Part shown: positions 1 through 64,000 of the stretch, piece after piece | Numbering within the stretch: the first letter of the stretch is position 1 | How the letters are laid out: each line of letters opens with the position of its first letter | NCBI RefSeq assembly: GCF_007860095.1 | Contig: NZ_SJPT01000001.1 | Location: 448,212-512,211 of the forward strand | DNA from: Novipirellula galeiformis | Lineage (GTDB): Bacteria > Planctomycetota > Planctomycetia > Pirellulales > Pirellulaceae | Direction: 5' to 3' | Length of the DNA: 64,000 bases | Program-made: the position numbers and the translations under genes | Notes under the pieces: generated by a model | The model's input: only the letters and a program-made list of their open reading frames with translations | Databases searched by the model: none | What the model was told of the DNA's origin: nothing

Positions 1-1
1 G

Positions 2-847
2 GTCGTCGGTCACGAATTTGTTGGCGAGATCGTCGAGGTCGGAGCCAATGTGTCGGACTTTCACGCGGGTGAGGTTGTCAGTGGTGAAGGGCACGTCGTC
101 TGCGGTCGCTGTCGAAATTGTTTGGCGGGGCGGCGTCATCTCTGTGCACATACGCTTGGTGTCGGAGTCAATCGGGAAGGGGCCTTTGCCGAATACATCT
201 CGCTGCCGATGACCAATGTGTGGCATCACGATCCCCAGGTGGATCGCGACGTTGCATCGGTTTTTGATCCGCTCGGTAATGCGGTCCATACGGCGTTGTC
301 GTTCCCGTTGTTGGGTGAGGATGTCTTGATCACCGGTGCGGGCCCGATCGGGTGCATGGCAACCGCGGTCGCTCAATATGCCGGTGCACGCTATGTCGTG
401 ACGACCGATGTGAACCCGTGGCGATTGGAGTTAGCAAAAAAGATGGGCGCGACCCGCGTGGTCGATGTGCGGACTGAATCGCTCAAAGACGTGATGGCCG
501 ATTTAGGTATGAAGGAAGGCTTTGATGTGGGACTCGAAATGTCGGGTAACCCTAATGCGTTTCGCTCCATGCTCGAAACCATGTGCCACGGCGGCAAAAT
601 CTCGATGCTGGGAATTCCAGCCACCGAGATGGCCATCGATTGGAACCTCGTCGTCTTTAACATGTTGACGATCAAAGGGATCTATGGACGCGAAATGTAC
701 GAGACCTGGTACAAGATGACCGTGATGATTCAAGGGGGACTCGATATCAGTGCGGTGATAACGCATCGTTACGATTGCGAGGACTTTGAAGCCGGATTCG
801 AAACCATGATGTCTGGCCAGTCCGGCAAGGTGATTCTAAAGTGGTGA
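2..847 (+). CDS. tdh: L-threonine 3-dehydrogenase, 5' end cut by window
   Basis: A zinc-dependent alcohol dehydrogenase family protein that oxidises L-threonine to 2-amino-3-ketobutyrate with NAD. The reading frame is open from base 2, so the true start and the first catalytic cysteine lie outside the window. Visible are the GHE-containing segment ([12 protein letters not shown]), the four structural zinc cysteines (CGRCRNC followed by a fourth Cys seven residues on) and the NAD Rossmann motif GAGPIG. The C-terminal half ([14 protein letters not shown], then [15 protein letters not shown]) is characteristic of threonine rather than generic alcohol dehydrogenases. The next gene, 95 bases on and on the same strand, is kbl, which uses its product; that pairing settles the assignment. 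Confidence 0.93.
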
Positions 848-942
848 TGGATTCGTAACTCGCCTAATCAAGTTCTCGGTTTCACGCGATTCCGGTTTGG
901 CCATTTCTGTTCTCAAGAGATCCCTCTGTAAAGCCAGCTAAG

Positions 943-2133
943 ATGTCCCAAAGCAACAAACTCAGCGAAGTCCTACAAGCCTCGCTTGATGAGATACGTC
1001 ATGAAGGGCTCTACAAGTCCGAGCGAGTGATCTCGACGCCTCAAGACGCGCACATCCGTGTTCAATCTGGCGGCGAAGTGATCAATCTTTGCGCTAACAA
1101 TTATCTTGGCTTGGCGTCGCACCGGCGCGTCATCGAGGCGGCCCACCAGGGACTCGATGAATGGGGCTACGGACTCGCTTCGGTGCGATTCATTTGTGGC
1201 ACACAAACGATCCATCAACAGCTAGAGAATCGCTTGTCCGCATTCTTGGGCACCGAAGATACGATTCTGTATTCGTCCTGTTTCGATGCCAACGGGGGGC
1301 TGTTCGAAACGATCCTGACCTCCGAAGACGCCGTCATTTCCGATCAACTCAATCATGCTTCGATCATCGATGGCATTCGTTTGAGCAAGGCTCAGCGATT
1401 CCGTTATCGCAACAGCGACATGGCAGATCTCGAAACGCAATTGAAAGCGGCTTCGGGATGTCGGTTGCGGTTGATCGCGACCGATGGCGTCTTTTCGATG
1501 GATGGTTCGATCGCCAAGCTGCCTGAGATTTGTGAGCTCGCCGATCGCTACGATGCATCGATCATGATGGACGATTGTCATGCCACCGGATTTATGGGCC
1601 CCAGCGGACGCGGCACCCATGAGCACCACGATGTGATGGGGCGGATTGACGTGATCACCGGAACGCTCGGTAAGGCCCTCGGGGGAGCGAGTGGGGGTTA
1701 TACGACGGGGCGACGTGAAATCGTCGAACTGTTGCGTCAACGTTCGCGACCTTATTTGTTTTCCAACTCGATCGCACCTCCGATCGCAGCGGGCTCGATC
1801 GCAGCGCTCGATTTATTGAGCGAATCGACCGAGTTGCGAGATCGTGTGATGGACAATGCGAGTTACTTTCGCGATGCCATGAGCGCCGCAGGCTTCGATC
1901 TTGTCCCCGGTGAGCATCCGATCATCCCAGTGATGCTGGGCGATGCTCGGGTGGCGACCGAAATGTCAAAGCGGCTGTTGGACAAGGGGGTCTACGTGAT
2001 TGGTTTCTCGTATCCCGTGGTACCGAAAGGCCAAGCTCGCATTCGAACTCAAATGTCCGCAGCCCACACGCAGGACGATTTGGAATTCGCGGTGGCTCAA
2101 TTCTCGCAAGTCAAACAAGAAATGGGATTGTAA
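943..2133 (+). CDS. kbl: Glycine C-acetyltransferase (2-amino-3-ketobutyrate CoA ligase)
   Basis: A PLP enzyme of the alpha-oxoamine synthase family that splits 2-amino-3-ketobutyrate with CoA into glycine and acetyl-CoA, completing threonine breakdown after Tdh. It is 396 aa, the usual length. The PLP lysine is K244 in GTLGKALGG, and the substrate and cofactor signatures CANNYLGLA (near residue 50), [11 protein letters not shown] and DDCHATGF are intact. It starts with ATG 95 bases after tdh, and a strong intrinsic terminator follows at 2227-2253, so tdh-kbl is probably one operon ending there. Confidence 0.96.
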
Positions 2134-2226
2134 GCCAGCGGCTCAGCTAAGGATGAGAGGGGGCACTTTGTTGCGGAAGTCGTCAAGACTTTCGTTGTTT
2201 TTGCCGAACCTTTTTCCTAGCCTGAA

Positions 2227-2253
2227 GCGTAACTTTTGAAGTTACGCGTTTTT
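2227..2253 (+). terminator. Intrinsic terminator of tdh-kbl
   Basis: A perfect 9-bp stem (GCGTAACTT at 2227-2235 paired with AAGTTACGC at 2239-2247), a 3-base loop, then G and five T. It lies 94 bases after the kbl stop. Confidence 0.8.
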
Positions 2254-2255
2254 CC

Positions 2256-2319
2256 TAACCCGAAGCGTCAGCGAGGGAATATCGATATTGATTCGGTCCC
2301 TCGCTTACGCGTCGGGTTA
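2256..2319. repeat. REP-like intergenic inverted repeat
   Basis: Two 23-base arms at 2256-2278 and 2297-2319, running from TAACCC to GAGGGA and back, match each other's reverse complement at 21 of 23 bases. The loop contains ATCGATAT. It sits between kbl and dapB directly after the terminator. A diverged variant of the same wording occurs near 23975-24035. It looks like a dispersed genomic palindrome rather than a gene-specific regulator. Confidence 0.7.
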
Positions 2320-2471
2320 TGATTTGCTGGGGAAAACTGGCAATAACCTAAATTCAAAACGGATGCGACGCGGTCTCGCTCGGTTTGCCGAGACACGATT
2401 CCGCGTCGACGTTTCTTTCGGATCGCAAGTTCCGCTACCCCAAGGGCAAACGAGGCGTTACATTGGGTTCT

Positions 2472-3287
2472 ATGACTACTAATACAATCAAACTTGCTGT
2501 TCACGGTGCTGCGGGACGAATGGGGCGGCGTGTCGTCGCCTTGGCTTCGGAGGATACCGAATTCCAAATCGTTGCAGCAATCGACCATGCGGGCAATCCG
2601 CTCCTGGGCCAAGACGCTGGGGCGGTTGCCGGTTTCGCACCCATTGGAGTGCCGCTGGCGACCGATTGGCCCGAAGAGGTCGATGTCGTGATCGATTTTT
2701 CGCTCCCCAAGGCGCTCGATCATTGCATCGAGAGCTGTGTCGAATCAAGTACTCCGTTGGTGGTTGCTACGACGGGGCTAAGTGACGAACAAAAAGTCAA
2801 GCTGCAAGCCGCCGCCGAGCTCATTCCCATCGTCTGGGCCCCCAGTATGTCGTTGGCGGTGAATTTGACGATGAAGCTCGCCGAGCAAGTGGCAGATACC
2901 CTCGGTGACGTTGTCGGCGGATTGGACGTCGAAATTATTGAACGCCACCATCGCTTCAAGGCTGATGCCCCCAGCGGAACGGCGCTGAAGTTTGGCGAAC
3001 TGATCGCAAAGCAATTGAGCGACGATACGTTGCACGTTCACGGCCGCGAAGGTCACACCGGCGAGCGGACTCGCAATGAGATCGGTTATCACGCCGTTCG
3101 CGTTGGCGACAATCCCGGCGAGCATACGATTGTGTTTGGGATGCTCGGCGAAAAGATCGAGTTGAATGTCGCTGCCAGCAACCGTGATTGCTACGCATCG
3201 GGAGCCCTTGCCGCCGCGAAATGGTTGCAAGGCCGCCCCAAGGGGCTCTACAACATGTTCGATGTCTTGGGCTTGCAGTCATCGTAA
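2472..3287 (+). CDS. dapB: 4-hydroxy-tetrahydrodipicolinate reductase
   Basis: Reduces hydroxy-tetrahydrodipicolinate to tetrahydrodipicolinate with NAD(P)H in the lysine and diaminopimelate pathway. It is 271 aa from ATG 2472. The frame is open back to 2385, but the extra residues are not family-like and overlap the intergenic repeat region. The nucleotide-binding loop GAAGRMGRR is at residues 12-20 and the catalytic signature ERHHRFKADAPSGTA is near residues 157-171, both intact. The C-terminal RNxxxYHAVRVGD and SNRDCYASGAL segments are also typical. It stands alone between the tdh-kbl terminator and a 443-base intergenic region. Confidence 0.95.
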   Translation: MTTNTIKLAVHGAAGRMGRRVVALASEDTEFQIVAAIDHAGNPLLGQDAGAVAGFAPIGVPLATDWPEEVDVVIDFSLPKALDHCIESCVESSTPLVVATTGLSDEQKVKLQAAAELIPIVWAPSMSLAVNLTMKLAEQVADTLGDVVGGLDVEIIERHHRFKADAPSGTALKFGELIAKQLSDDTLHVHGREGHTGERTRNEIGYHAVRVGDNPGEHTIVFGMLGEKIELNVAASNRDCYASGALAAAKWLQGRPKGLYNMFDVLGLQSS

Positions 3288-3730
3288 GGTTTCGCGAAGT
3301 GGGCTGCGTCGTTCAGGGCGTCTATACCTTAAACTAGCGACTCTTAATCTTAATCCTACTCTTACTCTTAATCCCGTCTGCGCAACCGCGTTGGACCACA
3401 ACCGAGCGGAGAAGATTAGGATTAAGCGAAAGGTCACGTTTAAGGATCAAAAGGCGGCAACGCCATGCGACCGTTTCGATCACGAGAAACTGGATATCGT
3501 CATTCGTCTGATATTGCCATTCGCCTGAAATCGTCAGTTGCATTTAAGTGCACTTGTGTCATAGCGGCCCTGAATCGCTGGCCCAGAACTGCGGGCCCAG
3601 ATCCTTGTTCTCCAAAATCTTCGCTTGTTGAAGGCTCAGACGCCCTAAATCGTGGGTCGAGCAACAACCAGCGGGCGAAGCTCGCCGCGCGAGAGTCGGC
3701 GGCCTTCGTTTCCAACCAAGAGCCCCTGCA
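3288..3730. other. Intergenic region with short AT-rich direct and inverted repeats
   Basis: No supported gene. At 3341-3374 there is a run of hexamer-like units (CTTAAT/CTTACT). The nonamer CTTAATCCT at 3349-3357 is repeated inverted as AGGATTAAG at 3418-3426. The rest shows no promoter or RNA structure that I can support. Confidence 0.5.
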
Positions 3731-4096
3731 ATGGCAAAGTGCGACGAAGGTTATTTGTGTGAGGTTTGTGGCCAGGATGTGGCCGCGATCATCGAGAGTG
3801 ATTTGTATTTGCGGTATGTGATTGGGGAGCTTGATCCCGAGGTCTTGCATACGACGCCCGAGCGACACATTCGCTGTAACCCTGTGCTCGCCCAATTCAT
3901 CGACGATCCAGACTTTGAGCGCGTGGTGGTCCAGGGCGAGATGGGGCTGGCAAATCTCGATCCTGGCTTTGTTTCCGAGCGAGTGGCATTGGTGACGCGG
4001 GGCTATGACCGGTTGCGGGTGATCGCGGCCAGCGAGGGAGATCGGGACGTTACGTCGTACCCGTTGCCCGAAGTGATCGACCGCTATCGCCTCTGA
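3731..4096 (+). CDS. Conserved planctomycete hypothetical protein with Cys motif
   Basis: A 121-residue soluble protein with no signal peptide or membrane segment. The N-terminus has cysteines at 4, 10 and 13 (CDEGYLCEVCGQDV) and one further Cys in the middle (HIRCNP), which suggests a small metal site. The rest is acidic and contains a segment LYLRYVIGELDPEVL. I do not recognise a characterised family. Similar short Cys-headed proteins are, to my recollection, common as single genes in Pirellulaceae. Codon usage matches neighbouring genes, and ATG 3731 is the only sensible start. Confidence 0.65.
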   Translation: MAKCDEGYLCEVCGQDVAAIIESDLYLRYVIGELDPEVLHTTPERHIRCNPVLAQFIDDPDFERVVVQGEMGLANLDPGFVSERVALVTRGYDRLRVIAASEGDRDVTSYPLPEVIDRYRL

Positions 4097-4233
4097 GCAG
4101 GTGCCATCGTGTCTTGTGGGTGCATCTCCCCTGCCCTGCCCTGGCCAGACGCTAGTCTTGGCCTCGGTTTTCATCGGCGTCGCGGCGGTAGGGGCGTTTC
4201 TGCTAAGATCTCGCGGTCCCCCAAACGTGCCCC

Positions 4234-5553
4234 TTGATCAAGCGAAAAAACGTGCCAAGCCATCTCTTAAGACGCGGGTTTCTCGGACTCCTCGCCGCGC
4301 AGTTTTTTGGAGCGATGAACGACAACGTCCTCAAGGGCGTGTTGACATTCATGGTGATTCAGGGCGGTTTGTGGGCCGGTGATCTTGGCGAAGGAGGCCA
4401 GGGCATCGTGGGCATCTGTTTTACGCTTCCCTTCATTTTTCTCTCGGGTTATGCCGGCCAGATCGCGGATCGTTATTCCAAGCGAACGGTCACGATGTGG
4501 GTGAAAATCATCGAGATCCCGATCGTGATTCTCGCCGGAATCGGCTTCATGATGGGCAGTTTGTGGGTCACCTTGATGGCACTGCTGGCGTTGACGTGTC
4601 AAAGCTCGTTCTTTGGCCCGGCAAAGTATGGCATGATCCCGGAGTTGGTCGATGCTTCGGACCTCAGCCGTGCCAACGGCACGATTAATATGATGACCAA
4701 CGTCGCCGTGATCGTCGGCACGCTGGTTGCCGGCGTGGTCAGTGATGCCTTTTTTCCGGATCAAATTCGAGGACTGATTTGGTTACCGATGGTCGTGTTG
4801 GTCTTGATCGCGATCGCGGGACTTGTGTCCGCCTTCTTTTTGACTCCGTTGCCCGCAGGAGATCGCAATGCCAAATTCGATTTCAATCCGCTCACCACCT
4901 ACATCACCACCGTGCGTGAAATGTCCAAGACGCGGTTGTTGATGGTGATGATGGCCTGGGGCTATTTTTACCTGCTGGCGGGAATCGCGTTGTTTATCGT
5001 TCCTGAATACACCGAGGTCCTCAAAATTTCGAGCACCGAAGCCAGTGTGCTGATGGGGGTTTTGGGAGTCTCGATCGGAGTGGGGTGTGCCGTGGCCGGT
5101 CTGTTGTCGGGGCACCACATCGAGCCACGCTTGATCCCTATCGGGGCCGCCGGTTTGGTCGTTTTCTTTGCCCTGTTGTCGTTTGTCCCGCCGTCGCTTC
5201 CTGATTTGCAGCCGATGTTGCGAGTGGCGTTTAGTAATGTTGGCTTTTTCATTTTTGGAGCTGGCTTTTTTGCCGGTTTCTATATCGTCCCGCTGCAAGC
5301 TTTGTTGCAGTATATGTCGCCGGATAGCGAGCGGGGGCGGTTCTTGGGAACCGCGAACGCCGTCTCGTTTGTGTTTTTGACCGTCGCTGCCCTGCTCTAC
5401 TGGGCGATTCGTCCCGCGTTTGGCGACACTCCGCAGCACATTTTTCTGCTCAGCAGCATCTTAATGGCTGCCGGGGCTGCGTTCTTTCTATGGCAGCTAA
5501 GAGGTACCGGCATCCTGATCGGCAGCGGAACCGATATCGCAGCGAGCGAATAA
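4234..5553 (+). CDS. MFS transporter, LplT-like (lysophospholipid transporter family)
   Basis: A 439-residue, 12-helix major facilitator. The opening AAQFFGAMNDNVLKGVL (near residue 20) and the loop DRYSKRT after helix 2 are typical of the LplT/Aas-associated branch, which flips lysophospholipids across the inner membrane for reacylation. The start codon is probably TTG at 4234; no in-frame ATG lies upstream of the first helix. An acyltransferase/Aas partner is not adjacent, so the substrate is inferred from sequence resemblance only. A bidirectional terminator follows at 5664-5697. Confidence 0.8.
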   Translation: MIKRKNVPSHLLRRGFLGLLAAQFFGAMNDNVLKGVLTFMVIQGGLWAGDLGEGGQGIVGICFTLPFIFLSGYAGQIADRYSKRTVTMWVKIIEIPIVILAGIGFMMGSLWVTLMALLALTCQSSFFGPAKYGMIPELVDASDLSRANGTINMMTNVAVIVGTLVAGVVSDAFFPDQIRGLIWLPMVVLVLIAIAGLVSAFFLTPLPAGDRNAKFDFNPLTTYITTVREMSKTRLLMVMMAWGYFYLLAGIALFIVPEYTEVLKISSTEASVLMGVLGVSIGVGCAVAGLLSGHHIEPRLIPIGAAGLVVFFALLSFVPPSLPDLQPMLRVAFSNVGFFIFGAGFFAGFYIVPLQALLQYMSPDSERGRFLGTANAVSFVFLTVAALLYWAIRPAFGDTPQHIFLLSSILMAAGAAFFLWQLRGTGILIGSGTDIAASE

Positions 5554-5660
5554 GCACTGGCTCCACCCGCCCAGCCCCAACGCGGTGAGGGCCACGGTGC
5601 GGGATTGTCCGGCGTGGATCCGTGCATCACGGTGCCACGTCCACTTTCCCCAACGGACAT

Positions 5661-5700
5661 AAAAAAGCCCAGAGTGCTCGTCGCAACCCTGGGCTTTCTA
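5661..5700. terminator. Bidirectional terminator between MFS gene and thiC
   Basis: A 9-bp stem (AAAGCCCAG at 5664-5672, CTGGGCTTT at 5689-5697) with flanking A and T runs. It can end the plus-strand transporter transcript and, on the minus strand with its better T-run, the thiC transcript. Confidence 0.8.
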
Positions 5701-5737
5701 CGCTGACGGTTTTGGCCGGGAATCCCCGTTGATCAAA

Positions 5738-7879
<2,142 letters not shown>

Positions 7880-8371
7880 CTATGGCTTCAACTGATGCTT
7901 GCCATCGGCGAACTGTTGATGGCAATCGTTGCAGCTTTGAAGCATCAAGCGATAAACTTTCTGCGATTCGGTGTCATCCTTCTTTTTGGCCGCGCGATAG
8001 AGCTTGCCGCCGAAATCCCGAACCGTGGTTGCGTGTTTGTTCCAATCCTTCGCGTCCGATTCGGGACCGCGACTCAGCAGCAAATTTCCGCTTTCGGCCA
8101 GGATCAAGGAGTCTGACTTAATGCTTTTCCAGGTTCCCTTGTCTTTGTCCGAAGCAGCCATGGATACTTTCAACCGCTTGTAGGTCGGCTCGAAAAAATA
8201 CTCCATGAACTCGTGCATGTCGTCTTCGACCGGAGTTGCAGCGGTTTCTGGCGTGCTAGCTGGTGATTGGGCAACGGCTATCGGCGCGGAAGCGGGGGGC
8301 AGAATGCTCAGCAGTGCCACGGCGGGCACGATCAAGAGGCTGAGTGTCAGAGCGAAACGTTTGGTTTTCAT
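7880..8371 (-). CDS. Secreted class II (cytochrome c'-like) c-type cytochrome
   Basis: A 163-residue exported protein: basic start MKTKR, hydrophobic segment to about residue 27, signal cleavage near AVAQ, an acidic spacer, then a helical domain. A single haem site, CNDCH at residues 147-151, sits close to the C-terminus, as in the four-helix cytochrome c'/c556 class. Its role (electron transfer or gas/stress sensing) cannot be told from sequence. It lies 105 bases downstream of the CzcA-like pump on the same strand and may share its transcript. Confidence 0.82.
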   Translation of the reverse strand: MKTKRFALTLSLLIVPAVALLSILPPASAPIAVAQSPASTPETAATPVEDDMHEFMEYFFEPTYKRLKVSMAASDKDKGTWKSIKSDSLILAESGNLLLSRGPESDAKDWNKHATTVRDFGGKLYRAAKKKDDTESQKVYRLMLQSCNDCHQQFADGKHQLKP

Positions 8372-8476
8372 AGGAAATGTTCCTTTTGAGTGGAGTGATT
8401 GTGAAAAAAACGGGCGTGGGCATTTTCGCCCGCTTCATTTGGTTGATCGGTTGCGGGCGGGGACGCTCACGCACCT

Positions 8477-11400
8477 TTAATGTTTGAACGGAGCATTATC
8501 ATACGCATTCTGTTCCATTTGTTTCGGTTCAAACCAACGATAAATCGTCGGCAAGACTAACAGCGTCAACGCCGTCGAGGTAATCAATCCGCCGATCACG
8601 ACCGTCGCCAACGGACGTTGCACCTCTGCTCCAGAACTGGCCGAAAGTGCCATCGGGATAAAGCCGAGTGCTCCGCACATTGCCGTCATCAACACCGGGC
8701 GCAATCGGTCGATCGCGCCGTGGATGACCGCGTCTTGCTGCGAATCGCCACTGCGACGCAAGTGACGCACATGCTCAATCAAGACCACGCCGTTCATGAC
8801 CGCGATGCCGAACAACGCGATGAAGCCGACACCTGCGGAAATCGAGAACGGCAAATCTCGCGCCCACAACGCCAACACGCCACCGGTGGCCGCGATCGGA
8901 ACGTTCAAATAGATCAGCATCGCGAGTTTGACGGAGCTAAACGTGATGTAGAGTAACGCGAAAATCAATAGCAGAGCCACTGGAACGGCAATCGCCAATC
9001 GCTGAGTCGCTTGCTGCAGATTCTCGAACTGGCCGCCCCATCGGAGCGTGTAGCCCGCCGGTAATTCAACTTGCTCGTCAACGACCCGTTGAGCCTCGGC
9101 GACGAAGCCCGCCAAATCCCGACCACGAACATTGCACTGTACCAGTAAACGTCGGCGCACCGCATCGCGGCTAATCTCGACGGGCCCATCTTCGGTGACG
9201 ATGTCTGCGACTTGCGAGATGGGGATCGGGCGTCCCCGCGAATCGTCGATCTTGAGCGCGGACAACTGTTCGGTGTTCTGTCGTGATTCAGGACGTAGGC
9301 GAATTTGCAACGGAAACCGTCGCTGGCCTTCAAAGACTTGTCCGATCGGCGTCCCACCGACCGTGCTGACCGCGTCCAACACATCACGAGTATTGATTCC
9401 GTAGCGGGCCAAATCACCGCGTCGGACCTTCACTCGCAGATAAGAAAGCCCTGCAATCTGTTGAGCCGCAACGTCAGCAGCGCCTTCGACTTGGTTTAAC
9501 GCACGGACGAGTTCATCGCCTTTGACCTTCAATACGTCGAGGTCGTCGCCGTACAGACTCAGTCCGATGTCCGAACGCACGCCAGCGACCAGTTCTTGCA
9601 CTCGCAATTCGATCGGCTGTGTGAAACTGTACGCATTGCCGGGAACTTCCTTCAGCAATGCCGTTTGCATCTGTTCGATTAAATCCGCTTTCGTTTCACC
9701 TAGCGGGTACTCTGCATTCGGATCAATGCGAATGAATAGATCCGTTTGATAAACACCCATTGGATCGTTTGCGATCTCGGGCCGCCCGGTCTTGGAGACC
9801 ACCGTCTCGACTTGCGGAAATTTTAACAACGTTCGCTCCATCGCTTTGGTCATTTCAATTGACGTTTCAAGAGACACGCTGGGCAATCGCGTTGCCTGGA
9901 TGGCAATGTCACCCTCGTCAAGTTTCGGCACAAACTCGACGCCAAAATTACTGGCGAGAAACATGCTGGCGATGAAGACGACGACGGAACTGGAAAACAT
10001 GACAAAGGGTCGCTTCATCGCGAACATCAACATCGGTTGATACGTCGATTTCAGCTTGCGAACGACAAACGTTTCGCGTTGTTTCACTCGGCGGGCCAGG
10101 AATAACGACGCCAACACCGGCATCACCGTTACCGACAACACCAACGCCGCGGTGAGTGCCGACATGAACGTGAACGCCATTGGGCGAAACATCTTTCCTT
10201 CCATGCCCTGCAAACTCAGGATCGGAAGGAACACAATGATCACGATCAAGCCCGCGAACAGAATCGGTTTACCGACTTCCTTGGCTGATTCGCGAAAGAC
10301 ACCTTCGGGAACGCGATCGCTGTCGTGTTCCTTCTGGTACTGCATCGCTCGGCGGACACAGTTCTCGACCATCACGACCGCGCCATCGACGATCACGCCA
10401 AAGTCGACCGCTCCGAGGCTCATCAGGTTGGCCGACACCCCGGCATAACGCATCGCGATCAGAGCGCACATCGCCGATAGAGGAATGGCTGCGGCGACGA
10501 TCAGTCCCGCACGCACATCACCGAGCAAAATGAACAGGGTCACGATGACCAGGATCACGCCCAAGCCGATGTTCTCGCCAACCGTATGAATCGTCTTCGC
10601 AACCAATTCGGTGCGATCGTAAAACGTGTCGATCACGACGCCCTCAGGCAGCGACTTTTGAATGTCCGAAATTTTGGCTTTCACGTCCGCGACGACTTGA
10701 CGCGAATTGCCGCCCATCAGCATCATCACCATCCCGATGACTGCCTCACGATCACCGTCGCGTGTGACAGCACCCTGTCGTAACATCGGTGCGAATTCCA
10801 CTGCGGCAATGTCGGCGATGCGAATCGGAGTGCCTTCGCGACTATCGACCACAATCATCCGGATGTCATCGAGTGAGCTGATCAAACCTTCACCGCGAAT
10901 CAAGCGTTGTTCGGCATTGTGGGCGATGTACCCGCCACCGGCGTTGCCGTTGTTTTGGTCCAACGCATCAATGATCTGACTCAACGAAACGTCATAGTTT
11001 TGCATTTTGTCGGGATCAATTTGCACCTCGTAGGTTTTCAGCGCACCGCCGAACGTGTTGACTTCGATCACTCCCGGGACGCTGCGCAGTTGAAAGGCGA
11101 TTTGCCAATCCAGGATCGTTCGTAAATCGGTCAGTGAGTGATTCGATCCCGGTTCGCCGCGCACCTCGAACTGATAGATTTCACTCATGCCGGTGGCGAT
11201 CGGCCCTAGTTCGGGAGTGCCCATGCCGGGAGGGATTTCTTCGCGAGCTTTCAGCAAGCGTTCGTTGATCAGATTGCGTGCCCAGTAGATATCGGTGCCG
11301 TCCTCAAAGGCGACCGTCACGGCGGACAGCCCGAACCGGCTGATCGAGCGGATTTCGGCCACTTTCGGGATTCCGCTCATCGCGTTCTCAATCGGGAACG

Positions 11401-11596
11401 TGATGAATTGCTCGACTTCGACCGGACCGAGCGCAGGCGAATTGGTGAGCACTTGGACCTGCACGTTGGTTAGATCGGGAACGGCGTCGAGCGGAATGGT
11501 GGCCGCTGCAAAAACGCCCATCCCGAGGATCGCAAGCGACAGCAGGATGACGATAAAGCGATTGTTGAGCGAAAAATCAATGAGGGCATTAACCAT
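8477..11596 (-). CDS. czcA: Heavy-metal RND efflux pump, CzcA-like (HME family)
   Basis: A 1039-residue inner-membrane proton antiporter that exports metal cations from periplasm or cytoplasm through a tripartite complex. It has the N-terminal helix followed by a large periplasmic porter domain, repeated twice, and about 12 helices. The fourth helix reads DFGVIVDGAVVMVEN (near residues 396-410), the signature of the Zn/Co/Cd/Ni branch of HME pumps. The Cu/Ag CusA branch has a different motif there. The ATG follows the adaptor gene stop by 2 bases, so the two genes are co-transcribed. No outer-membrane factor (CzcC) gene is visible in the window. Confidence 0.93.
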   Translation of the reverse strand: MVNALIDFSLNNRFIVILLSLAILGMGVFAAATIPLDAVPDLTNVQVQVLTNSPALGPVEVEQFITFPIENAMSGIPKVAEIRSISRFGLSAVTVAFEDGTDIYWARNLINERLLKAREEIPPGMGTPELGPIATGMSEIYQFEVRGEPGSNHSLTDLRTILDWQIAFQLRSVPGVIEVNTFGGALKTYEVQIDPDKMQNYDVSLSQIIDALDQNNGNAGGGYIAHNAEQRLIRGEGLISSLDDIRMIVVDSREGTPIRIADIAAVEFAPMLRQGAVTRDGDREAVIGMVMMLMGGNSRQVVADVKAKISDIQKSLPEGVVIDTFYDRTELVAKTIHTVGENIGLGVILVIVTLFILLGDVRAGLIVAAAIPLSAMCALIAMRYAGVSANLMSLGAVDFGVIVDGAVVMVENCVRRAMQYQKEHDSDRVPEGVFRESAKEVGKPILFAGLIVIIVFLPILSLQGMEGKMFRPMAFTFMSALTAALVLSVTVMPVLASLFLARRVKQRETFVVRKLKSTYQPMLMFAMKRPFVMFSSSVVVFIASMFLASNFGVEFVPKLDEGDIAIQATRLPSVSLETSIEMTKAMERTLLKFPQVETVVSKTGRPEIANDPMGVYQTDLFIRIDPNAEYPLGETKADLIEQMQTALLKEVPGNAYSFTQPIELRVQELVAGVRSDIGLSLYGDDLDVLKVKGDELVRALNQVEGAADVAAQQIAGLSYLRVKVRRGDLARYGINTRDVLDAVSTVGGTPIGQVFEGQRRFPLQIRLRPESRQNTEQLSALKIDDSRGRPIPISQVADIVTEDGPVEISRDAVRRRLLVQCNVRGRDLAGFVAEAQRVVDEQVELPAGYTLRWGGQFENLQQATQRLAIAVPVALLLIFALLYITFSSVKLAMLIYLNVPIAATGGVLALWARDLPFSISAGVGFIALFGIAVMNGVVLIEHVRHLRRSGDSQQDAVIHGAIDRLRPVLMTAMCGALGFIPMALSASSGAEVQRPLATVVIGGLITSTALTLLVLPTIYRWFEPKQMEQNAYDNAPFKH

Positions 11597-11598
11597 GT

Positions 11599-13053
11599 TT
11601 ATTCTTCTCCCATCAGTTCGGCCAGCAATTGCGATTTCAAAATGAAGCCGCCGCCGGTGATAATTCGTTCGCCGTCACGCAGTCCCTGACGAATCACGAC
11701 AGACTTGTCGTTCGCAGGACCGACTTGGACGTCGCGACGCAGGAATTGATCTTCGCCTTGCAGGACAAACACGAATTTTTTTCCTTCGTGTTCTTGTACC
11801 GCCGACGATGGGATGAGGATGGCAGCCTGCTGTTGCGACGTTGGTAATTCAATAGTGACAAACATGCCCGGCTTCAGATGATGATCGGTGTTATCCGCGA
11901 TCGCGCGCATGGAAATCGTTCGTGTGGCTTCGTCCATGATTTCGCCGGTGTAGAACACTTTCGCAGTGAAAGTCTGGTTGGGCAAAGCGTCGTTGCGAAG
12001 CGTGACCGTTTGGTCCTTGAACGAATCGAGTAGCGGCAGGTGTTCTTCGTAGATATTGGCGGTTACCCAAACGGTCGAAAGATCAGCGATGCTCAACAGC
12101 ATCACGTCGGGACGAACTTGCTCTCGTAAAACGACGTCCTTGCTCAACACCGTTCCGTCAAAAGGGGCCCGGATCGCGTAGTGTGATAGCGTTTCACCTT
12201 GTTTGGCGGGATCAATTTCGTTGATTTCCTTGGCATCAACGTTCAGGATTCTCAGGCTTGTCGCGGCGACCAAAGCTGTCGCTTCGGCTTCTCTGACTGC
12301 TTGGGAAGTCATCAAGGTGGATGTTTGCAGCTCGTGTTGAATCTGTTCGATTCGAGATTGAAAAGTGGCTTGATCCGCGTTGCGGGTGGAGGTCGCGGCC
12401 AGCAAGGTTTTGCCTGAAACGGCACCGGATTGCGAGACGGCTTCGAGTCGCAAAACATCGGCGGCGGACTTCAAATAAGCGGCGTACGAGGAGATCGCCC
12501 GTTCTCGGTAGCCACCCATCGGTCGATCGCGGAACTGCTTTTCGATCTCCGTGATATCCATGTTGCTGCTCAACGCTTGAAGTAGCTCGCTGGTGTTTTT
12601 TGCGATCTTCGATTGCAATTCGTTTTGCGTGTTGGCGAGTTCCAACTTCAAACGGGCCTGATAGAGTTGCAGCTTCGCCGCACCCACTTCACGGCTGTGG
12701 ATGATCGCCAGTAGATCGTCGGTTTTGACGGTTTGTCCTAGGCTGATCGAGACATCATCGACGGTCCCCTCGACCATCGAATAAATATGAGCGACGCGAT
12801 CTTGGTTGAGAGAAATCTTGCCCGTTAGTTGTAGGGTTTTCGTAAAGGGTTGCCGTTGCACCGACTCAATGCGAACGCCTGAAGCTTGCCATTGGTCTCT
12901 TGGTAACGTCACAATCTCGTCGGCCGTTTCTCCTCTTGGCAATTGTGCCGATGCGGCTGCTAAGGGGATCAATACTGCGGTGAGCAAAGCTGGAAACAGC
13001 CGTGCGTGTAGCAAGCGACGATGGAAACTCGTTTCTTGTTTGGATAAATTCAT
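11599..13053 (-). CDS. czcB: RND efflux periplasmic adaptor (CzcB/CusB family)
   Basis: A 484-residue membrane-fusion protein that joins the CzcA-like pump to an outer-membrane channel. It has a cytoplasmic start, a hydrophobic export segment (about residues 16-36), a lipoyl/barrel-sandwich half near residues 85-125 (VEGTVDDVSISLGQTVKTDDLL), a long helical hairpin (residues 125-290, with extra internal length), the second lipoyl half (YAIRAPFDGTVLSKDVVLREQV), a beta-barrel and a C-terminal domain ending with DGERIITGGGF. It has no His-rich metal-binding N-terminus of the CzcB type. It is immediately upstream of and co-oriented with czcA. Confidence 0.92.
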   Translation of the reverse strand: MNLSKQETSFHRRLLHARLFPALLTAVLIPLAAASAQLPRGETADEIVTLPRDQWQASGVRIESVQRQPFTKTLQLTGKISLNQDRVAHIYSMVEGTVDDVSISLGQTVKTDDLLAIIHSREVGAAKLQLYQARLKLELANTQNELQSKIAKNTSELLQALSSNMDITEIEKQFRDRPMGGYRERAISSYAAYLKSAADVLRLEAVSQSGAVSGKTLLAATSTRNADQATFQSRIEQIQHELQTSTLMTSQAVREAEATALVAATSLRILNVDAKEINEIDPAKQGETLSHYAIRAPFDGTVLSKDVVLREQVRPDVMLLSIADLSTVWVTANIYEEHLPLLDSFKDQTVTLRNDALPNQTFTAKVFYTGEIMDEATRTISMRAIADNTDHHLKPGMFVTIELPTSQQQAAILIPSSAVQEHEGKKFVFVLQGEDQFLRRDVQVGPANDKSVVIRQGLRDGERIITGGGFILKSQLLAELMGEE

Positions 13054-13287
13054 GGTGGCATACTATTTGTTGAAAATTGCAATGTTGGAATTGGGATTCG
13101 TCGTAGCTGATCCCGCCAAGGTTCCGTGAGATTGGAGCCGTGGCTGGTCCAGCCATGACCGTTATTTGCCGCTCGGTGGTACTGCGATGCGGCTGACGGA
13201 GGGAGCGCTCGAAGTGATTCCGCGCGTTGACGAACCGGCTTGGCTCAATGCCCATTCGGACAAATGATTTAATTGGCTAACGATCGC

Positions 13288-13749
13288 TTAACAGCGAATG
13301 ACGCCCAAGAGTTCGGGCAGAGACTGTCGGCTGTGCAGCAGCGCGACGTGTTGAAAAGAATGCTGGCAATTTGCCGTTAGACTGGGCCGCACCACGAGTT
13401 GCTGCTGCGAAACGTATTCGAGGGGCAGTACGCAGGTTGCTTCGAGCCAAGCGATCCGTTGCCTCGGCATGATCTGGTCGGCCTGCGCGACCAGGATTTC
13501 CCCGCCCAGCCCGATGCATCCATCCGCAGGAAACACCCAGTGCCAATGCCAATCCGTCGGCCAACTTTCCGAATTTGCAAAGCCACCGTGATGGCACTGC
13601 AGATGCCAAGTCAACTGCTGATCCGAGACCTGCGATGTAAGATCGCCATGGTCATGTCCCACCGGAATCGGCGCAGGCCAAAACATCAACACGAGAAGCG
13701 TGATCTCGATCAATGTCCGGACGGGCGTTGGCCAAAACTTCGGCAGCAT
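13288..13749 (-). CDS. Small exported His-rich protein upstream of metal efflux genes
   Basis: 153 residues with one N-terminal hydrophobic segment (about residues 10-28, TLIEITLLVLMFW) followed by GHDHGD, HLQCHHGG and DWHWHW, a dense set of histidines with a Cys that suggests metal binding in the periplasm. I do not recognise the family. It lies 234 bases upstream of czcB on the same strand, so a metal-capture or sensing role with the pump is reasonable but inferred. The frame is long and uses host-like codons; ATG 13749 is the start. Confidence 0.6.
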   Translation of the reverse strand: MLPKFWPTPVRTLIEITLLVLMFWPAPIPVGHDHGDLTSQVSDQQLTWHLQCHHGGFANSESWPTDWHWHWVFPADGCIGLGGEILVAQADQIMPRQRIAWLEATCVLPLEYVSQQQLVVRPSLTANCQHSFQHVALLHSRQSLPELLGVIRC

Positions 13750-14438
13750 TAGCTATTTCAAGGTGGATTGCAAACCATTTCAATTGACCTTGCAGTTTAG
13801 TTCCGCACCGGTTCGTAGTCAATTCATGACGAACACACTACTCGAACGGCGTGATACTGGTTTGATTTAGCCTCATTGTGATCCACGGGGCGGCGCGTCC
13901 CTGCACCGCGGTGCGTCGTTGGGCGAAAGTTTGTGATGGTGAATCAAGAGGGATGCATGATTTGCGGTGCTTCGCATCGGAGCCTGCTGTTTCATCCGCT
14001 GCATGGTTGTGATCGTAGGGGAATTAACACGAATTGGCTGGAGTGGTTGCTTGGGTTGCCGACGAAGACGCCAATCATGGAAAGACGCCAATCATGGGGC
14101 GTGTGGCGATTTGGGTGTCCCGACTTTCTGGCCCGTCCGTTCGCAGTGGGGGACCGTAAACCTTGGCGTGCACCTTGTTTTCAAAATCGCAGTTTTTTGC
14201 TTGACCACGACTATTTCTTGTGCTCTGTTGATCGCCTCCCTCTGAAGAGGGTTGCTTATCTAGCGTTGGTGGCTGGTGAGGATGGAATCACACCACTTAG
14301 CGTCTTCTCTTGAGCGGGTCATCCTCAAGAAGTGTTGCGAAGACGCGTCCTATTCAGGAGATGGAGGTTTAACTCCGCGAAAGACCGAGGCTCGTTGTAT
14401 TTTTTCGTAATGTCATTTCACATCGAAGGTTTACACAC
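13750..14438. other. Intergenic region with a 16-bp tandem duplication
   Basis: A divergent promoter region between the metal-efflux genes (-) and a DUF1559 gene (+). At 14065-14097 the 16-base word AAGACGCCAATCATGG occurs twice with one base between. No convincing gene; short frames here have no recognisable product. Confidence 0.5.
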
Positions 14439-15482
14439 ATGTCTAAGAAGTCTAATCCACAAGCCATCGTTCGACGCGGGTTTACGCTCGTCGAACTGCT
14501 GGTGGTCATTGCCATTATTGGGGTTTTGGTGGGCTTGCTACTGCCGGCGGTGCAAGCGGCACGAGAGGCGGCGCGGCGGATGCAGTGCAGCAACAATCTT
14601 AAACAGATTGGCCTGGCTTTTCACAATTACGAGAGTAGTTATCAAACGTTCGCACCGGGCTACTTCGCGAAGATTCCTAATAACAAAACTTCCTCCGAAC
14701 GAAGCTTATGGAGCTGGGGCGCGTTCATACTGCCTTTCGTGGAGCAGTCGGCACTTTACGAGTCGTTGGACCCTGGCCCGCTCTGGCTAGAATCGCATTT
14801 GACGACCGCCGCTGGCTTGGCACTGCTGCAGACTCCCATTCCTGCGTATCGGTGCCCCAGTGATGTCGGGCCAGCTTTGAATAATTTCGATGACAGCATC
14901 TCCGGCGGCACAAACAACTATTACAACTGGCATGTGACGTCGGATGGATCCGATCGCATTGCGATTTCAACGTCCAATTATGTGATGGTTGCTAATCCAT
15001 CGAGCAGCACGACCCCAGCGGTGTACCCCGCGGATTACGGTCCTGCACACGGCGTGGGCTTTCAGAACTCCAAGATTCGATTTCGGGATGTTACCGACGG
15101 GACGAGCAACACTTTGCTGGTCGGCGAACGGGCATGGAGGTTCCACGATCTGACCGTGGGGGCCGCAACCGCCTTGGGGTTCAGTGCAGCAACATGCAAT
15201 CCCAGCAGCAGTTACAACATCAAGTCCGGCGGTCTAACAGCGCTCGGGATCGGATACGATGGCATCAACTGGAGTGCAAACAATCGTATCCATCAGAGCC
15301 GAGGCTTTAGCAGCGTGCATCCGGGCGGCGCCCAGTTCGTGCTGTGTGATGGATCGGTCCGGTTCGTTAGCGATTCGATCGATTATGCCAAGCTCGATGT
15401 GACCATCCCTGACTATGAAGGGTCAACCGTTTTCGCACGTCTGATATCGCGTAACGACGGCCGTCCAGTGGGCGAGTACTAA
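14439..15482 (+). CDS. DUF1559 pseudopilin-like protein (prepilin N-terminus)
   Basis: 347 residues. The N-terminus is a type IV prepilin/pseudopilin signal: short basic leader, then RRGFTLVELLVVIAIIGVLV with cleavage after G and the +5 Glu. It is followed by the planctomycete DUF1559 hallmark LLPAVQAAREAARRMQCSNN. The C-terminal H-x-G-G...DGS motif (VHPGGAQFVLCDGSVRF) is present. Such proteins occur in dozens of copies per planctomycete genome, and their function is not established; processing by a prepilin peptidase is inferred. A small lipoprotein follows 154 bases downstream, a common pairing. Confidence 0.93.
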   Translation: MSKKSNPQAIVRRGFTLVELLVVIAIIGVLVGLLLPAVQAAREAARRMQCSNNLKQIGLAFHNYESSYQTFAPGYFAKIPNNKTSSERSLWSWGAFILPFVEQSALYESLDPGPLWLESHLTTAAGLALLQTPIPAYRCPSDVGPALNNFDDSISGGTNNYYNWHVTSDGSDRIAISTSNYVMVANPSSSTTPAVYPADYGPAHGVGFQNSKIRFRDVTDGTSNTLLVGERAWRFHDLTVGAATALGFSAATCNPSSSYNIKSGGLTALGIGYDGINWSANNRIHQSRGFSSVHPGGAQFVLCDGSVRFVSDSIDYAKLDVTIPDYEGSTVFARLISRNDGRPVGEY

Positions 15483-15635
15483 GCAGGTTCGGAGAAGTGG
15501 TTGAGCTCGTTAGCCACGGTTCCTGCATTGAACCGAGGCTAGCGACCAAACGACGAATTGGGTTATGCGAAAGGATAGCCCGAACCTGCTTTCCATGAGA
15601 GCATACCTAACTTTTCAGTAATCTAGGAGCGTCGT

Positions 15636-16025
15636 GTGCAATCGACTACGTTTTCGTTTTTGACGGTCAGCATTGCCTTGTTGAGTCTGATCGGTGGGTG
15701 TGGCAGGAGTGACCTGCCGCCGCTCGGAACCGTCTCGGGGACGGTGACCTTGGACGGAGAGCCGCTGTCCGGCGTGATCATCAATTTCAAACCGGACGAG
15801 GGACGCGCCGCAACGGCAACCACAGACGAACAAGGCAACTACACGTTGGCCTACACCTACGGTGTCAAAGGAACCAAGGTCGGCCCCTCGACGGTGATGT
15901 TCGAGTGGCCCCTTGAGGAGTCGGGCAGAGCGATCCCTGCCAAATACACGGGACTCGATTCCGAATTAAAGGTCGATGTGGGGAAGGGAGGCAACCGACT
16001 GGATTTTCCACTCACATCCAAGTGA
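15636..16025 (+). CDS. Small lipoprotein with carboxypeptidase-regulatory-like fold
   Basis: 129 residues. It starts at GTG 15636 with AGGAG five bases upstream. The lipobox is LIGGC with the lipidated Cys near residue 23. The mature part (GTVSGTVTLDGEPLSGVIINF...TTDEQGNYTLAYTYGVKGTKVG) is the planctomycete version of a carboxypeptidase regulatory-like beta-sandwich. It is typically encoded beside DUF1559 genes, as here; its function is unknown, and an envelope-anchored adhesion or structural role is inferred. Confidence 0.82.
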   Translation: MQSTTFSFLTVSIALLSLIGGCGRSDLPPLGTVSGTVTLDGEPLSGVIINFKPDEGRAATATTDEQGNYTLAYTYGVKGTKVGPSTVMFEWPLEESGRAIPAKYTGLDSELKVDVGKGGNRLDFPLTSK

Positions 16026-16377
16026 GGTGAGTGGAAGACGATCGCACACATTCCCCCGTCGCCGAAAAGACTGACACCGAAAAGGCATCGCTTCAGCCAA
16101 TCGCTAAGCACCTAGGACGGAGTCTCTCGGCAAACGGAGGCGCTAGACAAATGGTCCTTGCTTTGACACTCATCGGGTGGGGTTCGTAGCGACGCGAGCT
16201 GCTCGGTGTTTTTCGAATGCTTTACTCGCTGCTACCGGGCGGCTCGCGCCGTACCGCTAATGAAGTAACTGCCATTTGGCTTTCGCCGCGGGGCTCGTAA
16301 CGACTCGGTTTAACGCCGCATTCTCGCCTGGGTGCATGACACTGCCGAACGCTTATCGAACGACGGCTTTCCGGGCT
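16026..16377. other. Intergenic region between convergent genes
   Basis: 352 bases between the lipoprotein (+) and the heparinase-like gene (-). No gene, clear terminator hairpin or repeat that I can support. Confidence 0.4.
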
Positions 16378-18783
16378 TCACTTGTTCGCCACCGCCACTG
16401 TTTCGACGACGCTACCATTGGCACGTCTTTTCTGTACGACGATCGTGCCGTCGGACGACAGGCCTTCGGCTGAAAGTGACGCGGAATCATCCGTCGGTAA
16501 CAATGCCACGACTTGACCGTCGGTCAATTCAGCCGTCAACACGTAGCCCCCTTCGATCTTGCGCAGCTGTTGCTCGCTTGGGGGTTGCTGGCCCTGACGA
16601 AAAGGTCGATACAGGGCGACAAACTCGACTGACTTGGCCTTGGTCGGCGTCGTCGCCGTTAAGTGCCATTCGCGGAGTTTGATGCGAGGCCGCGGGTTCG
16701 GATCGTACTGGTCGGTCTGTGAAAACGTCAGCCCTGAGGGTGCGAGTAACGACACGGCACAACCAACGTCTTCGACCTGCAGATTGATATCGAATTGATC
16801 GTTGACCGAAAACTTCTTCGTCGCGTGCAGCCAGTACTCAAACGTCGAATCGTTTGGAGCCTCCAATCGGTCATAAATCAGGATAAGTTCCGGTTTGATG
16901 AACACGATGGTACGCGTGTAACGATCCAGCCGTGGTTTGCCTGAGCCGGTCCGGTAGGCCTCGCCCGCTTCGCCGACGACGACATCGATCGCAGGGGACG
17001 TCTCAAAAGAAGTGATCTTTCCTTGCGATGACGCGGAGTGTGGCAATTGTCCCGCTCCGTCGACGGTAATGTTGTTAACGCTCCGCGTGCTCCACATCCA
17101 GTTTTTATGATGTTCGGTGCCGTAGCTGTCGCGGTAGCCGCTGCGCACCAGCAAGCGTTGGCCATAGGCCCACAACAAGAACGAGTTGTTCGCTTCGTAG
17201 CCATGCGACTGCGTCCCAAACGGGCTCGATTTGAACACGACTTGAACGTCGTCTGCCGCGTTTTCAAGCGTCGAATTTAGCACCGCTTGGCCGATCCCCC
17301 GAAAGACCCGCGAGGTGGGCAAATCACGCGGCGGTTGGGCGGTAATCGGCGGAATCGCTCCACGGACAAAACCGATGTATCCCGACTTGGGGATCGGCCC
17401 GCCCATCTGTTGGACGTACCATAGCCAGTGCGCATTGGAGGCTTGCTGGGCCAGTTGGCTGACCAATGAGACCGCGCTGGCCGCCGTTTGCGACGCGTTC
17501 CTGTCGCCGAAGCCGCCACCCACTTTCCCCGGCGGCAACAAGTACATCGGGTAGTAACCGATCTGTGAGAAATAAGGTTTGTCGAAGGCGTTGATCTCCA
17601 TGGCGCCACGCATCACGTCCGCCCACCAAGTGAAGCGATCGAGATAGCTTTTCCAGTAAACGAAACCTTCGTGCCAACCGCCCTGATCGTCCGACCATAC
17701 GGGATAGACGTTATGAAAGACGTTCATCGCGAACCACACCCAATCGTCGGCGCCTTCGACTTCGCCGAGCATTGCGATACCCACCTCGCCGAGAAAATGC
17801 CAAGCGCGGTTGCTATGGCTCGAATAGGGTTGCCAAAGATGTCGAGGGTGGAGGTGGCGGTACATCTCGTCGCCACGAATCTTCATCACTTGGCGGCAAA
17901 GCTCTCGCTCTTCTTCGCTGAGCAAGTCATGGATGAACGTGTAAGTGCGAGCGAAGTAATAAGCATACGGCATTCCCGCCTCGTCGTTGTAGCGATAACC
18001 GGTCGCACCGAGCGGATCCCACTGGGCACACTCTAGCAGGATCTTTTTGGCGAGTTGTCCGTACTCTTCCTTGCCGCCCAACTGATGCGTGAACCCGAGC
18101 GTCGCCGCGCCATCGAGCGCTTTGATCGTATAGGTCCGGTTGCCCCACCAGATTTTGCGCCACGGATCGCTGTTGCGGACCACCTCGGGACCATACTTCG
18201 GAGGCTCGGTGGTGGCGGGCGGGCGGGCCAGCAACGCGTCGCACTGGGCGACCAATTTCTCGTATTGCGGTTGCATCGAGCCACGCGCTAAATCACGTAA
18301 TTGTGGGATTTGTTCAGGGCGGACGAACAATCGCGGGTGTGATTGGGGAATTCGAGCGAGTAACTCTTGACGCGACGGCAGCGGCATCGCCACGGCGTCG
18401 CTTTGGATCGTGAAGGTTCTTGAACGACTCCAGTTTGTGGGGGCGCCGGATTTCAGGATCCCGCGATAACGCCACGAGTAGTCGCCCGGCGGAAGGACAC
18501 GTGGCGGACAATGCACATTCATCGTGATGTCGTCGGCGCTGTATTGGATCGTCGTAAATTTGGGGTCGCGGGCACACTCGATTTCCCAAGACACGACACC
18601 GGTTTGCGGACGCCAACTGAAGCTCGGCGGATTCACAACCGAGACCGTGCCCTGCTCCGGCCGATATCCCCACTCTTTGCTTGTCGCCGGACGTTCATCC
18701 AACGTTTCCACCGACAACGCGACACTGCAGCTCAAGAAACAGCTCAATGGAACAAGGCACGCTAGGATACTTCGCATCATCAC
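16378..18783 (-). CDS. Secreted heparinase II/III-like protein with DUF4962 N-terminus
   Basis: 801 residues with a signal peptide (hydrophobic residues 4-23). An N-terminal beta-sandwich (NPPSFSWRPQTGVVSWEIECA, about residues 48-130) matches the DUF4962 type. A central alpha-barrel follows (residues 140-450, with HPRLFVRPEQIPQLRDLA and HSNRAWHFLGEVGIAML). The C-terminal part is a heparinase II/III-like beta-sandwich (ANNSFLLWAYGQRLLVRSGYRDSYG and later SVNNITVDGAGQL). Related proteins are polysaccharide lyases acting on uronic-acid glycans. A marine-type planctomycete would use it on algal polysaccharide, but the substrate is not readable from sequence. Confidence 0.82.
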   Translation of the reverse strand: MMMRSILACLVPLSCFLSCSVALSVETLDERPATSKEWGYRPEQGTVSVVNPPSFSWRPQTGVVSWEIECARDPKFTTIQYSADDITMNVHCPPRVLPPGDYSWRYRGILKSGAPTNWSRSRTFTIQSDAVAMPLPSRQELLARIPQSHPRLFVRPEQIPQLRDLARGSMQPQYEKLVAQCDALLARPPATTEPPKYGPEVVRNSDPWRKIWWGNRTYTIKALDGAATLGFTHQLGGKEEYGQLAKKILLECAQWDPLGATGYRYNDEAGMPYAYYFARTYTFIHDLLSEEERELCRQVMKIRGDEMYRHLHPRHLWQPYSSHSNRAWHFLGEVGIAMLGEVEGADDWVWFAMNVFHNVYPVWSDDQGGWHEGFVYWKSYLDRFTWWADVMRGAMEINAFDKPYFSQIGYYPMYLLPPGKVGGGFGDRNASQTAASAVSLVSQLAQQASNAHWLWYVQQMGGPIPKSGYIGFVRGAIPPITAQPPRDLPTSRVFRGIGQAVLNSTLENAADDVQVVFKSSPFGTQSHGYEANNSFLLWAYGQRLLVRSGYRDSYGTEHHKNWMWSTRSVNNITVDGAGQLPHSASSQGKITSFETSPAIDVVVGEAGEAYRTGSGKPRLDRYTRTIVFIKPELILIYDRLEAPNDSTFEYWLHATKKFSVNDQFDINLQVEDVGCAVSLLAPSGLTFSQTDQYDPNPRPRIKLREWHLTATTPTKAKSVEFVALYRPFRQGQQPPSEQQLRKIEGGYVLTAELTDGQVVALLPTDDSASLSAEGLSSDGTIVVQKRRANGSVVETVAVANK

Positions 18784-19157
18784 TTCCGAGGTCGGTGGGA
18801 CCGGTTGAAGACCGGCGTTGTGGGGGCAACCATCCTAACACATCACCGTCAAGCTTCGCTAGCGATTGGAAACGTGGGAGCCTCTCAGTATCCCGAGGGA
18901 CGTGCTGAGATGATCCCACGCTGCAAAACAGCTGCGAACGGAAATTTGTTGGCGGCCGAGTGAACCTTTGTGATTCGCGGTAGGTATGCTATTGGTGCTG
19001 TGGCTACAGACGCCGCGACCCCGCAGGAGTCGGTCCCTTGACCGCAACCGGTTCCGGTGTTCTGAGGCCATTAGGAATCAGGAGCCACTAGGAATTGCTC
19101 GGCCCCGTTGCTGTCCCCTGCCCTCCCCTACCCCATCCTCTTACCACGGTGAAGTTC
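18784..19157. other. Divergent intergenic region with structured inverted repeat
   Basis: Holds a nested hairpin at 18873-18920: CGTGGGA pairs with TCCCACG, and inside it TCTCAG pairs with CTGAGA around a CCC-GA-GGG core. It lies between divergently transcribed enzyme genes. No gene seen. Confidence 0.55.
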
Positions 19158-19925
19158 ATGCTGCGATGTTTGAATGACGTTATTAACGTCCGCTACGCGT
19201 TGAGTGGCGTTGTTTTGTGTTTTGCAGCGTTTGCAAACGCTCAGGAAACCAAGCCATCGGAGTCTGCGGAATCGGCTCCGGCGGTTCGTCCCTTTATCGA
19301 CGACAGTGCGCCGGGTTGGCGATCGTTGGTCGAAGCCGATTTCACGAAGGTGAACAGCGCCGACGACACCTGGACTTGGGTCGATGGCGTTTTGCACTGC
19401 ACCGGCAAACCGGTTAGCGTGATGCGTACCAAGGAGCCGATGAAAAACTTTGAGCTGGTCGTCGAATGGATGCATGAAAAGCCCGCAGGCAACTCAGGTG
19501 TGTTCGTTTGGACTACCCCCGAGTCCATCGAAAAGTTGACCGAGGCTGGCAAGCCTGGCTTGCCAGCGGGAGTCGAAGTTCAAATTCTCGATCACGGCTT
19601 TACCGAAATGATGAAAGCGCGAGGCCAGAAAACCGATTGGTTCGGAACCAACGGAGATGTGTTCGCCGTCAGGGTCAAGATGACTCCGTTTCCACCTCTT
19701 TCACCCAATGGTAGTCGCAGTTTTCCTCGCAAACATCTTGCCAACGGGCATGGCCAGTGGAATCAATACTACATTCGGGCGATCAACGGCGAAGTCCGGT
19801 TGTGGGTCAATGGCGAAGAGGTCTCCGGAGGCACCGCGATTGAGCCTTCCGAAGGATACCTGTGTTTGGAAAGCGAAGGATCGCCGATTCAATTTCGTAA
19901 ACTCCGCATCCGCCAATTGCCGTAA
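19158..19925 (+). CDS. Secreted DUF1080 (3-keto-disaccharide hydrolase-like) protein
   Basis: 255 residues from ATG 19158. A hydrophobic export segment (about residues 14-30, YALSGVVLCFAAFANAQ) is followed by one DUF1080 domain, a concanavalin-like sandwich: GWRSLVEADFTKVN, then VDGVLHCTG, FELVVEWMHEKPAGNSGVFVW, VEVQILDHG, GQWNQYYIRAINGEVRLWVNGEEV and the end GYLCLESEGSPIQFRKLRIR. The family includes 3-keto-glycoside hydrolases and carbohydrate-binding modules and is strongly expanded in planctomycetes. The frame is open upstream of the chosen start, but those residues are not family-like. Confidence 0.87.
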   Translation: MLRCLNDVINVRYALSGVVLCFAAFANAQETKPSESAESAPAVRPFIDDSAPGWRSLVEADFTKVNSADDTWTWVDGVLHCTGKPVSVMRTKEPMKNFELVVEWMHEKPAGNSGVFVWTTPESIEKLTEAGKPGLPAGVEVQILDHGFTEMMKARGQKTDWFGTNGDVFAVRVKMTPFPPLSPNGSRSFPRKHLANGHGQWNQYYIRAINGEVRLWVNGEEVSGGTAIEPSEGYLCLESEGSPIQFRKLRIRQLP

Positions 19926-19983
19926 CCGCAACGACGATTTTTGAGCGAAGATTTGAAACCACTTCACCGAGCGAATTTTAAGT

Positions 19984-20874
19984 ATGAGCATCATGGTCCT
20001 GCGTCCGTTTCGATTGGTTGTGACTGCGTTTGTAGCAATCTTATTTGCGACGACGTTGCCTGTCCTTGCCCAACCAGTCGCAAGTGAAGCGGTTTCGGTT
20101 GCCGACGACTTGGCGACCGATCTTCGATCCCAAGGCATTTCGTTTCAAACGGGAACCTTCCAAGGTTTCACACAAATTGCCTTCCAACTGGAGGGTGTCG
20201 ATTGCAAAATGGTCTGTCCGAAAACGGTGGCTGCCGGAAAGCCGTGGGTTTGGCGGGCGCGATTCTGGGGACATGAACCACAGTTCGATCGTGCGATGCT
20301 CGAGCGAGGCTGGCACGTGTGCTATTGCGACGTCGGAGGGCTGTTTGGTGCCGATCCCGCAATCGAGCGTTGGGATGCTTTTTATTCGCTAACTCAAAAG
20401 CTAGGACTGCATGCGAAACCGTTTCTCGAAGGGATGAGTCGCGGAGGGTTGATCGTGTTGCGTTGGGCCAGCGAACATCCCAACCAAGTCAGCGGCATTT
20501 ACGTCGATAATGCGGTGATGGATATTCGCTCGTGGCCTGGTGGCAAGGGAGCCGGAAAAGGTTCTGCTCGCGATTGGGCCCAGTGTTTGAAGGTCTACGG
20601 GATGACCGATGCCCAATCGGTTGAGTTTGCCGATGGGCCGCTCGATCGGGTACAACCGCTGGTCGATGCGGGCGTTCCCATTTTTGTGTTGATCAACGAA
20701 GCCGACGATGTCGTGCCGCCCGCCGAGAACGGAGATCGGCTGATTGCCGAATACAAAAAACGAGGGGGCCCGATCGTCGAGATGCGGCGTGCAGGACTCG
20801 GCCATCATCCGCACAGCTTGAAGGATCCGTCGGCGATCGTCGACTTTGCGGTCGCCGCCGTTAACCGCCCGTAA
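19984..20874 (+). CDS. Secreted alpha/beta hydrolase
   Basis: 296 residues with a signal peptide ending near VLAQ (residue 30). Fold signatures: the nucleophile elbow GMSRGG with Ser152, an acid candidate in LINEADDVVPPAEN, and a late GHHPHS that can supply the His. The segment WVWRARFWGHEPQFD and the CYCDVGGLFG loop are typical of planctomycete secreted esterases found beside sugar-degradation genes. The substrate is unknown. It follows the DUF1080 gene by 58 bases on the same strand and is probably in the same operon. Confidence 0.82.
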   Translation: MSIMVLRPFRLVVTAFVAILFATTLPVLAQPVASEAVSVADDLATDLRSQGISFQTGTFQGFTQIAFQLEGVDCKMVCPKTVAAGKPWVWRARFWGHEPQFDRAMLERGWHVCYCDVGGLFGADPAIERWDAFYSLTQKLGLHAKPFLEGMSRGGLIVLRWASEHPNQVSGIYVDNAVMDIRSWPGGKGAGKGSARDWAQCLKVYGMTDAQSVEFADGPLDRVQPLVDAGVPIFVLINEADDVVPPAENGDRLIAEYKKRGGPIVEMRRAGLGHHPHSLKDPSAIVDFAVAAVNRP

Positions 20875-21084
20875 TGCAGTGACCTGCTTTTTTGGGGGGG
20901 CATTTGCGGAGTGCCATTGGATTTCGGTCCGTCACCGCTTCGTCGTCGGCGGGTGCCAGCATGCCGCTTGAGATTCGTTTGCTCGTGTCATGCGGCCTAG
21001 ACTAGACTGTGACAGTGTGACGCCCGAGAATGTAGACTCCCCCTTCGCAGACGCCTGATCCCTTTAACAACCACGAGCTGATTG

Positions 21085-21867
21085 ATGAACCGAATCGCAT
21101 CCTTTTTGTTTCTTACTCTTGCTTGTAACTTCCTGATGGCTGAAGAACCCTACGAAGAATTGAGTATCCAGTACAGCGGTGGCGATTATCAGGATGAGAC
21201 GTTCCGATACCGATTGATGAAACCAGAGACAATCGAACAAGGCAAGTCGTATCCGCTCGTGCTGTTTCTACACGGTGCCGGAGAACGCGGTGACGATAAC
21301 GCAGCTCAATTGGCTTACTTGCCCCGCGAAATGGCGAGTGAAACGAATCGCAAAGCGTTCCCCTGCTTTGTCTTGGCCCCCCAATGTCGCAAAGGGAAAA
21401 AGTGGGTCGATGTCGATTGGAGCGACGCATCGGCCGCCGCGATGCCTGAGTCGCCTTCGCACATGATGAATACGGCAATCAAAATGATGAAGCGGACCAT
21501 CGATGAGAACCCCGTCGATACGTCACGGGTTTACGTCACGGGATTGTCCATGGGCGGGTACGGTTCTTGGGATCTCGCCGCACGCCACCCCGAGTGGTTT
21601 GCTGCCGCGATCATTGTGTGCGGTGGCGGTGACGACAAGCAAGCCGCGAAGTTGGCCGAGTTGCCGATTTGGGTGTTTCATGGCGATGCCGATAAAGGGG
21701 TGCCCGTAGAACGCTCGCGGAACATGGTTGCAGCCATCAAGGACGCCGGAGGGAAAAAAATCAAGTACAGCGAGTTGCCAGGCGTGGGGCATAATAGTTG
21801 GAATCACGCCTACTCGGAGGAATCCGGTGCGATCCCTTGGATGTTCGATCAGAAACGAGCGAAATAG
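21085..21867 (+). CDS. Secreted esterase/predicted peptidase (alpha/beta hydrolase)
   Basis: 260 residues from ATG 21085 (a TTG directly before it is less likely). A short signal peptide ends near FLMAEE. The domain is the polyhydroxybutyrate-depolymerase/feruloyl-esterase-like 'predicted peptidase' type: FRYRLMKP, YPLVLFLHGAGERGDDN, the nucleophile GLSMGGYG with Ser155, Asp in HGDADKGVPVE and His in GVGHNSWNHAY. It likely cleaves an ester of a plant- or algae-derived polymer outside the cytoplasm; the substrate is inferred only. It lies 210 bases after the previous hydrolase on the same strand. Confidence 0.85.
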   Translation: MNRIASFLFLTLACNFLMAEEPYEELSIQYSGGDYQDETFRYRLMKPETIEQGKSYPLVLFLHGAGERGDDNAAQLAYLPREMASETNRKAFPCFVLAPQCRKGKKWVDVDWSDASAAAMPESPSHMMNTAIKMMKRTIDENPVDTSRVYVTGLSMGGYGSWDLAARHPEWFAAAIIVCGGGDDKQAAKLAELPIWVFHGDADKGVPVERSRNMVAAIKDAGGKKIKYSELPGVGHNSWNHAYSEESGAIPWMFDQKRAK

Positions 21868-21974
21868 TTTCTTTTAAAGAATGTCGCCATGTTTACTCGC
21901 CGCATGCAGAGCGGTGTGAGCGTGGCGTGATAGGCTAATGCGGTGGGCTCGCTCGCCGTTATTCTCGCTCGCCG

Positions 21975-22706
21975 TTATTCCTGGGTTGCGGGGGCCTCCG
22001 CCTTTATCAGCTTTTGTATCAATGGCATGATGATTTGGCGGTACATGCCTTCGGCCATCGGATACTGTTTGATCTTTTCGAAGGTGTCAAACATCGTGGC
22101 CCCTTCGGATGAGGTCATCGGAACGCTTGATGTGCGTCCTTGGCTGTCGAGCAAAATTGCTTCGTATTCCCATTCGCCTAGCTCATTTTTCGTTCGCGAG
22201 ACGTCTTGGATTTGGGCCGAGTCCAAATCGATCTCGCCTGGGGCGGTTGCCGTTTTCGCACCGTATTGATCGCGATCGAGTCCCAGCGATTGAGCAATTT
22301 TGCTTGTCATCTCTTCGACCGATTCTTCGCTGGCAATGCGTTCGATCCGGGATAGGTTTTGTTCTAGTTCGTCCAACTTCTGAGCATCGTCGAGCGTTTC
22401 GCTGCGCGCGATTTGTTGGTCGATCGACTGTTGGATCTGCTCCGAAACGGCGCGTGAAGCCCGAGAGGGTTCGCGGGGCGATGGAGCTTCGGAAGCCATT
22501 TGCGGTGATCGAGGATCCGCCCCGGGGTGAGTGGTGCTGGAGCCGTTCGGGATTGGCAGGTACCAAAACAGAAGGCCTGCTGCGACGACGACGTGAAACA
22601 CAACGCTCACCGTGATCGCACGCGAGAAGCGACTGCGCGGACGCGTTCTAGTTTTGTGTGCGGTCGCAGGGGGCTTTTCGTGTTGCATGTCGGTGGGCTG
22701 GGTCAA
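21975..22706 (-). CDS. TonB/TolA-like membrane-anchored protein
   Basis: 243 residues. The start is TTG 22706, preceded by AGGA nine bases upstream; ATG 22688 is the alternative. A basic leader precedes one membrane helix (residues 30-50), SRAITVSVVFHVVVAAGLLF, which contains S34-x-x-x-H38. That SxxxH is the residue pair TonB and TolA use to couple with ExbBD or TolQR. A Pro/Ser-rich stretch and a charged coiled coil (residues 85-140) follow, then a C-terminal region of about 90 residues (EWEYEAILLDSQGR to PLIQKLIKAE) that is not the standard TonB C-terminal domain. It ends the block that includes exbB and exbD. The assignment rests on the motif and the neighbours. Confidence 0.65.
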   Translation of the reverse strand: MTQPTDMQHEKPPATAHKTRTRPRSRFSRAITVSVVFHVVVAAGLLFWYLPIPNGSSTTHPGADPRSPQMASEAPSPREPSRASRAVSEQIQQSIDQQIARSETLDDAQKLDELEQNLSRIERIASEESVEEMTSKIAQSLGLDRDQYGAKTATAPGEIDLDSAQIQDVSRTKNELGEWEYEAILLDSQGRTSSVPMTSSEGATMFDTFEKIKQYPMAEGMYRQIIMPLIQKLIKAEAPATQE

Positions 22707-22733
22707 CGAGTCAATTCCTGGGCGATGCCATTG

Positions 22734-23915
22734 TTATTGGGATGCGGACAAATTGAGATAAAGATTGACGTCGTGGGTGGTCCGTCCGCCGGCCAAAATA
22801 TCAATCTTTCCATCGCCGTTGAAATCGTCGCACCACAAATCTTCGCAAGCCATCATCGGATCGAGCGTGGTGCGAGTCCACTCGGTGCCGCTTGCATCGT
22901 TAGCGCGATAGATGAAGATGCCGGGACCTGGGACCGGGCCGTTCCCAGGGGTGCGGTACGCTGCGATCACTTCATCGCGGCCATCGCCATCTAAATCGGC
23001 ACACCAAACTGCATGGCCTTGGGAGAAGGTGTCGTCCAAGACGATGCGTTTCGGCTTGGGATCGGTCGCATGCGCACCGAGGTAAACGACCACTTGATTG
23101 CCGTGCATCGGTTCGATCGTGGCGATCATCGATAGGGATGCCGACAGGCGTCCTGTTTTGATTTCGCCGCTACCTTGTTGTGCGGGGGAATCGCCTTCGG
23201 CGCCGGAGGCAATTCGCGTCACTTGGAACCCCGCAGACTCTGATTTGCGAATCCAAGTGATGCCTTCGGCGCTCGCCGTTAACGTTTGCTCGGCCTCGCC
23301 GTCTCGGGAGGGCAAATGCCAATGGTTATGAGCACGATTCAGCGTGCCGTCGATGACGACCGGTTTCCATTGCCCCGATTTCGGATCGCGCGGGATGGGA
23401 AAGGCGAGCAGGCGAATGCCATTGCCATCGACCGCGTTTAACGGAGTGACGACCAATTGTGGGCTTCCTTGTCCGAGTACATCTGCCCAACGCATGCGGT
23501 GCGTCCATGGTTCGGAGGAGATGTTGAATACGTGCCAAGGATCTTTGAGCGTGTCGCCGCGACGGATCCAATGAATCGTACCGCCGTTTTTCGGCCAACC
23601 CGCCCCGAGGGCAAAATCGACGAGACCATCGCCGTCAATGTCATGCGCGGCAATGCAGACATTGTCTTTCGGGACGGCATCTTTGATCATCGAGTGCCGC
23701 GTCCACGTCGGATTCTCGTACCACACCACCTCGTTTTCGCTGATCGCGACAGCATCCATTTTTCCATCGTGGTTCACATCGGCTGCGGTGACGGCGTAAC
23801 ACACATTACCAATCTTGGCATCGAGTACCACTTTCTCGAATGCAGGCACCTCGGCGTGACTGAGCCTCGAAAACAACGTGACCATCGTGACTGCGAACAG
23901 GAGCCGAAGGATCAT
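22734..23915 (-). CDS. Secreted FG-GAP/VCBS repeat protein
   Basis: 393 residues with a signal peptide (residues 1-21, ending SHAE). It has several FG-GAP-like blades with calcium-binding DxNxDGxxD loops: DVNHDGKMDAV, DIDGDGLVDFALG, DLDGDGRDEVIAAY and DFNGDGKIDILAGG. These form an integrin-like beta-propeller. Single-domain proteins of this sort are abundant in planctomycetes, with functions from adhesion to glycan binding. It sits within the minus-strand ExbBD-containing block, 28 bases upstream of the TolA-like gene, and may be part of the same transcript. Confidence 0.85.
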   Translation of the reverse strand: MILRLLFAVTMVTLFSRLSHAEVPAFEKVVLDAKIGNVCYAVTAADVNHDGKMDAVAISENEVVWYENPTWTRHSMIKDAVPKDNVCIAAHDIDGDGLVDFALGAGWPKNGGTIHWIRRGDTLKDPWHVFNISSEPWTHRMRWADVLGQGSPQLVVTPLNAVDGNGIRLLAFPIPRDPKSGQWKPVVIDGTLNRAHNHWHLPSRDGEAEQTLTASAEGITWIRKSESAGFQVTRIASGAEGDSPAQQGSGEIKTGRLSASLSMIATIEPMHGNQVVVYLGAHATDPKPKRIVLDDTFSQGHAVWCADLDGDGRDEVIAAYRTPGNGPVPGPGIFIYRANDASGTEWTRTTLDPMMACEDLWCDDFNGDGKIDILAGGRTTHDVNLYLNLSASQ

Positions 23916-24223
23916 GGTTCACTCAGAGATTGCAGGAAAGAAGATGGCAGAGCGTTTGAAGTTGAACGCTTATCATAACCCGTATCCTAAGCCGCCGCGT
24001 AAGCAAGAGAAAATCACGCTTGGCTCGGGCCCGCGCCGGCACTGCGGGGCATGATTTCCACGGAAATCGAAAATCGGGCAACATCAAAAAGTAGAGCCGA
24101 GGAAGGAGGCAGGCCGCGAAGGTTCCTTTGCTCGTGCTCGGGGACTCTGGCATGATGACTTGCCCGAGTCCGCCTCGACTCGTTTGCTTCGCTGAGTTTC
24201 TACCGGGGTTGCTACCGGGGTTG
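23916..24223. other. Intergenic region
   Basis: 308 bases. Around 23975-24035 there is a diverged copy of the inverted-repeat wording seen at 2256-2319 (ATAACCCG...CCGCGTAAGC). Nothing else identified. Confidence 0.4.
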
Positions 24224-26980
24224 CTACTCGGCGGTGTCGTCATAGATCGGGAGGTGGCGGTAGTAAACCTCTAGATTCAACAGATTCATTGTCGTGACAT
24301 AAAGGCGTCCGCCGTGAGGACTCCAGCGATCCTCGACGGGCAGCATCGGGTGCCAACTGCCCGCCTTGGGCCCCTCTTTGACTTGGCTTTCGAGCAACAG
24401 GGGGTTGAGATGTTTGTTCCATTGCTCCCAATGCTCGCCGCCCATATGAAACATCACTTGGGTGGCGTAATACCAATAGTAACCGTCGCGTGATGGCTTG
24501 TTTCGCGTGCCCATTTCCGGCGGGGCTTCGAGCAGGTAGTCGGCTGCCGATTGCATCGCTTCGTTGTCGCGTTGCCACCCCGAGTACATCCGCATCAGCA
24601 TGCCCACCGCGGTCATCGTGTGGGTTGGATTGCGTCCGTGACGCTGCGTCGGAGTGTTCGAGGCAAAGGGGTTGTAACGATAACGATCGGGACGCGATTC
24701 GCTCTGTTGAGCAAAGTCCAACCAGCGGTCGATACCTTTGTAGACATCTTTTGGTATTTCCAATCCTGCGAGTTCGCCGCTCTTGAGCGCCATCATCATC
24801 CATCCTGATACGCTCGTATCGCTGCTGACCTGGGCGGCGTAGCGCCATCCGCCATATTTCGTATGTTGCGTATTGGCGATGTAGTTGAGCGAGGACTGGG
24901 CGGCCGCTTTTAACTCTTCGTCTTGGGTCATGCCGTACGCTTCACACATCGCCAAGGCCGCGATGCCATGGCTATAGAAGGCCACATTGCGATCGCTGAT
25001 CGGGTTCTCGCTGCGGTACAGGTCGCCGTTGGTTTTTTGATGCTGGATTAGAAACTCGATGCCCCGCTGGACGGTATCTGCATATTGATGTCGCTTGTGC
25101 GTGTAGCCTGCGCCTTGGAAGGAGAGTAGGCATAAACCGGTTGCGGCGGTGTCGCTTTGCAACAGTACATTTTCGCCATGTCCGGCAAGGGACCAACTGC
25201 CATCGTCTTTCTGAGTGCTCGCCAAGTAGGCGAGACCAAGTTCGATGGCTTCTTCGGTCGCCGGACCCACGAAGCCTGCGGGCGTCGGCGCCGCACCTCC
25301 CTGAGTTCGCATGACTCGTCGGTTAAAGGATTCAACGGCGGCAATCTTGCTGCCCACCGGTGTTGCGGGGCCACCGACTTCGAGTCGTTTTCGTGGTTGA
25401 TCCACAATGTCAAGCTCGCCAACCTCCGGCAGATCGTGGGTGGGGACAATCCCAGCGTACGAGTCGGGGCGATCGGCGAGCCCCGCAATCGATTCCTTCA
25501 TCATCACGTCCAAGCTGGGACCAAGTTCAGTTTCCATCGCGGAAATCGGCGTCGGAATGCTCGAGGAGGCTTCGCTTCGTTGGCTGCGGACTTCGCCGAT
25601 CTCCGCACGCTCGCTGACCGCATCATTAGGGGTGGCGTCCGTGGCGGCGGCCATCGTTGCCATCGCGCCCGGCGTCGTGGGAGCCCCCGCAGGAGTGAAC
25701 GCGCTGCGCTGGCCACGACTCGACCGCTCGGGACGCGCTTGCGGAGCACCGTCGGATTGGACATCCGGCGCCCCCATTAGCGAGGACAACTCGCGTCGCA
25801 ACACGTTGCTCGAGCTCGCCGAAGTGGGAGTGGACGACGGGGTGCTCATCGCATCGGAGGGGGTGGACTGCGAAAGCTGAGCTCCGGCGGTCGTTCCGCT
25901 ACGTTGATGCGAAACCTCCGCTGGGGATAACATCTGGTCGGCCGTTTGGCTGATCGATGCAACGGACACCGATTGCGGGGCCGGACTCGCCCCGGCCGGT
26001 GTGACGGAGGCTTGGCTTGTCGTGCGCGGGCGACTTTGACTCGTTAATCCCAACTCGCCGACCGTGGGCAGCGTTTGCGAGCGATTTCGTGTCGCCGCCG
26101 CCACCGCTTGGGATGGCGGAGTGAGGGGCATTTTCATTGGGTCGGGGGCGACACTTGGTTGGGGAACCGTCGAATGGCTGCTTCTTCGCGGGGTCGGTTT
26201 TGCCAAGGGCCGCTCGCTCGGATTCGCCTGAGAATCGCTCATCGATTCGCGATTAAGTTTAGGAACCTCCGGTTGAGAGCTTTTGGGGGAGCTTAATTTT
26301 TCACTCGCTTGCTCGCGGCGAGCAAGCTTTGCGGGCGAATCCGCAGGCTTCGGTTGAGCATGGGACGGTACCTGACGCTCCATCAAAAACGTTTGCGTCG
26401 GACGTGGTTTCGGCTCCTTCGGTTTGGGCATCTCCAACTGCGGAGCCGAATGTTCCACGGGTGGCAATTGCCGCATCTCTTCGGGAATCACTCGTGACGT
26501 GGTTTCCGTTTCCACCGGTTCCGACCAATCGGGGGTGACCGCCTCTTCCTTGGGAGTTTGAAACAAATACTCGGGAACCGTTTTGCGAATTGGTGAACGC
26601 TCGGGTTTAACTCCCGCAACCGATTCAGGGAAAAACTGGCTGAAGATGACGACGTGGACGGCCAAGATCAGCAGCATCAAGTGCAGGAAGACGCTGAACA
26701 GAAAACCGATTTGAATCGATTTTTGCACGTAATGGGAAACCAAACCTCGTAGCGCCAGCGACATCCCCAACGCGATCAAGGGGACGGCGATCGCGTACGT
26801 CGAGGCATTGAAAAGCCAGCGTGGATCATCAAAGCGAAGCCGCGTCACGATCAAGTACAGCACCACCGATGACAGCGCCACTAACCAAACGTCCAACGGC
26901 CACATTGCATCCGTGGAACCGGCAGCGCGGTTCGGCGGAGGCACGAAGGTGTGCTTCGGTGGCGGTGAGGGACGGTTCAC
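24224..26980 (-). CDS. Membrane protein with SxxxH anchor and terpene-cyclase-like toroid
   Basis: 918 residues. Three N-terminal helices (about 32-46, 57-77, 92-112); the third contains S96-x-x-x-H100 (FSVFLH), the TonB/TolA coupling motif. Residues 120-560 are Pro/Ser/Thr/Ala-rich and look disordered, like a long periplasmic spacer. Residues 570-900 resemble the prenyltransferase/squalene-oxidase alpha/alpha-toroid repeats: LGLAYLASTQKDDGSW, GLCLLSFQGAGY, YSHGIAALAMCEAYG, YGGWRYAAQ and TAVGMLMRMY. The catalytic DxDD of cyclases is not seen, so a structural or binding use of the fold is likelier. It is downstream of exbD in the same direction. Confidence 0.75.
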   Translation of the reverse strand: MNRPSPPPKHTFVPPPNRAAGSTDAMWPLDVWLVALSSVVLYLIVTRLRFDDPRWLFNASTYAIAVPLIALGMSLALRGLVSHYVQKSIQIGFLFSVFLHLMLLILAVHVVIFSQFFPESVAGVKPERSPIRKTVPEYLFQTPKEEAVTPDWSEPVETETTSRVIPEEMRQLPPVEHSAPQLEMPKPKEPKPRPTQTFLMERQVPSHAQPKPADSPAKLARREQASEKLSSPKSSQPEVPKLNRESMSDSQANPSERPLAKPTPRRSSHSTVPQPSVAPDPMKMPLTPPSQAVAAATRNRSQTLPTVGELGLTSQSRPRTTSQASVTPAGASPAPQSVSVASISQTADQMLSPAEVSHQRSGTTAGAQLSQSTPSDAMSTPSSTPTSASSSNVLRRELSSLMGAPDVQSDGAPQARPERSSRGQRSAFTPAGAPTTPGAMATMAAATDATPNDAVSERAEIGEVRSQRSEASSSIPTPISAMETELGPSLDVMMKESIAGLADRPDSYAGIVPTHDLPEVGELDIVDQPRKRLEVGGPATPVGSKIAAVESFNRRVMRTQGGAAPTPAGFVGPATEEAIELGLAYLASTQKDDGSWSLAGHGENVLLQSDTAATGLCLLSFQGAGYTHKRHQYADTVQRGIEFLIQHQKTNGDLYRSENPISDRNVAFYSHGIAALAMCEAYGMTQDEELKAAAQSSLNYIANTQHTKYGGWRYAAQVSSDTSVSGWMMMALKSGELAGLEIPKDVYKGIDRWLDFAQQSESRPDRYRYNPFASNTPTQRHGRNPTHTMTAVGMLMRMYSGWQRDNEAMQSAADYLLEAPPEMGTRNKPSRDGYYWYYATQVMFHMGGEHWEQWNKHLNPLLLESQVKEGPKAGSWHPMLPVEDRWSPHGGRLYVTTMNLLNLEVYYRHLPIYDDTAE

Positions 26981-27129
26981 GTTGATTCAAGAGTCCGAGA
27001 GGGGAATGATTTCAAAACCTAAGCACGCCGGTTTGTGATCGGCGTGCTGGATCGGGTGTCGAGGCGATCCTGTTTGCGATGATTTCGTAAGTTGTTTGCG
27101 GTTCTGTGAGCCCACGGCTCTGGATTTTG

Positions 27130-27570
27130 CTACTGCTCAGGATTTTGCTTTTGCTCGGGCCCATCCGTCGTGGTGACGGAATAATCGCTGATCCCGGTTC
27201 GATTGCAAGCGTCCATGACGCTGACGACCGGTTGAAACGCGGTCGCGCGATCGGCGCGGATGATGACGGATTGGCTGATAGGATTATTAGCCACCGCGTT
27301 CCGAAGTAGCTCGAGTAACGCATCGATCGTGGATTCTTTTCCTCCGACGTAAACCGTGCCCGCGGCATTGATGTCGATCACGATTTCACGCGGTTTACTC
27401 GTCATCGGCACCGCACTGGTCGCGGTCGGCAACGCGATGTCGATGCGACGTTCCTGTTCTTCAAACTCGCTGGTCACGAGAAAGAAAATCAGCAGCAGAA
27501 AAACCACGTCAATCAATGGCGTTAGGCTGAGCGTTCCCGCGACAGTCGATTTTTTGATTTCAACAGCCAT
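27130..27570 (-). CDS. exbD: ExbD/TolR-family biopolymer transport protein
   Basis: 146 residues. A short cytoplasmic tail is followed by one helix LTPLIDVVFLLLIFFLVTS that carries the conserved Asp (D21) which conducts protons with the ExbB pore. A periplasmic ExbD/TolR domain follows (RRIDIALPTATSA, then EIVIDINAAGTVYVGGKE, and VIIRADRATAFQPVVSVMDACNRTGI). It is encoded 2 bases after exbB, so the two are translated together. Confidence 0.93.
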   Translation of the reverse strand: MAVEIKKSTVAGTLSLTPLIDVVFLLLIFFLVTSEFEEQERRIDIALPTATSAVPMTSKPREIVIDINAAGTVYVGGKESTIDALLELLRNAVANNPISQSVIIRADRATAFQPVVSVMDACNRTGISDYSVTTTDGPEQKQNPEQ

Positions 27571-27572
27571 GG

Positions 27573-28529
27573 TTAACCCGGCTTCGCCTCACTACGCATT
27601 TTTTGAGGAACCGGTGGTGCCGGAGGGCGTGCCGGTTCATGATTCGATTTCACGCGATCCATGCTGTGCATCGTTCCCTGGTTGTCGAGTCTGCGGCGAC
27701 CCACCAAGGGCGCCATCCGAGGAGCCAATTCGAAGGCGAGCTCTTCGATTTGATTGAACAGTTTGGCTAAGCGGTTTTCCAAGTATTGAGCAAACATCGC
27801 TGCGGGAATCGCCACGATTAACCCCGCAAGGGTCGTTACCAATGCCGTGTAAATGCCTTCGGAAAGTTGTTCGCTACGGCTGCGGTCCGCCGTCAATGTG
27901 GTCGATTCATGAAACGCGACAATCATGCCCCACACCGTTCCGAGCAATCCCATCAAGGGAGTTGCCGCGGCCGCTAAGTTCAACCAACGAATCGGAGCGG
28001 CGTGTCCATCGGCTTCGCGTTGGATCGTTTCTTTCGCGGCATTTTCGATCTCGCCAATGGGTTGCCCGGTGCGCAACAACATCGCGCGGATGGCGGTCGC
28101 CGCGGGCGAGGGGAAATCGTTGCAGGTATGAAAGGCGATGTTGGGATTGAAGTTCTCCGCCGGCTCGGAGATCGCCCGCAATTCCATCACCAAGGTACGC
28201 GGAATGATTTTGTTTTCTCGCAAGGTCAAAATGCGTTCGGCCGCGAGCGCCACGACCAACAAACTCATCAATCCAATCGGGATCATGAAGCGCCCGCCAC
28301 GGCTGATCAACGACAACAGATCGATCGGCGAAGGCTCATCCACGCTCGCTTCCGCCGCGGCGGGGGAATCGTTCAGCACCGATTGAATCTCGGACGTGTC
28401 AATGCGAATGTCGCTCGGGTCCTGGCTGCGCACGACCAACGCGTCGAGCGTGAGCGTCACGAACATCACCACAACCACGGCCAACGCCATGCGGTGTAAA
28501 CGATTCGGATTGTGATTCAGTGCATTCAC
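27573..28529 (-). CDS. exbB: MotA/TolQ/ExbB proton-channel protein
   Basis: 318 residues. An N-terminal signal/anchor (about 13-34) and a spacer precede the usual three-helix core: FMIPIGLMSLLVVALAAERI, then AAATPLMGLLGTVWGMIVAF and YTALVTTLAGLIVAIPAAM. The TPLMGLLGTVWGM sequence is the family signature. With ExbD it forms the ion channel that uses proton motive force to work a periplasmic partner. It starts at GTG 28529; that G is the last base of the TAG stop of the upstream TPR gene, so translation is probably coupled. Confidence 0.93.
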   Translation of the reverse strand: MNALNHNPNRLHRMALAVVVVMFVTLTLDALVVRSQDPSDIRIDTSEIQSVLNDSPAAAEASVDEPSPIDLLSLISRGGRFMIPIGLMSLLVVALAAERILTLRENKIIPRTLVMELRAISEPAENFNPNIAFHTCNDFPSPAATAIRAMLLRTGQPIGEIENAAKETIQREADGHAAPIRWLNLAAAATPLMGLLGTVWGMIVAFHESTTLTADRSRSEQLSEGIYTALVTTLAGLIVAIPAAMFAQYLENRLAKLFNQIEELAFELAPRMAPLVGRRRLDNQGTMHSMDRVKSNHEPARPPAPPVPQKMRSEAKPG

Positions 28530-31500
28530 TATTTTTTCAAAGCCTCTAATTGCGTCTTTGCTTTTTCAGCCAATTCGTGCTGCGGATGCTTGGCGATGAC
28601 GTATTGGAAAAAACGGACAGCGAAATCAAACGATTTTTGCTTTGCCGCGGGGGTTTGAGCTTGCTGGATCAGTAACTCGCTACAACGGCCAGCCTCGAAT
28701 CCGCTTTTTGCTTGCCAATTCTTAATCGGCTCGGGGGCTTGTTCGGCACCGAATCCGTACATCACTTTTTGGAATTCGGGGATCGCCAGATCGAGGCGTC
28801 GATTGGCAAAATGGATCTCTCCGATCATGAACCGCGCCCGGGCCGCCACTTCATTGCGATAGTTGTCGGCGACCTCCCCAAACATTTGCAGTGCCTTGTC
28901 GTTATTGCCGGTTTGCTGGTAAGCGAAGCCGGTTTCGTAAAAGACCTGTGCTAAATAGTGCGTCGCTGGGAACCGCTCACGAAGTTCGTCGTACCACGCG
29001 ATCGCGTCATCCCATTTCTTCAGCTGTGCCGCACTTTGGCCGCCGTGCAGCAGCACAATTTCTCGAGCTTGGCGATCGGCTGGATCTCGCAACGATTTGG
29101 CGGTCTCCTCTTTGTCTTGGATTTGTTTTCGTGCGGCGGCGTAGCCTGCCAATGCGGCTTCGTGTTTGCCTTCGTTGAAACGACATTCGCCGACCATCAT
29201 CAAGGCGTCGAAGGCGAGCGTCCCATCGGGGTGCTTTTCCGCCTGTTGCTGAAACGCTTTCTCAGCTTCATCAAATCTCGCTTCTTTGAATCGCGACCAC
29301 CCAAGGCGATAGAATGCCTTTTCGGCAAGCTTGGGATCGGTGGTCTGCTCGGCCGAGGTAAGGAAGTACTTGGCCGCCTCGTCCCAGTTTTTGTTCTCGT
29401 AGGCATGTTGGCCGACGAAATAAGCCGCTTCACCGCTCAAGGGGGACGTCGGCGATCTTGCGATCAACTTGGTGAATGTCTCGACCGCGGCGTCCTGCTT
29501 TTCCGATTCGCGATACGACCAACCCAGTTCGTACAAGACCTTGTCAAAATCAGGGTAGTTGGGAACTTCCGCGACCAGTCGTTCCAGATGAGTGGCCGCC
29601 TTGGCGGGATGTTTTTCCTTTTGGTCGATCAACGCAAGTTCGTAAAGCACGTGGCCCAGATTCAAGCCGCTCGGTTTCAATTCGAGGAATGCCTCAAGGT
29701 CCTTTCGCGCCGCTTCGAGCTCACCTAGGTTTCGCTCGGAGATCCCGCGGGCGAGTAACGCTTCGGAGCGGATCGCGTGGGTGGCGTAATCCTTCAAAAG
29801 CGTATCGAGTGAAGTCATGGCTTCTTTGTGCTTGCCATGCTCCATCAACAAGCGAGCGCGACCGTAATACGCGTACGGCATCAAACCGGGGTCGGCCCCG
29901 GAGGCCACGATCTCGTCGTAGAGTCGGCTGGCTTCGGCGACGTCCTTTTGCGTGCTCGCCAATTGAGCCAGTTTGAATCTCGCTTGATCCGCCATCCGGC
30001 TCTTCGAGTCCTGGTCGATGATCGTGGTCCATGCGGTTTGAGCCGCCTTGGTATCGCCCGCTGCAAATAACGCTTGCCCGGCCATCAACAACGCTTCGGA
30101 GGCTCGCGGCCAACTCGGATCGGCGTCGTGGCTGGCTTGAAATGCTTTGGCTGAGTCGGAGGGGTTTTCGGTCATCAAGTACGCTTGGCCCAGCAACAGT
30201 TGAGCTTCGGCTTGTTGAGCTTTTTCGGGTAAAGGTGCGGATTGCTCCTTGAACAGCGAGAGGGTTTCCTGAGCCCGGTTCGCTGCGTTGAGCGCCGTCG
30301 CAGCACGCAAAATCCAAAGCGGACGTTGTGAGGTATCCCCGGCGTCGGACTTTTTAACCAACGCTTTGAACTTGTCCGCCGCAGTGCCAGTGTCGCCCAA
30401 AATGAAGTGGCTTTCCGCTTCCACGAACAACACGTCCAGAGTCAGCGTGTCGTCGGGGAATTTTTTTAGAAATTCGCTTGCCAGTTCAATCGCACGCTTG
30501 GGCTCATTGATCTGTAGCGCCGAGAAGGCTGCGTTGTAAAGGGCTCGCGGAGCCAATTCGTCGTCGGGTGCGTCGCGATAAGCTTGCTCAAACGCGGCGA
30601 GCGACTCCTTCATGGTGTCCGGGGTCATGGATAACGCTTCGCCCAAATCGAGCTTCAACGTCGCAACAAATTTTCCTTCGGCACCCCGTTCGAGTTGGCC
30701 ACGGATGACTTCGAGTGCTTTTGCCGAATCCCCTTTGCCCAGATGAATTCGAGCCAGCCAATGGGCGGCTTCGGTGGACGCGGTAGGATTTTTTTGCTCC
30801 AACACACGCTGGAACCGTTTCGCCGCTTCCTCGATGTCGCCACTGCGGTACGTGCTTTGTGCCGAAGCCAGGGTTGCCGATGCGGTGTAAGAAGAATCTG
30901 GATAATCCTTCAGCAGTTGTTCGTATTTCTTTGCCGCTTCGCCCGGTTGGTTCGCCTGCACGAGTGCAAACGCTTGCCGGAATAGTGCATAAGAGAGATC
31001 GTCTTTGTTTTCGGTCGACTTCATCGCTGCGTCGAACGACTCGATCGCTTGCTTGTACTCTTTCTTTAGAATGGCGGTATCGCCGATGCGGAGGTGGACA
31101 TCGGTAACTAAATCGCTTTTCTCGCAACTGCTTAGCAGTTGGCGAAACGATGCGACGGCGTTGTCGTATTGGTCGAGCTCTTCGTAGGCAATGCCTCTCG
31201 CGTACAGTGCGTCACATCGCAGCGGAGATTCTTTGGCCGTCGGCAACGCGAGAAGTTGGTCGTAATTGGCAATCGCTTTCTTCGCGTCGCCGAGTCCGTA
31301 GGCTGCCTCGCCGCTGTAAAACAACGCTCGATCAAGAAAGGAGCTTTGCGGGAATTCTTTACGCAACGTTTCAAACGTGGCGATCGATTCGCGTAGCCGA
31401 TCTTGATCGCGGTTCGGGGCGTCCCCGGCGGAGGAGTAGAGACACCATCCCTGATTGACAAGACTCTCCTCTCGCAACTCGTAATCCGAGTCCTGCAACG

Positions 31501-31861
31501 CTTGGGCAAAGGATTTCGAAGCGGCCGCGTAATCAGGGGCCTCCTGTTGCATATAGCAAACCCCCAAGAAGTGAGCAGCCTTGGATGCCATCGGGTCATC
31601 CGGGTACTCCTTCAAAAAGGCGTTCCAGCTCTCAATCGCCAGCCCGATCGCACCATTGGTTTGAAAGTTTGCCGCATCCGCGTAAGCCGCGATCGACTCT
31701 TCCGAGGATTCTTTGGCAGCGGCAATGAGGTCAAAGCATGGGGAGCTCAGAAAGGCGATGCCAGCAAGCAAACCAAGCATCGGTTGCCGGAAAAAATGCA
31801 CGAAATCAATCGCGAGACGATTGATTCGGAACAGGTTGAAGACGACCTGTGTATGGAACAC
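28529..31861 (-). CDS. Giant periplasmic TPR protein
   Basis: Up to 1110 residues; an in-frame ATG at 31780 directly precedes a signal-like segment (MLGLLAGIAFLSSPCF) and may be the true start, giving 1083 residues. Almost the whole mature protein is tetratricopeptide repeats, about 20 or more, many with the YbgF/CpoB-like wording (A..FLEEYPDSPLAxxAxYxLGxxYY type, e.g. YPDDPMASKAAHFLGVCYM). In Tol and Exb systems such proteins organise envelope and peptidoglycan partners; here it leads the ExbBD operon. The partner is not known. Confidence 0.88.
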   Translation of the reverse strand: MFHTQVVFNLFRINRLAIDFVHFFRQPMLGLLAGIAFLSSPCFDLIAAAKESSEESIAAYADAANFQTNGAIGLAIESWNAFLKEYPDDPMASKAAHFLGVCYMQQEAPDYAAASKSFAQALQDSDYELREESLVNQGWCLYSSAGDAPNRDQDRLRESIATFETLRKEFPQSSFLDRALFYSGEAAYGLGDAKKAIANYDQLLALPTAKESPLRCDALYARGIAYEELDQYDNAVASFRQLLSSCEKSDLVTDVHLRIGDTAILKKEYKQAIESFDAAMKSTENKDDLSYALFRQAFALVQANQPGEAAKKYEQLLKDYPDSSYTASATLASAQSTYRSGDIEEAAKRFQRVLEQKNPTASTEAAHWLARIHLGKGDSAKALEVIRGQLERGAEGKFVATLKLDLGEALSMTPDTMKESLAAFEQAYRDAPDDELAPRALYNAAFSALQINEPKRAIELASEFLKKFPDDTLTLDVLFVEAESHFILGDTGTAADKFKALVKKSDAGDTSQRPLWILRAATALNAANRAQETLSLFKEQSAPLPEKAQQAEAQLLLGQAYLMTENPSDSAKAFQASHDADPSWPRASEALLMAGQALFAAGDTKAAQTAWTTIIDQDSKSRMADQARFKLAQLASTQKDVAEASRLYDEIVASGADPGLMPYAYYGRARLLMEHGKHKEAMTSLDTLLKDYATHAIRSEALLARGISERNLGELEAARKDLEAFLELKPSGLNLGHVLYELALIDQKEKHPAKAATHLERLVAEVPNYPDFDKVLYELGWSYRESEKQDAAVETFTKLIARSPTSPLSGEAAYFVGQHAYENKNWDEAAKYFLTSAEQTTDPKLAEKAFYRLGWSRFKEARFDEAEKAFQQQAEKHPDGTLAFDALMMVGECRFNEGKHEAALAGYAAARKQIQDKEETAKSLRDPADRQAREIVLLHGGQSAAQLKKWDDAIAWYDELRERFPATHYLAQVFYETGFAYQQTGNNDKALQMFGEVADNYRNEVAARARFMIGEIHFANRRLDLAIPEFQKVMYGFGAEQAPEPIKNWQAKSGFEAGRCSELLIQQAQTPAAKQKSFDFAVRFFQYVIAKHPQHELAEKAKTQLEALKK

Positions 31862-32348
31862 GTAGATGACCCCCGAAGCGCGTGATATTTCAGGTATGGG
31901 TGATTTGCGACCGACATGCCATTAATAACGAGAACTCTGTAAGCTCGTAAACGACTAATTCTAGCGAGACGGCGACACAGGCGATAGTTTCACGCTTGGC
32001 ACCGCTACAGGTCAAAAAGAGCCCCAAATCGGCAAGGTTGAGCCAATTCGCCGATTTTCCCTTGTCCTTAGCGTTGACCAAAGGCCAAGTTCGTTCGTTG
32101 GTAGCCAGACGAAGCCGTTCGTTGCCGATCGCGAATCGCAGCTGAGATTCCATTATCGCCAAGCGGCCCAGAAATCCAATTGGTTCGCTGGGGGCCCGCG
32201 TCCCCATATTCAAACGACCCGTCTTCAAACTACCCGTATTTAGGTTTTCCGGATACGAGGTTGCCCGGGATACGAGGTTGCCAAGGTTCGGATACACTAA
32301 ACGCCTTTCCTCTTTTTAGATCATTCTCTTCTTTTAACGATCGGATCA
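31862..32348. other. Divergent promoter region with short direct repeats
   Basis: 487 bases between the TPR operon (-) and the epimerase (+). At 32251-32282 the 15-base word GGATACGAGGTTGCC occurs twice, and at about 32209-32237 TTCAAAC(G/T)ACCCGT occurs twice. A minus-strand frame (31890-32297) crosses these repeats and lacks any recognisable feature, so I do not call it a gene. Confidence 0.45.
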
Positions 32349-33338
32349 ATGGTGGGCGAAACGACATCGGTAATCACGGGTGGTGCGGGATTCATTGGGT
32401 CACATTTGACTGAATCTTTGCTCCAGCAAGGGCATCGCGTCATCGTCGTCGATGACCTCTCGACGGGACGTAAAAACAATATTGAAGGATTGCTCGAAAA
32501 TCCCAAGGTCCAGTACATCGAGGGCTCGGTGACCGAAGAAGCTTTGGTCAATGAGGTCGTCGATCAAGCCGATCGGGTTTATCACCTCGCCGCGGCCGTG
32601 GGCGTGGCCTTGATCGCCAAGCAGCCGATCCAGACAATCGAACGCAACGTTTATCCGACGCAATTGATTTTGAATCGCTTGGGCCAACGGGCCAGCAAGG
32701 GAGACCTGGTCCCCTGTTTCATCGCCAGCACGAGCGAAGTCTACGGAAAGAATCCAAAGGAAGTGTGGTCCGAGGAAGACGACCTTGTCTTCGGCGCAAC
32801 GACAAAACCAAGGTGGAGTTACGGCGTTTCCAAGGCGATTGACGAATTTCTTGGTTTGGCGTTTTACAAAGAAAAACAACTACCCGTGGTCATCGGGCGG
32901 TTCTTTAACGTCGTCGGACCGCGGCAAACGGGGGCCTATGGAATGGTGCTGCCACGGTTTGTCGAGGCGGCACTGCGCGGCGGTCCTTTGGTGGTTCACG
33001 ACGATGGTCACCAAGTGCGATGTTTTGCCCATGTCGATGATGTCGTGCATGCGGTGACCTGCTTGGTTGATAAGCCTGAGGCCGCCGGTCGTGTCTACAA
33101 CATCGGTAGCGATAGGCCCGTCTCGATTCTGCAGTTGGCACAGCGCGTGGTCGAGCGAGTCAATCCAAAGGCGACGATCGAGTTCCAAACCTATGCGGAC
33201 GCTTACGACGAATCGTTCGAAGACATTCGCCGCCGCGTCCCCGATCTGACGCGAATCCGCGAAGCCATCGGCTTCGCGCCGGCGAAGGACCTCGACGCCA
33301 TCATTGATGCGGTCGCCAAGTATCAAGTGTCGCTCTAA
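32349..33338 (+). CDS. NAD-dependent sugar-nucleotide epimerase/dehydratase
   Basis: 329 residues of the extended short-chain dehydrogenase family that acts on nucleotide sugars for surface polysaccharide. The Rossmann motif GGAGFIGSH is at residues 11-19, DDLSTG follows strand 2, the Ser/Thr of the triad is in ASTSEVYG, and the catalytic pair is Y158 and K162 in YGVSK. GRFFNVVGPRQ and the CFAHVDDVVHAV loop fit UDP-glucose 4-epimerase or UDP-glucuronate decarboxylase relatives; the exact substrate cannot be told. It stands alone, with no neighbouring glycosyltransferases. Confidence 0.87.
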   Translation: MVGETTSVITGGAGFIGSHLTESLLQQGHRVIVVDDLSTGRKNNIEGLLENPKVQYIEGSVTEEALVNEVVDQADRVYHLAAAVGVALIAKQPIQTIERNVYPTQLILNRLGQRASKGDLVPCFIASTSEVYGKNPKEVWSEEDDLVFGATTKPRWSYGVSKAIDEFLGLAFYKEKQLPVVIGRFFNVVGPRQTGAYGMVLPRFVEAALRGGPLVVHDDGHQVRCFAHVDDVVHAVTCLVDKPEAAGRVYNIGSDRPVSILQLAQRVVERVNPKATIEFQTYADAYDESFEDIRRRVPDLTRIREAIGFAPAKDLDAIIDAVAKYQVSL

Positions 33339-33634
33339 ACGCTCTCGTTTCGTGAGCCGACGTCACCACGCCGGTGCAACCGAAACGCCACTCATCACGC
33401 CCGGAGACTTCAAATCGGAGGATGAACCACGCTTGCAAACGGTCACTGGCATGCCCCTCCCTCGGGCCGTGTTATGCCTCGGCATCGGTTGCATGCGTTT
33501 CTCAGCCTTGCGTTTCCGCAGCCTGGCGTTTCTGCAGATCCACGCACGCACGGGGGGGATCCTAGCTATACTCGGCGGCAGCCGTGAGGGGAGAAGTCTT
33601 CGCGATTCGTTACCGGTTTAGAGAGAGGGTGGGA

Positions 33635-36600
33635 ATGTTAGCGATACGCTATCAAGTGTTGGTCGCAGTGATGTCAGCCGCAGTGATGTCAGCCGCAGTG
33701 ATGTCAGCCGCCGAAATACCAGCCGCTGAGACGCCCGCCACCGGGACGCCCGCCGCCAAGTCGCCGATGGCCAAGTCGCCGATGGTCAGTGAAGACACCG
33801 TGATCCGCTGGAAGACTCAGCGGCTTTCGAGTGATTTCTTCAGTGAGGGGGCGACCGCGGGTGACTTTAATCGCGATGGCGTGACCGATGTGGCGTCGGG
33901 ACCGTTTTGGTACGCAGGCCCCGACTTCAAAACCGAGCATCGCTTTTACGCCCAAGACGTCTTCGATCCGCACGGCTATTCCAACCACTTCTTCTCGTAT
34001 ACCGACGACTTCAATCAAGACGGTTGGGATGACATTTTAGTGTTCGGCTTCCCCGGCAACGATGCCTCGTGGTTTGAGAACCCCAAAACCGCTGATCGTT
34101 TCTGGCCACGACATCAAGTGCTCGACCAGGTCGATAATGAATCGCCCACGTATGTCGATATCAACGGCGATGGCAAACGAGACATCGTTTGCAGCCAAGA
34201 AGGCTATTTCGGGTTCGCCGAAGTCAATCCAAATGCTCCTGAAGCACCCTGGGCGTTTCGTCGTATTTCCACCCAGAGCACCGGCGGCAAGTTCACTCAT
34301 GGCCTTGGGGTGGGCGACATTGACGGGGACGGTCGGATGGACCTGATCGAAAAAAATGGATGGTGGCAACAACCCGAATCATGGGTGGGAGACCCGATTT
34401 GGAAGCAGCATCTCTATCCGTTTTCCCCTGGCACCGGCGGAGCACAGATGTTTGCGTGGGATGTCGATGGCGATGGCGATAACGACGTCATCACATCGCT
34501 CAACGCGCATGGATTTGGCTTGCGGTGGTACGAACAAACAAAGATCGATGGTGCGATTGCATTCAAGCCTCACACGATTATGGGACAAACGCCAGCCGAA
34601 AATGCTTACGGTGTCTGTTTCTCGCAAGTCCACGCCATCGAACGGGTGGATATGAACGGCGACGGCTTGGATGACATTTTGACGGGCAAGCGTTATTGGG
34701 CGCATGGGCCGCGCGGGGACGTGAACGCCGCCGATCCGGCAGTCGTCTATTGGTTCGAATTGTCACGCACTCAAGAGGATGCCAATGAAACCTCCGCATC
34801 CAAGGTGCGTTGGATTCCTCATTTGATCGACGATGATTCGGGCGTGGGAACGGAGGTCAATTTCGCGGACCTCGATGGTGATGGAAACGTCGATGTCTTT
34901 GTTGGTAACAAGAAAGGGACGTTCGTTCATTTGCAACATCGATTGGCCGCGGAGAAACCGGATGCGTCCAAGCATGTGCCGCGGTCGCGTGATGTCGGCG
35001 CTCGCCCTAGCACCGGTGGGTTGCCTGAGAACGAAGGACTCTCTCCTCAGCAGGCTGCCGATGCGATCACGGTCCCCGAAGGCTTTCGAGTTCAATTGGC
35101 CGCCGGCGAGCCGATGGTTCATCAGCCGATTGCGATGTCCTTGGATGATCGGGGCCGATTGTGGATCGCCGAAGCTCACACCTATCCCACGCGTGCACCG
35201 CAAGGCCAAGGGCAAGACAAAATCATCATTCTCGAAGATCAGAATCATGATGGCGTGTTCGATTCACGCAAGGTGTTCATCGAAGGACTCAACTTGGTGA
35301 GTGGGATGGAGGTCGGGTTCGGAGGGGTTTGGATTGGTGCGGCGCCGTACTTGATGTTTATCCCCGACCGGGATGGGGATGATGTCCCCGATGGCGAACC
35401 CGAAATCTTGTTGGATGGATTCGGTTTCCAGGACACTCACGAAACGCTCAACTCCTTTATCTGGGGGCCCGATGGATGGTTGTATGGTTGCCACGGGGTG
35501 TTCACGCATTCCAACGTTGGGCCGCCGGGAACTGCCGACGAAGACCGCACGCCAATCAATGCGGGCGTGTGGCGTTACCATCCGATCAAGCACCGCTTTG
35601 AAGTCTTTGCTCATGGAACCAGCAATCCGTGGGGGCTCGATTTCAACCAATACGGCCAATCGTTCATCACCGCGTGCGTGATTCCCCATATGTATCACAT
35701 CATCCAAGGCGGTCGGTACCAACGCCAAGCGGGACAGCATTTTGATCCCTATGTTTACGACGACCTTAAAACGATCGCCGATCACGCTCACTACGTTGGC
35801 AACCTTGGCGACCATGCTTGGTGGAAAGGCCGTAACGAGGCCGCTGCTCACCAGGATACAAACGCTGCCGGCGGAGGCCATGCGCATTGTGGAGGGATGA
35901 TTTATTTGGGCGACAATTGGCCCACGCAGTATCACGGTTCCATGTTCATGGCAAATATCCACGGCAACCGGATCAACAACGACTTGTTTCGGCGTAGAGG
36001 AAGTGGGTATGTCGCATCGCATGGGGACGATTTTCTGTTTGCAAACGACCGCTGGTTTCGTGCCATCAATATGAAGTACGGCCCCGACGGCAGTGTCTAT
36101 CTGATCGATTGGTATGACAAAAATGCTTGCCATCGCACCGATCGTGAAGTTTGGGATCGCACGAATGGACGTGTCTTTCGGATCCGCTTTGGCAGCACCG
36201 AGTCCAAGGCCGTTGATTTGTCGAGCGAGAGCAATGAGCGTCTGGTGGCGTACCACGAACATGAAAACGAGTGGTATCCACGAACGGCCAGACGCATTTT
36301 GCAGTCGCGTTGTTTGAGTTCGGATTCGCAAACGCCACTTGCTTCGAACGAAAAACAGGCGATCGCGGCTCAGCTTGAACAATTGGCCTTTGGCTCTCAT
36401 CGAGTGTCGGTTCGGTTGCGGGCGATTTGGACGATGCACGCTTGTGGTTTATTGACGACTTCGCATCGCGAACGGTTGCTCGAGGATCACGGCCACAAGT
36501 CCGAGTACTTGCGGGCGTGGGCGATTCAGCTTGAGATGGAAGATTCGACTCCAGAGGAGCGGGCGACCTCGTTGCTGCCGAAGTTCATCGAGATGGCGGC

Positions 36601-38440
36601 GACCGAGACTTCTCCCCACGTGCGACTCGCGTTGGCAAGTGGATTGCAGCGGATGCCGCTCCGAGACCGCTGGGAAATCCTTGCTCGCTTGGTTCGCCAT
36701 AGCAGCGATGCGGACGATGCCAACTTGCCGTTGCTGATTTGGTACGCGGCTCAGCCGTTAGTCGTTGTTGACACTCCGCGAGCGCTGACGCTTGCCCAAG
36801 AATCTCGTCTACCGCGAGTGCGACAATACATTTATCGCCGCGCCGCGGCAGACCCCGAGTCGATTGATCACCTGCTCGTTACGCTGGGCAGCGTCGATGA
36901 CGCCGAGTCGCAGAAGGTCATGCTGGCCGAGATTGTCGCCGCGATCGCCAATCAAACTCGTTTGAAAATGCCGCCGCAATGGATCGCGGTCTACGAAAAA
37001 TTGGCGGCCAGTGACGATCCCCTGGTCCGCGCCAACGCTCAGCTGATTACGGTCAAATTCGGCGACGCTTCGATCTTTCCAAAATTGCGTGAGCTCGTCG
37101 CCGATGATCGAGTCGATGCGACATTGCGGCGGGGGGCGCTTACGGCGCTGGTGGGCGGAAAAGACAAGCAGCTTTTTCCTGTTTTGATTGAATTGCTAAC
37201 CGATGAGGTGCTGCGGCGTGATGCGATTCAGGCGTTAGCAAACTTCAGCGACCCGGCGGGCGCCGACACGCTGATTCGTCACTACGATCAATTCTCTGCT
37301 GGCGAAAAATCCGATGCGCTGGCGACGCTCGCGTCGCGGGCACCCTTTGCCAAAAAATTGCTGGCCGCGGTCTCCGGCAACAAGCTTCCGCGTCGCGACC
37401 TGTCTGCGTTCACGATTCGTCAGATTCAATCGCTCGGCGACCCGGCGTTGACCCAGCGGGTGAACGAGGTTTGGGGCAGCGTGCGAACGACCTCTGCAGA
37501 AAAGCAAGAGCGAATCGCTTCGCTCAAAGCCCAATTCACCGCCGACGTGCTCGCCAAAGCGGATCTTGCTCACGGACGCGCTCTGTACGATGGGACCTGT
37601 GGCAAATGCCATCGATTGTTTGGTAGCGGCGGTGATATCGGTCCCGATATCACGGGATCGAATCGAGGAGACATTGAGTACTCGTTGCAAAACATCATCG
37701 ATCCCAATGCGTTGATCGGACGTGACTATCAACCGACTCAGGTGTTAACCGACGATGGTCGTGTTTTGATCGGATTGTTAAAAGAGGAAACGCAAACGGC
37801 TTTGGTCATTCAAACCGTCAACGAAAAAGTGGTGATCGACAAGCAAGCGATCGGCGTGCGAAGCTTGGTCGCCACGTCAATGATGCCCGAGGGCCAATTG
37901 GACTCCATGACGCCCGACCAAGTGCGGGATTTGATTGCCTATTTGGCAAGTCCAATACAGGTGCCGTTGCCGGGCGAGGTGCCGCGGATCCATCCCGAAA
38001 CGAACTCGGTTTCGGGGGCCATTGAAGCGGAGTCGGTCTCCTCGTTCTCAGCGACCCGCGGGCAGGTGCGGCCGCAAAACATGCGGAACTTTCCCGACGG
38101 TCAGTGGAGCGGGGATGCTCATTTATGGTGGACCGATGCCAAGCCTGGGGACAAGTTGTCTCTTTCGATCTCGGTCGCAACACCGGGCACCCGCGAAGTG
38201 TTTGTGGCAATGACCAAAGCTCACGATTACGGCACGTTCGAGTATTCGATTAACGGCGTGAAAGTTTTGGCGCCGATCGACTTGTTTAACAAGGGGGGCG
38301 TAATCGCAACGGGCCCGGTATCGCTCGGGACACACGAACTCAAGCAAGGAGTCAACGTGATCGAGGTGGAGGTGACGGGAGCTCATCCCGCCGCCACCAA
38401 GCGATTTATGTTCGGGCTCGATTACATCTACCTAAAGTAG
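33635..38440 (+). CDS. Giant secreted PVC-type haem-binding protein with VCBS and HEAT regions
   Basis: 1601 residues from ATG 33635, chosen for its GAGGGTGGGA ribosome site; the frame is open to 33584. Order: an unusual signal region with VMSAA repeats; a VCBS/FG-GAP propeller (about 45-440, DFNRDGVTDVASG, DINGDGKRDI, DIDGDGRMDLI, DVDGDGDNDVI); the planctomycete-type membrane-bound dehydrogenase domain (about 465-900, a PQQ-like propeller, FRVQLAAGEPMVHQPIAM); HEAT-like helices (900-1300); a CxxCH domain with haem site C1322-G-K-C-H1326; and a C-terminal sandwich (about 1460-1600). Such proteins are thought to oxidise sugars or similar compounds in the periplasm; the substrate is unknown. 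Confidence 0.9.
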   Translation: MLAIRYQVLVAVMSAAVMSAAVMSAAEIPAAETPATGTPAAKSPMAKSPMVSEDTVIRWKTQRLSSDFFSEGATAGDFNRDGVTDVASGPFWYAGPDFKTEHRFYAQDVFDPHGYSNHFFSYTDDFNQDGWDDILVFGFPGNDASWFENPKTADRFWPRHQVLDQVDNESPTYVDINGDGKRDIVCSQEGYFGFAEVNPNAPEAPWAFRRISTQSTGGKFTHGLGVGDIDGDGRMDLIEKNGWWQQPESWVGDPIWKQHLYPFSPGTGGAQMFAWDVDGDGDNDVITSLNAHGFGLRWYEQTKIDGAIAFKPHTIMGQTPAENAYGVCFSQVHAIERVDMNGDGLDDILTGKRYWAHGPRGDVNAADPAVVYWFELSRTQEDANETSASKVRWIPHLIDDDSGVGTEVNFADLDGDGNVDVFVGNKKGTFVHLQHRLAAEKPDASKHVPRSRDVGARPSTGGLPENEGLSPQQAADAITVPEGFRVQLAAGEPMVHQPIAMSLDDRGRLWIAEAHTYPTRAPQGQGQDKIIILEDQNHDGVFDSRKVFIEGLNLVSGMEVGFGGVWIGAAPYLMFIPDRDGDDVPDGEPEILLDGFGFQDTHETLNSFIWGPDGWLYGCHGVFTHSNVGPPGTADEDRTPINAGVWRYHPIKHRFEVFAHGTSNPWGLDFNQYGQSFITACVIPHMYHIIQGGRYQRQAGQHFDPYVYDDLKTIADHAHYVGNLGDHAWWKGRNEAAAHQDTNAAGGGHAHCGGMIYLGDNWPTQYHGSMFMANIHGNRINNDLFRRRGSGYVASHGDDFLFANDRWFRAINMKYGPDGSVYLIDWYDKNACHRTDREVWDRTNGRVFRIRFGSTESKAVDLSSESNERLVAYHEHENEWYPRTARRILQSRCLSSDSQTPLASNEKQAIAAQLEQLAFGSHRVSVRLRAIWTMHACGLLTTSHRERLLEDHGHKSEYLRAWAIQLEMEDSTPEERATSLLPKFIEMAATETSPHVRLALASGLQRMPLRDRWEILARLVRHSSDADDANLPLLIWYAAQPLVVVDTPRALTLAQESRLPRVRQYIYRRAAADPESIDHLLVTLGSVDDAESQKVMLAEIVAAIANQTRLKMPPQWIAVYEKLAASDDPLVRANAQLITVKFGDASIFPKLRELVADDRVDATLRRGALTALVGGKDKQLFPVLIELLTDEVLRRDAIQALANFSDPAGADTLIRHYDQFSAGEKSDALATLASRAPFAKKLLAAVSGNKLPRRDLSAFTIRQIQSLGDPALTQRVNEVWGSVRTTSAEKQERIASLKAQFTADVLAKADLAHGRALYDGTCGKCHRLFGSGGDIGPDITGSNRGDIEYSLQNIIDPNALIGRDYQPTQVLTDDGRVLIGLLKEETQTALVIQTVNEKVVIDKQAIGVRSLVATSMMPEGQLDSMTPDQVRDLIAYLASPIQVPLPGEVPRIHPETNSVSGAIEAESVSSFSATRGQVRPQNMRNFPDGQWSGDAHLWWTDAKPGDKLSLSISVATPGTREVFVAMTKAHDYGTFEYSINGVKVLAPIDLFNKGGVIATGPVSLGTHELKQGVNVIEVEVTGAHPAATKRFMFGLDYIYLK

Positions 38441-38770
38441 GATGCCGCTTGTATCGCCGGAAGCAAAAGTCCCGTCATCGCGCCGGTGAAGGTATTCATT
38501 CCCCACCGTTTTAAGATGGGGAAAGCCGTCCGCTGCGTTAGCCGCGGGGTATCCTTCATGGCGGGGCGAGAAGGCTCGGGCGAGCCCATTCCGCTCGTTG
38601 AGCAGCATTCAGGTTTGCCCGAGTTTACTTTAGTAGCCTAGAGCACCTCGGCAGAAGTCTTTCCGCATAACTCCTCAAAGCGGCGAAGCTGCAAAACGTA
38701 GCCTAGGCTACGTTACCCGATGAGTTGTGCGGAGGTGCTTAGCGCTGTTCTCAGTCCACGGCTAAGGGCA
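38441..38770. other. Intergenic region with a large nested inverted repeat
   Basis: 330 bases between convergent genes. A long hairpin occupies 38642-38739: AGCACCTC pairs with GAGGTGCT, CGCATAACTC with GAGTTGTGCG (one G-T), and within it lies a perfect 20-base palindrome at 38695-38714 (AACGTAGCCTAGGCTACGTT). It could be a dispersed palindromic element or a bidirectional transcript end. Confidence 0.65.
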
Positions 38771-39241
38771 CTACTTGGTGTTGACGTACATCATTCGTAG
38801 GGCGTGCAGCGCCTCGGAGAGCATTTTAGATTCCTCTTCGCTGAGGTTGCCCTTGGTCTTTCCGCCAAGCATCTCGATCGTGTCGATGTAGTGCTTTGCA
38901 AAGGGTTTGTTGACTTTAGCTTCGCCGCTGGAGGGATCGGGGATCTGTCCAAGCGTTGCCATCGCTTGAGTGAACAGCATCGAGATCAGCACCTCGAACG
39001 AGGCGGGAGGCGGCTGTTGTAGCGATGCGTTTTCGTCGCTCGAGGGAGCTGGCGTCTCCGCCGTTACAGCTTGCTCGACCGGTTCGCTTTCGGCCGCTGC
39101 CTTGTCCGAAGCTTTATCGGCAGCGGCGTTGGCGCTCGCCGCTTCTTTTTCTTTGGCGACCTGTTCTTTCCAGTCGCTGTCGACGACGATTTTTGGCTCG
39201 TCGGAGCTGGAGTCGCCGTTGGTTGGGTTGGAATCACTCAT
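38771..39241 (-). CDS. DUF1844 domain protein
   Basis: 156 residues. An acidic, Ala/Glu-rich N-terminus (residues 1-75) precedes a compact DUF1844 helical domain: SFEVLISMLFTQAMATLGQI, then KHYIDTIEMLGGKTKGNLSEEESKML. The family is widespread and uncharacterised. It is the last gene of a minus-strand run kdsB-pyrG-DUF1844, 219 bases after pyrG. Confidence 0.85.
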   Translation of the reverse strand: MSDSNPTNGDSSSDEPKIVVDSDWKEQVAKEKEAASANAAADKASDKAAAESEPVEQAVTAETPAPSSDENASLQQPPPASFEVLISMLFTQAMATLGQIPDPSSGEAKVNKPFAKHYIDTIEMLGGKTKGNLSEEESKMLSEALHALRMMYVNTK

Positions 39242-39460
39242 GAAATTGCCTTTGAAATCGATGACGTAATGGGGCGTTGATTCAAGGGAGTTGGGCTCTT
39301 CGCGATCAGTACCTCCAGCGAAGCAGGCGAATGCGACAGCATCGCCTTGCTTGGATCGGCACCGCGTGAGCGTCCAGCAGGAATTTTACGCGGATTCAGC
39401 GTGAAATGTGCGATGAAAAAAAATCGCCCTGTTGAATTTCGCTCGCCCACCGGAGGTTGA

Positions 39461-41089
<1,629 letters not shown>

Positions 41090-41139
41090 TCATAGCGAAA
41101 TGAGCCCAAGACGGAAGTCGTCACAATTGACGAAGCGGG

Positions 41140-42000
41140 CTATTGGATCCGTTGGGCAAATGCTTGGAAATCGGCTTCGGTGTCGATGCCCGATGCGGCC
41201 GTTTCGACCCGGGCGACCACGATTCGCTTCCCCGCTTCGATCGCCCGCAGTTGTTCGAGCCGCTCGGATTGCTCCAGCGGACTCGGGGGTTGGGTGGAAA
41301 ACCAGTCAAGAAATTCTCGTCGATAGGCATATAATCCGACATGGTGCCAATACAGGGGGGGCTCCATCGCCAGCGTTTCTGCGGTGATGCCCCCGCGGAA
41401 ATGGGGGACCGGTTCGCGGCTGAAATAGATCGCCTTTCCCGCCAGACTACCCGGATCGTGGCGTTCGCCCCTGCGTTTATCTGCGGCGGTGGCTCCCAGG
41501 GCGAACCCGGCTCGCTGGGCGGATTCACCCTCCCCTGCCCTGCTCCGCCCCGTTGCGATCACGATTTTGACACAGCCGGGGTCCTGCAAGAGAGATTCCG
41601 CTCGAATGGGGGTTCCAATCGTGGCGATGTCGGCCTTGCTGTCATTGAGCAAGAGCGATCCGACCCGATTGATCGCCTCGGGATCGATCTCGGGCTCGTC
41701 CCCTTGGACGTTGATGAACACGTCAAAATCGGGGAATTGAGCCGCGACTTCGGCAATCCGATCGGTACCGCTCGGGCAATCGACGCTCGTCATCACCCAA
41801 CGGCCACCAAATGCATCGACTTCATCGGCAAGTTTTTGGTCATCGACGGCGATTACCACTGCATCGGCGATTTCGGCCTTGCAGGCGGCGTTCCAGGTAT
41901 GCTCGAGGATCGACTTTCCCTTGGCTCGGCGGAGCAATTTTTCGGGTAGCCGCGTCGAGGCTAAGCGGGCAGGAATGACGATCATACAGCGGTGGTTCAT
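41140..42000 (-). CDS. kdsB: 3-deoxy-manno-octulosonate cytidylyltransferase with internal insertion
   Basis: Activates Kdo with CTP to CMP-Kdo for lipopolysaccharide. The N-terminus VIPARLASTRLPEKLL and CTP-site motifs (VQGDEPEIDPE, then AIYFSREPVP, HVGLYAYRREFL and EQLRAIEAGKRI) are intact. At 286 residues it is about 35 longer than usual. The extra residues form one block, after VKIVI and before AIYFSREPVP (about residues 150-188; roughly bases 41440-41555), rich in Gly, Arg and Ala, where most KdsB proteins have a short turn. The catalytic core is unaffected. Its presence indicates an outer membrane with Kdo. Confidence 0.93.
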   Translation of the reverse strand: MNHRCMIVIPARLASTRLPEKLLRRAKGKSILEHTWNAACKAEIADAVVIAVDDQKLADEVDAFGGRWVMTSVDCPSGTDRIAEVAAQFPDFDVFINVQGDEPEIDPEAINRVGSLLLNDSKADIATIGTPIRAESLLQDPGCVKIVIATGRSRAGEGESAQRAGFALGATAADKRRGERHDPGSLAGKAIYFSREPVPHFRGGITAETLAMEPPLYWHHVGLYAYRREFLDWFSTQPPSPLEQSERLEQLRAIEAGKRIVVARVETAASGIDTEADFQAFAQRIQ

Positions 42001-42144
42001 CGGGGGGGCGAGTCCTGATCAAGAGGGGGCGTTGAACTTCATGCCCCTCATGATCCCGTCAAAAGCCCGCTAAGGTAAGCGGGGGCAACGTTGAGGATGG
42101 GGCGTTTGACAACGATTTGGCAAGCCGATAGAGTCGTGCGCTAA

Positions 42145-42416
42145 CGGTGAGCGGTGCCGCAAAGTCTGTGGATCTTGGATTTTGCGGAAACAGGGAACTT
42201 CGGTGAGATTCCGAGACGGTCCGGCCGCTGTATCGGATGTTGTTTGCTGAAAGCGTCACCGCGTGTGATTCATATTCGAACAGTCATCTCCCCACTCTTT
42301 CGTGCCATTGTTCTGCTGTTTGCGTTCCTTGCCAAACCGGCTTGATGCAACTCGCAGAATGAGAAGGCGGAGGGGGATGGCGTGCATCCTAAGTCAGAAG
42401 ACCTACCGCGTCACCG
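42145..42416 (+). promoter_or_regulatory. Cobalamin riboswitch
   Basis: All main landmarks of the B12 riboswitch occur in order. The closing helix pairs 42145-42155 (CGGTGAGCGGT) with 42405-42416 (ACCGCGTCACCG), 11 pairs with one bulged G. GGTGCC is at 42153-42158. A P3 hairpin joins CCGCAAA (42157-42163) to TTTGCGG (42181-42187). AAACAGGGAA is at 42188-42197. A stem-loop CGGTGAGATTCCG lies at 42201-42213, then GCCGCTGTA at 42224-42232, GCCATTG at 42304-42310, GAGAAGGC at 42361-42368, and the hallmark AAGTCAGAAGACCTACCG at 42391-42408. At 272 bases it is longer than usual because of extra sequence between the CTGTA element and GCCATTG. It is 228 bases upstream of the DUF1559 gene on the same strand. 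Confidence 0.93.
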
Positions 42417-42643
42417 GATGCTTTGGAATGCGTTGCTCGCAGCGTTTCTTGAAAAACCTTCTTGGATAGGGTTAGCGTCACAAATTTGCCGTCTCGCTGT
42501 GCAAAAGGCTTTTTGCAGTGGGCGGATATTAATTGGTTTCCATTTCCATGGCTGCGACCTCTCCCCTTTCCGTTGCATCGGCGATAAGCCAGGCAAAATC
42601 GTGGAGACGTGCACCAAGCCTTTGAATCGTTGGCGACAAGTCG
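42417..42643 (+). promoter_or_regulatory. Likely expression platform of the cobalamin riboswitch
   Basis: 227 bases between the aptamer and the next start codon. It holds a 7-bp hairpin at 42500-42517 (TGCAAAA with TTTTGCA) with no T-run after it, so control is more likely at translation or by another structure than by simple termination. No gene seen. Confidence 0.4.
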
Positions 42644-43522
42644 ATGAGGTTTCTCGATTGCAAACGAGTGACGCAGTTGTGCGATAGGCCTGCGGTCTGT
42701 TCGACGCACTTCATTCGCCCTACCCGCATATCCGCTCGATGCCGATCGCGATCCCGCGGCTTCACGTTGGTGGAATTGTTGGTCGTGATCTCGATCATTG
42801 GCGTGCTTGTCGCTCTGTTGCTGCCGGCGGTCCAGGCCGCTCGCGAAGCGGCTCGGCGAATGCAGTGTCATAACCGGTTGCACCAGATTGGGTTGGGGTT
42901 ACAGAACTATCATGCGGCGTTCAACCAATTCCCGATGGGGGTGATCGAGCCTCGCCCGCTGTGGCCACAGGGAAAAGAGTTTGCTTGGTCGGCCTCGGTG
43001 TTACCGCAAATGGAGCAGACCGCGGTATGGGAACAGATCGATTTTGGGGTCGCCTACGACGATCCAAAAAATGCCGCCGCCGCGGCGGTCGTGATCTCTA
43101 CCTTCCTCTGCCCTTCGACACCTCGGAGTGACAATCGGCGGCAAGGACGTGGGGTGACCGATTATGGAGGCATCTACGGTGAGCGAATTGTGTCCACCAA
43201 CAATCCACCCTCGGGAGTGATGATTCACGACCGAGCAATCCGCTTTCGCGACATTTTGGACGGAACCTCGATGACGGTGATGGTTTCCGAGGATGCTGAT
43301 TTTCCGGATGGTCAATGGATCAGTGGAAAGAACTTGTTCGATCAAGCCTTTGCGATCAATCAGGCGCCCCGTTTTGAAAACGACATGCGTAGTTTTCATC
43401 CCCAAGGCGTCAATGCTTCCTTTGCGGATGGTTCGGTTCGCTTTCTGAATGAAAGTATGGATTTGAACGTGCTGGCGGCGATTTGCACGCGGGCCGGTAA
43501 GGAAGTGGTCTCCGAATTTTGA
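42644..43522 (+). CDS. DUF1559 pseudopilin-like protein downstream of B12 riboswitch
   Basis: 292 residues. A leader of about 38 basic residues, longer than usual, precedes the prepilin-type helix RGFTLVELLVVISIIGVLVALL and the DUF1559 signature LLPAVQAAREAARRMQC. The C-terminal HPQGVNASFADGSVRF motif is present. The start at ATG 42644 is uncertain because of the long leader. It is the first gene after the cobalamin riboswitch, and the giant DUF4465 surface protein follows 122 bases on. A role in assembling or displaying that protein is inferred from position. Confidence 0.9.
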   Translation: MRFLDCKRVTQLCDRPAVCSTHFIRPTRISARCRSRSRGFTLVELLVVISIIGVLVALLLPAVQAAREAARRMQCHNRLHQIGLGLQNYHAAFNQFPMGVIEPRPLWPQGKEFAWSASVLPQMEQTAVWEQIDFGVAYDDPKNAAAAAVVISTFLCPSTPRSDNRRQGRGVTDYGGIYGERIVSTNNPPSGVMIHDRAIRFRDILDGTSMTVMVSEDADFPDGQWISGKNLFDQAFAINQAPRFENDMRSFHPQGVNASFADGSVRFLNESMDLNVLAAICTRAGKEVVSEF

Positions 43523-43644
43523 AAACTGAATTGAAACAACGTGTGACGCTCGAGACTCGAGCCTGCACGATTCCGTGAAAGACGGAAGTGATTTTTGGCA
43601 GTTCCTAACGTCACATCGATACTCCCACAAGCTGAATAACTGAT

Positions 43645-46600
43645 ATGCGTCAACGAAAAAATCAACTCCGCAACCGTCGCCGATTGACCACCGAACGGTT
43701 GGAAGATCGCCGTTTGTTGGCAAGTGGTCCCTACGCACCCGCTGCGGGGCAGCCCAGCAGTACCGCGATCGCGATGGACGATCCGGCGATCGTGGCGTGG
43801 GCGACCGATTGGAGCCAATATGCCGTGGGTTCGGATGTCAGCGAGACGTTCCAGACGCCTGAAAAAGCGTTAGGCCCAGCCCAGGGAACCAGCTTCGACA
43901 TCGTCTCGCTCGGCCGTGCCGGCGAGATCACGTTGCAGTTTGAGATTCCCATTCGTGATGGACTCGGTGCCGATTTTGCGATTTTCGAAAACAGCGTGAC
44001 GGACAACTTTTTGGAGCTCGCCTATGTCGAGGTTTCCTCCAATGGCGTCGACTTCGTTCGTTTTGACACCGATTCGTTGACCGCGTCTGCCGTCGGTCCG
44101 TTTGGCAGCATCGATCCGACGAACATTGACGGGGTAGCGGGTAAGTATCGTCAAGGATTTGGGACGCCGTTTGACTTGAGCGAATTGGCCGGCGTCAATC
44201 CCGCCTTGGACGTCACTGCGGTGACCCACGTTCGCCTCGTCGATATCGTCGGCGACGGTGCACAGAAAGATTCGAGTGGCAAACCGATTTACGATCCCTA
44301 TCCCACGGTCGGCAGCGCCGGTTTTGATCTCGATGCGATCGGCGTGATCAATCAAGCACCGTACGTGATTGCGTCGGTGGGATTCGAGGACGTGGGCCAG
44401 ACGCTCTCCACGGAGGCGAGTTGGAGTGGTCACGTTCCCGATGGCACGCCAACCACGGGGCCCTATGGTGATCAGGTCGTGGTTGGGGAATTCCCTAGCG
44501 ACGACGTCTACTTCCGTAATGCTTATTCGCTCGACTATGGATCTTGGTCGGGGTGGGCGTATTCCAATCAAACCAATACCACGACGGAAGGTTATTTGAA
44601 CCAATTCAGTGCCATCACCGGTGGTGGTGCGAATGGTTCGGCAACTTACGGTGTTTCCTTCGCGTCGTCCTCCGCTGATGACACCTCCGCGATCCTCACC
44701 TTGCCGGACGATGCAGGTCCGTTGCACTCGATGCAAATCACCAACACGACTTACGCGGCGCTGTCGATGCGCAACGGTGACTCGTTTGCGAAGAAGTTTG
44801 GAGGTGACTCGGGAACGGATCCCGATTGGTTCCTGTTGACCATCGAAGGAAACGATGATTTAGGTGCAAGTGTCGGAACGGTGGAGTTCTATTTGGCCGA
44901 TTTTCGCAGTGACGATCCGGCAATGGACTACATCGTCGACACTTGGGTCGATGTTGATTTGAGTTCGTTGTCGGGGGCAAACTCGCTCCGTTTCTCTATC
45001 ACGTCCTCGGACGTGGGGAGTTACGGAGTGAACACACCGACGTACTTTGCAATGGATGAATTGGCGTGGTTGACCCCCAGTGTCGCGGTCGATGTGTTGG
45101 ATCACCAGATCGCCGAGGACGCCGGGGCGGCGGCGACTACCGGACGTGTCACGCGTGGTCACGCGGATGTTTCGTCCGCCGTCACGGTCTCGCTCTCGAG
45201 TGACACCGCGGATTTAATCGTGCCACCCTCGGTCACCATTCCCGCGGGAGAATCGTTCGTCGATTTTCCGATCGGTGTCAGCAACGACTCGTTCGTCGGC
45301 GGTGACCGCCAAGCGTTGATCGCAGCGACGTTAGCGACGGGGACATCCGATCCGCTGCAAGCGACGCGGGCAATCACCATCCTCGAGGATGACGTGCCGA
45401 CGTTCCATGTGGTCTTGGACGCAGAATCGATCGCCGAAGGATCCGCCGCTACGGCAACGATTTCGCGAGTGGGAGTCGATACGAGTCAAGCGTTGACCGT
45501 CGAGCTTTCCAGCGTTTCGCCAGCGATTGCCTCCGTCGGTCCCACGGTCACCATCCCAGCTGGAGCCAGCTCCGCAACCTTCGCGATTCTCGCGATCGAA
45601 GACGAGGTCGATCATGGTGGCTTGACCGTTCAATTTACGGCGACGGCGACCGGCTTCGAAACGCTCTCCTTTTCTGCAAACGTGCTCGACAATGATCAAC
45701 CCTTCATCAGCGTTGTGACAAATGAAGACACGTTCAGCGAGTCCGATGCGATCCCAACGACGCAATTCGAAGACATCGGAGTCCGTTTGGCCGACGAATC
45801 TTTTGACAACGGTGCCGATGGCGGTGGTGGATTTGTCAGCGATGGATTGAGGTTGAACAACACCTACGACCCCACCTTTGGCTCTTGGTCGGGATGGGCG
45901 ATTTCGAACACGACCGATGTGGTGACCCCCAGTTACTTCAATCAATACAGTGCGATTACTGGCGGCGGCGCACACGGGTCGCGCACCTATGCGGTGTCGT
46001 CAGGCTATGCGGCGGATCCACCGAGCATCACACGCGAAAGCGATCATGGCGTGGGGTTTCAGGAATTATCGATCACCAATGCAACTTACGCCGCACTCTC
46101 GATGGCTCAAGGCGATGACTACGCGAAGCAATTTGGCGGCGCCGATGGATCCGATCCCGATTGGTTCTTGTTGACGATCGAAGGAGTTAACGATCAAAAC
46201 GAGTCCGTGGGAACGGTCGAGTTCTATTTGGCCGATTATCGTTTCAGCGATGATTCGCTCGATTACATCATCGAAGATTGGACCACCGTCGATGTCTCGT
46301 CATTGGTCGGTGCGGTCAAACTCGAGTTTGCCTTGAGTTCCTCGGATGTCGGTGATTACGGGATGAACACGCCAGCCTATTTCGCGGTGGACGATATCGT
46401 GATTGCCGAGTCGCCAACGACGAGCCCTGATGCGAAACCGTTTGTTACGGTAACGCGTCAGAAGATGGATTTGTCGGAGCCTCTCGACGTGGTGCTTTCG
46501 AGCAGCGATTCACTTCAACTGAGATTGCCCGCCGTGGTCACCATTCCCGCGGGGCAAGCATCGGTGGATGTACCGCTTCGAATCGTTGATGACATCGTCG

Positions 46601-49600
46601 TCGATGGTGACGCGGTCGTGACGATTACGGCAACGGCCGATTCGCTTTCTGCCAATACCTCGGTCACGGTCCAGGACAATGATCAACCCACGGTTACCGT
46701 TTCCCTTGGCTCAAGTGAACTCGACGAGTCGCTTGGCAATGCGCAAGCCGATTTCGAGGATGCCGGACAACGACTTACCGAAGATAGCCACTACAGCGGC
46801 CAGGATGGCGCGGGACAATTCCAGTCCGGCGATCTCGTCTTCGACAATCATTACAATCCCACGTGGGGTTCGTGGTCGGGGTGGGCATTGTCCAACGGTA
46901 CCGACCAAACCACCGCAGGTTATGGGAACCAGTTTAGTGCGTTCGCAGGCAACGGCGCCAACGCTTCGCCAACCTATGCGGTGGGCACCGGGGTAACCGG
47001 CAACTCGGCTGCAGCGGTCCGCAAAACCAGTGACGGATTGTTCGATTCGTTGATGGTCACCAATACCACCTACGCTGCGTTATCGATGGCCCAGGGAGAC
47101 GCGTTTGCGAAAAGGTTTGGTGGCGAATCAGGCGATGATCCTGATTACTTGTTGTTGACGATCGAGGGGTTTGATGCGGCCGACCAAGCGATCGGATCGG
47201 TCGAGTTCTACCTTGCTGATTTTCGCTTTGCCGATAATGCGTTGGATTACATCGTCCAGGATTGGACGCGTGTCGACCTGAGTGATGTCGCGGCGGCCGA
47301 GCGGCTTGAATTCTCGGTGACCTCGTCCGACGTCGGTAACTACGGAGTCAACACTCCCGCTTACTTTGCCGTTGATGATATCCGCATGAATCCGAGTGCG
47401 GCTCTCGTCGGCCAAGGGGTGGTCCATCGCAACGACGACGATTTGTCAAACGCGGTCACCGTGACACTGCAAAGCGATCAACCGGGACGTTTGTTGTTGC
47501 CCGCGACGGTGACCATCCCTGCCGGAAGTGCATCGGTCCCGTTTTCGTTTGATGTCGTCGATGACTCTATCGCCAGTGGGCATCAGGTGATTGCCGTCGC
47601 TCCGACGGCCGAGGGTTACACGCCGGTCGCGGGGATCGTCAACGTGTTGGATAATGATGAATCCCAACTTGGATTGTGGCTCGATCGGTTGGTGATCGGC
47701 GAAGGGGACGGCGCCGATGCAGTAACGGGCGTGGTCTCGCGAAACGATGCCGATTTGGACTCCGCGCTGGAAGTCACCCTCGATGTGGATGCCGCCAGCG
47801 GCATTGTATTGCCTGCGACCATCACGATTCCTGCGGGCAGTCGTTCGGTCGCGTTTGTCGGCGACGTTGTCTCCGATGGATTGGTCGGCGAAGATCAAAC
47901 CGTTCAAGTGACCGCGAGCGCCGCAGGCGGGCTCGTCGATACCGTCGCCCTTCAAGTGACCGAAGCGGATGTGCCAAGTTTGGCGATCGAGTTTTCGCTG
48001 GCATCGGTCAGCGAGACGGATGGAGTCGCCGCGGTCAATTTGACGATTTCACGCAATCCGCTTGATATTTCCGAAGCGATCGTGGTGAGCTTGGTGGGCG
48101 TTGCGGATTCGAGCCTCCGTTTGCCTGAGTCGATTACGATTGACGCAAACCAACGCTCGGTGACGGTGGCTTTGGATTTGATTGACAATGTCCGTTCGGA
48201 CGGCGATCGCGAGGAAGTGGTGACCGCGACAGGGGACGGTTTTGCAGACGGAGTGGCGACGATCCAAATCACCGACAACGAATTAGCGGCGATCGAGTTG
48301 ATGGAGAGCGATGGGGTGACGCGAGTCAGCGAAACCGGGACCTCGGATACCTTTACCCTTCGCTTGACGGCTCAGCCGGAGGCCGACGTGGTGATCTCCG
48401 TCTCGGAGTCCGACGCCGGAGATTATCTCGTCAACGCGACTCGGTTTGTGTTTAACGCCGAGAATTGGAACGTTCCACAAACCGTGACGTTGACCGGCGT
48501 CGCCGACTTCAACGTCGAAGAAAACGAGTCACATACGATCCAAGTGGCCGTGGTTGCGGACGAGTCAGATCCCGCGTTTGCCGACGCGGAATCAGTCTCG
48601 ATTGATTTGGCGATCGAGGAGTATGCGGTTGAGAACATCGAATTGGTGTTGCACGATGACAAGCTCGTGATTCGCGATGTGGATCTTGATCACACGTTCT
48701 CGATGGTCGGAACGGAAGCCGGGCTGCAATGGGGCGGCGACGATCGTGTTCAGCGGTTGGTGGTGGATGCGGCCACGCTCGGCGAGCAAGCGGTCCGCCT
48801 CGATTTAGCCGGCGGTGACGACGTGGTATCGCTAACGAACGTTTCGCTAACCAATCCGGGACCGCTGATGATCGATGGCGGCGACGGATGGGATCGCCTC
48901 ACGTTGACGTTTTCAGGGGACGAATTGGATCTCGCTGCTTTTCTAGCGAATCAAATTAGCGGGTTCGAGGAAATCGTCATCACGACGACGGAGCCGACGC
49001 TGCTAAACCTTGACGCCAATGTGATCGCCCAGGCGTACGGCCAAGACGTCTCGATGACGCTTCGTGTTGGCATGTCCGAGATCATGGCGAGTTCGGATTG
49101 GACGCTCGACGCTCCTGCCTTTGTCTCCGGTGCGTTTGCTCAAGTGCTTCGGTTTGAGCATGTTGAAATCATGGTGGTCAGCGATTTGCCGTGGCGCAAT
49201 GCACGCGATCGTTGGGATGTGAACAACAGTGGTTCGGTGAGCGCTGCGGATGCCCTGGCGATCATCAACCGGTTGCCGCTACAGATCGACGCAAGGCTGC
49301 CTGTGATTGAGTCCATCGGCGATTTTGTGGGGATGTACTACGACGTTTCAGGGGACGGAAAGGTGACACCTCTGGATGCACTGAATGTGATCAATCGACT
49401 CAATCGAAGCGTGGTGACTGCGCCCGCCGACCTGGACGCGCCCGCCGACCTGGACGCGCCCGCCGACCTGGACGCGCCCGCCGAGCCGGAAGCGCCCGCC
49501 GAGCCGAAAACGCCCGCCGAGCCGGAAGCGATCCCCGTGTTGTTGTCGCCCGTCACCGTTGATGCGGGCGAAGCTCGACAAGCCGACCCGCTAGAGTTCG

Positions 49601-49764
49601 TCGCGGTTGCCGACACGCGAGGCTCGGTAGCGGTTTCCGAAGCGTCGCCGCAACGAATGAGTGTCGTCGCGGGGATTGATGAAGTGATGCGAGAGTTCGA
49701 GAGCGATGACGTCGATGGCTTCGATTCGCCGTGGGAGATGCTCGATTATCAATTGCCCGAGTAA
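43645..49764 (+). CDS. Giant surface protein with three DUF4465 domains and dockerin-like pair
   Basis: 2039 residues. The N-terminus has the planctomycete export motif LEDRRLL (residues 19-25). A domain at about 28-235 contains SLGRAGEITLQFEIPI and ADFAIFENS, followed by AGFDLDAIGVIN. Three DUF4465 domains lie near 244-480, 707-925 and 1035-1250, each with SWSGWA.SN, NQ.SA..G.GA.GS, NTTYAALSM..GD.FAK.FGG, VEFYLAD.R, and ending NTP.YFA.D. Calx-beta-like repeats (VTIPAG...) fill the gaps to about 1600. Residues 1852-1925 hold two dockerin/EF-hand-like units (DVNNSGSVSAADAL, DVSGDGKVTPLDAL), then six 6-residue Ala/Pro units. Position after a cobalamin riboswitch suggests a B12- or corrinoid-related surface role. 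Confidence 0.88.
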   Translation: MRQRKNQLRNRRRLTTERLEDRRLLASGPYAPAAGQPSSTAIAMDDPAIVAWATDWSQYAVGSDVSETFQTPEKALGPAQGTSFDIVSLGRAGEITLQFEIPIRDGLGADFAIFENSVTDNFLELAYVEVSSNGVDFVRFDTDSLTASAVGPFGSIDPTNIDGVAGKYRQGFGTPFDLSELAGVNPALDVTAVTHVRLVDIVGDGAQKDSSGKPIYDPYPTVGSAGFDLDAIGVINQAPYVIASVGFEDVGQTLSTEASWSGHVPDGTPTTGPYGDQVVVGEFPSDDVYFRNAYSLDYGSWSGWAYSNQTNTTTEGYLNQFSAITGGGANGSATYGVSFASSSADDTSAILTLPDDAGPLHSMQITNTTYAALSMRNGDSFAKKFGGDSGTDPDWFLLTIEGNDDLGASVGTVEFYLADFRSDDPAMDYIVDTWVDVDLSSLSGANSLRFSITSSDVGSYGVNTPTYFAMDELAWLTPSVAVDVLDHQIAEDAGAAATTGRVTRGHADVSSAVTVSLSSDTADLIVPPSVTIPAGESFVDFPIGVSNDSFVGGDRQALIAATLATGTSDPLQATRAITILEDDVPTFHVVLDAESIAEGSAATATISRVGVDTSQALTVELSSVSPAIASVGPTVTIPAGASSATFAILAIEDEVDHGGLTVQFTATATGFETLSFSANVLDNDQPFISVVTNEDTFSESDAIPTTQFEDIGVRLADESFDNGADGGGGFVSDGLRLNNTYDPTFGSWSGWAISNTTDVVTPSYFNQYSAITGGGAHGSRTYAVSSGYAADPPSITRESDHGVGFQELSITNATYAALSMAQGDDYAKQFGGADGSDPDWFLLTIEGVNDQNESVGTVEFYLADYRFSDDSLDYIIEDWTTVDVSSLVGAVKLEFALSSSDVGDYGMNTPAYFAVDDIVIAESPTTSPDAKPFVTVTRQKMDLSEPLDVVLSSSDSLQLRLPAVVTIPAGQASVDVPLRIVDDIVVDGDAVVTITATADSLSANTSVTVQDNDQPTVTVSLGSSELDESLGNAQADFEDAGQRLTEDSHYSGQDGAGQFQSGDLVFDNHYNPTWGSWSGWALSNGTDQTTAGYGNQFSAFAGNGANASPTYAVGTGVTGNSAAAVRKTSDGLFDSLMVTNTTYAALSMAQGDAFAKRFGGESGDDPDYLLLTIEGFDAADQAIGSVEFYLADFRFADNALDYIVQDWTRVDLSDVAAAERLEFSVTSSDVGNYGVNTPAYFAVDDIRMNPSAALVGQGVVHRNDDDLSNAVTVTLQSDQPGRLLLPATVTIPAGSASVPFSFDVVDDSIASGHQVIAVAPTAEGYTPVAGIVNVLDNDESQLGLWLDRLVIGEGDGADAVTGVVSRNDADLDSALEVTLDVDAASGIVLPATITIPAGSRSVAFVGDVVSDGLVGEDQTVQVTASAAGGLVDTVALQVTEADVPSLAIEFSLASVSETDGVAAVNLTISRNPLDISEAIVVSLVGVADSSLRLPESITIDANQRSVTVALDLIDNVRSDGDREEVVTATGDGFADGVATIQITDNELAAIELMESDGVTRVSETGTSDTFTLRLTAQPEADVVISVSESDAGDYLVNATRFVFNAENWNVPQTVTLTGVADFNVEENESHTIQVAVVADESDPAFADAESVSIDLAIEEYAVENIELVLHDDKLVIRDVDLDHTFSMVGTEAGLQWGGDDRVQRLVVDAATLGEQAVRLDLAGGDDVVSLTNVSLTNPGPLMIDGGDGWDRLTLTFSGDELDLAAFLANQISGFEEIVITTTEPTLLNLDANVIAQAYGQDVSMTLRVGMSEIMASSDWTLDAPAFVSGAFAQVLRFEHVEIMVVSDLPWRNARDRWDVNNSGSVSAADALAIINRLPLQIDARLPVIESIGDFVGMYYDVSGDGKVTPLDALNVINRLNRSVVTAPADLDAPADLDAPADLDAPAEPEAPAEPKTPAEPEAIPVLLSPVTVDAGEARQADPLEFVAVADTRGSVAVSEASPQRMSVVAGIDEVMREFESDDVDGFDSPWEMLDYQLPE
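49420..49527 (+). repeat. Six 18-bp tandem units in the giant surface-protein gene
   Basis: Six in-frame 18-base units beginning GCGCCCGCCGA (one begins ACG) encode APADLD three times, then APAEPE, APAEPK and TPAEPE, a flexible linker after the dockerin-like pair. Identical units at the 5' side suggest recent slippage. Confidence 0.85.
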
Positions 49765-49770
49765 TTCATC

Positions 49771-49977
49771 ATGAACAATCCCTGCGAAGATGAAGGTCGC
49801 TGCGTTGCATCGCCGTGCATCGGAACGTGTGTGCTCGATCAAAGCGATCTTTGTGTCGGCTGTTTTCGCAGCCGGATGGAGATTGCTTGTTGGGGAGCCG
49901 CAGCCGAAGTGGAAAAGCAAAGGATCCTTCAGCAAAGCCTGCGGCGTCGCCAAGCACGCGAGTCATCGGCTTCCTAG
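49771..49977 (+). CDS. DUF1289 small Cys-rich protein
   Basis: 68 residues, six bases after the giant gene. It matches DUF1289: SPCIGTCVLDQSDLCVGCFR followed by EIACWGAAAEVEKQRIL and a basic tail, with Cys at 5, 12, 16, 24, 27 and 36. The family is a small putative iron-sulphur or metal protein of unknown function. The stop codon at 49975 coincides with the first bases of a dispersed repeat copy. Confidence 0.85.
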   Translation: MNNPCEDEGRCVASPCIGTCVLDQSDLCVGCFRSRMEIACWGAAAEVEKQRILQQSLRRRQARESSAS

Positions 49978-50077
49978 AGCATTTTGAATTTGAATTTGAT
50001 TTTGATTTTGATGTCGCTACCGTCGCGTTCGCGGTGGGCCACGTTCTGGGGAGCGCAGCGACGGTTTGAATCCCGCG
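49975..50077 (+). repeat. Dispersed repeat, copy A (left flank of CRISPR locus)
   Basis: Begins TAGAGCATTTT, continues with TTGAAT/TTGATT hexamer units, then a block from GATGTCGCTACCGTCGCG to GCCACGTTCTGGGG, and ends TTTGAATCCCGCG. It is nearly identical to 61736-61821 in the same orientation; the copies differ in hexamer number and a few bases. Confidence 0.85.
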
Positions 50078-50500
50078 TCATTTGTCAAAATCGTTCGAGG
50101 GGCCTCTCCGATTTTTCAGTCAATGTGTTCTCTCGATCGCCTGCGAGCTTGGGGAATGCTGACGCGATGCAATGTCCTGATAAACAAGGGAAGCGGGAGA
50201 GATGCACTTGATCGAGTCATCCCTAGGCGGCACCGTTCGCTATTTTTGTCTTCGGCAAAGGTAGGCGAAGAGCTAGCCTATTCACGGTTACCCAATGGCG
50301 GCAGCAGCATATAGACCCGTTTGCAAGCATGGGGGACCTTTGCGCCGGCACGTGCCACAATAGATAAGAAAATGGAGAGTGAGGAAATAGGCAGCCATTC
50401 CATTCACACCGCCGGGATCGGTCCCCCATATTTTGGCCCTTCGATATTTCAACCTATCAATCACTCCGCTGACTTCAATGATGACGATGCTGCCCGTAAT
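50078..50500. other. Trailer-side flank of the CRISPR array
   Basis: 423 bases without a supported gene. The short frames here have no recognisable product, and no further repeat unit is seen. Confidence 0.45.
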
Positions 50501-52753
50501 GTGGTCAACGCCGGTTGGCGTTATCGGATCAATCACGCGAGGGCCACGGCGGAGAGGCATGAGGCCAAGACGTGCTCAACGGCGGTTGGCGTTATCGGAT
50601 CAATCACCGACGCGGACCACTCAACATTTGCCCACCGCAAATGTGCTCAACGCCGGTTGGCGTTATCGGATCAATCACGCGGCGTTGCTCGTGCCGTAGA
50701 TGATTTGCTTTTCGTGCTCAACGCCGGTTGGCGTTATCGGATCAATCACCGGATTATTCCGCGATCGGAGAATCAATGCGATTTTTTGTGCTCAACGCCG
50801 GTTGGCGTTATCGGATCAATCACGAAACTGTTGATAGTCAAAACTAGTTCGTTGATTTTGTGCTCAACGCCGGTTGGCGTTATCGGATCAATCACGCACA
50901 TGGCATCCGCGAGGACGTGCCGCGAACATCGTGCTCAACGCCGGTTGGCGTTATCGGATCAATCACACTGTTTGGTTTCAGGAGCCCAGCCTTCTTGGCG
51001 TGCTCAACGCCGGTTGGCGTTATCGGATCAATCACCTGGTCGATGGATCAAAGCCGAAGGGCCAAGGGATGTGCTCAACGCCGGTTGGCGTTATCGGATC
51101 AATCACTCGTACCCGTCGTGTACGAGGACCAACCGAAAAAGTGCTCAACGCCGGTTGGCGTTATCGGATCAATCACCTTCGGGCAGCACTGGGTCGACAT
51201 AACCATCGGCGTGCTCAACGCCGGTTGGCGTTATCGGATCAATCACACCGGTTTGGATCGCCTTGTCTTTGGTATCCGAAAGGTGCTCAACGCCGGTTGG
51301 CGTTATCGGATCAATCACGCGGAAGAGATCGACGAGTCGAAGGGAGTGGTCTAGTGCTCAACGCCGGTTGGCGTTATCGGATCAATCACCGTTCACGCGA
51401 TGCGTTCGCGACGCGTCGGGCAAGTGCTCAACGCCGGTTGGCGTTATCGGATCAATCACGGTGAAAACTTATTGGCGCTCGGCAGTCGTTACAGGTGCTC
51501 AACGCCGGTTGGCGTTATCGGATCAATCACCGATCCGTTGACGTTCGACGTTGACGACGAGTCGAGTGCTCAACGCCGGTTGGCGTTATCGGATCAATCA
51601 CTCTTTGTGAGGTGGGCTTTTCCGTTTCCTTGTGCTGAGTGGTGCTCAACGCCGGTTGGCGTTATCGGATCAATCACGTGGGTCAAGCAATCGGCAGGGA
51701 AAAGTAGCATTTGGTGCTCAACGCCGGTTGGCGTTATCGGATCAATCACTCCTGGCCTAGAGAGACACAATGGCAACCAAACTGTGCTCAACGCCGGTTG
51801 GCGTTATCGGATCAATCACGTGGCAGGCTGGCCGCGTAGTCGACCAGTGGCATCAGTGCTCAACGCCGGTTGGCGTTATCGGATCAATCACTCGCCACCA
51901 CGAATGACTCAAATAGCAAAGTTCTTCAGTGCTCAACGCCGGTTGGCGTTATCGGATCAATCACCGCAGGTGATGGTGGCCAAGTCGGTCGAGACGTTGT
52001 GCTCAACGCCGGTTGGCGTTATCGGATCAATCACAAAACGTGGGCTTCGCAACCAGTCGAGCGGTTTTGGTGCTCAACGCCGGTTGGCGTTATCGGATCA
52101 ATCACTTGCGGGCGGCGTTTTCCTACGCGGCCGAGTTGGAGTGCTCAACGCCGGTTGGCGTTATCGGATCAATCACCTTGTTTGGATTCGGTGCTTGATC
52201 GCGTCGCGTGACTGTGCTCAACGCCGGTTGGCGTTATCGGATCAATCACAGACTTCCCGTCCGCGTAAGAAACAAAGGATCTAAGTGCTCAACGCCGGTT
52301 GGCGTTATCGGATCAATCACTCGGCCTGTGCATGTTGACGAATCAGCGTTTGCAACTGTGCTCAACGCCGGTTGGCGTTATCGGATCAATCACTTCGTCA
52401 AACAATTTCTGCGACGACAAACGAGATCGAGTGCTCAACGCCGGTTGGCGTTATCGGATCAATCACCCGAAGCTCAAAAACGGTTCGACGTCTCTGGTCG
52501 AGTGCTCAACGCCGGTTGGCGTTATCGGATCAATCACACTGCTTGACGGGAGTCTCAGCGAAGCCGATCCAATTGTGCTCAACGCCGGTTGGCGTTATCG
52601 GATCAATCACCGGGTGGCTCGTCAACGTAAATCGATCTGGTGGGAAGTGCTCAACGCCGGTTGGCGTTATCGGATCAATCACGCCATTGCTGCAATCCAA
52701 TCAAACGCACCGAGCAAGTGCTCAACGCCGGTTGGCGTTATCGGATCAATCAC
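50501..52753 (-). CRISPR. CRISPR array, 32 repeats and 31 spacers
   Basis: A 36-base repeat, on the plus strand beginning GTGCTCAACGCC and ending ATCGGATCAATCAC, occurs 32 times with 33-40-base spacers. It contains the palindrome AACGCC-GGTT-GGCGTT, which gives a crRNA hairpin. Only the first two repeats (50501, a change at base 4; 50572, a change at base 11) deviate, marking this as the old, leader-distal end. The leader is therefore to the right, next to cas2, and transcription is on the minus strand. Cutting below the hairpin would leave the 8-base handle TTGAGCAC. Confidence 0.98.
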
Positions 52754-53016
52754 GGCACTTCACGTAAGTAACGGTGCAGGAACAACTTATTGTTTGCATT
52801 TTCATGGATGTCGGTATGGACGACACCAGGAGTGCAACGCATTCGCAAATGCTTTACCTCGAAACGGGATAAGTGACCTCACACCAACGACTTACAATCC
52901 ATTCATGGATCGGGATGCGAAAGGTGACATTAAAAAATGATAGAAACAACCAGATTAACAAAGATCGATGCTATTAGCGACCCAGATCTGGCCCGCCAAA
53001 CCCCAATGCTTGATCG
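52754..53016 (-). promoter_or_regulatory. CRISPR leader
   Basis: 263 bases between the last array repeat and the cas2 stop. It is A/T-richer than the genes around it and holds no gene that I can support. Its place beside the uniform-repeat end of the array and the adaptation genes makes it the leader that drives pre-crRNA and receives new spacers. Exact promoter boxes are not clear. Confidence 0.6.
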
Positions 53017-53316
53017 TTAGAAGATTTCAAAACTGGGGGGAGGGTCACCCCAATCGCTGCGGTCGCCGCGTGAGTGATCGTCTACTTTCGTGGCACAGCG
53101 GTCGCATAGTGGAATGACGAGCAGATCGTCCTCGATGGCCATCAATTCGGAGAGTTCCCAACGCAATTTTTCCAATCGTTCCGTGGTTGCGCGGACACGG
53201 AATAGACTGTATTGCACCCGCTCACCGTAGCCTTCGAGCAGTTTCGCAACCCGGCGAAGGCGTTTGGGATCGCGGACGTCGTACGACACCAAGTTCCACT
53301 TTTGTTGTGAGCTCAT
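53017..53316 (-). CDS. cas2: Cas2
   Basis: 99 residues, the spacer-acquisition partner of Cas1. The ferredoxin-like start VSYDVRDPKRLRRVAKLLEG carries the conserved Asp after strand 1 and continues GERVQYSLFRV. The C-terminus IPLCDRCATKV is typical, with a short extra tail. It is 14 bases after the cas4-cas1 stop. Confidence 0.95.
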   Translation of the reverse strand: MSSQQKWNLVSYDVRDPKRLRRVAKLLEGYGERVQYSLFRVRATTERLEKLRWELSELMAIEDDLLVIPLCDRCATKVDDHSRGDRSDWGDPPPSFEIF

Positions 53317-53330
53317 GTAGGCAGTCTGTT

Positions 53331-55022
53331 CTATCGGATTCGAAGCTGACCAAACGCACCGCTGCTACCACTCCACTCCTTCTCAAGCAGACGCAGTTCT
53401 AATTCCACCATCCGACCGTACTCTAAAGACTGGTCGGTGTACGGGTGGCGATAGGATTCGGTCAAACGTGTTTCAAATAGAGTAATCGCTTTCTTGCGGC
53501 CTTCATCGGATAGCCAAACGTGCCCTGGGTAAATTTCAAAATCAGAAGTTTCGTCCCATTGGCCTCGGTTGAGACTGCCCACGAGCGGCATTTCCCAGAG
53601 TAGCGTACGGAACAACTCCATCACGTCCATCACTAGCGGTGGCGCGGTTGTTCGTGGTTGATGAAAATAGCCGAATGCCGGTTCAAGTCCAATCGCCAAT
53701 ATCGTCCGCTGGACAAGCCCAAAAATCATCGAATAGCCGTATGAAAGCAAACAGTTCAGTCGGTCTCGGGGCGGGTGTTTGGTGCGACCGTTCATGCGAA
53801 GGGATGCGGCAACACGATCAGAAAGCAGTTGATTGAAAGACGAAAAATAGTGACGTGCCGCGATGCCTTCCTCGCCTCGTAGCGAATCGAGCGATTCCGA
53901 CTTTTCCGCTCGTGAGACGGCGCGGCGAATCATCTCAATATCCGCTTGCGCTGCAGCGCGAGCAATTTCGTTGCCGCGTGTGCCTCGCAATAAATACTGG
54001 AGCTGAAACTGAATTTTTGCCACGACGGTCACGCGAGCCAACTGCAAACAAATGTCTGATTGCGTAAGTGCGGTGTATTGTCGGATTCGCTGCCGGACTC
54101 GGCCTGGCGTTTCCACCATGCCAGTGACCCGTCCGCCAGTGGTCACCCACTGAACTGCGACCTTTTCGTGGACACAGGCCGCGATGGCTTGCGAAGTGAT
54201 TTGCGCACCTCCATAGAGCACCACTGCATCGACTTGTTCCATTGGGATTTTCTTGGTGCCCTCATCGGTTTCGACATGCAATTGCCTCGCCGATCGTTTG
54301 ACAGTCGCGGGCACGGTGGTCACGTGCAACGTGCGGCGATCTCGTCGGGAGGGAAACAACGTCGCGCGATCCCGCGCACCCTCAGGTTGAACGGTAATGC
54401 GTTCTTCCTCGGGAAGACAGATAACACGTAGACTGCATCGACGGCAAAGTTTTTCATTGTCCGACACGGGCGGTCGATCGCCCGAGCGACGAAGCCTGCG
54501 CATCATCTCGACGGCGGCACGAACTTCTGCTCGAATCAAATCGTCAATGGGCACGCGAACAGTCACGTTGTCTTGGTGATAGCGAATCCGACCTTGGGTG
54601 ACTGTTTGTCCGAGTTGTTCTTCGAGCAGCATTGCATAGGCAGCAACTTGCAACCGGTCACTGGGCCAAGCCATCGGAGTTTTGTCACTACTACTCACTC
54701 GTTTGCAGCGTCCCTTCTTGTGTTCGTAGGCGACCCAGTCGCCATCGCGGATGCGCGCTGCATCGACTTTTCCGAACAATCCGAGCGACTCCGAGGAGAC
54801 CTCGAACGACCGCAGTTCTCGCGAGTCATCGTCGAGTTTCGGAACCCGTTCCTCGTGTAATCGCCTCCCCGCGTATACTCGTTCATCGGCTTCGTATAGT
54901 CCTTCGACCTCTTCCAAGTAAAACAGCCGTTCACAATACAACAGCGCATGCAAAGCCATCACCCGAATCGGCGGTTCCTCGGGAGCAGCAACGGTGTCGT
55001 TAGAATCCAAATTGGCGGTCAT
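53331..55022 (-). CDS. cas4-cas1: Cas4-Cas1 fusion
   Basis: 563 residues from ATG 55022, whose ATGA overlaps the cas5 stop; the frame is open back to 55148. The Cas4 part (about 1-185) has HALLYCERLFYLEEVEG with the first Cys, the nuclease site EHKKGR and the late cysteines CRRCSLRVICLP, which hold an iron-sulphur cluster. The Cas1 part follows with its metal-site residues in EEGIAARHYFSS, GLEPAFGYFH and DVMELFR. The fusion couples PAM-end trimming to integration and occurs in MYXAN and I-G type loci. Confidence 0.95.
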   Translation of the reverse strand: MTANLDSNDTVAAPEEPPIRVMALHALLYCERLFYLEEVEGLYEADERVYAGRRLHEERVPKLDDDSRELRSFEVSSESLGLFGKVDAARIRDGDWVAYEHKKGRCKRVSSSDKTPMAWPSDRLQVAAYAMLLEEQLGQTVTQGRIRYHQDNVTVRVPIDDLIRAEVRAAVEMMRRLRRSGDRPPVSDNEKLCRRCSLRVICLPEEERITVQPEGARDRATLFPSRRDRRTLHVTTVPATVKRSARQLHVETDEGTKKIPMEQVDAVVLYGGAQITSQAIAACVHEKVAVQWVTTGGRVTGMVETPGRVRQRIRQYTALTQSDICLQLARVTVVAKIQFQLQYLLRGTRGNEIARAAAQADIEMIRRAVSRAEKSESLDSLRGEEGIAARHYFSSFNQLLSDRVAASLRMNGRTKHPPRDRLNCLLSYGYSMIFGLVQRTILAIGLEPAFGYFHQPRTTAPPLVMDVMELFRTLLWEMPLVGSLNRGQWDETSDFEIYPGHVWLSDEGRKKAITLFETRLTESYRHPYTDQSLEYGRMVELELRLLEKEWSGSSGAFGQLRIR

Positions 55023-55687
55023 TTGTTTGTGACCATCATTGGATTTTTGATTTGAGGTAATCTCTCGACATTGGGAGGTTCGAAATTTGCGTCCATCAAA
55101 CGCCCCAAGGCGTTTCGTGTGCCGGAAGAACCGACGTGATCGACCCAAACAGGAAGCGTGAAGTTCCCACTCTTGTCGAGCAGGAACAAACGAACCGATT
55201 CGTCAGCCAGCTCTGGAGCACGCTCGATCGGCAATACTTCGTCGACCATATGCGTGCTTTCCCCCAAGCTCAGTCCACCGAAACGCGTGATGCGATGGCG
55301 GCCATCGTTTGTCAAGGACTCGGCCACTCGTTGCTGCAATGTGCCGACGGCTGGCTGTTCTTCTTCACTTGAGTCCAGCCAAATGACTAGACGGACATCG
55401 GTCAAAAGTTCTTGGTAATCCGGACGCACATTCGCGCCGTTTCCCAATCCGAGTTTCTTATCTTTAATTCGCCATAATTTGCGCAGAACGGTACTCTCGT
55501 GAGGATGGCCGATCACGCCCGCTGTGCAACGAGCACCGATATGACGTTCACGATCGACTTCACCAACCATCGACAGTAGGAAACCGTAAACCGTCGAGGG
55601 GGCGGGAAGCGGGAGCGTTTCCCAATACTCGCGAGCCGCACCGCGACGAAACGACGCAATGGGCACGGTCACATACAATCCAATCAT
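55019..55687 (-). CDS. cas5: Cas5 (DevS/Cmx5 family)
   Basis: 222 residues, the Cascade subunit that holds the crRNA 5' handle. It has an RRM-like start IGLYVTVPIASFR, then AAREYWETLPLPAPSTVYGFLLSMVGE and a glycine-rich loop FGGLSLGES, as in DevS of Myxococcus. Its ATGA start overlaps the cas7 stop (55684-55687), and its own stop overlaps the cas4-cas1 start, so the three genes are translationally coupled. Confidence 0.9.
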   Translation of the reverse strand: MIGLYVTVPIASFRRGAAREYWETLPLPAPSTVYGFLLSMVGEVDRERHIGARCTAGVIGHPHESTVLRKLWRIKDKKLGLGNGANVRPDYQELLTDVRLVIWLDSSEEEQPAVGTLQQRVAESLTNDGRHRITRFGGLSLGESTHMVDEVLPIERAPELADESVRLFLLDKSGNFTLPVWVDHVGSSGTRNALGRLMDANFEPPNVERLPQIKNPMMVTNK

Positions 55688-56592
55688 GCCGACACCGTCG
55701 CGACGCGATCACAAACTGCTTGCGTGGCCGCTTTGATGCCTTCCTTTACGTCCGCCCCCAGTTCGGCTAAAGCTTTGCCAGAATCCGTAGTGGCTAATTC
55801 ACCGCCAATGATCAATTCACTTGCCTCGATGTCGCCCGATCGCACACGACGGACGAGTTCGTCCGCCGACAGCGTATGGCCTGCATCCGGAGTCCCGAAG
55901 CAATACAGCAAACGCGGTGCAGGATCTTCAGTTACTCGAAACACAATCGCAGCAGGGGAAAAGTCGAACAAGAATCGGCCGTGGTTTCCTGCGACGGTTC
56001 GAAGGTTCGCAATCGCTTGCAGTGCTTTGGTTGCACGATCGCTTTGTCTCAGACGATCAGGGGTCATTGCGATCCCGTATTGATAGCGAGTCGCATGAAT
56101 TTCCGCCCCATAGGGAACCGGATTATTGCCCTTTTTTGCGGCTGATGGCGTTGCGCCAGGTGAAGCGGCGTTAAAGGTCGTGTCGCCAGGCCATGGTGTT
56201 AGACTGACCGCACGAGTAACTTCTAAAACGGCACGACGCACCTTTGCCGATCCAGCTTTGCCTTCTTCCTTCGCGGCTTCCGCTGACATGTATCCAAGCA
56301 GGTCATCGTCGATGAACGTATCACCACCTTTCTTACCCCAGCCATCGAAACCAGGTTTTTGCCAGTCGTTGGTTCGCGTGTCCTCGTTCCAAGTTCGGTT
56401 CGTGCCGCCGGGCTCCATCGCGGCGAGATGTTTTCGTGTTTCAAACCGTATTGCTTCAGCGCTGACGGTGGTGTGAACAGCACCTTTCCAAATTAGTTTT
56501 TGCAGCGTGGTTGTGTTACCTTCGGTTTCACCGCGGTTGTTCGCGGCGGTTCCATAATCGGTGACAATATTGGCAAAAATATGCAGAGTCAT
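55684..56592 (-). CDS. cas7: Cas7 (Cst2/DevR family)
   Basis: 302 residues, the backbone subunit that polymerises along crRNA. MTLHIFANIVTDYGTAANNRGETEGNTTTL at the start (given here in part) and the segment KLIWKGAVHTTVSAEAIRF are characteristic of DevR. Later come EIHATRYQYGIAMTP and GRFLFDFSPAAIVFR. It is followed by cas5 with a 4-base overlap and preceded by cas8a1 with a 50-base gap. Confidence 0.92.
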   Translation of the reverse strand: MTLHIFANIVTDYGTAANNRGETEGNTTTLQKLIWKGAVHTTVSAEAIRFETRKHLAAMEPGGTNRTWNEDTRTNDWQKPGFDGWGKKGGDTFIDDDLLGYMSAEAAKEEGKAGSAKVRRAVLEVTRAVSLTPWPGDTTFNAASPGATPSAAKKGNNPVPYGAEIHATRYQYGIAMTPDRLRQSDRATKALQAIANLRTVAGNHGRFLFDFSPAAIVFRVTEDPAPRLLYCFGTPDAGHTLSADELVRRVRSGDIEASELIIGGELATTDSGKALAELGADVKEGIKAATQAVCDRVATVSA

Positions 56593-56642
56593 TTAATAAG
56601 GTTCCTTGAAAATTGAAATGATAATTTAGATTGTGATTTCGC

Positions 56643-58295
56643 TTATGTGGTCAATGAATCCCCTGCCTCTGATGCTTCAGCCACCGCAGCGAGTTCCTTC
56701 GCTCCTTTACCTTGGTAACTCGCTAACGCCAATAACGCTAAGTCGCGTGCGTGCTGCCAACCGGATTCGTCTAGCCACGGAAGCACGTCGGTCCAGTTCG
56801 CTTGCAACTCTTTGTTTGCTGGCACTCGGCTAAACAGATCGCAAATTGAATGGCGGAATTGGTCGGCTGTTTTCGCGCCGGAAAAGGCCAGCCGCCAACG
56901 ATCGTATTCGCCGCGAAACCGATTTTGCATGGCGGCTTTCTGATTTGCCGTTTCGCTGGCAATTTGTCCGTATCGTCCACGTAGCGCGTGATGGACGGCT
57001 CCGATTAGGGCCATCTGTCCAGGCTTGTCCCAGACGTCTGCTTTGATCATGTTTATCAATCCTGTTCGTTCAAAAGGCAAGCGATCACGAAATGGTTTTC
57101 CGTTTGCCGGATCGCGGTCAACAAACAGTTTTGTAAATCCAGCAAACCAATCGCGACGATGAGCCAAATTGTCAGCGATTAAAGGCCGCACGATACTATC
57201 ACTCCAAAAGAACTCGTCGCGTTCGGTAGACTTGGCCAATTTGCCTTTGCCGGTTTTCTCGGTCACTTTTCGAGAGGCTTTCCGAGGTGCAAAGTAATCT
57301 TTTGCGTAACGGAATATTTCTAGTCGTCGGGCGTCCAGCGGCTCGATCTTGTCGGCAGCAACTCGCGATTTCTGTTGGCTGGCCCAAGCAGTGGGTCGGA
57401 ACACAAACGCCGTCACGGAGGCGACGGCAAGTTTTTGTTGCGTGTCATCGCCTCGCAGCCGAGCGTAGAGTTGTAAAACTGCGTCGCCGCTGCCGCCGAT
57501 CAGACAATCCCGGTAACTCAGAGGTGTGATCTTGCGTCGGTTGTCAGCGAACAGCAGCAGATCTTGTACATCCGGCACCAGCAATACGGCAGAGCCACGG
57601 TTGATCGGCAAAGCCAACGTTCCGATTGGGGCGAAATATGCAGCCAGCAGTTGCGACACGCTACCTTCGTACTTCGTTTGCCCCGCGAATCCATTGTGTC
57701 GTACGGCTGCACCTGGATAGAGCGTTCCAGGAAGCTCGGCAGTTTTTTTCGATAACGTTCCGCTCTTTTTGTTAACTAAATCTTGGTAGCCGTCTTGGTG
57801 CTTGTACCAGTCAATGCATCGTGTACTGAATTGATACGGTTTACCGTCGATATCGAGGTTGAGATCTGAGTCTTTTTTGTCACCGGTACGCGTCTTTCCG
57901 TGCTGCAGAAATGTCAGCATCAATCCGCGTTGAAGATTGATTCGCACTGATTGTGGTTGTTTGCCAATATAGGTCGTTGGCAAGTCGATGGCTCGCTCGT
58001 TCAAACCGAAGGCAATCCGGAAAATGGGCTTGAAAACATCTTCGACTTTTCCTGGATCAACGAAATTTAAAAGTATTTTGTCTGAATGCAATTTCCATGG
58101 AACACCTTGATCAACCCAAGACGCCGGGATTTCATCGTCATCGCATTGTTCGCTCTGAATCGAACGTTCGATCCAAAGCAACGTTGTTGCCAATCCGCCG
58201 ATTCCCGCGCGAAGTAATAGGTCCATCTCAGGATCAAACAGGCTGACTTCCAAATGATCTGGAGGTGCAGTTTTCAATTTAGCTATCTTGGACAT
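56643..58295 (-). CDS. cas8a1: Cas8a1/Cmx1 large subunit (DevT-like, MYXAN subtype)
   Basis: 550 residues from ATG 58295, chosen for the AGGAG ribosome site ten bases upstream; the frame is open to 58349. It begins SKIAKLKTAPPDHLEVSLFDPEMDLLLRAG, abbreviated here, and contains SVRINLQRGLMLTFLQHGKTR, GTLYPGAAVRHNGF and APIGTLALPINRGSAVLLVPD, features of the Cas8a1/Csx13 MYXAN proteins. It would recognise the PAM and recruit Cas3. It overlaps the cas6 end by 17 bases. Assignment of the subtype is by recollection of the family sequence. Confidence 0.85.
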   Translation of the reverse strand: MSKIAKLKTAPPDHLEVSLFDPEMDLLLRAGIGGLATTLLWIERSIQSEQCDDDEIPASWVDQGVPWKLHSDKILLNFVDPGKVEDVFKPIFRIAFGLNERAIDLPTTYIGKQPQSVRINLQRGLMLTFLQHGKTRTGDKKDSDLNLDIDGKPYQFSTRCIDWYKHQDGYQDLVNKKSGTLSKKTAELPGTLYPGAAVRHNGFAGQTKYEGSVSQLLAAYFAPIGTLALPINRGSAVLLVPDVQDLLLFADNRRKITPLSYRDCLIGGSGDAVLQLYARLRGDDTQQKLAVASVTAFVFRPTAWASQQKSRVAADKIEPLDARRLEIFRYAKDYFAPRKASRKVTEKTGKGKLAKSTERDEFFWSDSIVRPLIADNLAHRRDWFAGFTKLFVDRDPANGKPFRDRLPFERTGLINMIKADVWDKPGQMALIGAVHHALRGRYGQIASETANQKAAMQNRFRGEYDRWRLAFSGAKTADQFRHSICDLFSRVPANKELQANWTDVLPWLDESGWQHARDLALLALASYQGKGAKELAAVAEASEAGDSLTT

Positions 58296-58956
58296 CACTG
58301 GTCTCCTGGCAAGGAACAAATACGCCACACCCCATATGCCGCCGCCCACCGATTCCGTCGGCGAGCACTTTTAGCGAAGACTCATCGTCGAGTTTGGATA
58401 ACGTCGTCTCGAAACCGAGGATTTCGTTCTGTTTGACGCGAATCGTTCGTTGTCGCCCAACGCTGATCTCCGCCCCCGCAATTTCTAGTTTGTCGAGTTG
58501 TCTCTGTACGGCTTCCGTAAATTCCGTTGGTGCAAAAAAACCTTTGATCGTTACCAGTCGAGCACGCAATTGCGAAGCGGGGGCGATTTGCTGGACTGTA
58601 GGAACGCCAAGGGTGATAGAGCGTCCAGCTAGCGAAATCTGCTTGCCTGCGAGCGGAAGAAACTCGCCAACACGATCGACCGTTGTGCGAACGATCAAGC
58701 GGCTAGACCTTGTCAACGCCATCTGCCGCCCGCCGACTTGTCGACCTGGGATAGGGGCCAACGCAAACCCGTTACCACCGTGAACAGTTGGGATTAATTG
58801 AGTGACCGCTCCCAACAACGCATAGCCATGGTCAGCCGGGATTGGAGATTGTCCCAACGCTGGGAACGAGAGTTCAATTAATTGCATCAGGTTCAGCAAT
58901 CCTTGGTTTGATTTATACATGTGTCGAGTACCTGCAATTCGGTTGTCAAGGTTCAT
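58279..58956 (-). CDS. cas6: Cas6 (Cmx6, MYXAN subtype) crRNA-processing endonuclease
   Basis: 225 residues (possibly starting at an internal ATG at 58920). It has the Cmx6 order: IELSFPALGQSPIPADHGYALLGA with its DHGY, PTVHGGNGFALAPIPG, RARLVTIKGFFAPTEF and the C-terminal glycine-rich loop GIGGRRHMGCGVFVP common to Cas6 proteins. It would cut pre-crRNA beneath the repeat hairpin. It lies 36 bases downstream of cas3. Confidence 0.88.
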   Translation of the reverse strand: MNLDNRIAGTRHMYKSNQGLLNLMQLIELSFPALGQSPIPADHGYALLGAVTQLIPTVHGGNGFALAPIPGRQVGGRQMALTRSSRLIVRTTVDRVGEFLPLAGKQISLAGRSITLGVPTVQQIAPASQLRARLVTIKGFFAPTEFTEAVQRQLDKLEIAGAEISVGRQRTIRVKQNEILGFETTLSKLDDESSLKVLADGIGGRRHMGCGVFVPCQETSDVQDS

Positions 58957-58992
58957 GTTATGAAGCCCAGAAGGCGTAAAGACCTTCGGCGG

Positions 58993-61323
58993 TCAAAAAA
59001 TCACGAACGTGCTCCAGACGGCACCAGTTTTGGGGCAATAATCGATTGCGGTTTCTGACGCGACAGGAAAACCTCCCTGTCGAAAGTTATTCAGTCTCCA
59101 GTTGTCACTGACGGGATAGTTCATGGGTAGCGTGTAGGCGACGACTGAACGATTGCGTTTAACATCTGGCAAATCGTTTTCGCGAATCACGGTAACTCCG
59201 TATCCGGCGGCGCGAATCGAGTCGACGAGGGTTTCCATCCCGCCAGTGAGCCAACCGCTTATTTCGGCTTTAACCTTGCTCGTGGTGTCGATCGCTCGCC
59301 AAGCGTCGACGAGTTGCGATTGAGAGATTGGCTCCTCGCCCAACCTGCTCAACCATGCTCGCGCCAGTTCAAGATCAATTTCGTCATACGGTGCCGAGGA
59401 AAATTCACCGTCGTCTCGTACTGGTTTGATTACGACGAATGGTCGAGGTGGACGTTCCTCCTCGGGTTGTCCTGGGTGGATCGCACGATTGAGTCGCCCG
59501 AGTCTTTGGATCAGTGCGGGAATCGGCGCAAGCTCGGTGACAAGCAAGGTCGCGTGCTTCAGATCCAATGACATTTCGGCGACTTGACTCGTCGTGGCAC
59601 AGCCACCGTCGTGCGAATCAAACATGGCGGTCACTTCGTTGTGTCGGTCAACTCGATCTTTGTAAATGAAACGACTGTGGTAGACACTGGCATTGCAATC
59701 AGCGAGTTCGATGCCGAGTTTTCGGGTTCGTTCGACCGTGTTGCTGATCCAGAGCACGCGTCCACCGGAATCAAACTCGTCGCGAACAAGCTCTATTGCA
59801 TCCTCTCGTGTAAACGACACGTCTGACTCATGGCGAAAGTATCGAGGCAGTTGCTCCAGATCTCTCGGCCCAGGAACACAGCGAAAGCTCCGCTTGGCTT
59901 TCTTGGCAGCTTTTTCAATGGCTTCTCGACGGGATATCGGAAGACTCGCCGTCATCAGGAGCACCGGGATCCCGGGCAGCTCACGGAGAAACGTTAATAG
60001 ATTTCCGAACAGCACATCGTCATAAGAATGAACCTCATCAAACACGATTGCTGACTGCGAAATTGCGGGCCAGGAATACAAGCCGCGTCGTTGGTTTTGC
60101 AGAATCAAGAGCAGTGAATCAACTGTGCAAGCAACGATTTTTGTGTCCCAAGCCTTGAGCGATTCGACTCGCACTGAGGCATCATCGACGTTGTCGTCGA
60201 GTTCTCGCGTCCCGAGTATCTGCAGCTTGTCGTATTGCTGGCGACTATGAAACAAATCCGCCCCATCGATGACCGATTGCTTGGACGGATCATTTGTTTC
60301 CGCTTCCAATAGATAGCTTTGAAACCCTGCTGTTGCGGTGCCAGTCGTTGGGTAGCAAAACCATAGCCGCCGCCCAGTCTGTTGTTGGTTGGCCCACATA
60401 TAGGCGGCGACTGTTTTGCCGCTACCGCATCCCGCTTCGACCAGCGTAATACTGGCGTCAGAATCGGCAATCGCTTTTTGGAATTCACGTGGGGAATGGC
60501 TTCCGAGGCGATTGGTCACGATCGAATCGATTTCTCCTGGTGCTGGGCGTCGATTCAAAGTTTCAGCGATCCAACTTTGTCGCTGCGGCGCGGTGTCGAT
60601 GTGTTCCCACAAAGCGGACCCAGCGACGTCGCTGGCGACAAGACAAGCTTTCGCACATGCACAAAACCGTCGCCACGTAGGATCGGAATTGATTTCGTTA
60701 ATGAAAAAATCGGTAAGCCGCTCAACCATTGCACAGAACTGGACAGGGCTTTTATGGTCTTTAACGCCACCAAAAAGAATGGATGGTATTTGAGAGGGCG
60801 GTTTGTTAAGCCCAAACTGCGCTTGGATCTGCAATAGACAAGCGTGAAAATCCCGGTGTTCGACAAAGACTTCAATTGGCTCGCTATTGAATTCATCCAT
60901 CTTCGGTGAGCATCTACCGTGTTTCGGATGATGTCCCGCAACGGCTGCCATCGCGACGTGCCAGCATCGCTGACAGCCGTCAACGGCAGGCAAGAGCCAA
61001 GCTTTCACAGCGGGTTGCTCAGCCAGCCAAACCGAAATCCATTCGTGACGAACCGCCTGTTGCTGCGGATTTCCTCCGATCATTTGCTGGAACTGATTGT
61101 TGGCTTTACCTAAATCGTGGATCGCTGCAGCCAAAAGTACGGTCTGACGAAAACGGTCCTGCCACTGACTCGGCGCCAGTCCAAACGCTGACAATTGATC
61201 GTGTCCGCTCGCGCTGATGATACCGATTGCTGAATCGAAGACATCTGTAAGGTGCTGTTGCAATGTGGCATGTTGATAAAGATCGGTTCCTTCAACACTT
61301 TTCGCGAGCAAACGTTCTGGCAT
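58993..61323 (-). CDS. cas3: Cas3 HD nuclease-helicase
   Basis: 776 residues from ATG 61323, where MPERLLAKSVEGTDLYQH resembles Cas3 starts; a GTG at 61428 is possible. The N-terminal HD nuclease has AAIHDLGKANN and a late HHPKHG. The SF2 helicase has Walker A GCGSGKT, motif II FDEVHSYD (DEVH), motif III MTASLP, motif V ATTSQVAEMSLDL and motif VI QRLGRLNR. It unwinds and degrades target DNA after Cascade binding. First gene of the cas operon. Confidence 0.94.
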   Translation of the reverse strand: MPERLLAKSVEGTDLYQHATLQQHLTDVFDSAIGIISASGHDQLSAFGLAPSQWQDRFRQTVLLAAAIHDLGKANNQFQQMIGGNPQQQAVRHEWISVWLAEQPAVKAWLLPAVDGCQRCWHVAMAAVAGHHPKHGRCSPKMDEFNSEPIEVFVEHRDFHACLLQIQAQFGLNKPPSQIPSILFGGVKDHKSPVQFCAMVERLTDFFINEINSDPTWRRFCACAKACLVASDVAGSALWEHIDTAPQRQSWIAETLNRRPAPGEIDSIVTNRLGSHSPREFQKAIADSDASITLVEAGCGSGKTVAAYMWANQQQTGRRLWFCYPTTGTATAGFQSYLLEAETNDPSKQSVIDGADLFHSRQQYDKLQILGTRELDDNVDDASVRVESLKAWDTKIVACTVDSLLLILQNQRRGLYSWPAISQSAIVFDEVHSYDDVLFGNLLTFLRELPGIPVLLMTASLPISRREAIEKAAKKAKRSFRCVPGPRDLEQLPRYFRHESDVSFTREDAIELVRDEFDSGGRVLWISNTVERTRKLGIELADCNASVYHSRFIYKDRVDRHNEVTAMFDSHDGGCATTSQVAEMSLDLKHATLLVTELAPIPALIQRLGRLNRAIHPGQPEEERPPRPFVVIKPVRDDGEFSSAPYDEIDLELARAWLSRLGEEPISQSQLVDAWRAIDTTSKVKAEISGWLTGGMETLVDSIRAAGYGVTVIRENDLPDVKRNRSVVAYTLPMNYPVSDNWRLNNFRQGGFPVASETAIDYCPKTGAVWSTFVIF

Positions 61324-61597
61324 CGGTATATTTCGAAGTGCGATGTGCGACAAATTTGGCGAAAATAAATCATTTTCGTGCTTGGATTTGCCGCATGGGT
61401 GAACGTAGTGTACCACCTCGAGTGACACGTTTGGTCACGGTCGTTAGGATTCAAATATATGGCTGGTTTTCGACCGGTTAAAGCTGTTCTGCTTTATTCA
61501 CTCCTTTGAGTGGCGGTGCGACGGGAAAGACGCGGGCGATCGCAACCTAGGGTTGCGGCTTACTCGCTGCGCTCGCAAGACGTTACCCTGGACAAGG

Positions 61598-61622
61598 TTG
61601 TTCAACGCCGTTGGCGTAAGTC
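61598..61622 (-). repeat. Degenerate CRISPR-repeat-like sequence upstream of cas3
   Basis: TTGTTCAACGCCGTTGGCGT and the following AAGTCG resemble array repeat bases 1-26 in the same orientation, with the palindrome AACGCC-GTT-GGCGT one base shorter. About 20 of 25 positions agree. It is single and has no adjoining second repeat. Confidence 0.5.
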
Positions 61623-61735
61623 GAAACGAGGCGTGATGGAAACGCCCCTTGGAATTAAAGCAAATCCCGCGTCAAAACCGGAGTTTTAGCAGCCCAGTGC
61701 GAACCGTCCGATTTCAGCAAGCAAAACGGTCGAAT

Positions 61736-61821
61736 TAGAGCATTTTCAATTTTGATGTCGCTACCGTCGCGTTCGCGGTGGGCCACGTTCTGGGGAACGC
61801 AGCGGCGATTTGAATCCCGCG
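61736..61821 (+). repeat. Dispersed repeat, copy B (right flank of CRISPR locus)
   Basis: 86-base copy of the element at 49975-50077 with the hexamer tract reduced to CAATTTTGATG, then the same block through GCCACGTTCTGGGG and the same TTTGAATCCCGCG end. It lies 15 bases before the 3' end of the minus-strand transporter gene. Confidence 0.85.
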
Positions 61822-61836
61822 TTTTTTTAAATGCGC

Positions 61837-63888
61837 TTAGCCCGGTAGACTGCTCGACGATTCGTTAGGCGTTTCAGCGGCGTCGAGTGCGGCGAGGTGT
61901 TCGGGCTTGAAAAAGCGACCGGCGACGATGCGAATCGGCACCAGCAGCGTGATGAATAGCGGAAACAGGATCGCGATGGCGCTGCTCTTGATGATCCACA
62001 GGACCGCCAAACAAGTGATTTGGAGGGTGGTATAAAGGTGGACGGTCCGCTGCGGAACGCGTCGCATGTAGTGCGTTTGAGGATACAGGCTGCTTTCCAT
62101 CGGAAACAGCGCCAAGCGTTCCAGGAATTGGTTGCCTTTCATCGAGACTAATCCCATGAATAGGAAAACCCCGTAGAGCACCGCCATCGGAACCATCTTC
62201 AGCAATGACAAGGCAATTAACGAGCCTCCGATGCCCATGTGAATCGCCAATCCGGTCAGCCGTGTTTCGCGAACATGGATCACACGGTCGCGTCGATCGC
62301 CGCTACGGGTCACCACTTCTTCAACGTCGGCCAAGCTGCGAACATGGTTTAGCGATCGCACGGTAGCGGCGACCAACCACGGCAGTCCGAACAGACTGAA
62401 CACCGCGGTCAAAATCCCAATCACGCCCAAGTCCCAGTGGTAGGCTGGGCCTTTCTGCAGTCGATGGTCGGGGCTGTTCACCAAGCGAGCGGTAATGTTT
62501 TGGTCGAGATAGATCAGCACGGCGCCGAGCAGTCCAGGGATTGCCGAAGCGAACCAAACCCACACCGGGGCATCCATTGGATTGACAAACCAGTCGCGAC
62601 CCTCATGCAGCGAGGGAGCGAATTGGCTGGGAATATCGAGTTTGGCGAGTTGCACGTTGTTGAGCCAGATTGCGACCGCGCTCATCGCTACTAAGGCAAT
62701 CGTAGGGCCGAAGTCGCCCAGCAGTTCTCGCATCCAAGGAAACAAGAATCGGCTGCGTCGAAACGCTTGTAGGTTCATTGCGAGGTACAACGTGCCCAGC
62801 GCCAAGAGCAGCGTTAGTAACGCGTGCGATGGGTTCGCAACGTCGTTGATGTCTTGTGACTCTCGGGCCAGTGATGCGATCGCCTCGTAGATGTAGATCA
62901 GCGAAATCAACGCGGCAAAGATTTCATCGGTAAACCGTGTGAAAAAACGCATCAGGACGCTGGCGTCGGTCACAGCGAACAACAGCGTCAATCCGCCGGC
63001 CCACAAGCTGACGCAAGCGTAGGTCGGTAAAAATGGCAATTGAAGTTGCACGCACAAGCCGTAGAGCGTCGTGATAAAAACGAGTAACGGGCCGGTGGTC
63101 CCGATGATATTGAGCGGTTGCCCCGAGAACAGTGCGTAGAGGATGCCGCCGATGGCGGTCGCCAGAATCGTTTCCACGGCCCCGATTTGGCCGTGGGTGG
63201 CCACTCCGATAATGCCGCCAAAGGTGACCGTGGGGGCCAAGCACGCGAAGAACAGAAACATGATCGACGCGATGCTCTTGGCGTGCAAACCGTCGCGGAA
63301 ATCGGAGACGTAGGATGGTAGCCGGCGGCGAAGATCGTCACGCAACCCGCCCGCAAATCGCCCCGTCCAATGCATCTCGTCTTTGTGAAAATCGGTTTCA
63401 CGAGGTTCTTCGCTCGGGGCGACTCGAGCTTTGAAATGGAGAAAGGCTTCGGCAAGGTCCGTGGCGTCCTTTGCGTGGCGAAGCTCATAGCGAGCTTCCG
63501 AGTCGCTCATCAAACGGGCGATGGCCGCGAGCGTATCGATATGTTGTCGTGCCGCCTTTTCGGGACCGACCAACATGAATACGTAGGAGACGCCGACACC
63601 GTCCAACGCGCCGGCATTGATCGGGTGACTCAGACGAGCGAAGGCAACCAGCGGTTCGGTCAACACTTCGCTGTAAGCGTGAGGGACCGCAACGGCTTGT
63701 CCGATCGCCGTCGCAGCACTTCGTTCGCGTTGTAAAAGCTGCGAGACGAGAGGGTCACGCTGATCCGGGGTCAATATCCCGCGGCGCGTGAGTTCGTCGG
63801 CAATCTTAGCCAAGGCATCGTCGAGACCCGATGCTTCGAGATCGAGAACACAACGATCCGCGCGGAACGATTTTTCGAGCAATTCCAT
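61837..63888 (-). CDS. PTS EIIA-SLC4-like (bicarbonate/anion) transporter fusion
   Basis: 683 residues. Residues 1-150 form a PTS fructose/mannitol-type EIIA domain: TRRGILTPDQRDPLVSQLL, then the active-site His in VAVPHAYSEVL, and VFMLVGPEKAARQHIDTLAAI. Residues about 165-660 are the anion-exchanger membrane domain: FRDGLHAKSIASIMFLFFAC, LAPTVTFGGIIG, GTTGPLLVFITTLYG, DQNITARLVNSP and the GIGGSLI...VLYGVFLFMG region, around 12-14 helices. It probably moves bicarbonate or a similar anion; whether the EIIA part is phosphorylated is unknown. No EI/HPr gene is near. Confidence 0.87.
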   Translation of the reverse strand: MELLEKSFRADRCVLDLEASGLDDALAKIADELTRRGILTPDQRDPLVSQLLQRERSAATAIGQAVAVPHAYSEVLTEPLVAFARLSHPINAGALDGVGVSYVFMLVGPEKAARQHIDTLAAIARLMSDSEARYELRHAKDATDLAEAFLHFKARVAPSEEPRETDFHKDEMHWTGRFAGGLRDDLRRRLPSYVSDFRDGLHAKSIASIMFLFFACLAPTVTFGGIIGVATHGQIGAVETILATAIGGILYALFSGQPLNIIGTTGPLLVFITTLYGLCVQLQLPFLPTYACVSLWAGGLTLLFAVTDASVLMRFFTRFTDEIFAALISLIYIYEAIASLARESQDINDVANPSHALLTLLLALGTLYLAMNLQAFRRSRFLFPWMRELLGDFGPTIALVAMSAVAIWLNNVQLAKLDIPSQFAPSLHEGRDWFVNPMDAPVWVWFASAIPGLLGAVLIYLDQNITARLVNSPDHRLQKGPAYHWDLGVIGILTAVFSLFGLPWLVAATVRSLNHVRSLADVEEVVTRSGDRRDRVIHVRETRLTGLAIHMGIGGSLIALSLLKMVPMAVLYGVFLFMGLVSMKGNQFLERLALFPMESSLYPQTHYMRRVPQRTVHLYTTLQITCLAVLWIIKSSAIAILFPLFITLLVPIRIVAGRFFKPEHLAALDAAETPNESSSSLPG

Positions 63889-64000
63889 GCAGTCTTGTCC
63901 ACGGTCGCGTTGGGGCGTTTAGAAGAATGACCGCGAGTATGGCATATTTAGCCGCATACGGCGATTGTAGGGGCCGATGGCGGTTCTAGATCAGCACGTC
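63889..64000. other. Right window edge, upstream of the transporter
   Basis: 112 bases holding the presumed promoter of the minus-strand transporter; nothing specific identified. Confidence 0.3.

Follow-up and report, generated by a model that had tools for sequence, protein, structure and literature searches.

The analysed window is a 64,000-nt stretch of contig NZ_SJPT01000001.1 of Novipirellula galeiformis, and all coordinates given here are positions within it. The following genes and features lie on its minus strand.

28529-31861, minus strand: TPR protein of 1110 aa, the first gene of the conserved unit (Pfam TPR_6, 4.7e-61)
27573-28529, minus strand: ExbB/TolQ-like motor subunit of 318 aa (Pfam PF01618 MotA_ExbB, 2.2e-25)
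27130-27570, minus strand: ExbD/TolR-like motor subunit of 146 aa (Pfam PF02472 ExbD, 8.8e-29)
24224-26980, minus strand: proposed force transducer of 918 aa, with three hydrophobic helices, a Pro-rich linker and a C-terminal toroid
26636-26710, minus strand: third hydrophobic helix of the 918-aa protein (residues ~91-115), with S96 and H100
25277-26635, minus strand: periplasmic linker of the 918-aa protein (453 aa, 13.5% Pro)
24227-25300, minus strand: C-terminal alpha/alpha toroid of the 918-aa protein (residues 561-918 modelled), with a squalene-hopene-cyclase-like predicted fold
22734-23915, minus strand: FG-GAP/beta-propeller protein (Pfam), located between the genes of the 918-aa and 243-aa proteins
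21975-22706, minus strand: 243-aa protein with a TolA-like helix (S34/H38) and a conserved C-terminal domain

As the initial annotation had it, exbB is coupled to the giant TPR gene: base 28529 is common to the stop codon of the TPR gene and the start codon of exbB. The gap between exbB and exbD is 2 bases. The N terminus of the TPR protein looks like a signal peptide by eye, and its repeats resemble those of CpoB/YbgF and BamD (tol_pal_ybgF, 3.3e-84 summed over repeats). Neither tolB nor pal was found beside the operon, where the neighbours are an epimerase and an esterase (from reading of the sequence) and the FG-GAP protein (Pfam). A promoter and terminator scan revealed no excess over shuffled sequences.

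Is this gene order conserved in other genomes? Synteny of all six genes had been proposed as a check, and it was not borne out; the conserved unit consists of four genes, TPR-ExbB-ExbD-918 aa. For the 918-aa gene the synteny holds, since the four-gene order is complete in 38 of the 49 orthologous loci that extend far enough upstream, and ExbD lies within 1.5 kb upstream of the 918-aa orthologue in 48 of them. ExbB and TPR were not found beside the toroid gene in the other 11 loci, nor was ExbD in one of these. The same genome has a second TPR-ExbB-ExbD-toroid operon, whose anchor carries SVALH. "Two anchors of one operon" was rejected as a conserved arrangement because the 243-aa gene rarely adjoins the toroid operon. 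The FG-GAP gene adjoins the toroid gene only in the genus-mate G013 among the labelled loci. In the family, any toroid match was found in 149 of 149 genomes, and a match to the toroid domain of the window at E<=1e-100 in 126; the other 23 have weaker matches only, and several of these genomes are incomplete.

The two SxxxH pairs described in the initial annotation, S96-H100 in the 918-aa protein and S34-H38 in the 243-aa protein, were confirmed, each within a hydrophobic helix. The single N-terminal helix ascribed to the 918-aa protein was not; three hydrophobic helices are seen by eye, and the Ser/His pair is in the third. Its conservation was assessed in an alignment of 88 orthologues, from which exact duplicates alone were removed and in which near relatives are counted repeatedly. 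Of 80 loci examined, 74 had a toroid ORF longer than 780 aa on the expected strand; three N-terminally cut ones were left out, and 16 further genome rows and the window were added. The His100 column contains H in 81 rows and N in seven, with no other residue (H or N in 88/88). The Ser96 column contains S in 68, C in 16 and G in four, and the S-H combination occurs in 62/88, so that the SxxxH pair passes as conserved for this gene. Among the 59 orthologues of up to 1300 aa, 58 have S-H and one has C-H. The title of a 2011 paper by Swayne and Postle states that Asn fully replaces TonB His20, and a literature search for TonB H20N found nothing. The natural swap from His to Asn is an evolutionary counterpart to this classical mutant result. 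The Leu and the last Ser of the SHLS motif are not kept in the 918-aa protein (Ala107 and Val111). Linker length ranges from 360 to 1813 aa across the 88 orthologues. When the toroid anchors were profiled by themselves, from 59 anchors selected for SxxxH and thus with S and H invariant by construction, neither TolA nor TonB was matched in the PDB at E<=10, and tolA_full touched one of the 59 anchors (E 0.18). Thus, their own profile did not reveal homology to TolA/TonB.

How frequent is the motif elsewhere? With helices called by hydropathy only, SxxxH was found in a hydrophobic helix in 60 of 73 toroid ORFs from the own genome and a phylum sample (59 of 72 genes, one gene of G428 having been entered twice as L206 and L246); the sampled loci are best matches and hence biased to well-conserved members. 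The background in other proteins of the fetched loci is 14 in 1,789 hydrophobic segments (14 in 1,655 distinct ones). Among toroid-family and 243-aa-family members with a single helix, 57 of 64 have it (56 of 63 distinct). SxxxH in these families exceeds chance. Thirteen toroid rows have no SxxxH: four have no hydrophobic helix (one of them, L219, is cut by the locus edge), one has AxxxH (L243), and eight were classified as having a transmembrane helix and no motif. By eye, these eight comprise four signal-peptide-like sequences, three low-scoring relatives with a helix, and one AxxxH (L232) that escaped the motif filter. The majority of toroid paralogues are not accompanied by motor genes; ExbB or ExbD is nearby in 4 of 40 further loci.

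The C-terminal domain of the 918-aa protein is predicted to be a squalene-cyclase-like toroid. The AF2 model has a pLDDT of 92.6 and a pTM of 0.91, and VIA-align superposes it on 2sqc_A with a Z of 26.3 over 296 residues at 3.5 A. The mean column identity of the toroid is 63% in 54 rows, with many invariant Trp, Tyr, Asp, and Arg residues. DxDD is the catalytic motif of class II terpene cyclases. It is absent from 53 of the 54 toroid rows and present in one; thus, a catalytic terpene cyclase was rejected. No thioester pattern of the A2M type occurs in the 54 rows. The fold is common to squalene-hopene cyclases and the 918-aa protein; in contrast to these cyclases, its toroid family mostly lacks DxDD and is fused to a docking helix and a linker. 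An enzyme activity of the toroid could coexist with motor coupling.

The two motor subunits have the MotA_ExbB and ExbD domains, the channel Thr pair and the ExbD Asp of an ExbB/TolQ-ExbD/TolR motor. The ExbB of the window keeps the equivalents of TolQ Thr145, Thr178, Ser28, and Pro187, and has Val in place of Trp32. Both members of the channel Thr pair (the Thr145 and Thr178 equivalents) are kept in 67 of 67 ExbB sequences. The helix Asp of ExbD is present (LIDVVF) and aligned with that of E. coli TolR/ExbD in the window and four relatives. Since the Thr pair and the Asp are kept, the motor looks energised. In cryo-EM work, as described in the parts of PMC12215075 covered, TonB Ser16/His20 are in contact with ExbB Ser34/Trp38, and the His of the docking helix is essential to Ton and Tol activity. 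The serine matching ExbB Ser34 is kept in 65 of 67 sequences, and the other contact, Trp38, is Val in 57 of 67. No covariation of the S/C/G/H/N changes of the anchor with this ExbB TM1 serine was seen. Genome-wide, there are 12 ExbB-family and 10 ExbD matches.

It had been claimed that neither anchored protein has a standard TonB C-terminal domain and that no TonB-dependent receptor lies near, and both claims hold well beyond the locus. Neither protein has a TonB_C match (Pfam at E<=0.1), nor has the whole genome (PF03544). The Plug domain is a marker of TonB-dependent receptors, and PF07715 has 0 matches in the whole genome. Thus, a canonical Ton system in this genome was rejected. In 21 sampled genomes of this class, TonB_C was found in three, and ExbD plus a toroid protein in all 21. 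In the phylum, toroid proteins occur in 252 of 294 Planctomycetota genomes and TonB_C in 201: 174 genomes have both, 78 the toroid alone, 27 TonB alone, and 15 neither (Fisher p 0.59). The two were thus not seen to exclude each other across the phylum. In the parts covered of the 2012 survey by Speth et al. (PMC3422733), TonB was reported in just four planctomycete genomes of that time, and its absence was interpreted as consistent with a lack of coupling between the cytoplasmic and outer membranes. The pattern at the class level is one of motors without a known transducer, and the toroid family is a candidate for the missing part. The toroid relatives may stand in for TonB in a class mostly without it.

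Transducers with a non-TonB tip are already published; the toroid tip is new. A 2025 paper by Williams-Jones et al. (PMC12204202) describes vWA force transducers, from the PVC group among others. These likewise have a Ser/His docking helix, a Pro-rich linker and a non-TonB C-terminal domain, and in the PVC group they are often encoded behind TPR-tolQ-tolR-tolR, resembling the TPR and motor genes here. They differ in the tip, which is a vWA fold instead of an alpha/alpha toroid, and in the tolR pair, in place of which there is one ExbD here. The main-text parts of that paper covered do not mention a toroid, and no toroid-tipped transducer was found in the literature by title and start of abstract, with mostly open-access coverage. 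Common to this system and Tol-Pal are a TolQ/TolR-like motor, a CpoB/YbgF-like TPR gene and a docking helix (most alike in the 243-aa protein); in contrast, the 918-aa protein has three hydrophobic helices. Among the matches listed, no sequence match to the TolA C-terminal domain was seen over the C terminus of the 243-aa protein. The 918-aa protein shares with TonB the S-x3-H near the helix start, the Pro-rich periplasmic linker and the ExbB/ExbD partners, and toroid paralogues are often away from a motor, as tonB is according to the parts of PMC12204202 covered. Unlike TonB, it has no TonB_C, its genome has no Plug match, and its linker is far longer; the longest TonB domain II observed has 245 residues (PMC12204202, parts covered).

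It is likely that TPR-ExbB-ExbD-918 aa encodes a Ton/Tol-type machine that spans the envelope and is driven by protons. The 918-aa protein reads as a force transducer akin to TonB/TolA, with a new tip and a putative mode of docking and function. The third helix would dock on the rim of the ExbB pentamer, with S96/H100 facing the ExbB TM1 serine, and proton flow through ExbB/ExbD would work the linker across the periplasm. A ligand in the outer membrane or periplasm may then be gripped by the toroid, possibly together with the TPR protein, and the force would be applied to it. Of the proton-driven envelope machine with novel effectors suggested in the initial annotation, an ExbBD motor beside an anchor of the TonB/TolA kind that has a new periplasmic effector is supported, and the part concerning the 243-aa protein does not. 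The role is most likely upkeep or assembly of the outer membrane, as for Tol, rather than nutrient import, because orthologue-like matches are widespread across the family and no TonB-dependent receptor is detectable in the genome.

The 918-aa protein might instead be a membrane-anchored enzyme (terpene-cyclase-, epimerase-, or glycosidase-like), with ExbBD unrelated and the Ser/His pair structural. The strongly conserved toroid with its invariant residues, the nearest solved folds, which are enzymes, and the existence of toroid relatives without a membrane helix are in its favour. I consider it unlikely, however, given the near-complete lack of DxDD, and it leaves unexplained that SxxxH is kept phylum-wide in the anchored family members, that H to N is the sole change of His100, and that ExbD lies upstream in nearly every locus. 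A very improbable reading is that the toroid protein connects the inner membrane with outer layers as a passive tether or scaffold, binding ExbBD for assembly only and without proton-driven movement. The long linkers suit a tether, but the invariant channel Thr pair and the ExbD Asp would not be expected of it, nor would a kept His that is essential for Ton and Tol activity (PMC12215075, parts covered).

For the force-transducer reading, the toroid is a second non-TonB tip after the recently proposed vWA tip, and the motor-docking helix thus looks like an exchangeable module. There is perhaps an even chance that Planctomycetota have a phylum-wide, multi-copy family of such proton-driven transducers, with a squalene-cyclase-like toroid tip replacing TonB or existing beside it. 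The motor would then pull or work a barrel, ligand-binding or catalytic, over the span of an unusually wide periplasm, with linkers of up to ~1,800 residues, for maintaining or building the outer membrane.

The 243-aa protein is an accessory neighbour and not a core part of the unit, because the genus-mates do not have the gene and no motor is near in 18 of 20 loci. Its helix is indeed TolA-like, as initially annotated: the PDB matches of its profile at <=0.001 are three TolA sequences (8e-5 to 1.7e-4), and tolA_full matches 10 of 22 members of the family at E<=10 (best 6.1e-5). S34/H38 are invariant in these 22 rows; in a wider set, S is found in 29/31 and H in 29/31, and a divergent relative (L267) has no SxxxH helix by the filter. 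Of SHLS, Leu45 is kept and Tyr49 is at the last Ser. The profile also matches toroid proteins and a TonB_C protein in genomes; an orthologue of the 918-aa gene (G018) was matched at 3.5e-4, and not at 0.01 in a local repeat. No family matching the C terminus was seen among the matches listed (the best 25 of 28 families in two listings), and the single-sequence model of this domain is poor (pLDDT 63.6), with no usable match in a fold search. No relatives were found in viral contigs. The 243-aa protein is probably another transducer, working with an ExbBD motor of the cell that need not be the one of this operon. Whether it is a dedicated second effector of the same motor seems rather doubtful, although this would be compatible with the best explanation. 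Searches of the two genus-mate genomes, G013 and G077, gave no match to the gene, the corresponding site of G013 does not contain it, and 36 of the 149 family genomes have it; ExbB, ExbD, and the toroid gene are all absent within 11.5-18 kb in those 18 loci of its relatives. On the other hand, such a role would fit the TolA-like helix and the occurrence of the gene close to the toroid operon both here and in G087, the one case beside the conserved unit among 100 labelled toroid loci. It would also fit the other two of the 20 loci (G059 and G098), where the 243-aa relative lies inside a second exbB-exbD-toroid operon.

Six genes lie on the minus strand in the order TPR gene, exbB, exbD, the gene for the 918-aa protein, an FG-GAP gene and the gene for a 243-aa protein. 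Base 28529 is common to the stop codon of the TPR gene and the start codon of exbB, and exbB and exbD are 2 bases apart. Gaps of 149 and 308 bases separate the 918-aa gene from exbD and from the FG-GAP gene, respectively. The best NCBIfam models are TolQ for ExbB and TolR for ExbD, both scoring well below their cut-offs. Both proteins retain residues of a working motor. The motor Asp is retained in ExbD, while in ExbB each Thr of the channel pair (67/67) and Pro187 (66/67; TolQ numbering) are kept together with the TM1 Ser (65/67); here n is 67, because 21 of the 88 loci have no ExbB to count. By eye, ExbB also has an additional, signal-sequence-like hydrophobic segment before the usual first helix (window 28400-28529). 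A large 1618-aa protein with a CxxCH motif (by eye) is encoded at 33584-38440 on the plus strand, and a 316-aa piece of a relative lies at the edge of locus L061 of a genus-mate.

The 918-aa protein has three hydrophobic helices (by eye), the third of which carries both S96 and H100, followed by a linker of 453 residues (13.5% Pro) and a C-terminal toroid of about 350 residues. The toroid model (AlphaFold2, 54 sequences; pLDDT 92.6, pTM 0.91) was grouped with squalene-hopene cyclases and other alpha/alpha barrels (Foldseek, VIA-align), with Z 26.3 over 296 residues at 3.5 A against 2sqc_A. The sequence profile is consistent with this fold (squalene-hopene cyclase match, 7.9e-6), and the DxDD motif is absent from 53 of the 54 alignment rows. 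Three orthologues of 2183-2272 aa (loci L130, L132 and L138) have Ala/Pro-rich linkers of 1,724-1,813 residues between helix and toroid; in all three the Ser is replaced by Gly or Cys.

Among 88 orthologues, the His column holds H in 81 and N in 7, and the Ser column S in 68, C in 16 and G in 4; all except one of the orthologues with a changed pair are longer than 1300 aa. Asn as the sole replacement of His is as predicted for a TonB-type contact. The ExbB position of the contact Trp is Val in 57/67, and thus the contact must differ in detail from that of TonB.

Is this gene order conserved? In 49 orthologous loci, each with at least 6.5 kb upstream, ExbD lies within 1.5 kb upstream of the toroid gene in 48, and TPR, ExbB, ExbD and toroid genes follow in the same order on a single strand in 38. 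In the remaining 11 the TPR and ExbB genes are elsewhere or unrecognised, with ExbD retained in 10. In L142, L148, L153, L156, L158, L159 and L170 the ExbD-toroid pair is intact, with no ExbB or TPR gene recognised upstream. Named records with ExbD directly upstream include Rhodopirellula baltica, Rubripirellula obstinata, Stieleria tagensis, Roseimaritima sediminicola and Blastopirellula marina. The four-gene order was also found in another family of the same order (G314, L205) and outside the class (G423, L208), and ExbB-ExbD-toroid in G212 (L232). Counting members without a membrane helix, a toroid match of some strength occurs in 149/149 Pirellulaceae genomes and is at 1e-100 or stronger in 126/149 (hand count), and a family profile match with E up to 1e-20 in 252/294 Planctomycetota genomes.

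The SxxxH-bearing toroid proteins are a family rather than a single protein. Besides the 918-aa protein, the N. galeiformis genome encodes five toroid proteins that have a membrane helix (L190-L194), all five with SxxxH in it, and two more toroid ORFs without such a helix (L195, L209); this tally leaves out one toroid ORF near C1:348 kb. One of the five belongs to a second operon, TPR (693 aa)-ExbB-ExbD-toroid (632 aa, SVALH), at 6308-12143 on the minus strand of L190 (G000:C6:278000-294000). Across this genome and loci of the phylum, 60/73 toroid ORFs (59/72 once one doubly counted gene is removed) have SxxxH in a hydrophobic helix, and those without it mostly have no helix or a signal-peptide-like one only. 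The motif occurs in 57/64 single-helix members of the toroid and 243-aa families versus 14/1,789 background helices (56/63 versus 14/1,655 with duplicates removed), and in 6/433 single-helix background proteins. More ExbD pairs were seen in the same genome at L197, L199, L200 and L204, together with DUF4159, TPR or PQQ-propeller genes; this indicates several ExbBD systems per cell.

Williams-Jones et al. 2025 (PMC12204202) put forward transducers with a vWA tip, those of the PVC group often lying behind TPR-tolQ-tolR-tolR. The 918-aa protein differs from them in having a toroid tip. Since transducers not tipped with TonB had already been proposed there, the underlying kind is a recently recognised one and the toroid tip is the new part. 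N. galeiformis also encodes a 692-aa protein (4893-6971, plus strand of L259, G000:C5:108000-120000) with an SxxxH helix (PAAWLVSAIAHAVIL) at residue 401. Its C-terminal stretch (DSSKSM) is read as vWA-like from sequence; no Pfam match, vWA included, was found at 0.01.

S34 and H38 of the 243-aa protein are invariant in 22 aligned rows (21-43% identity to the window's protein), and each is retained in 29/31 of a wider set. Three TolA sequences head the PDB matches of its profile (8e-5 to 1.7e-4), and their Ser and His align with the pair of the 243-aa family. In 199 genomes, the profile also matches, via its helix, toroid proteins in two (G165, G265) and a TonB_C protein in another (G164), and thus three kinds of helix are linked by sequence. 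The toroid anchors alone, as query, found neither TolA nor TonB, and no match of the conserved 243-aa C-terminal domain to a known family was seen. The protein is present in 36/149 Pirellulaceae genomes, with no match in either genus-mate, and 18 of 20 fetched loci of its relatives have no ExbB, ExbD or toroid gene nearby. Given this patchiness, the 243-aa gene is an accessory gene at this locus. In the congener G013, an esterase gene directly follows the toroid and FG-GAP genes. In L091 and L092 (G098, G059), a 243-aa relative lies inside an exbB-exbD-toroid (644/648 aa) operon.

Speth et al. 2012 (PMC3422733) reported TonB in only four planctomycetes, and interpreted its absence from most as consistent with a cytoplasmic membrane that is not coupled to the outer membrane. 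The toroid family reopens the question of uncoupling raised there. TonB_C was found in 201 and ExbD in 286 of the 294 phylum genomes, and 76 have ExbD and a toroid without TonB_C; mutual exclusion of toroid and TonB_C was not seen across these 294. In the class of N. galeiformis, all 21 sampled genomes have ExbD and a toroid, and 3 have TonB_C.

An outer-membrane role of the toroid operon is hinted at by the CpoB/BamD-like TPR repeats, by the wide distribution of the toroid within the family, and by toroid genes, some in tandem, beside SurA/PPIC-like chaperone genes in other lineages. By BLAST, such a chaperone gene lies near the toroid gene in 11/45 loci (L215, L224-L226, L228, L231, L235, L238, L242, L244 and L249). 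In a Pfam scan covering all of these except L224, L235, L242 and L249, matches were above the cut-off in L238, L231, L228 and L215 and weaker in L225, L226 and L244. The toroid paralogues beside these genes may serve other ligands. A TRCF (mfd) match was found in 12/45 toroid loci.
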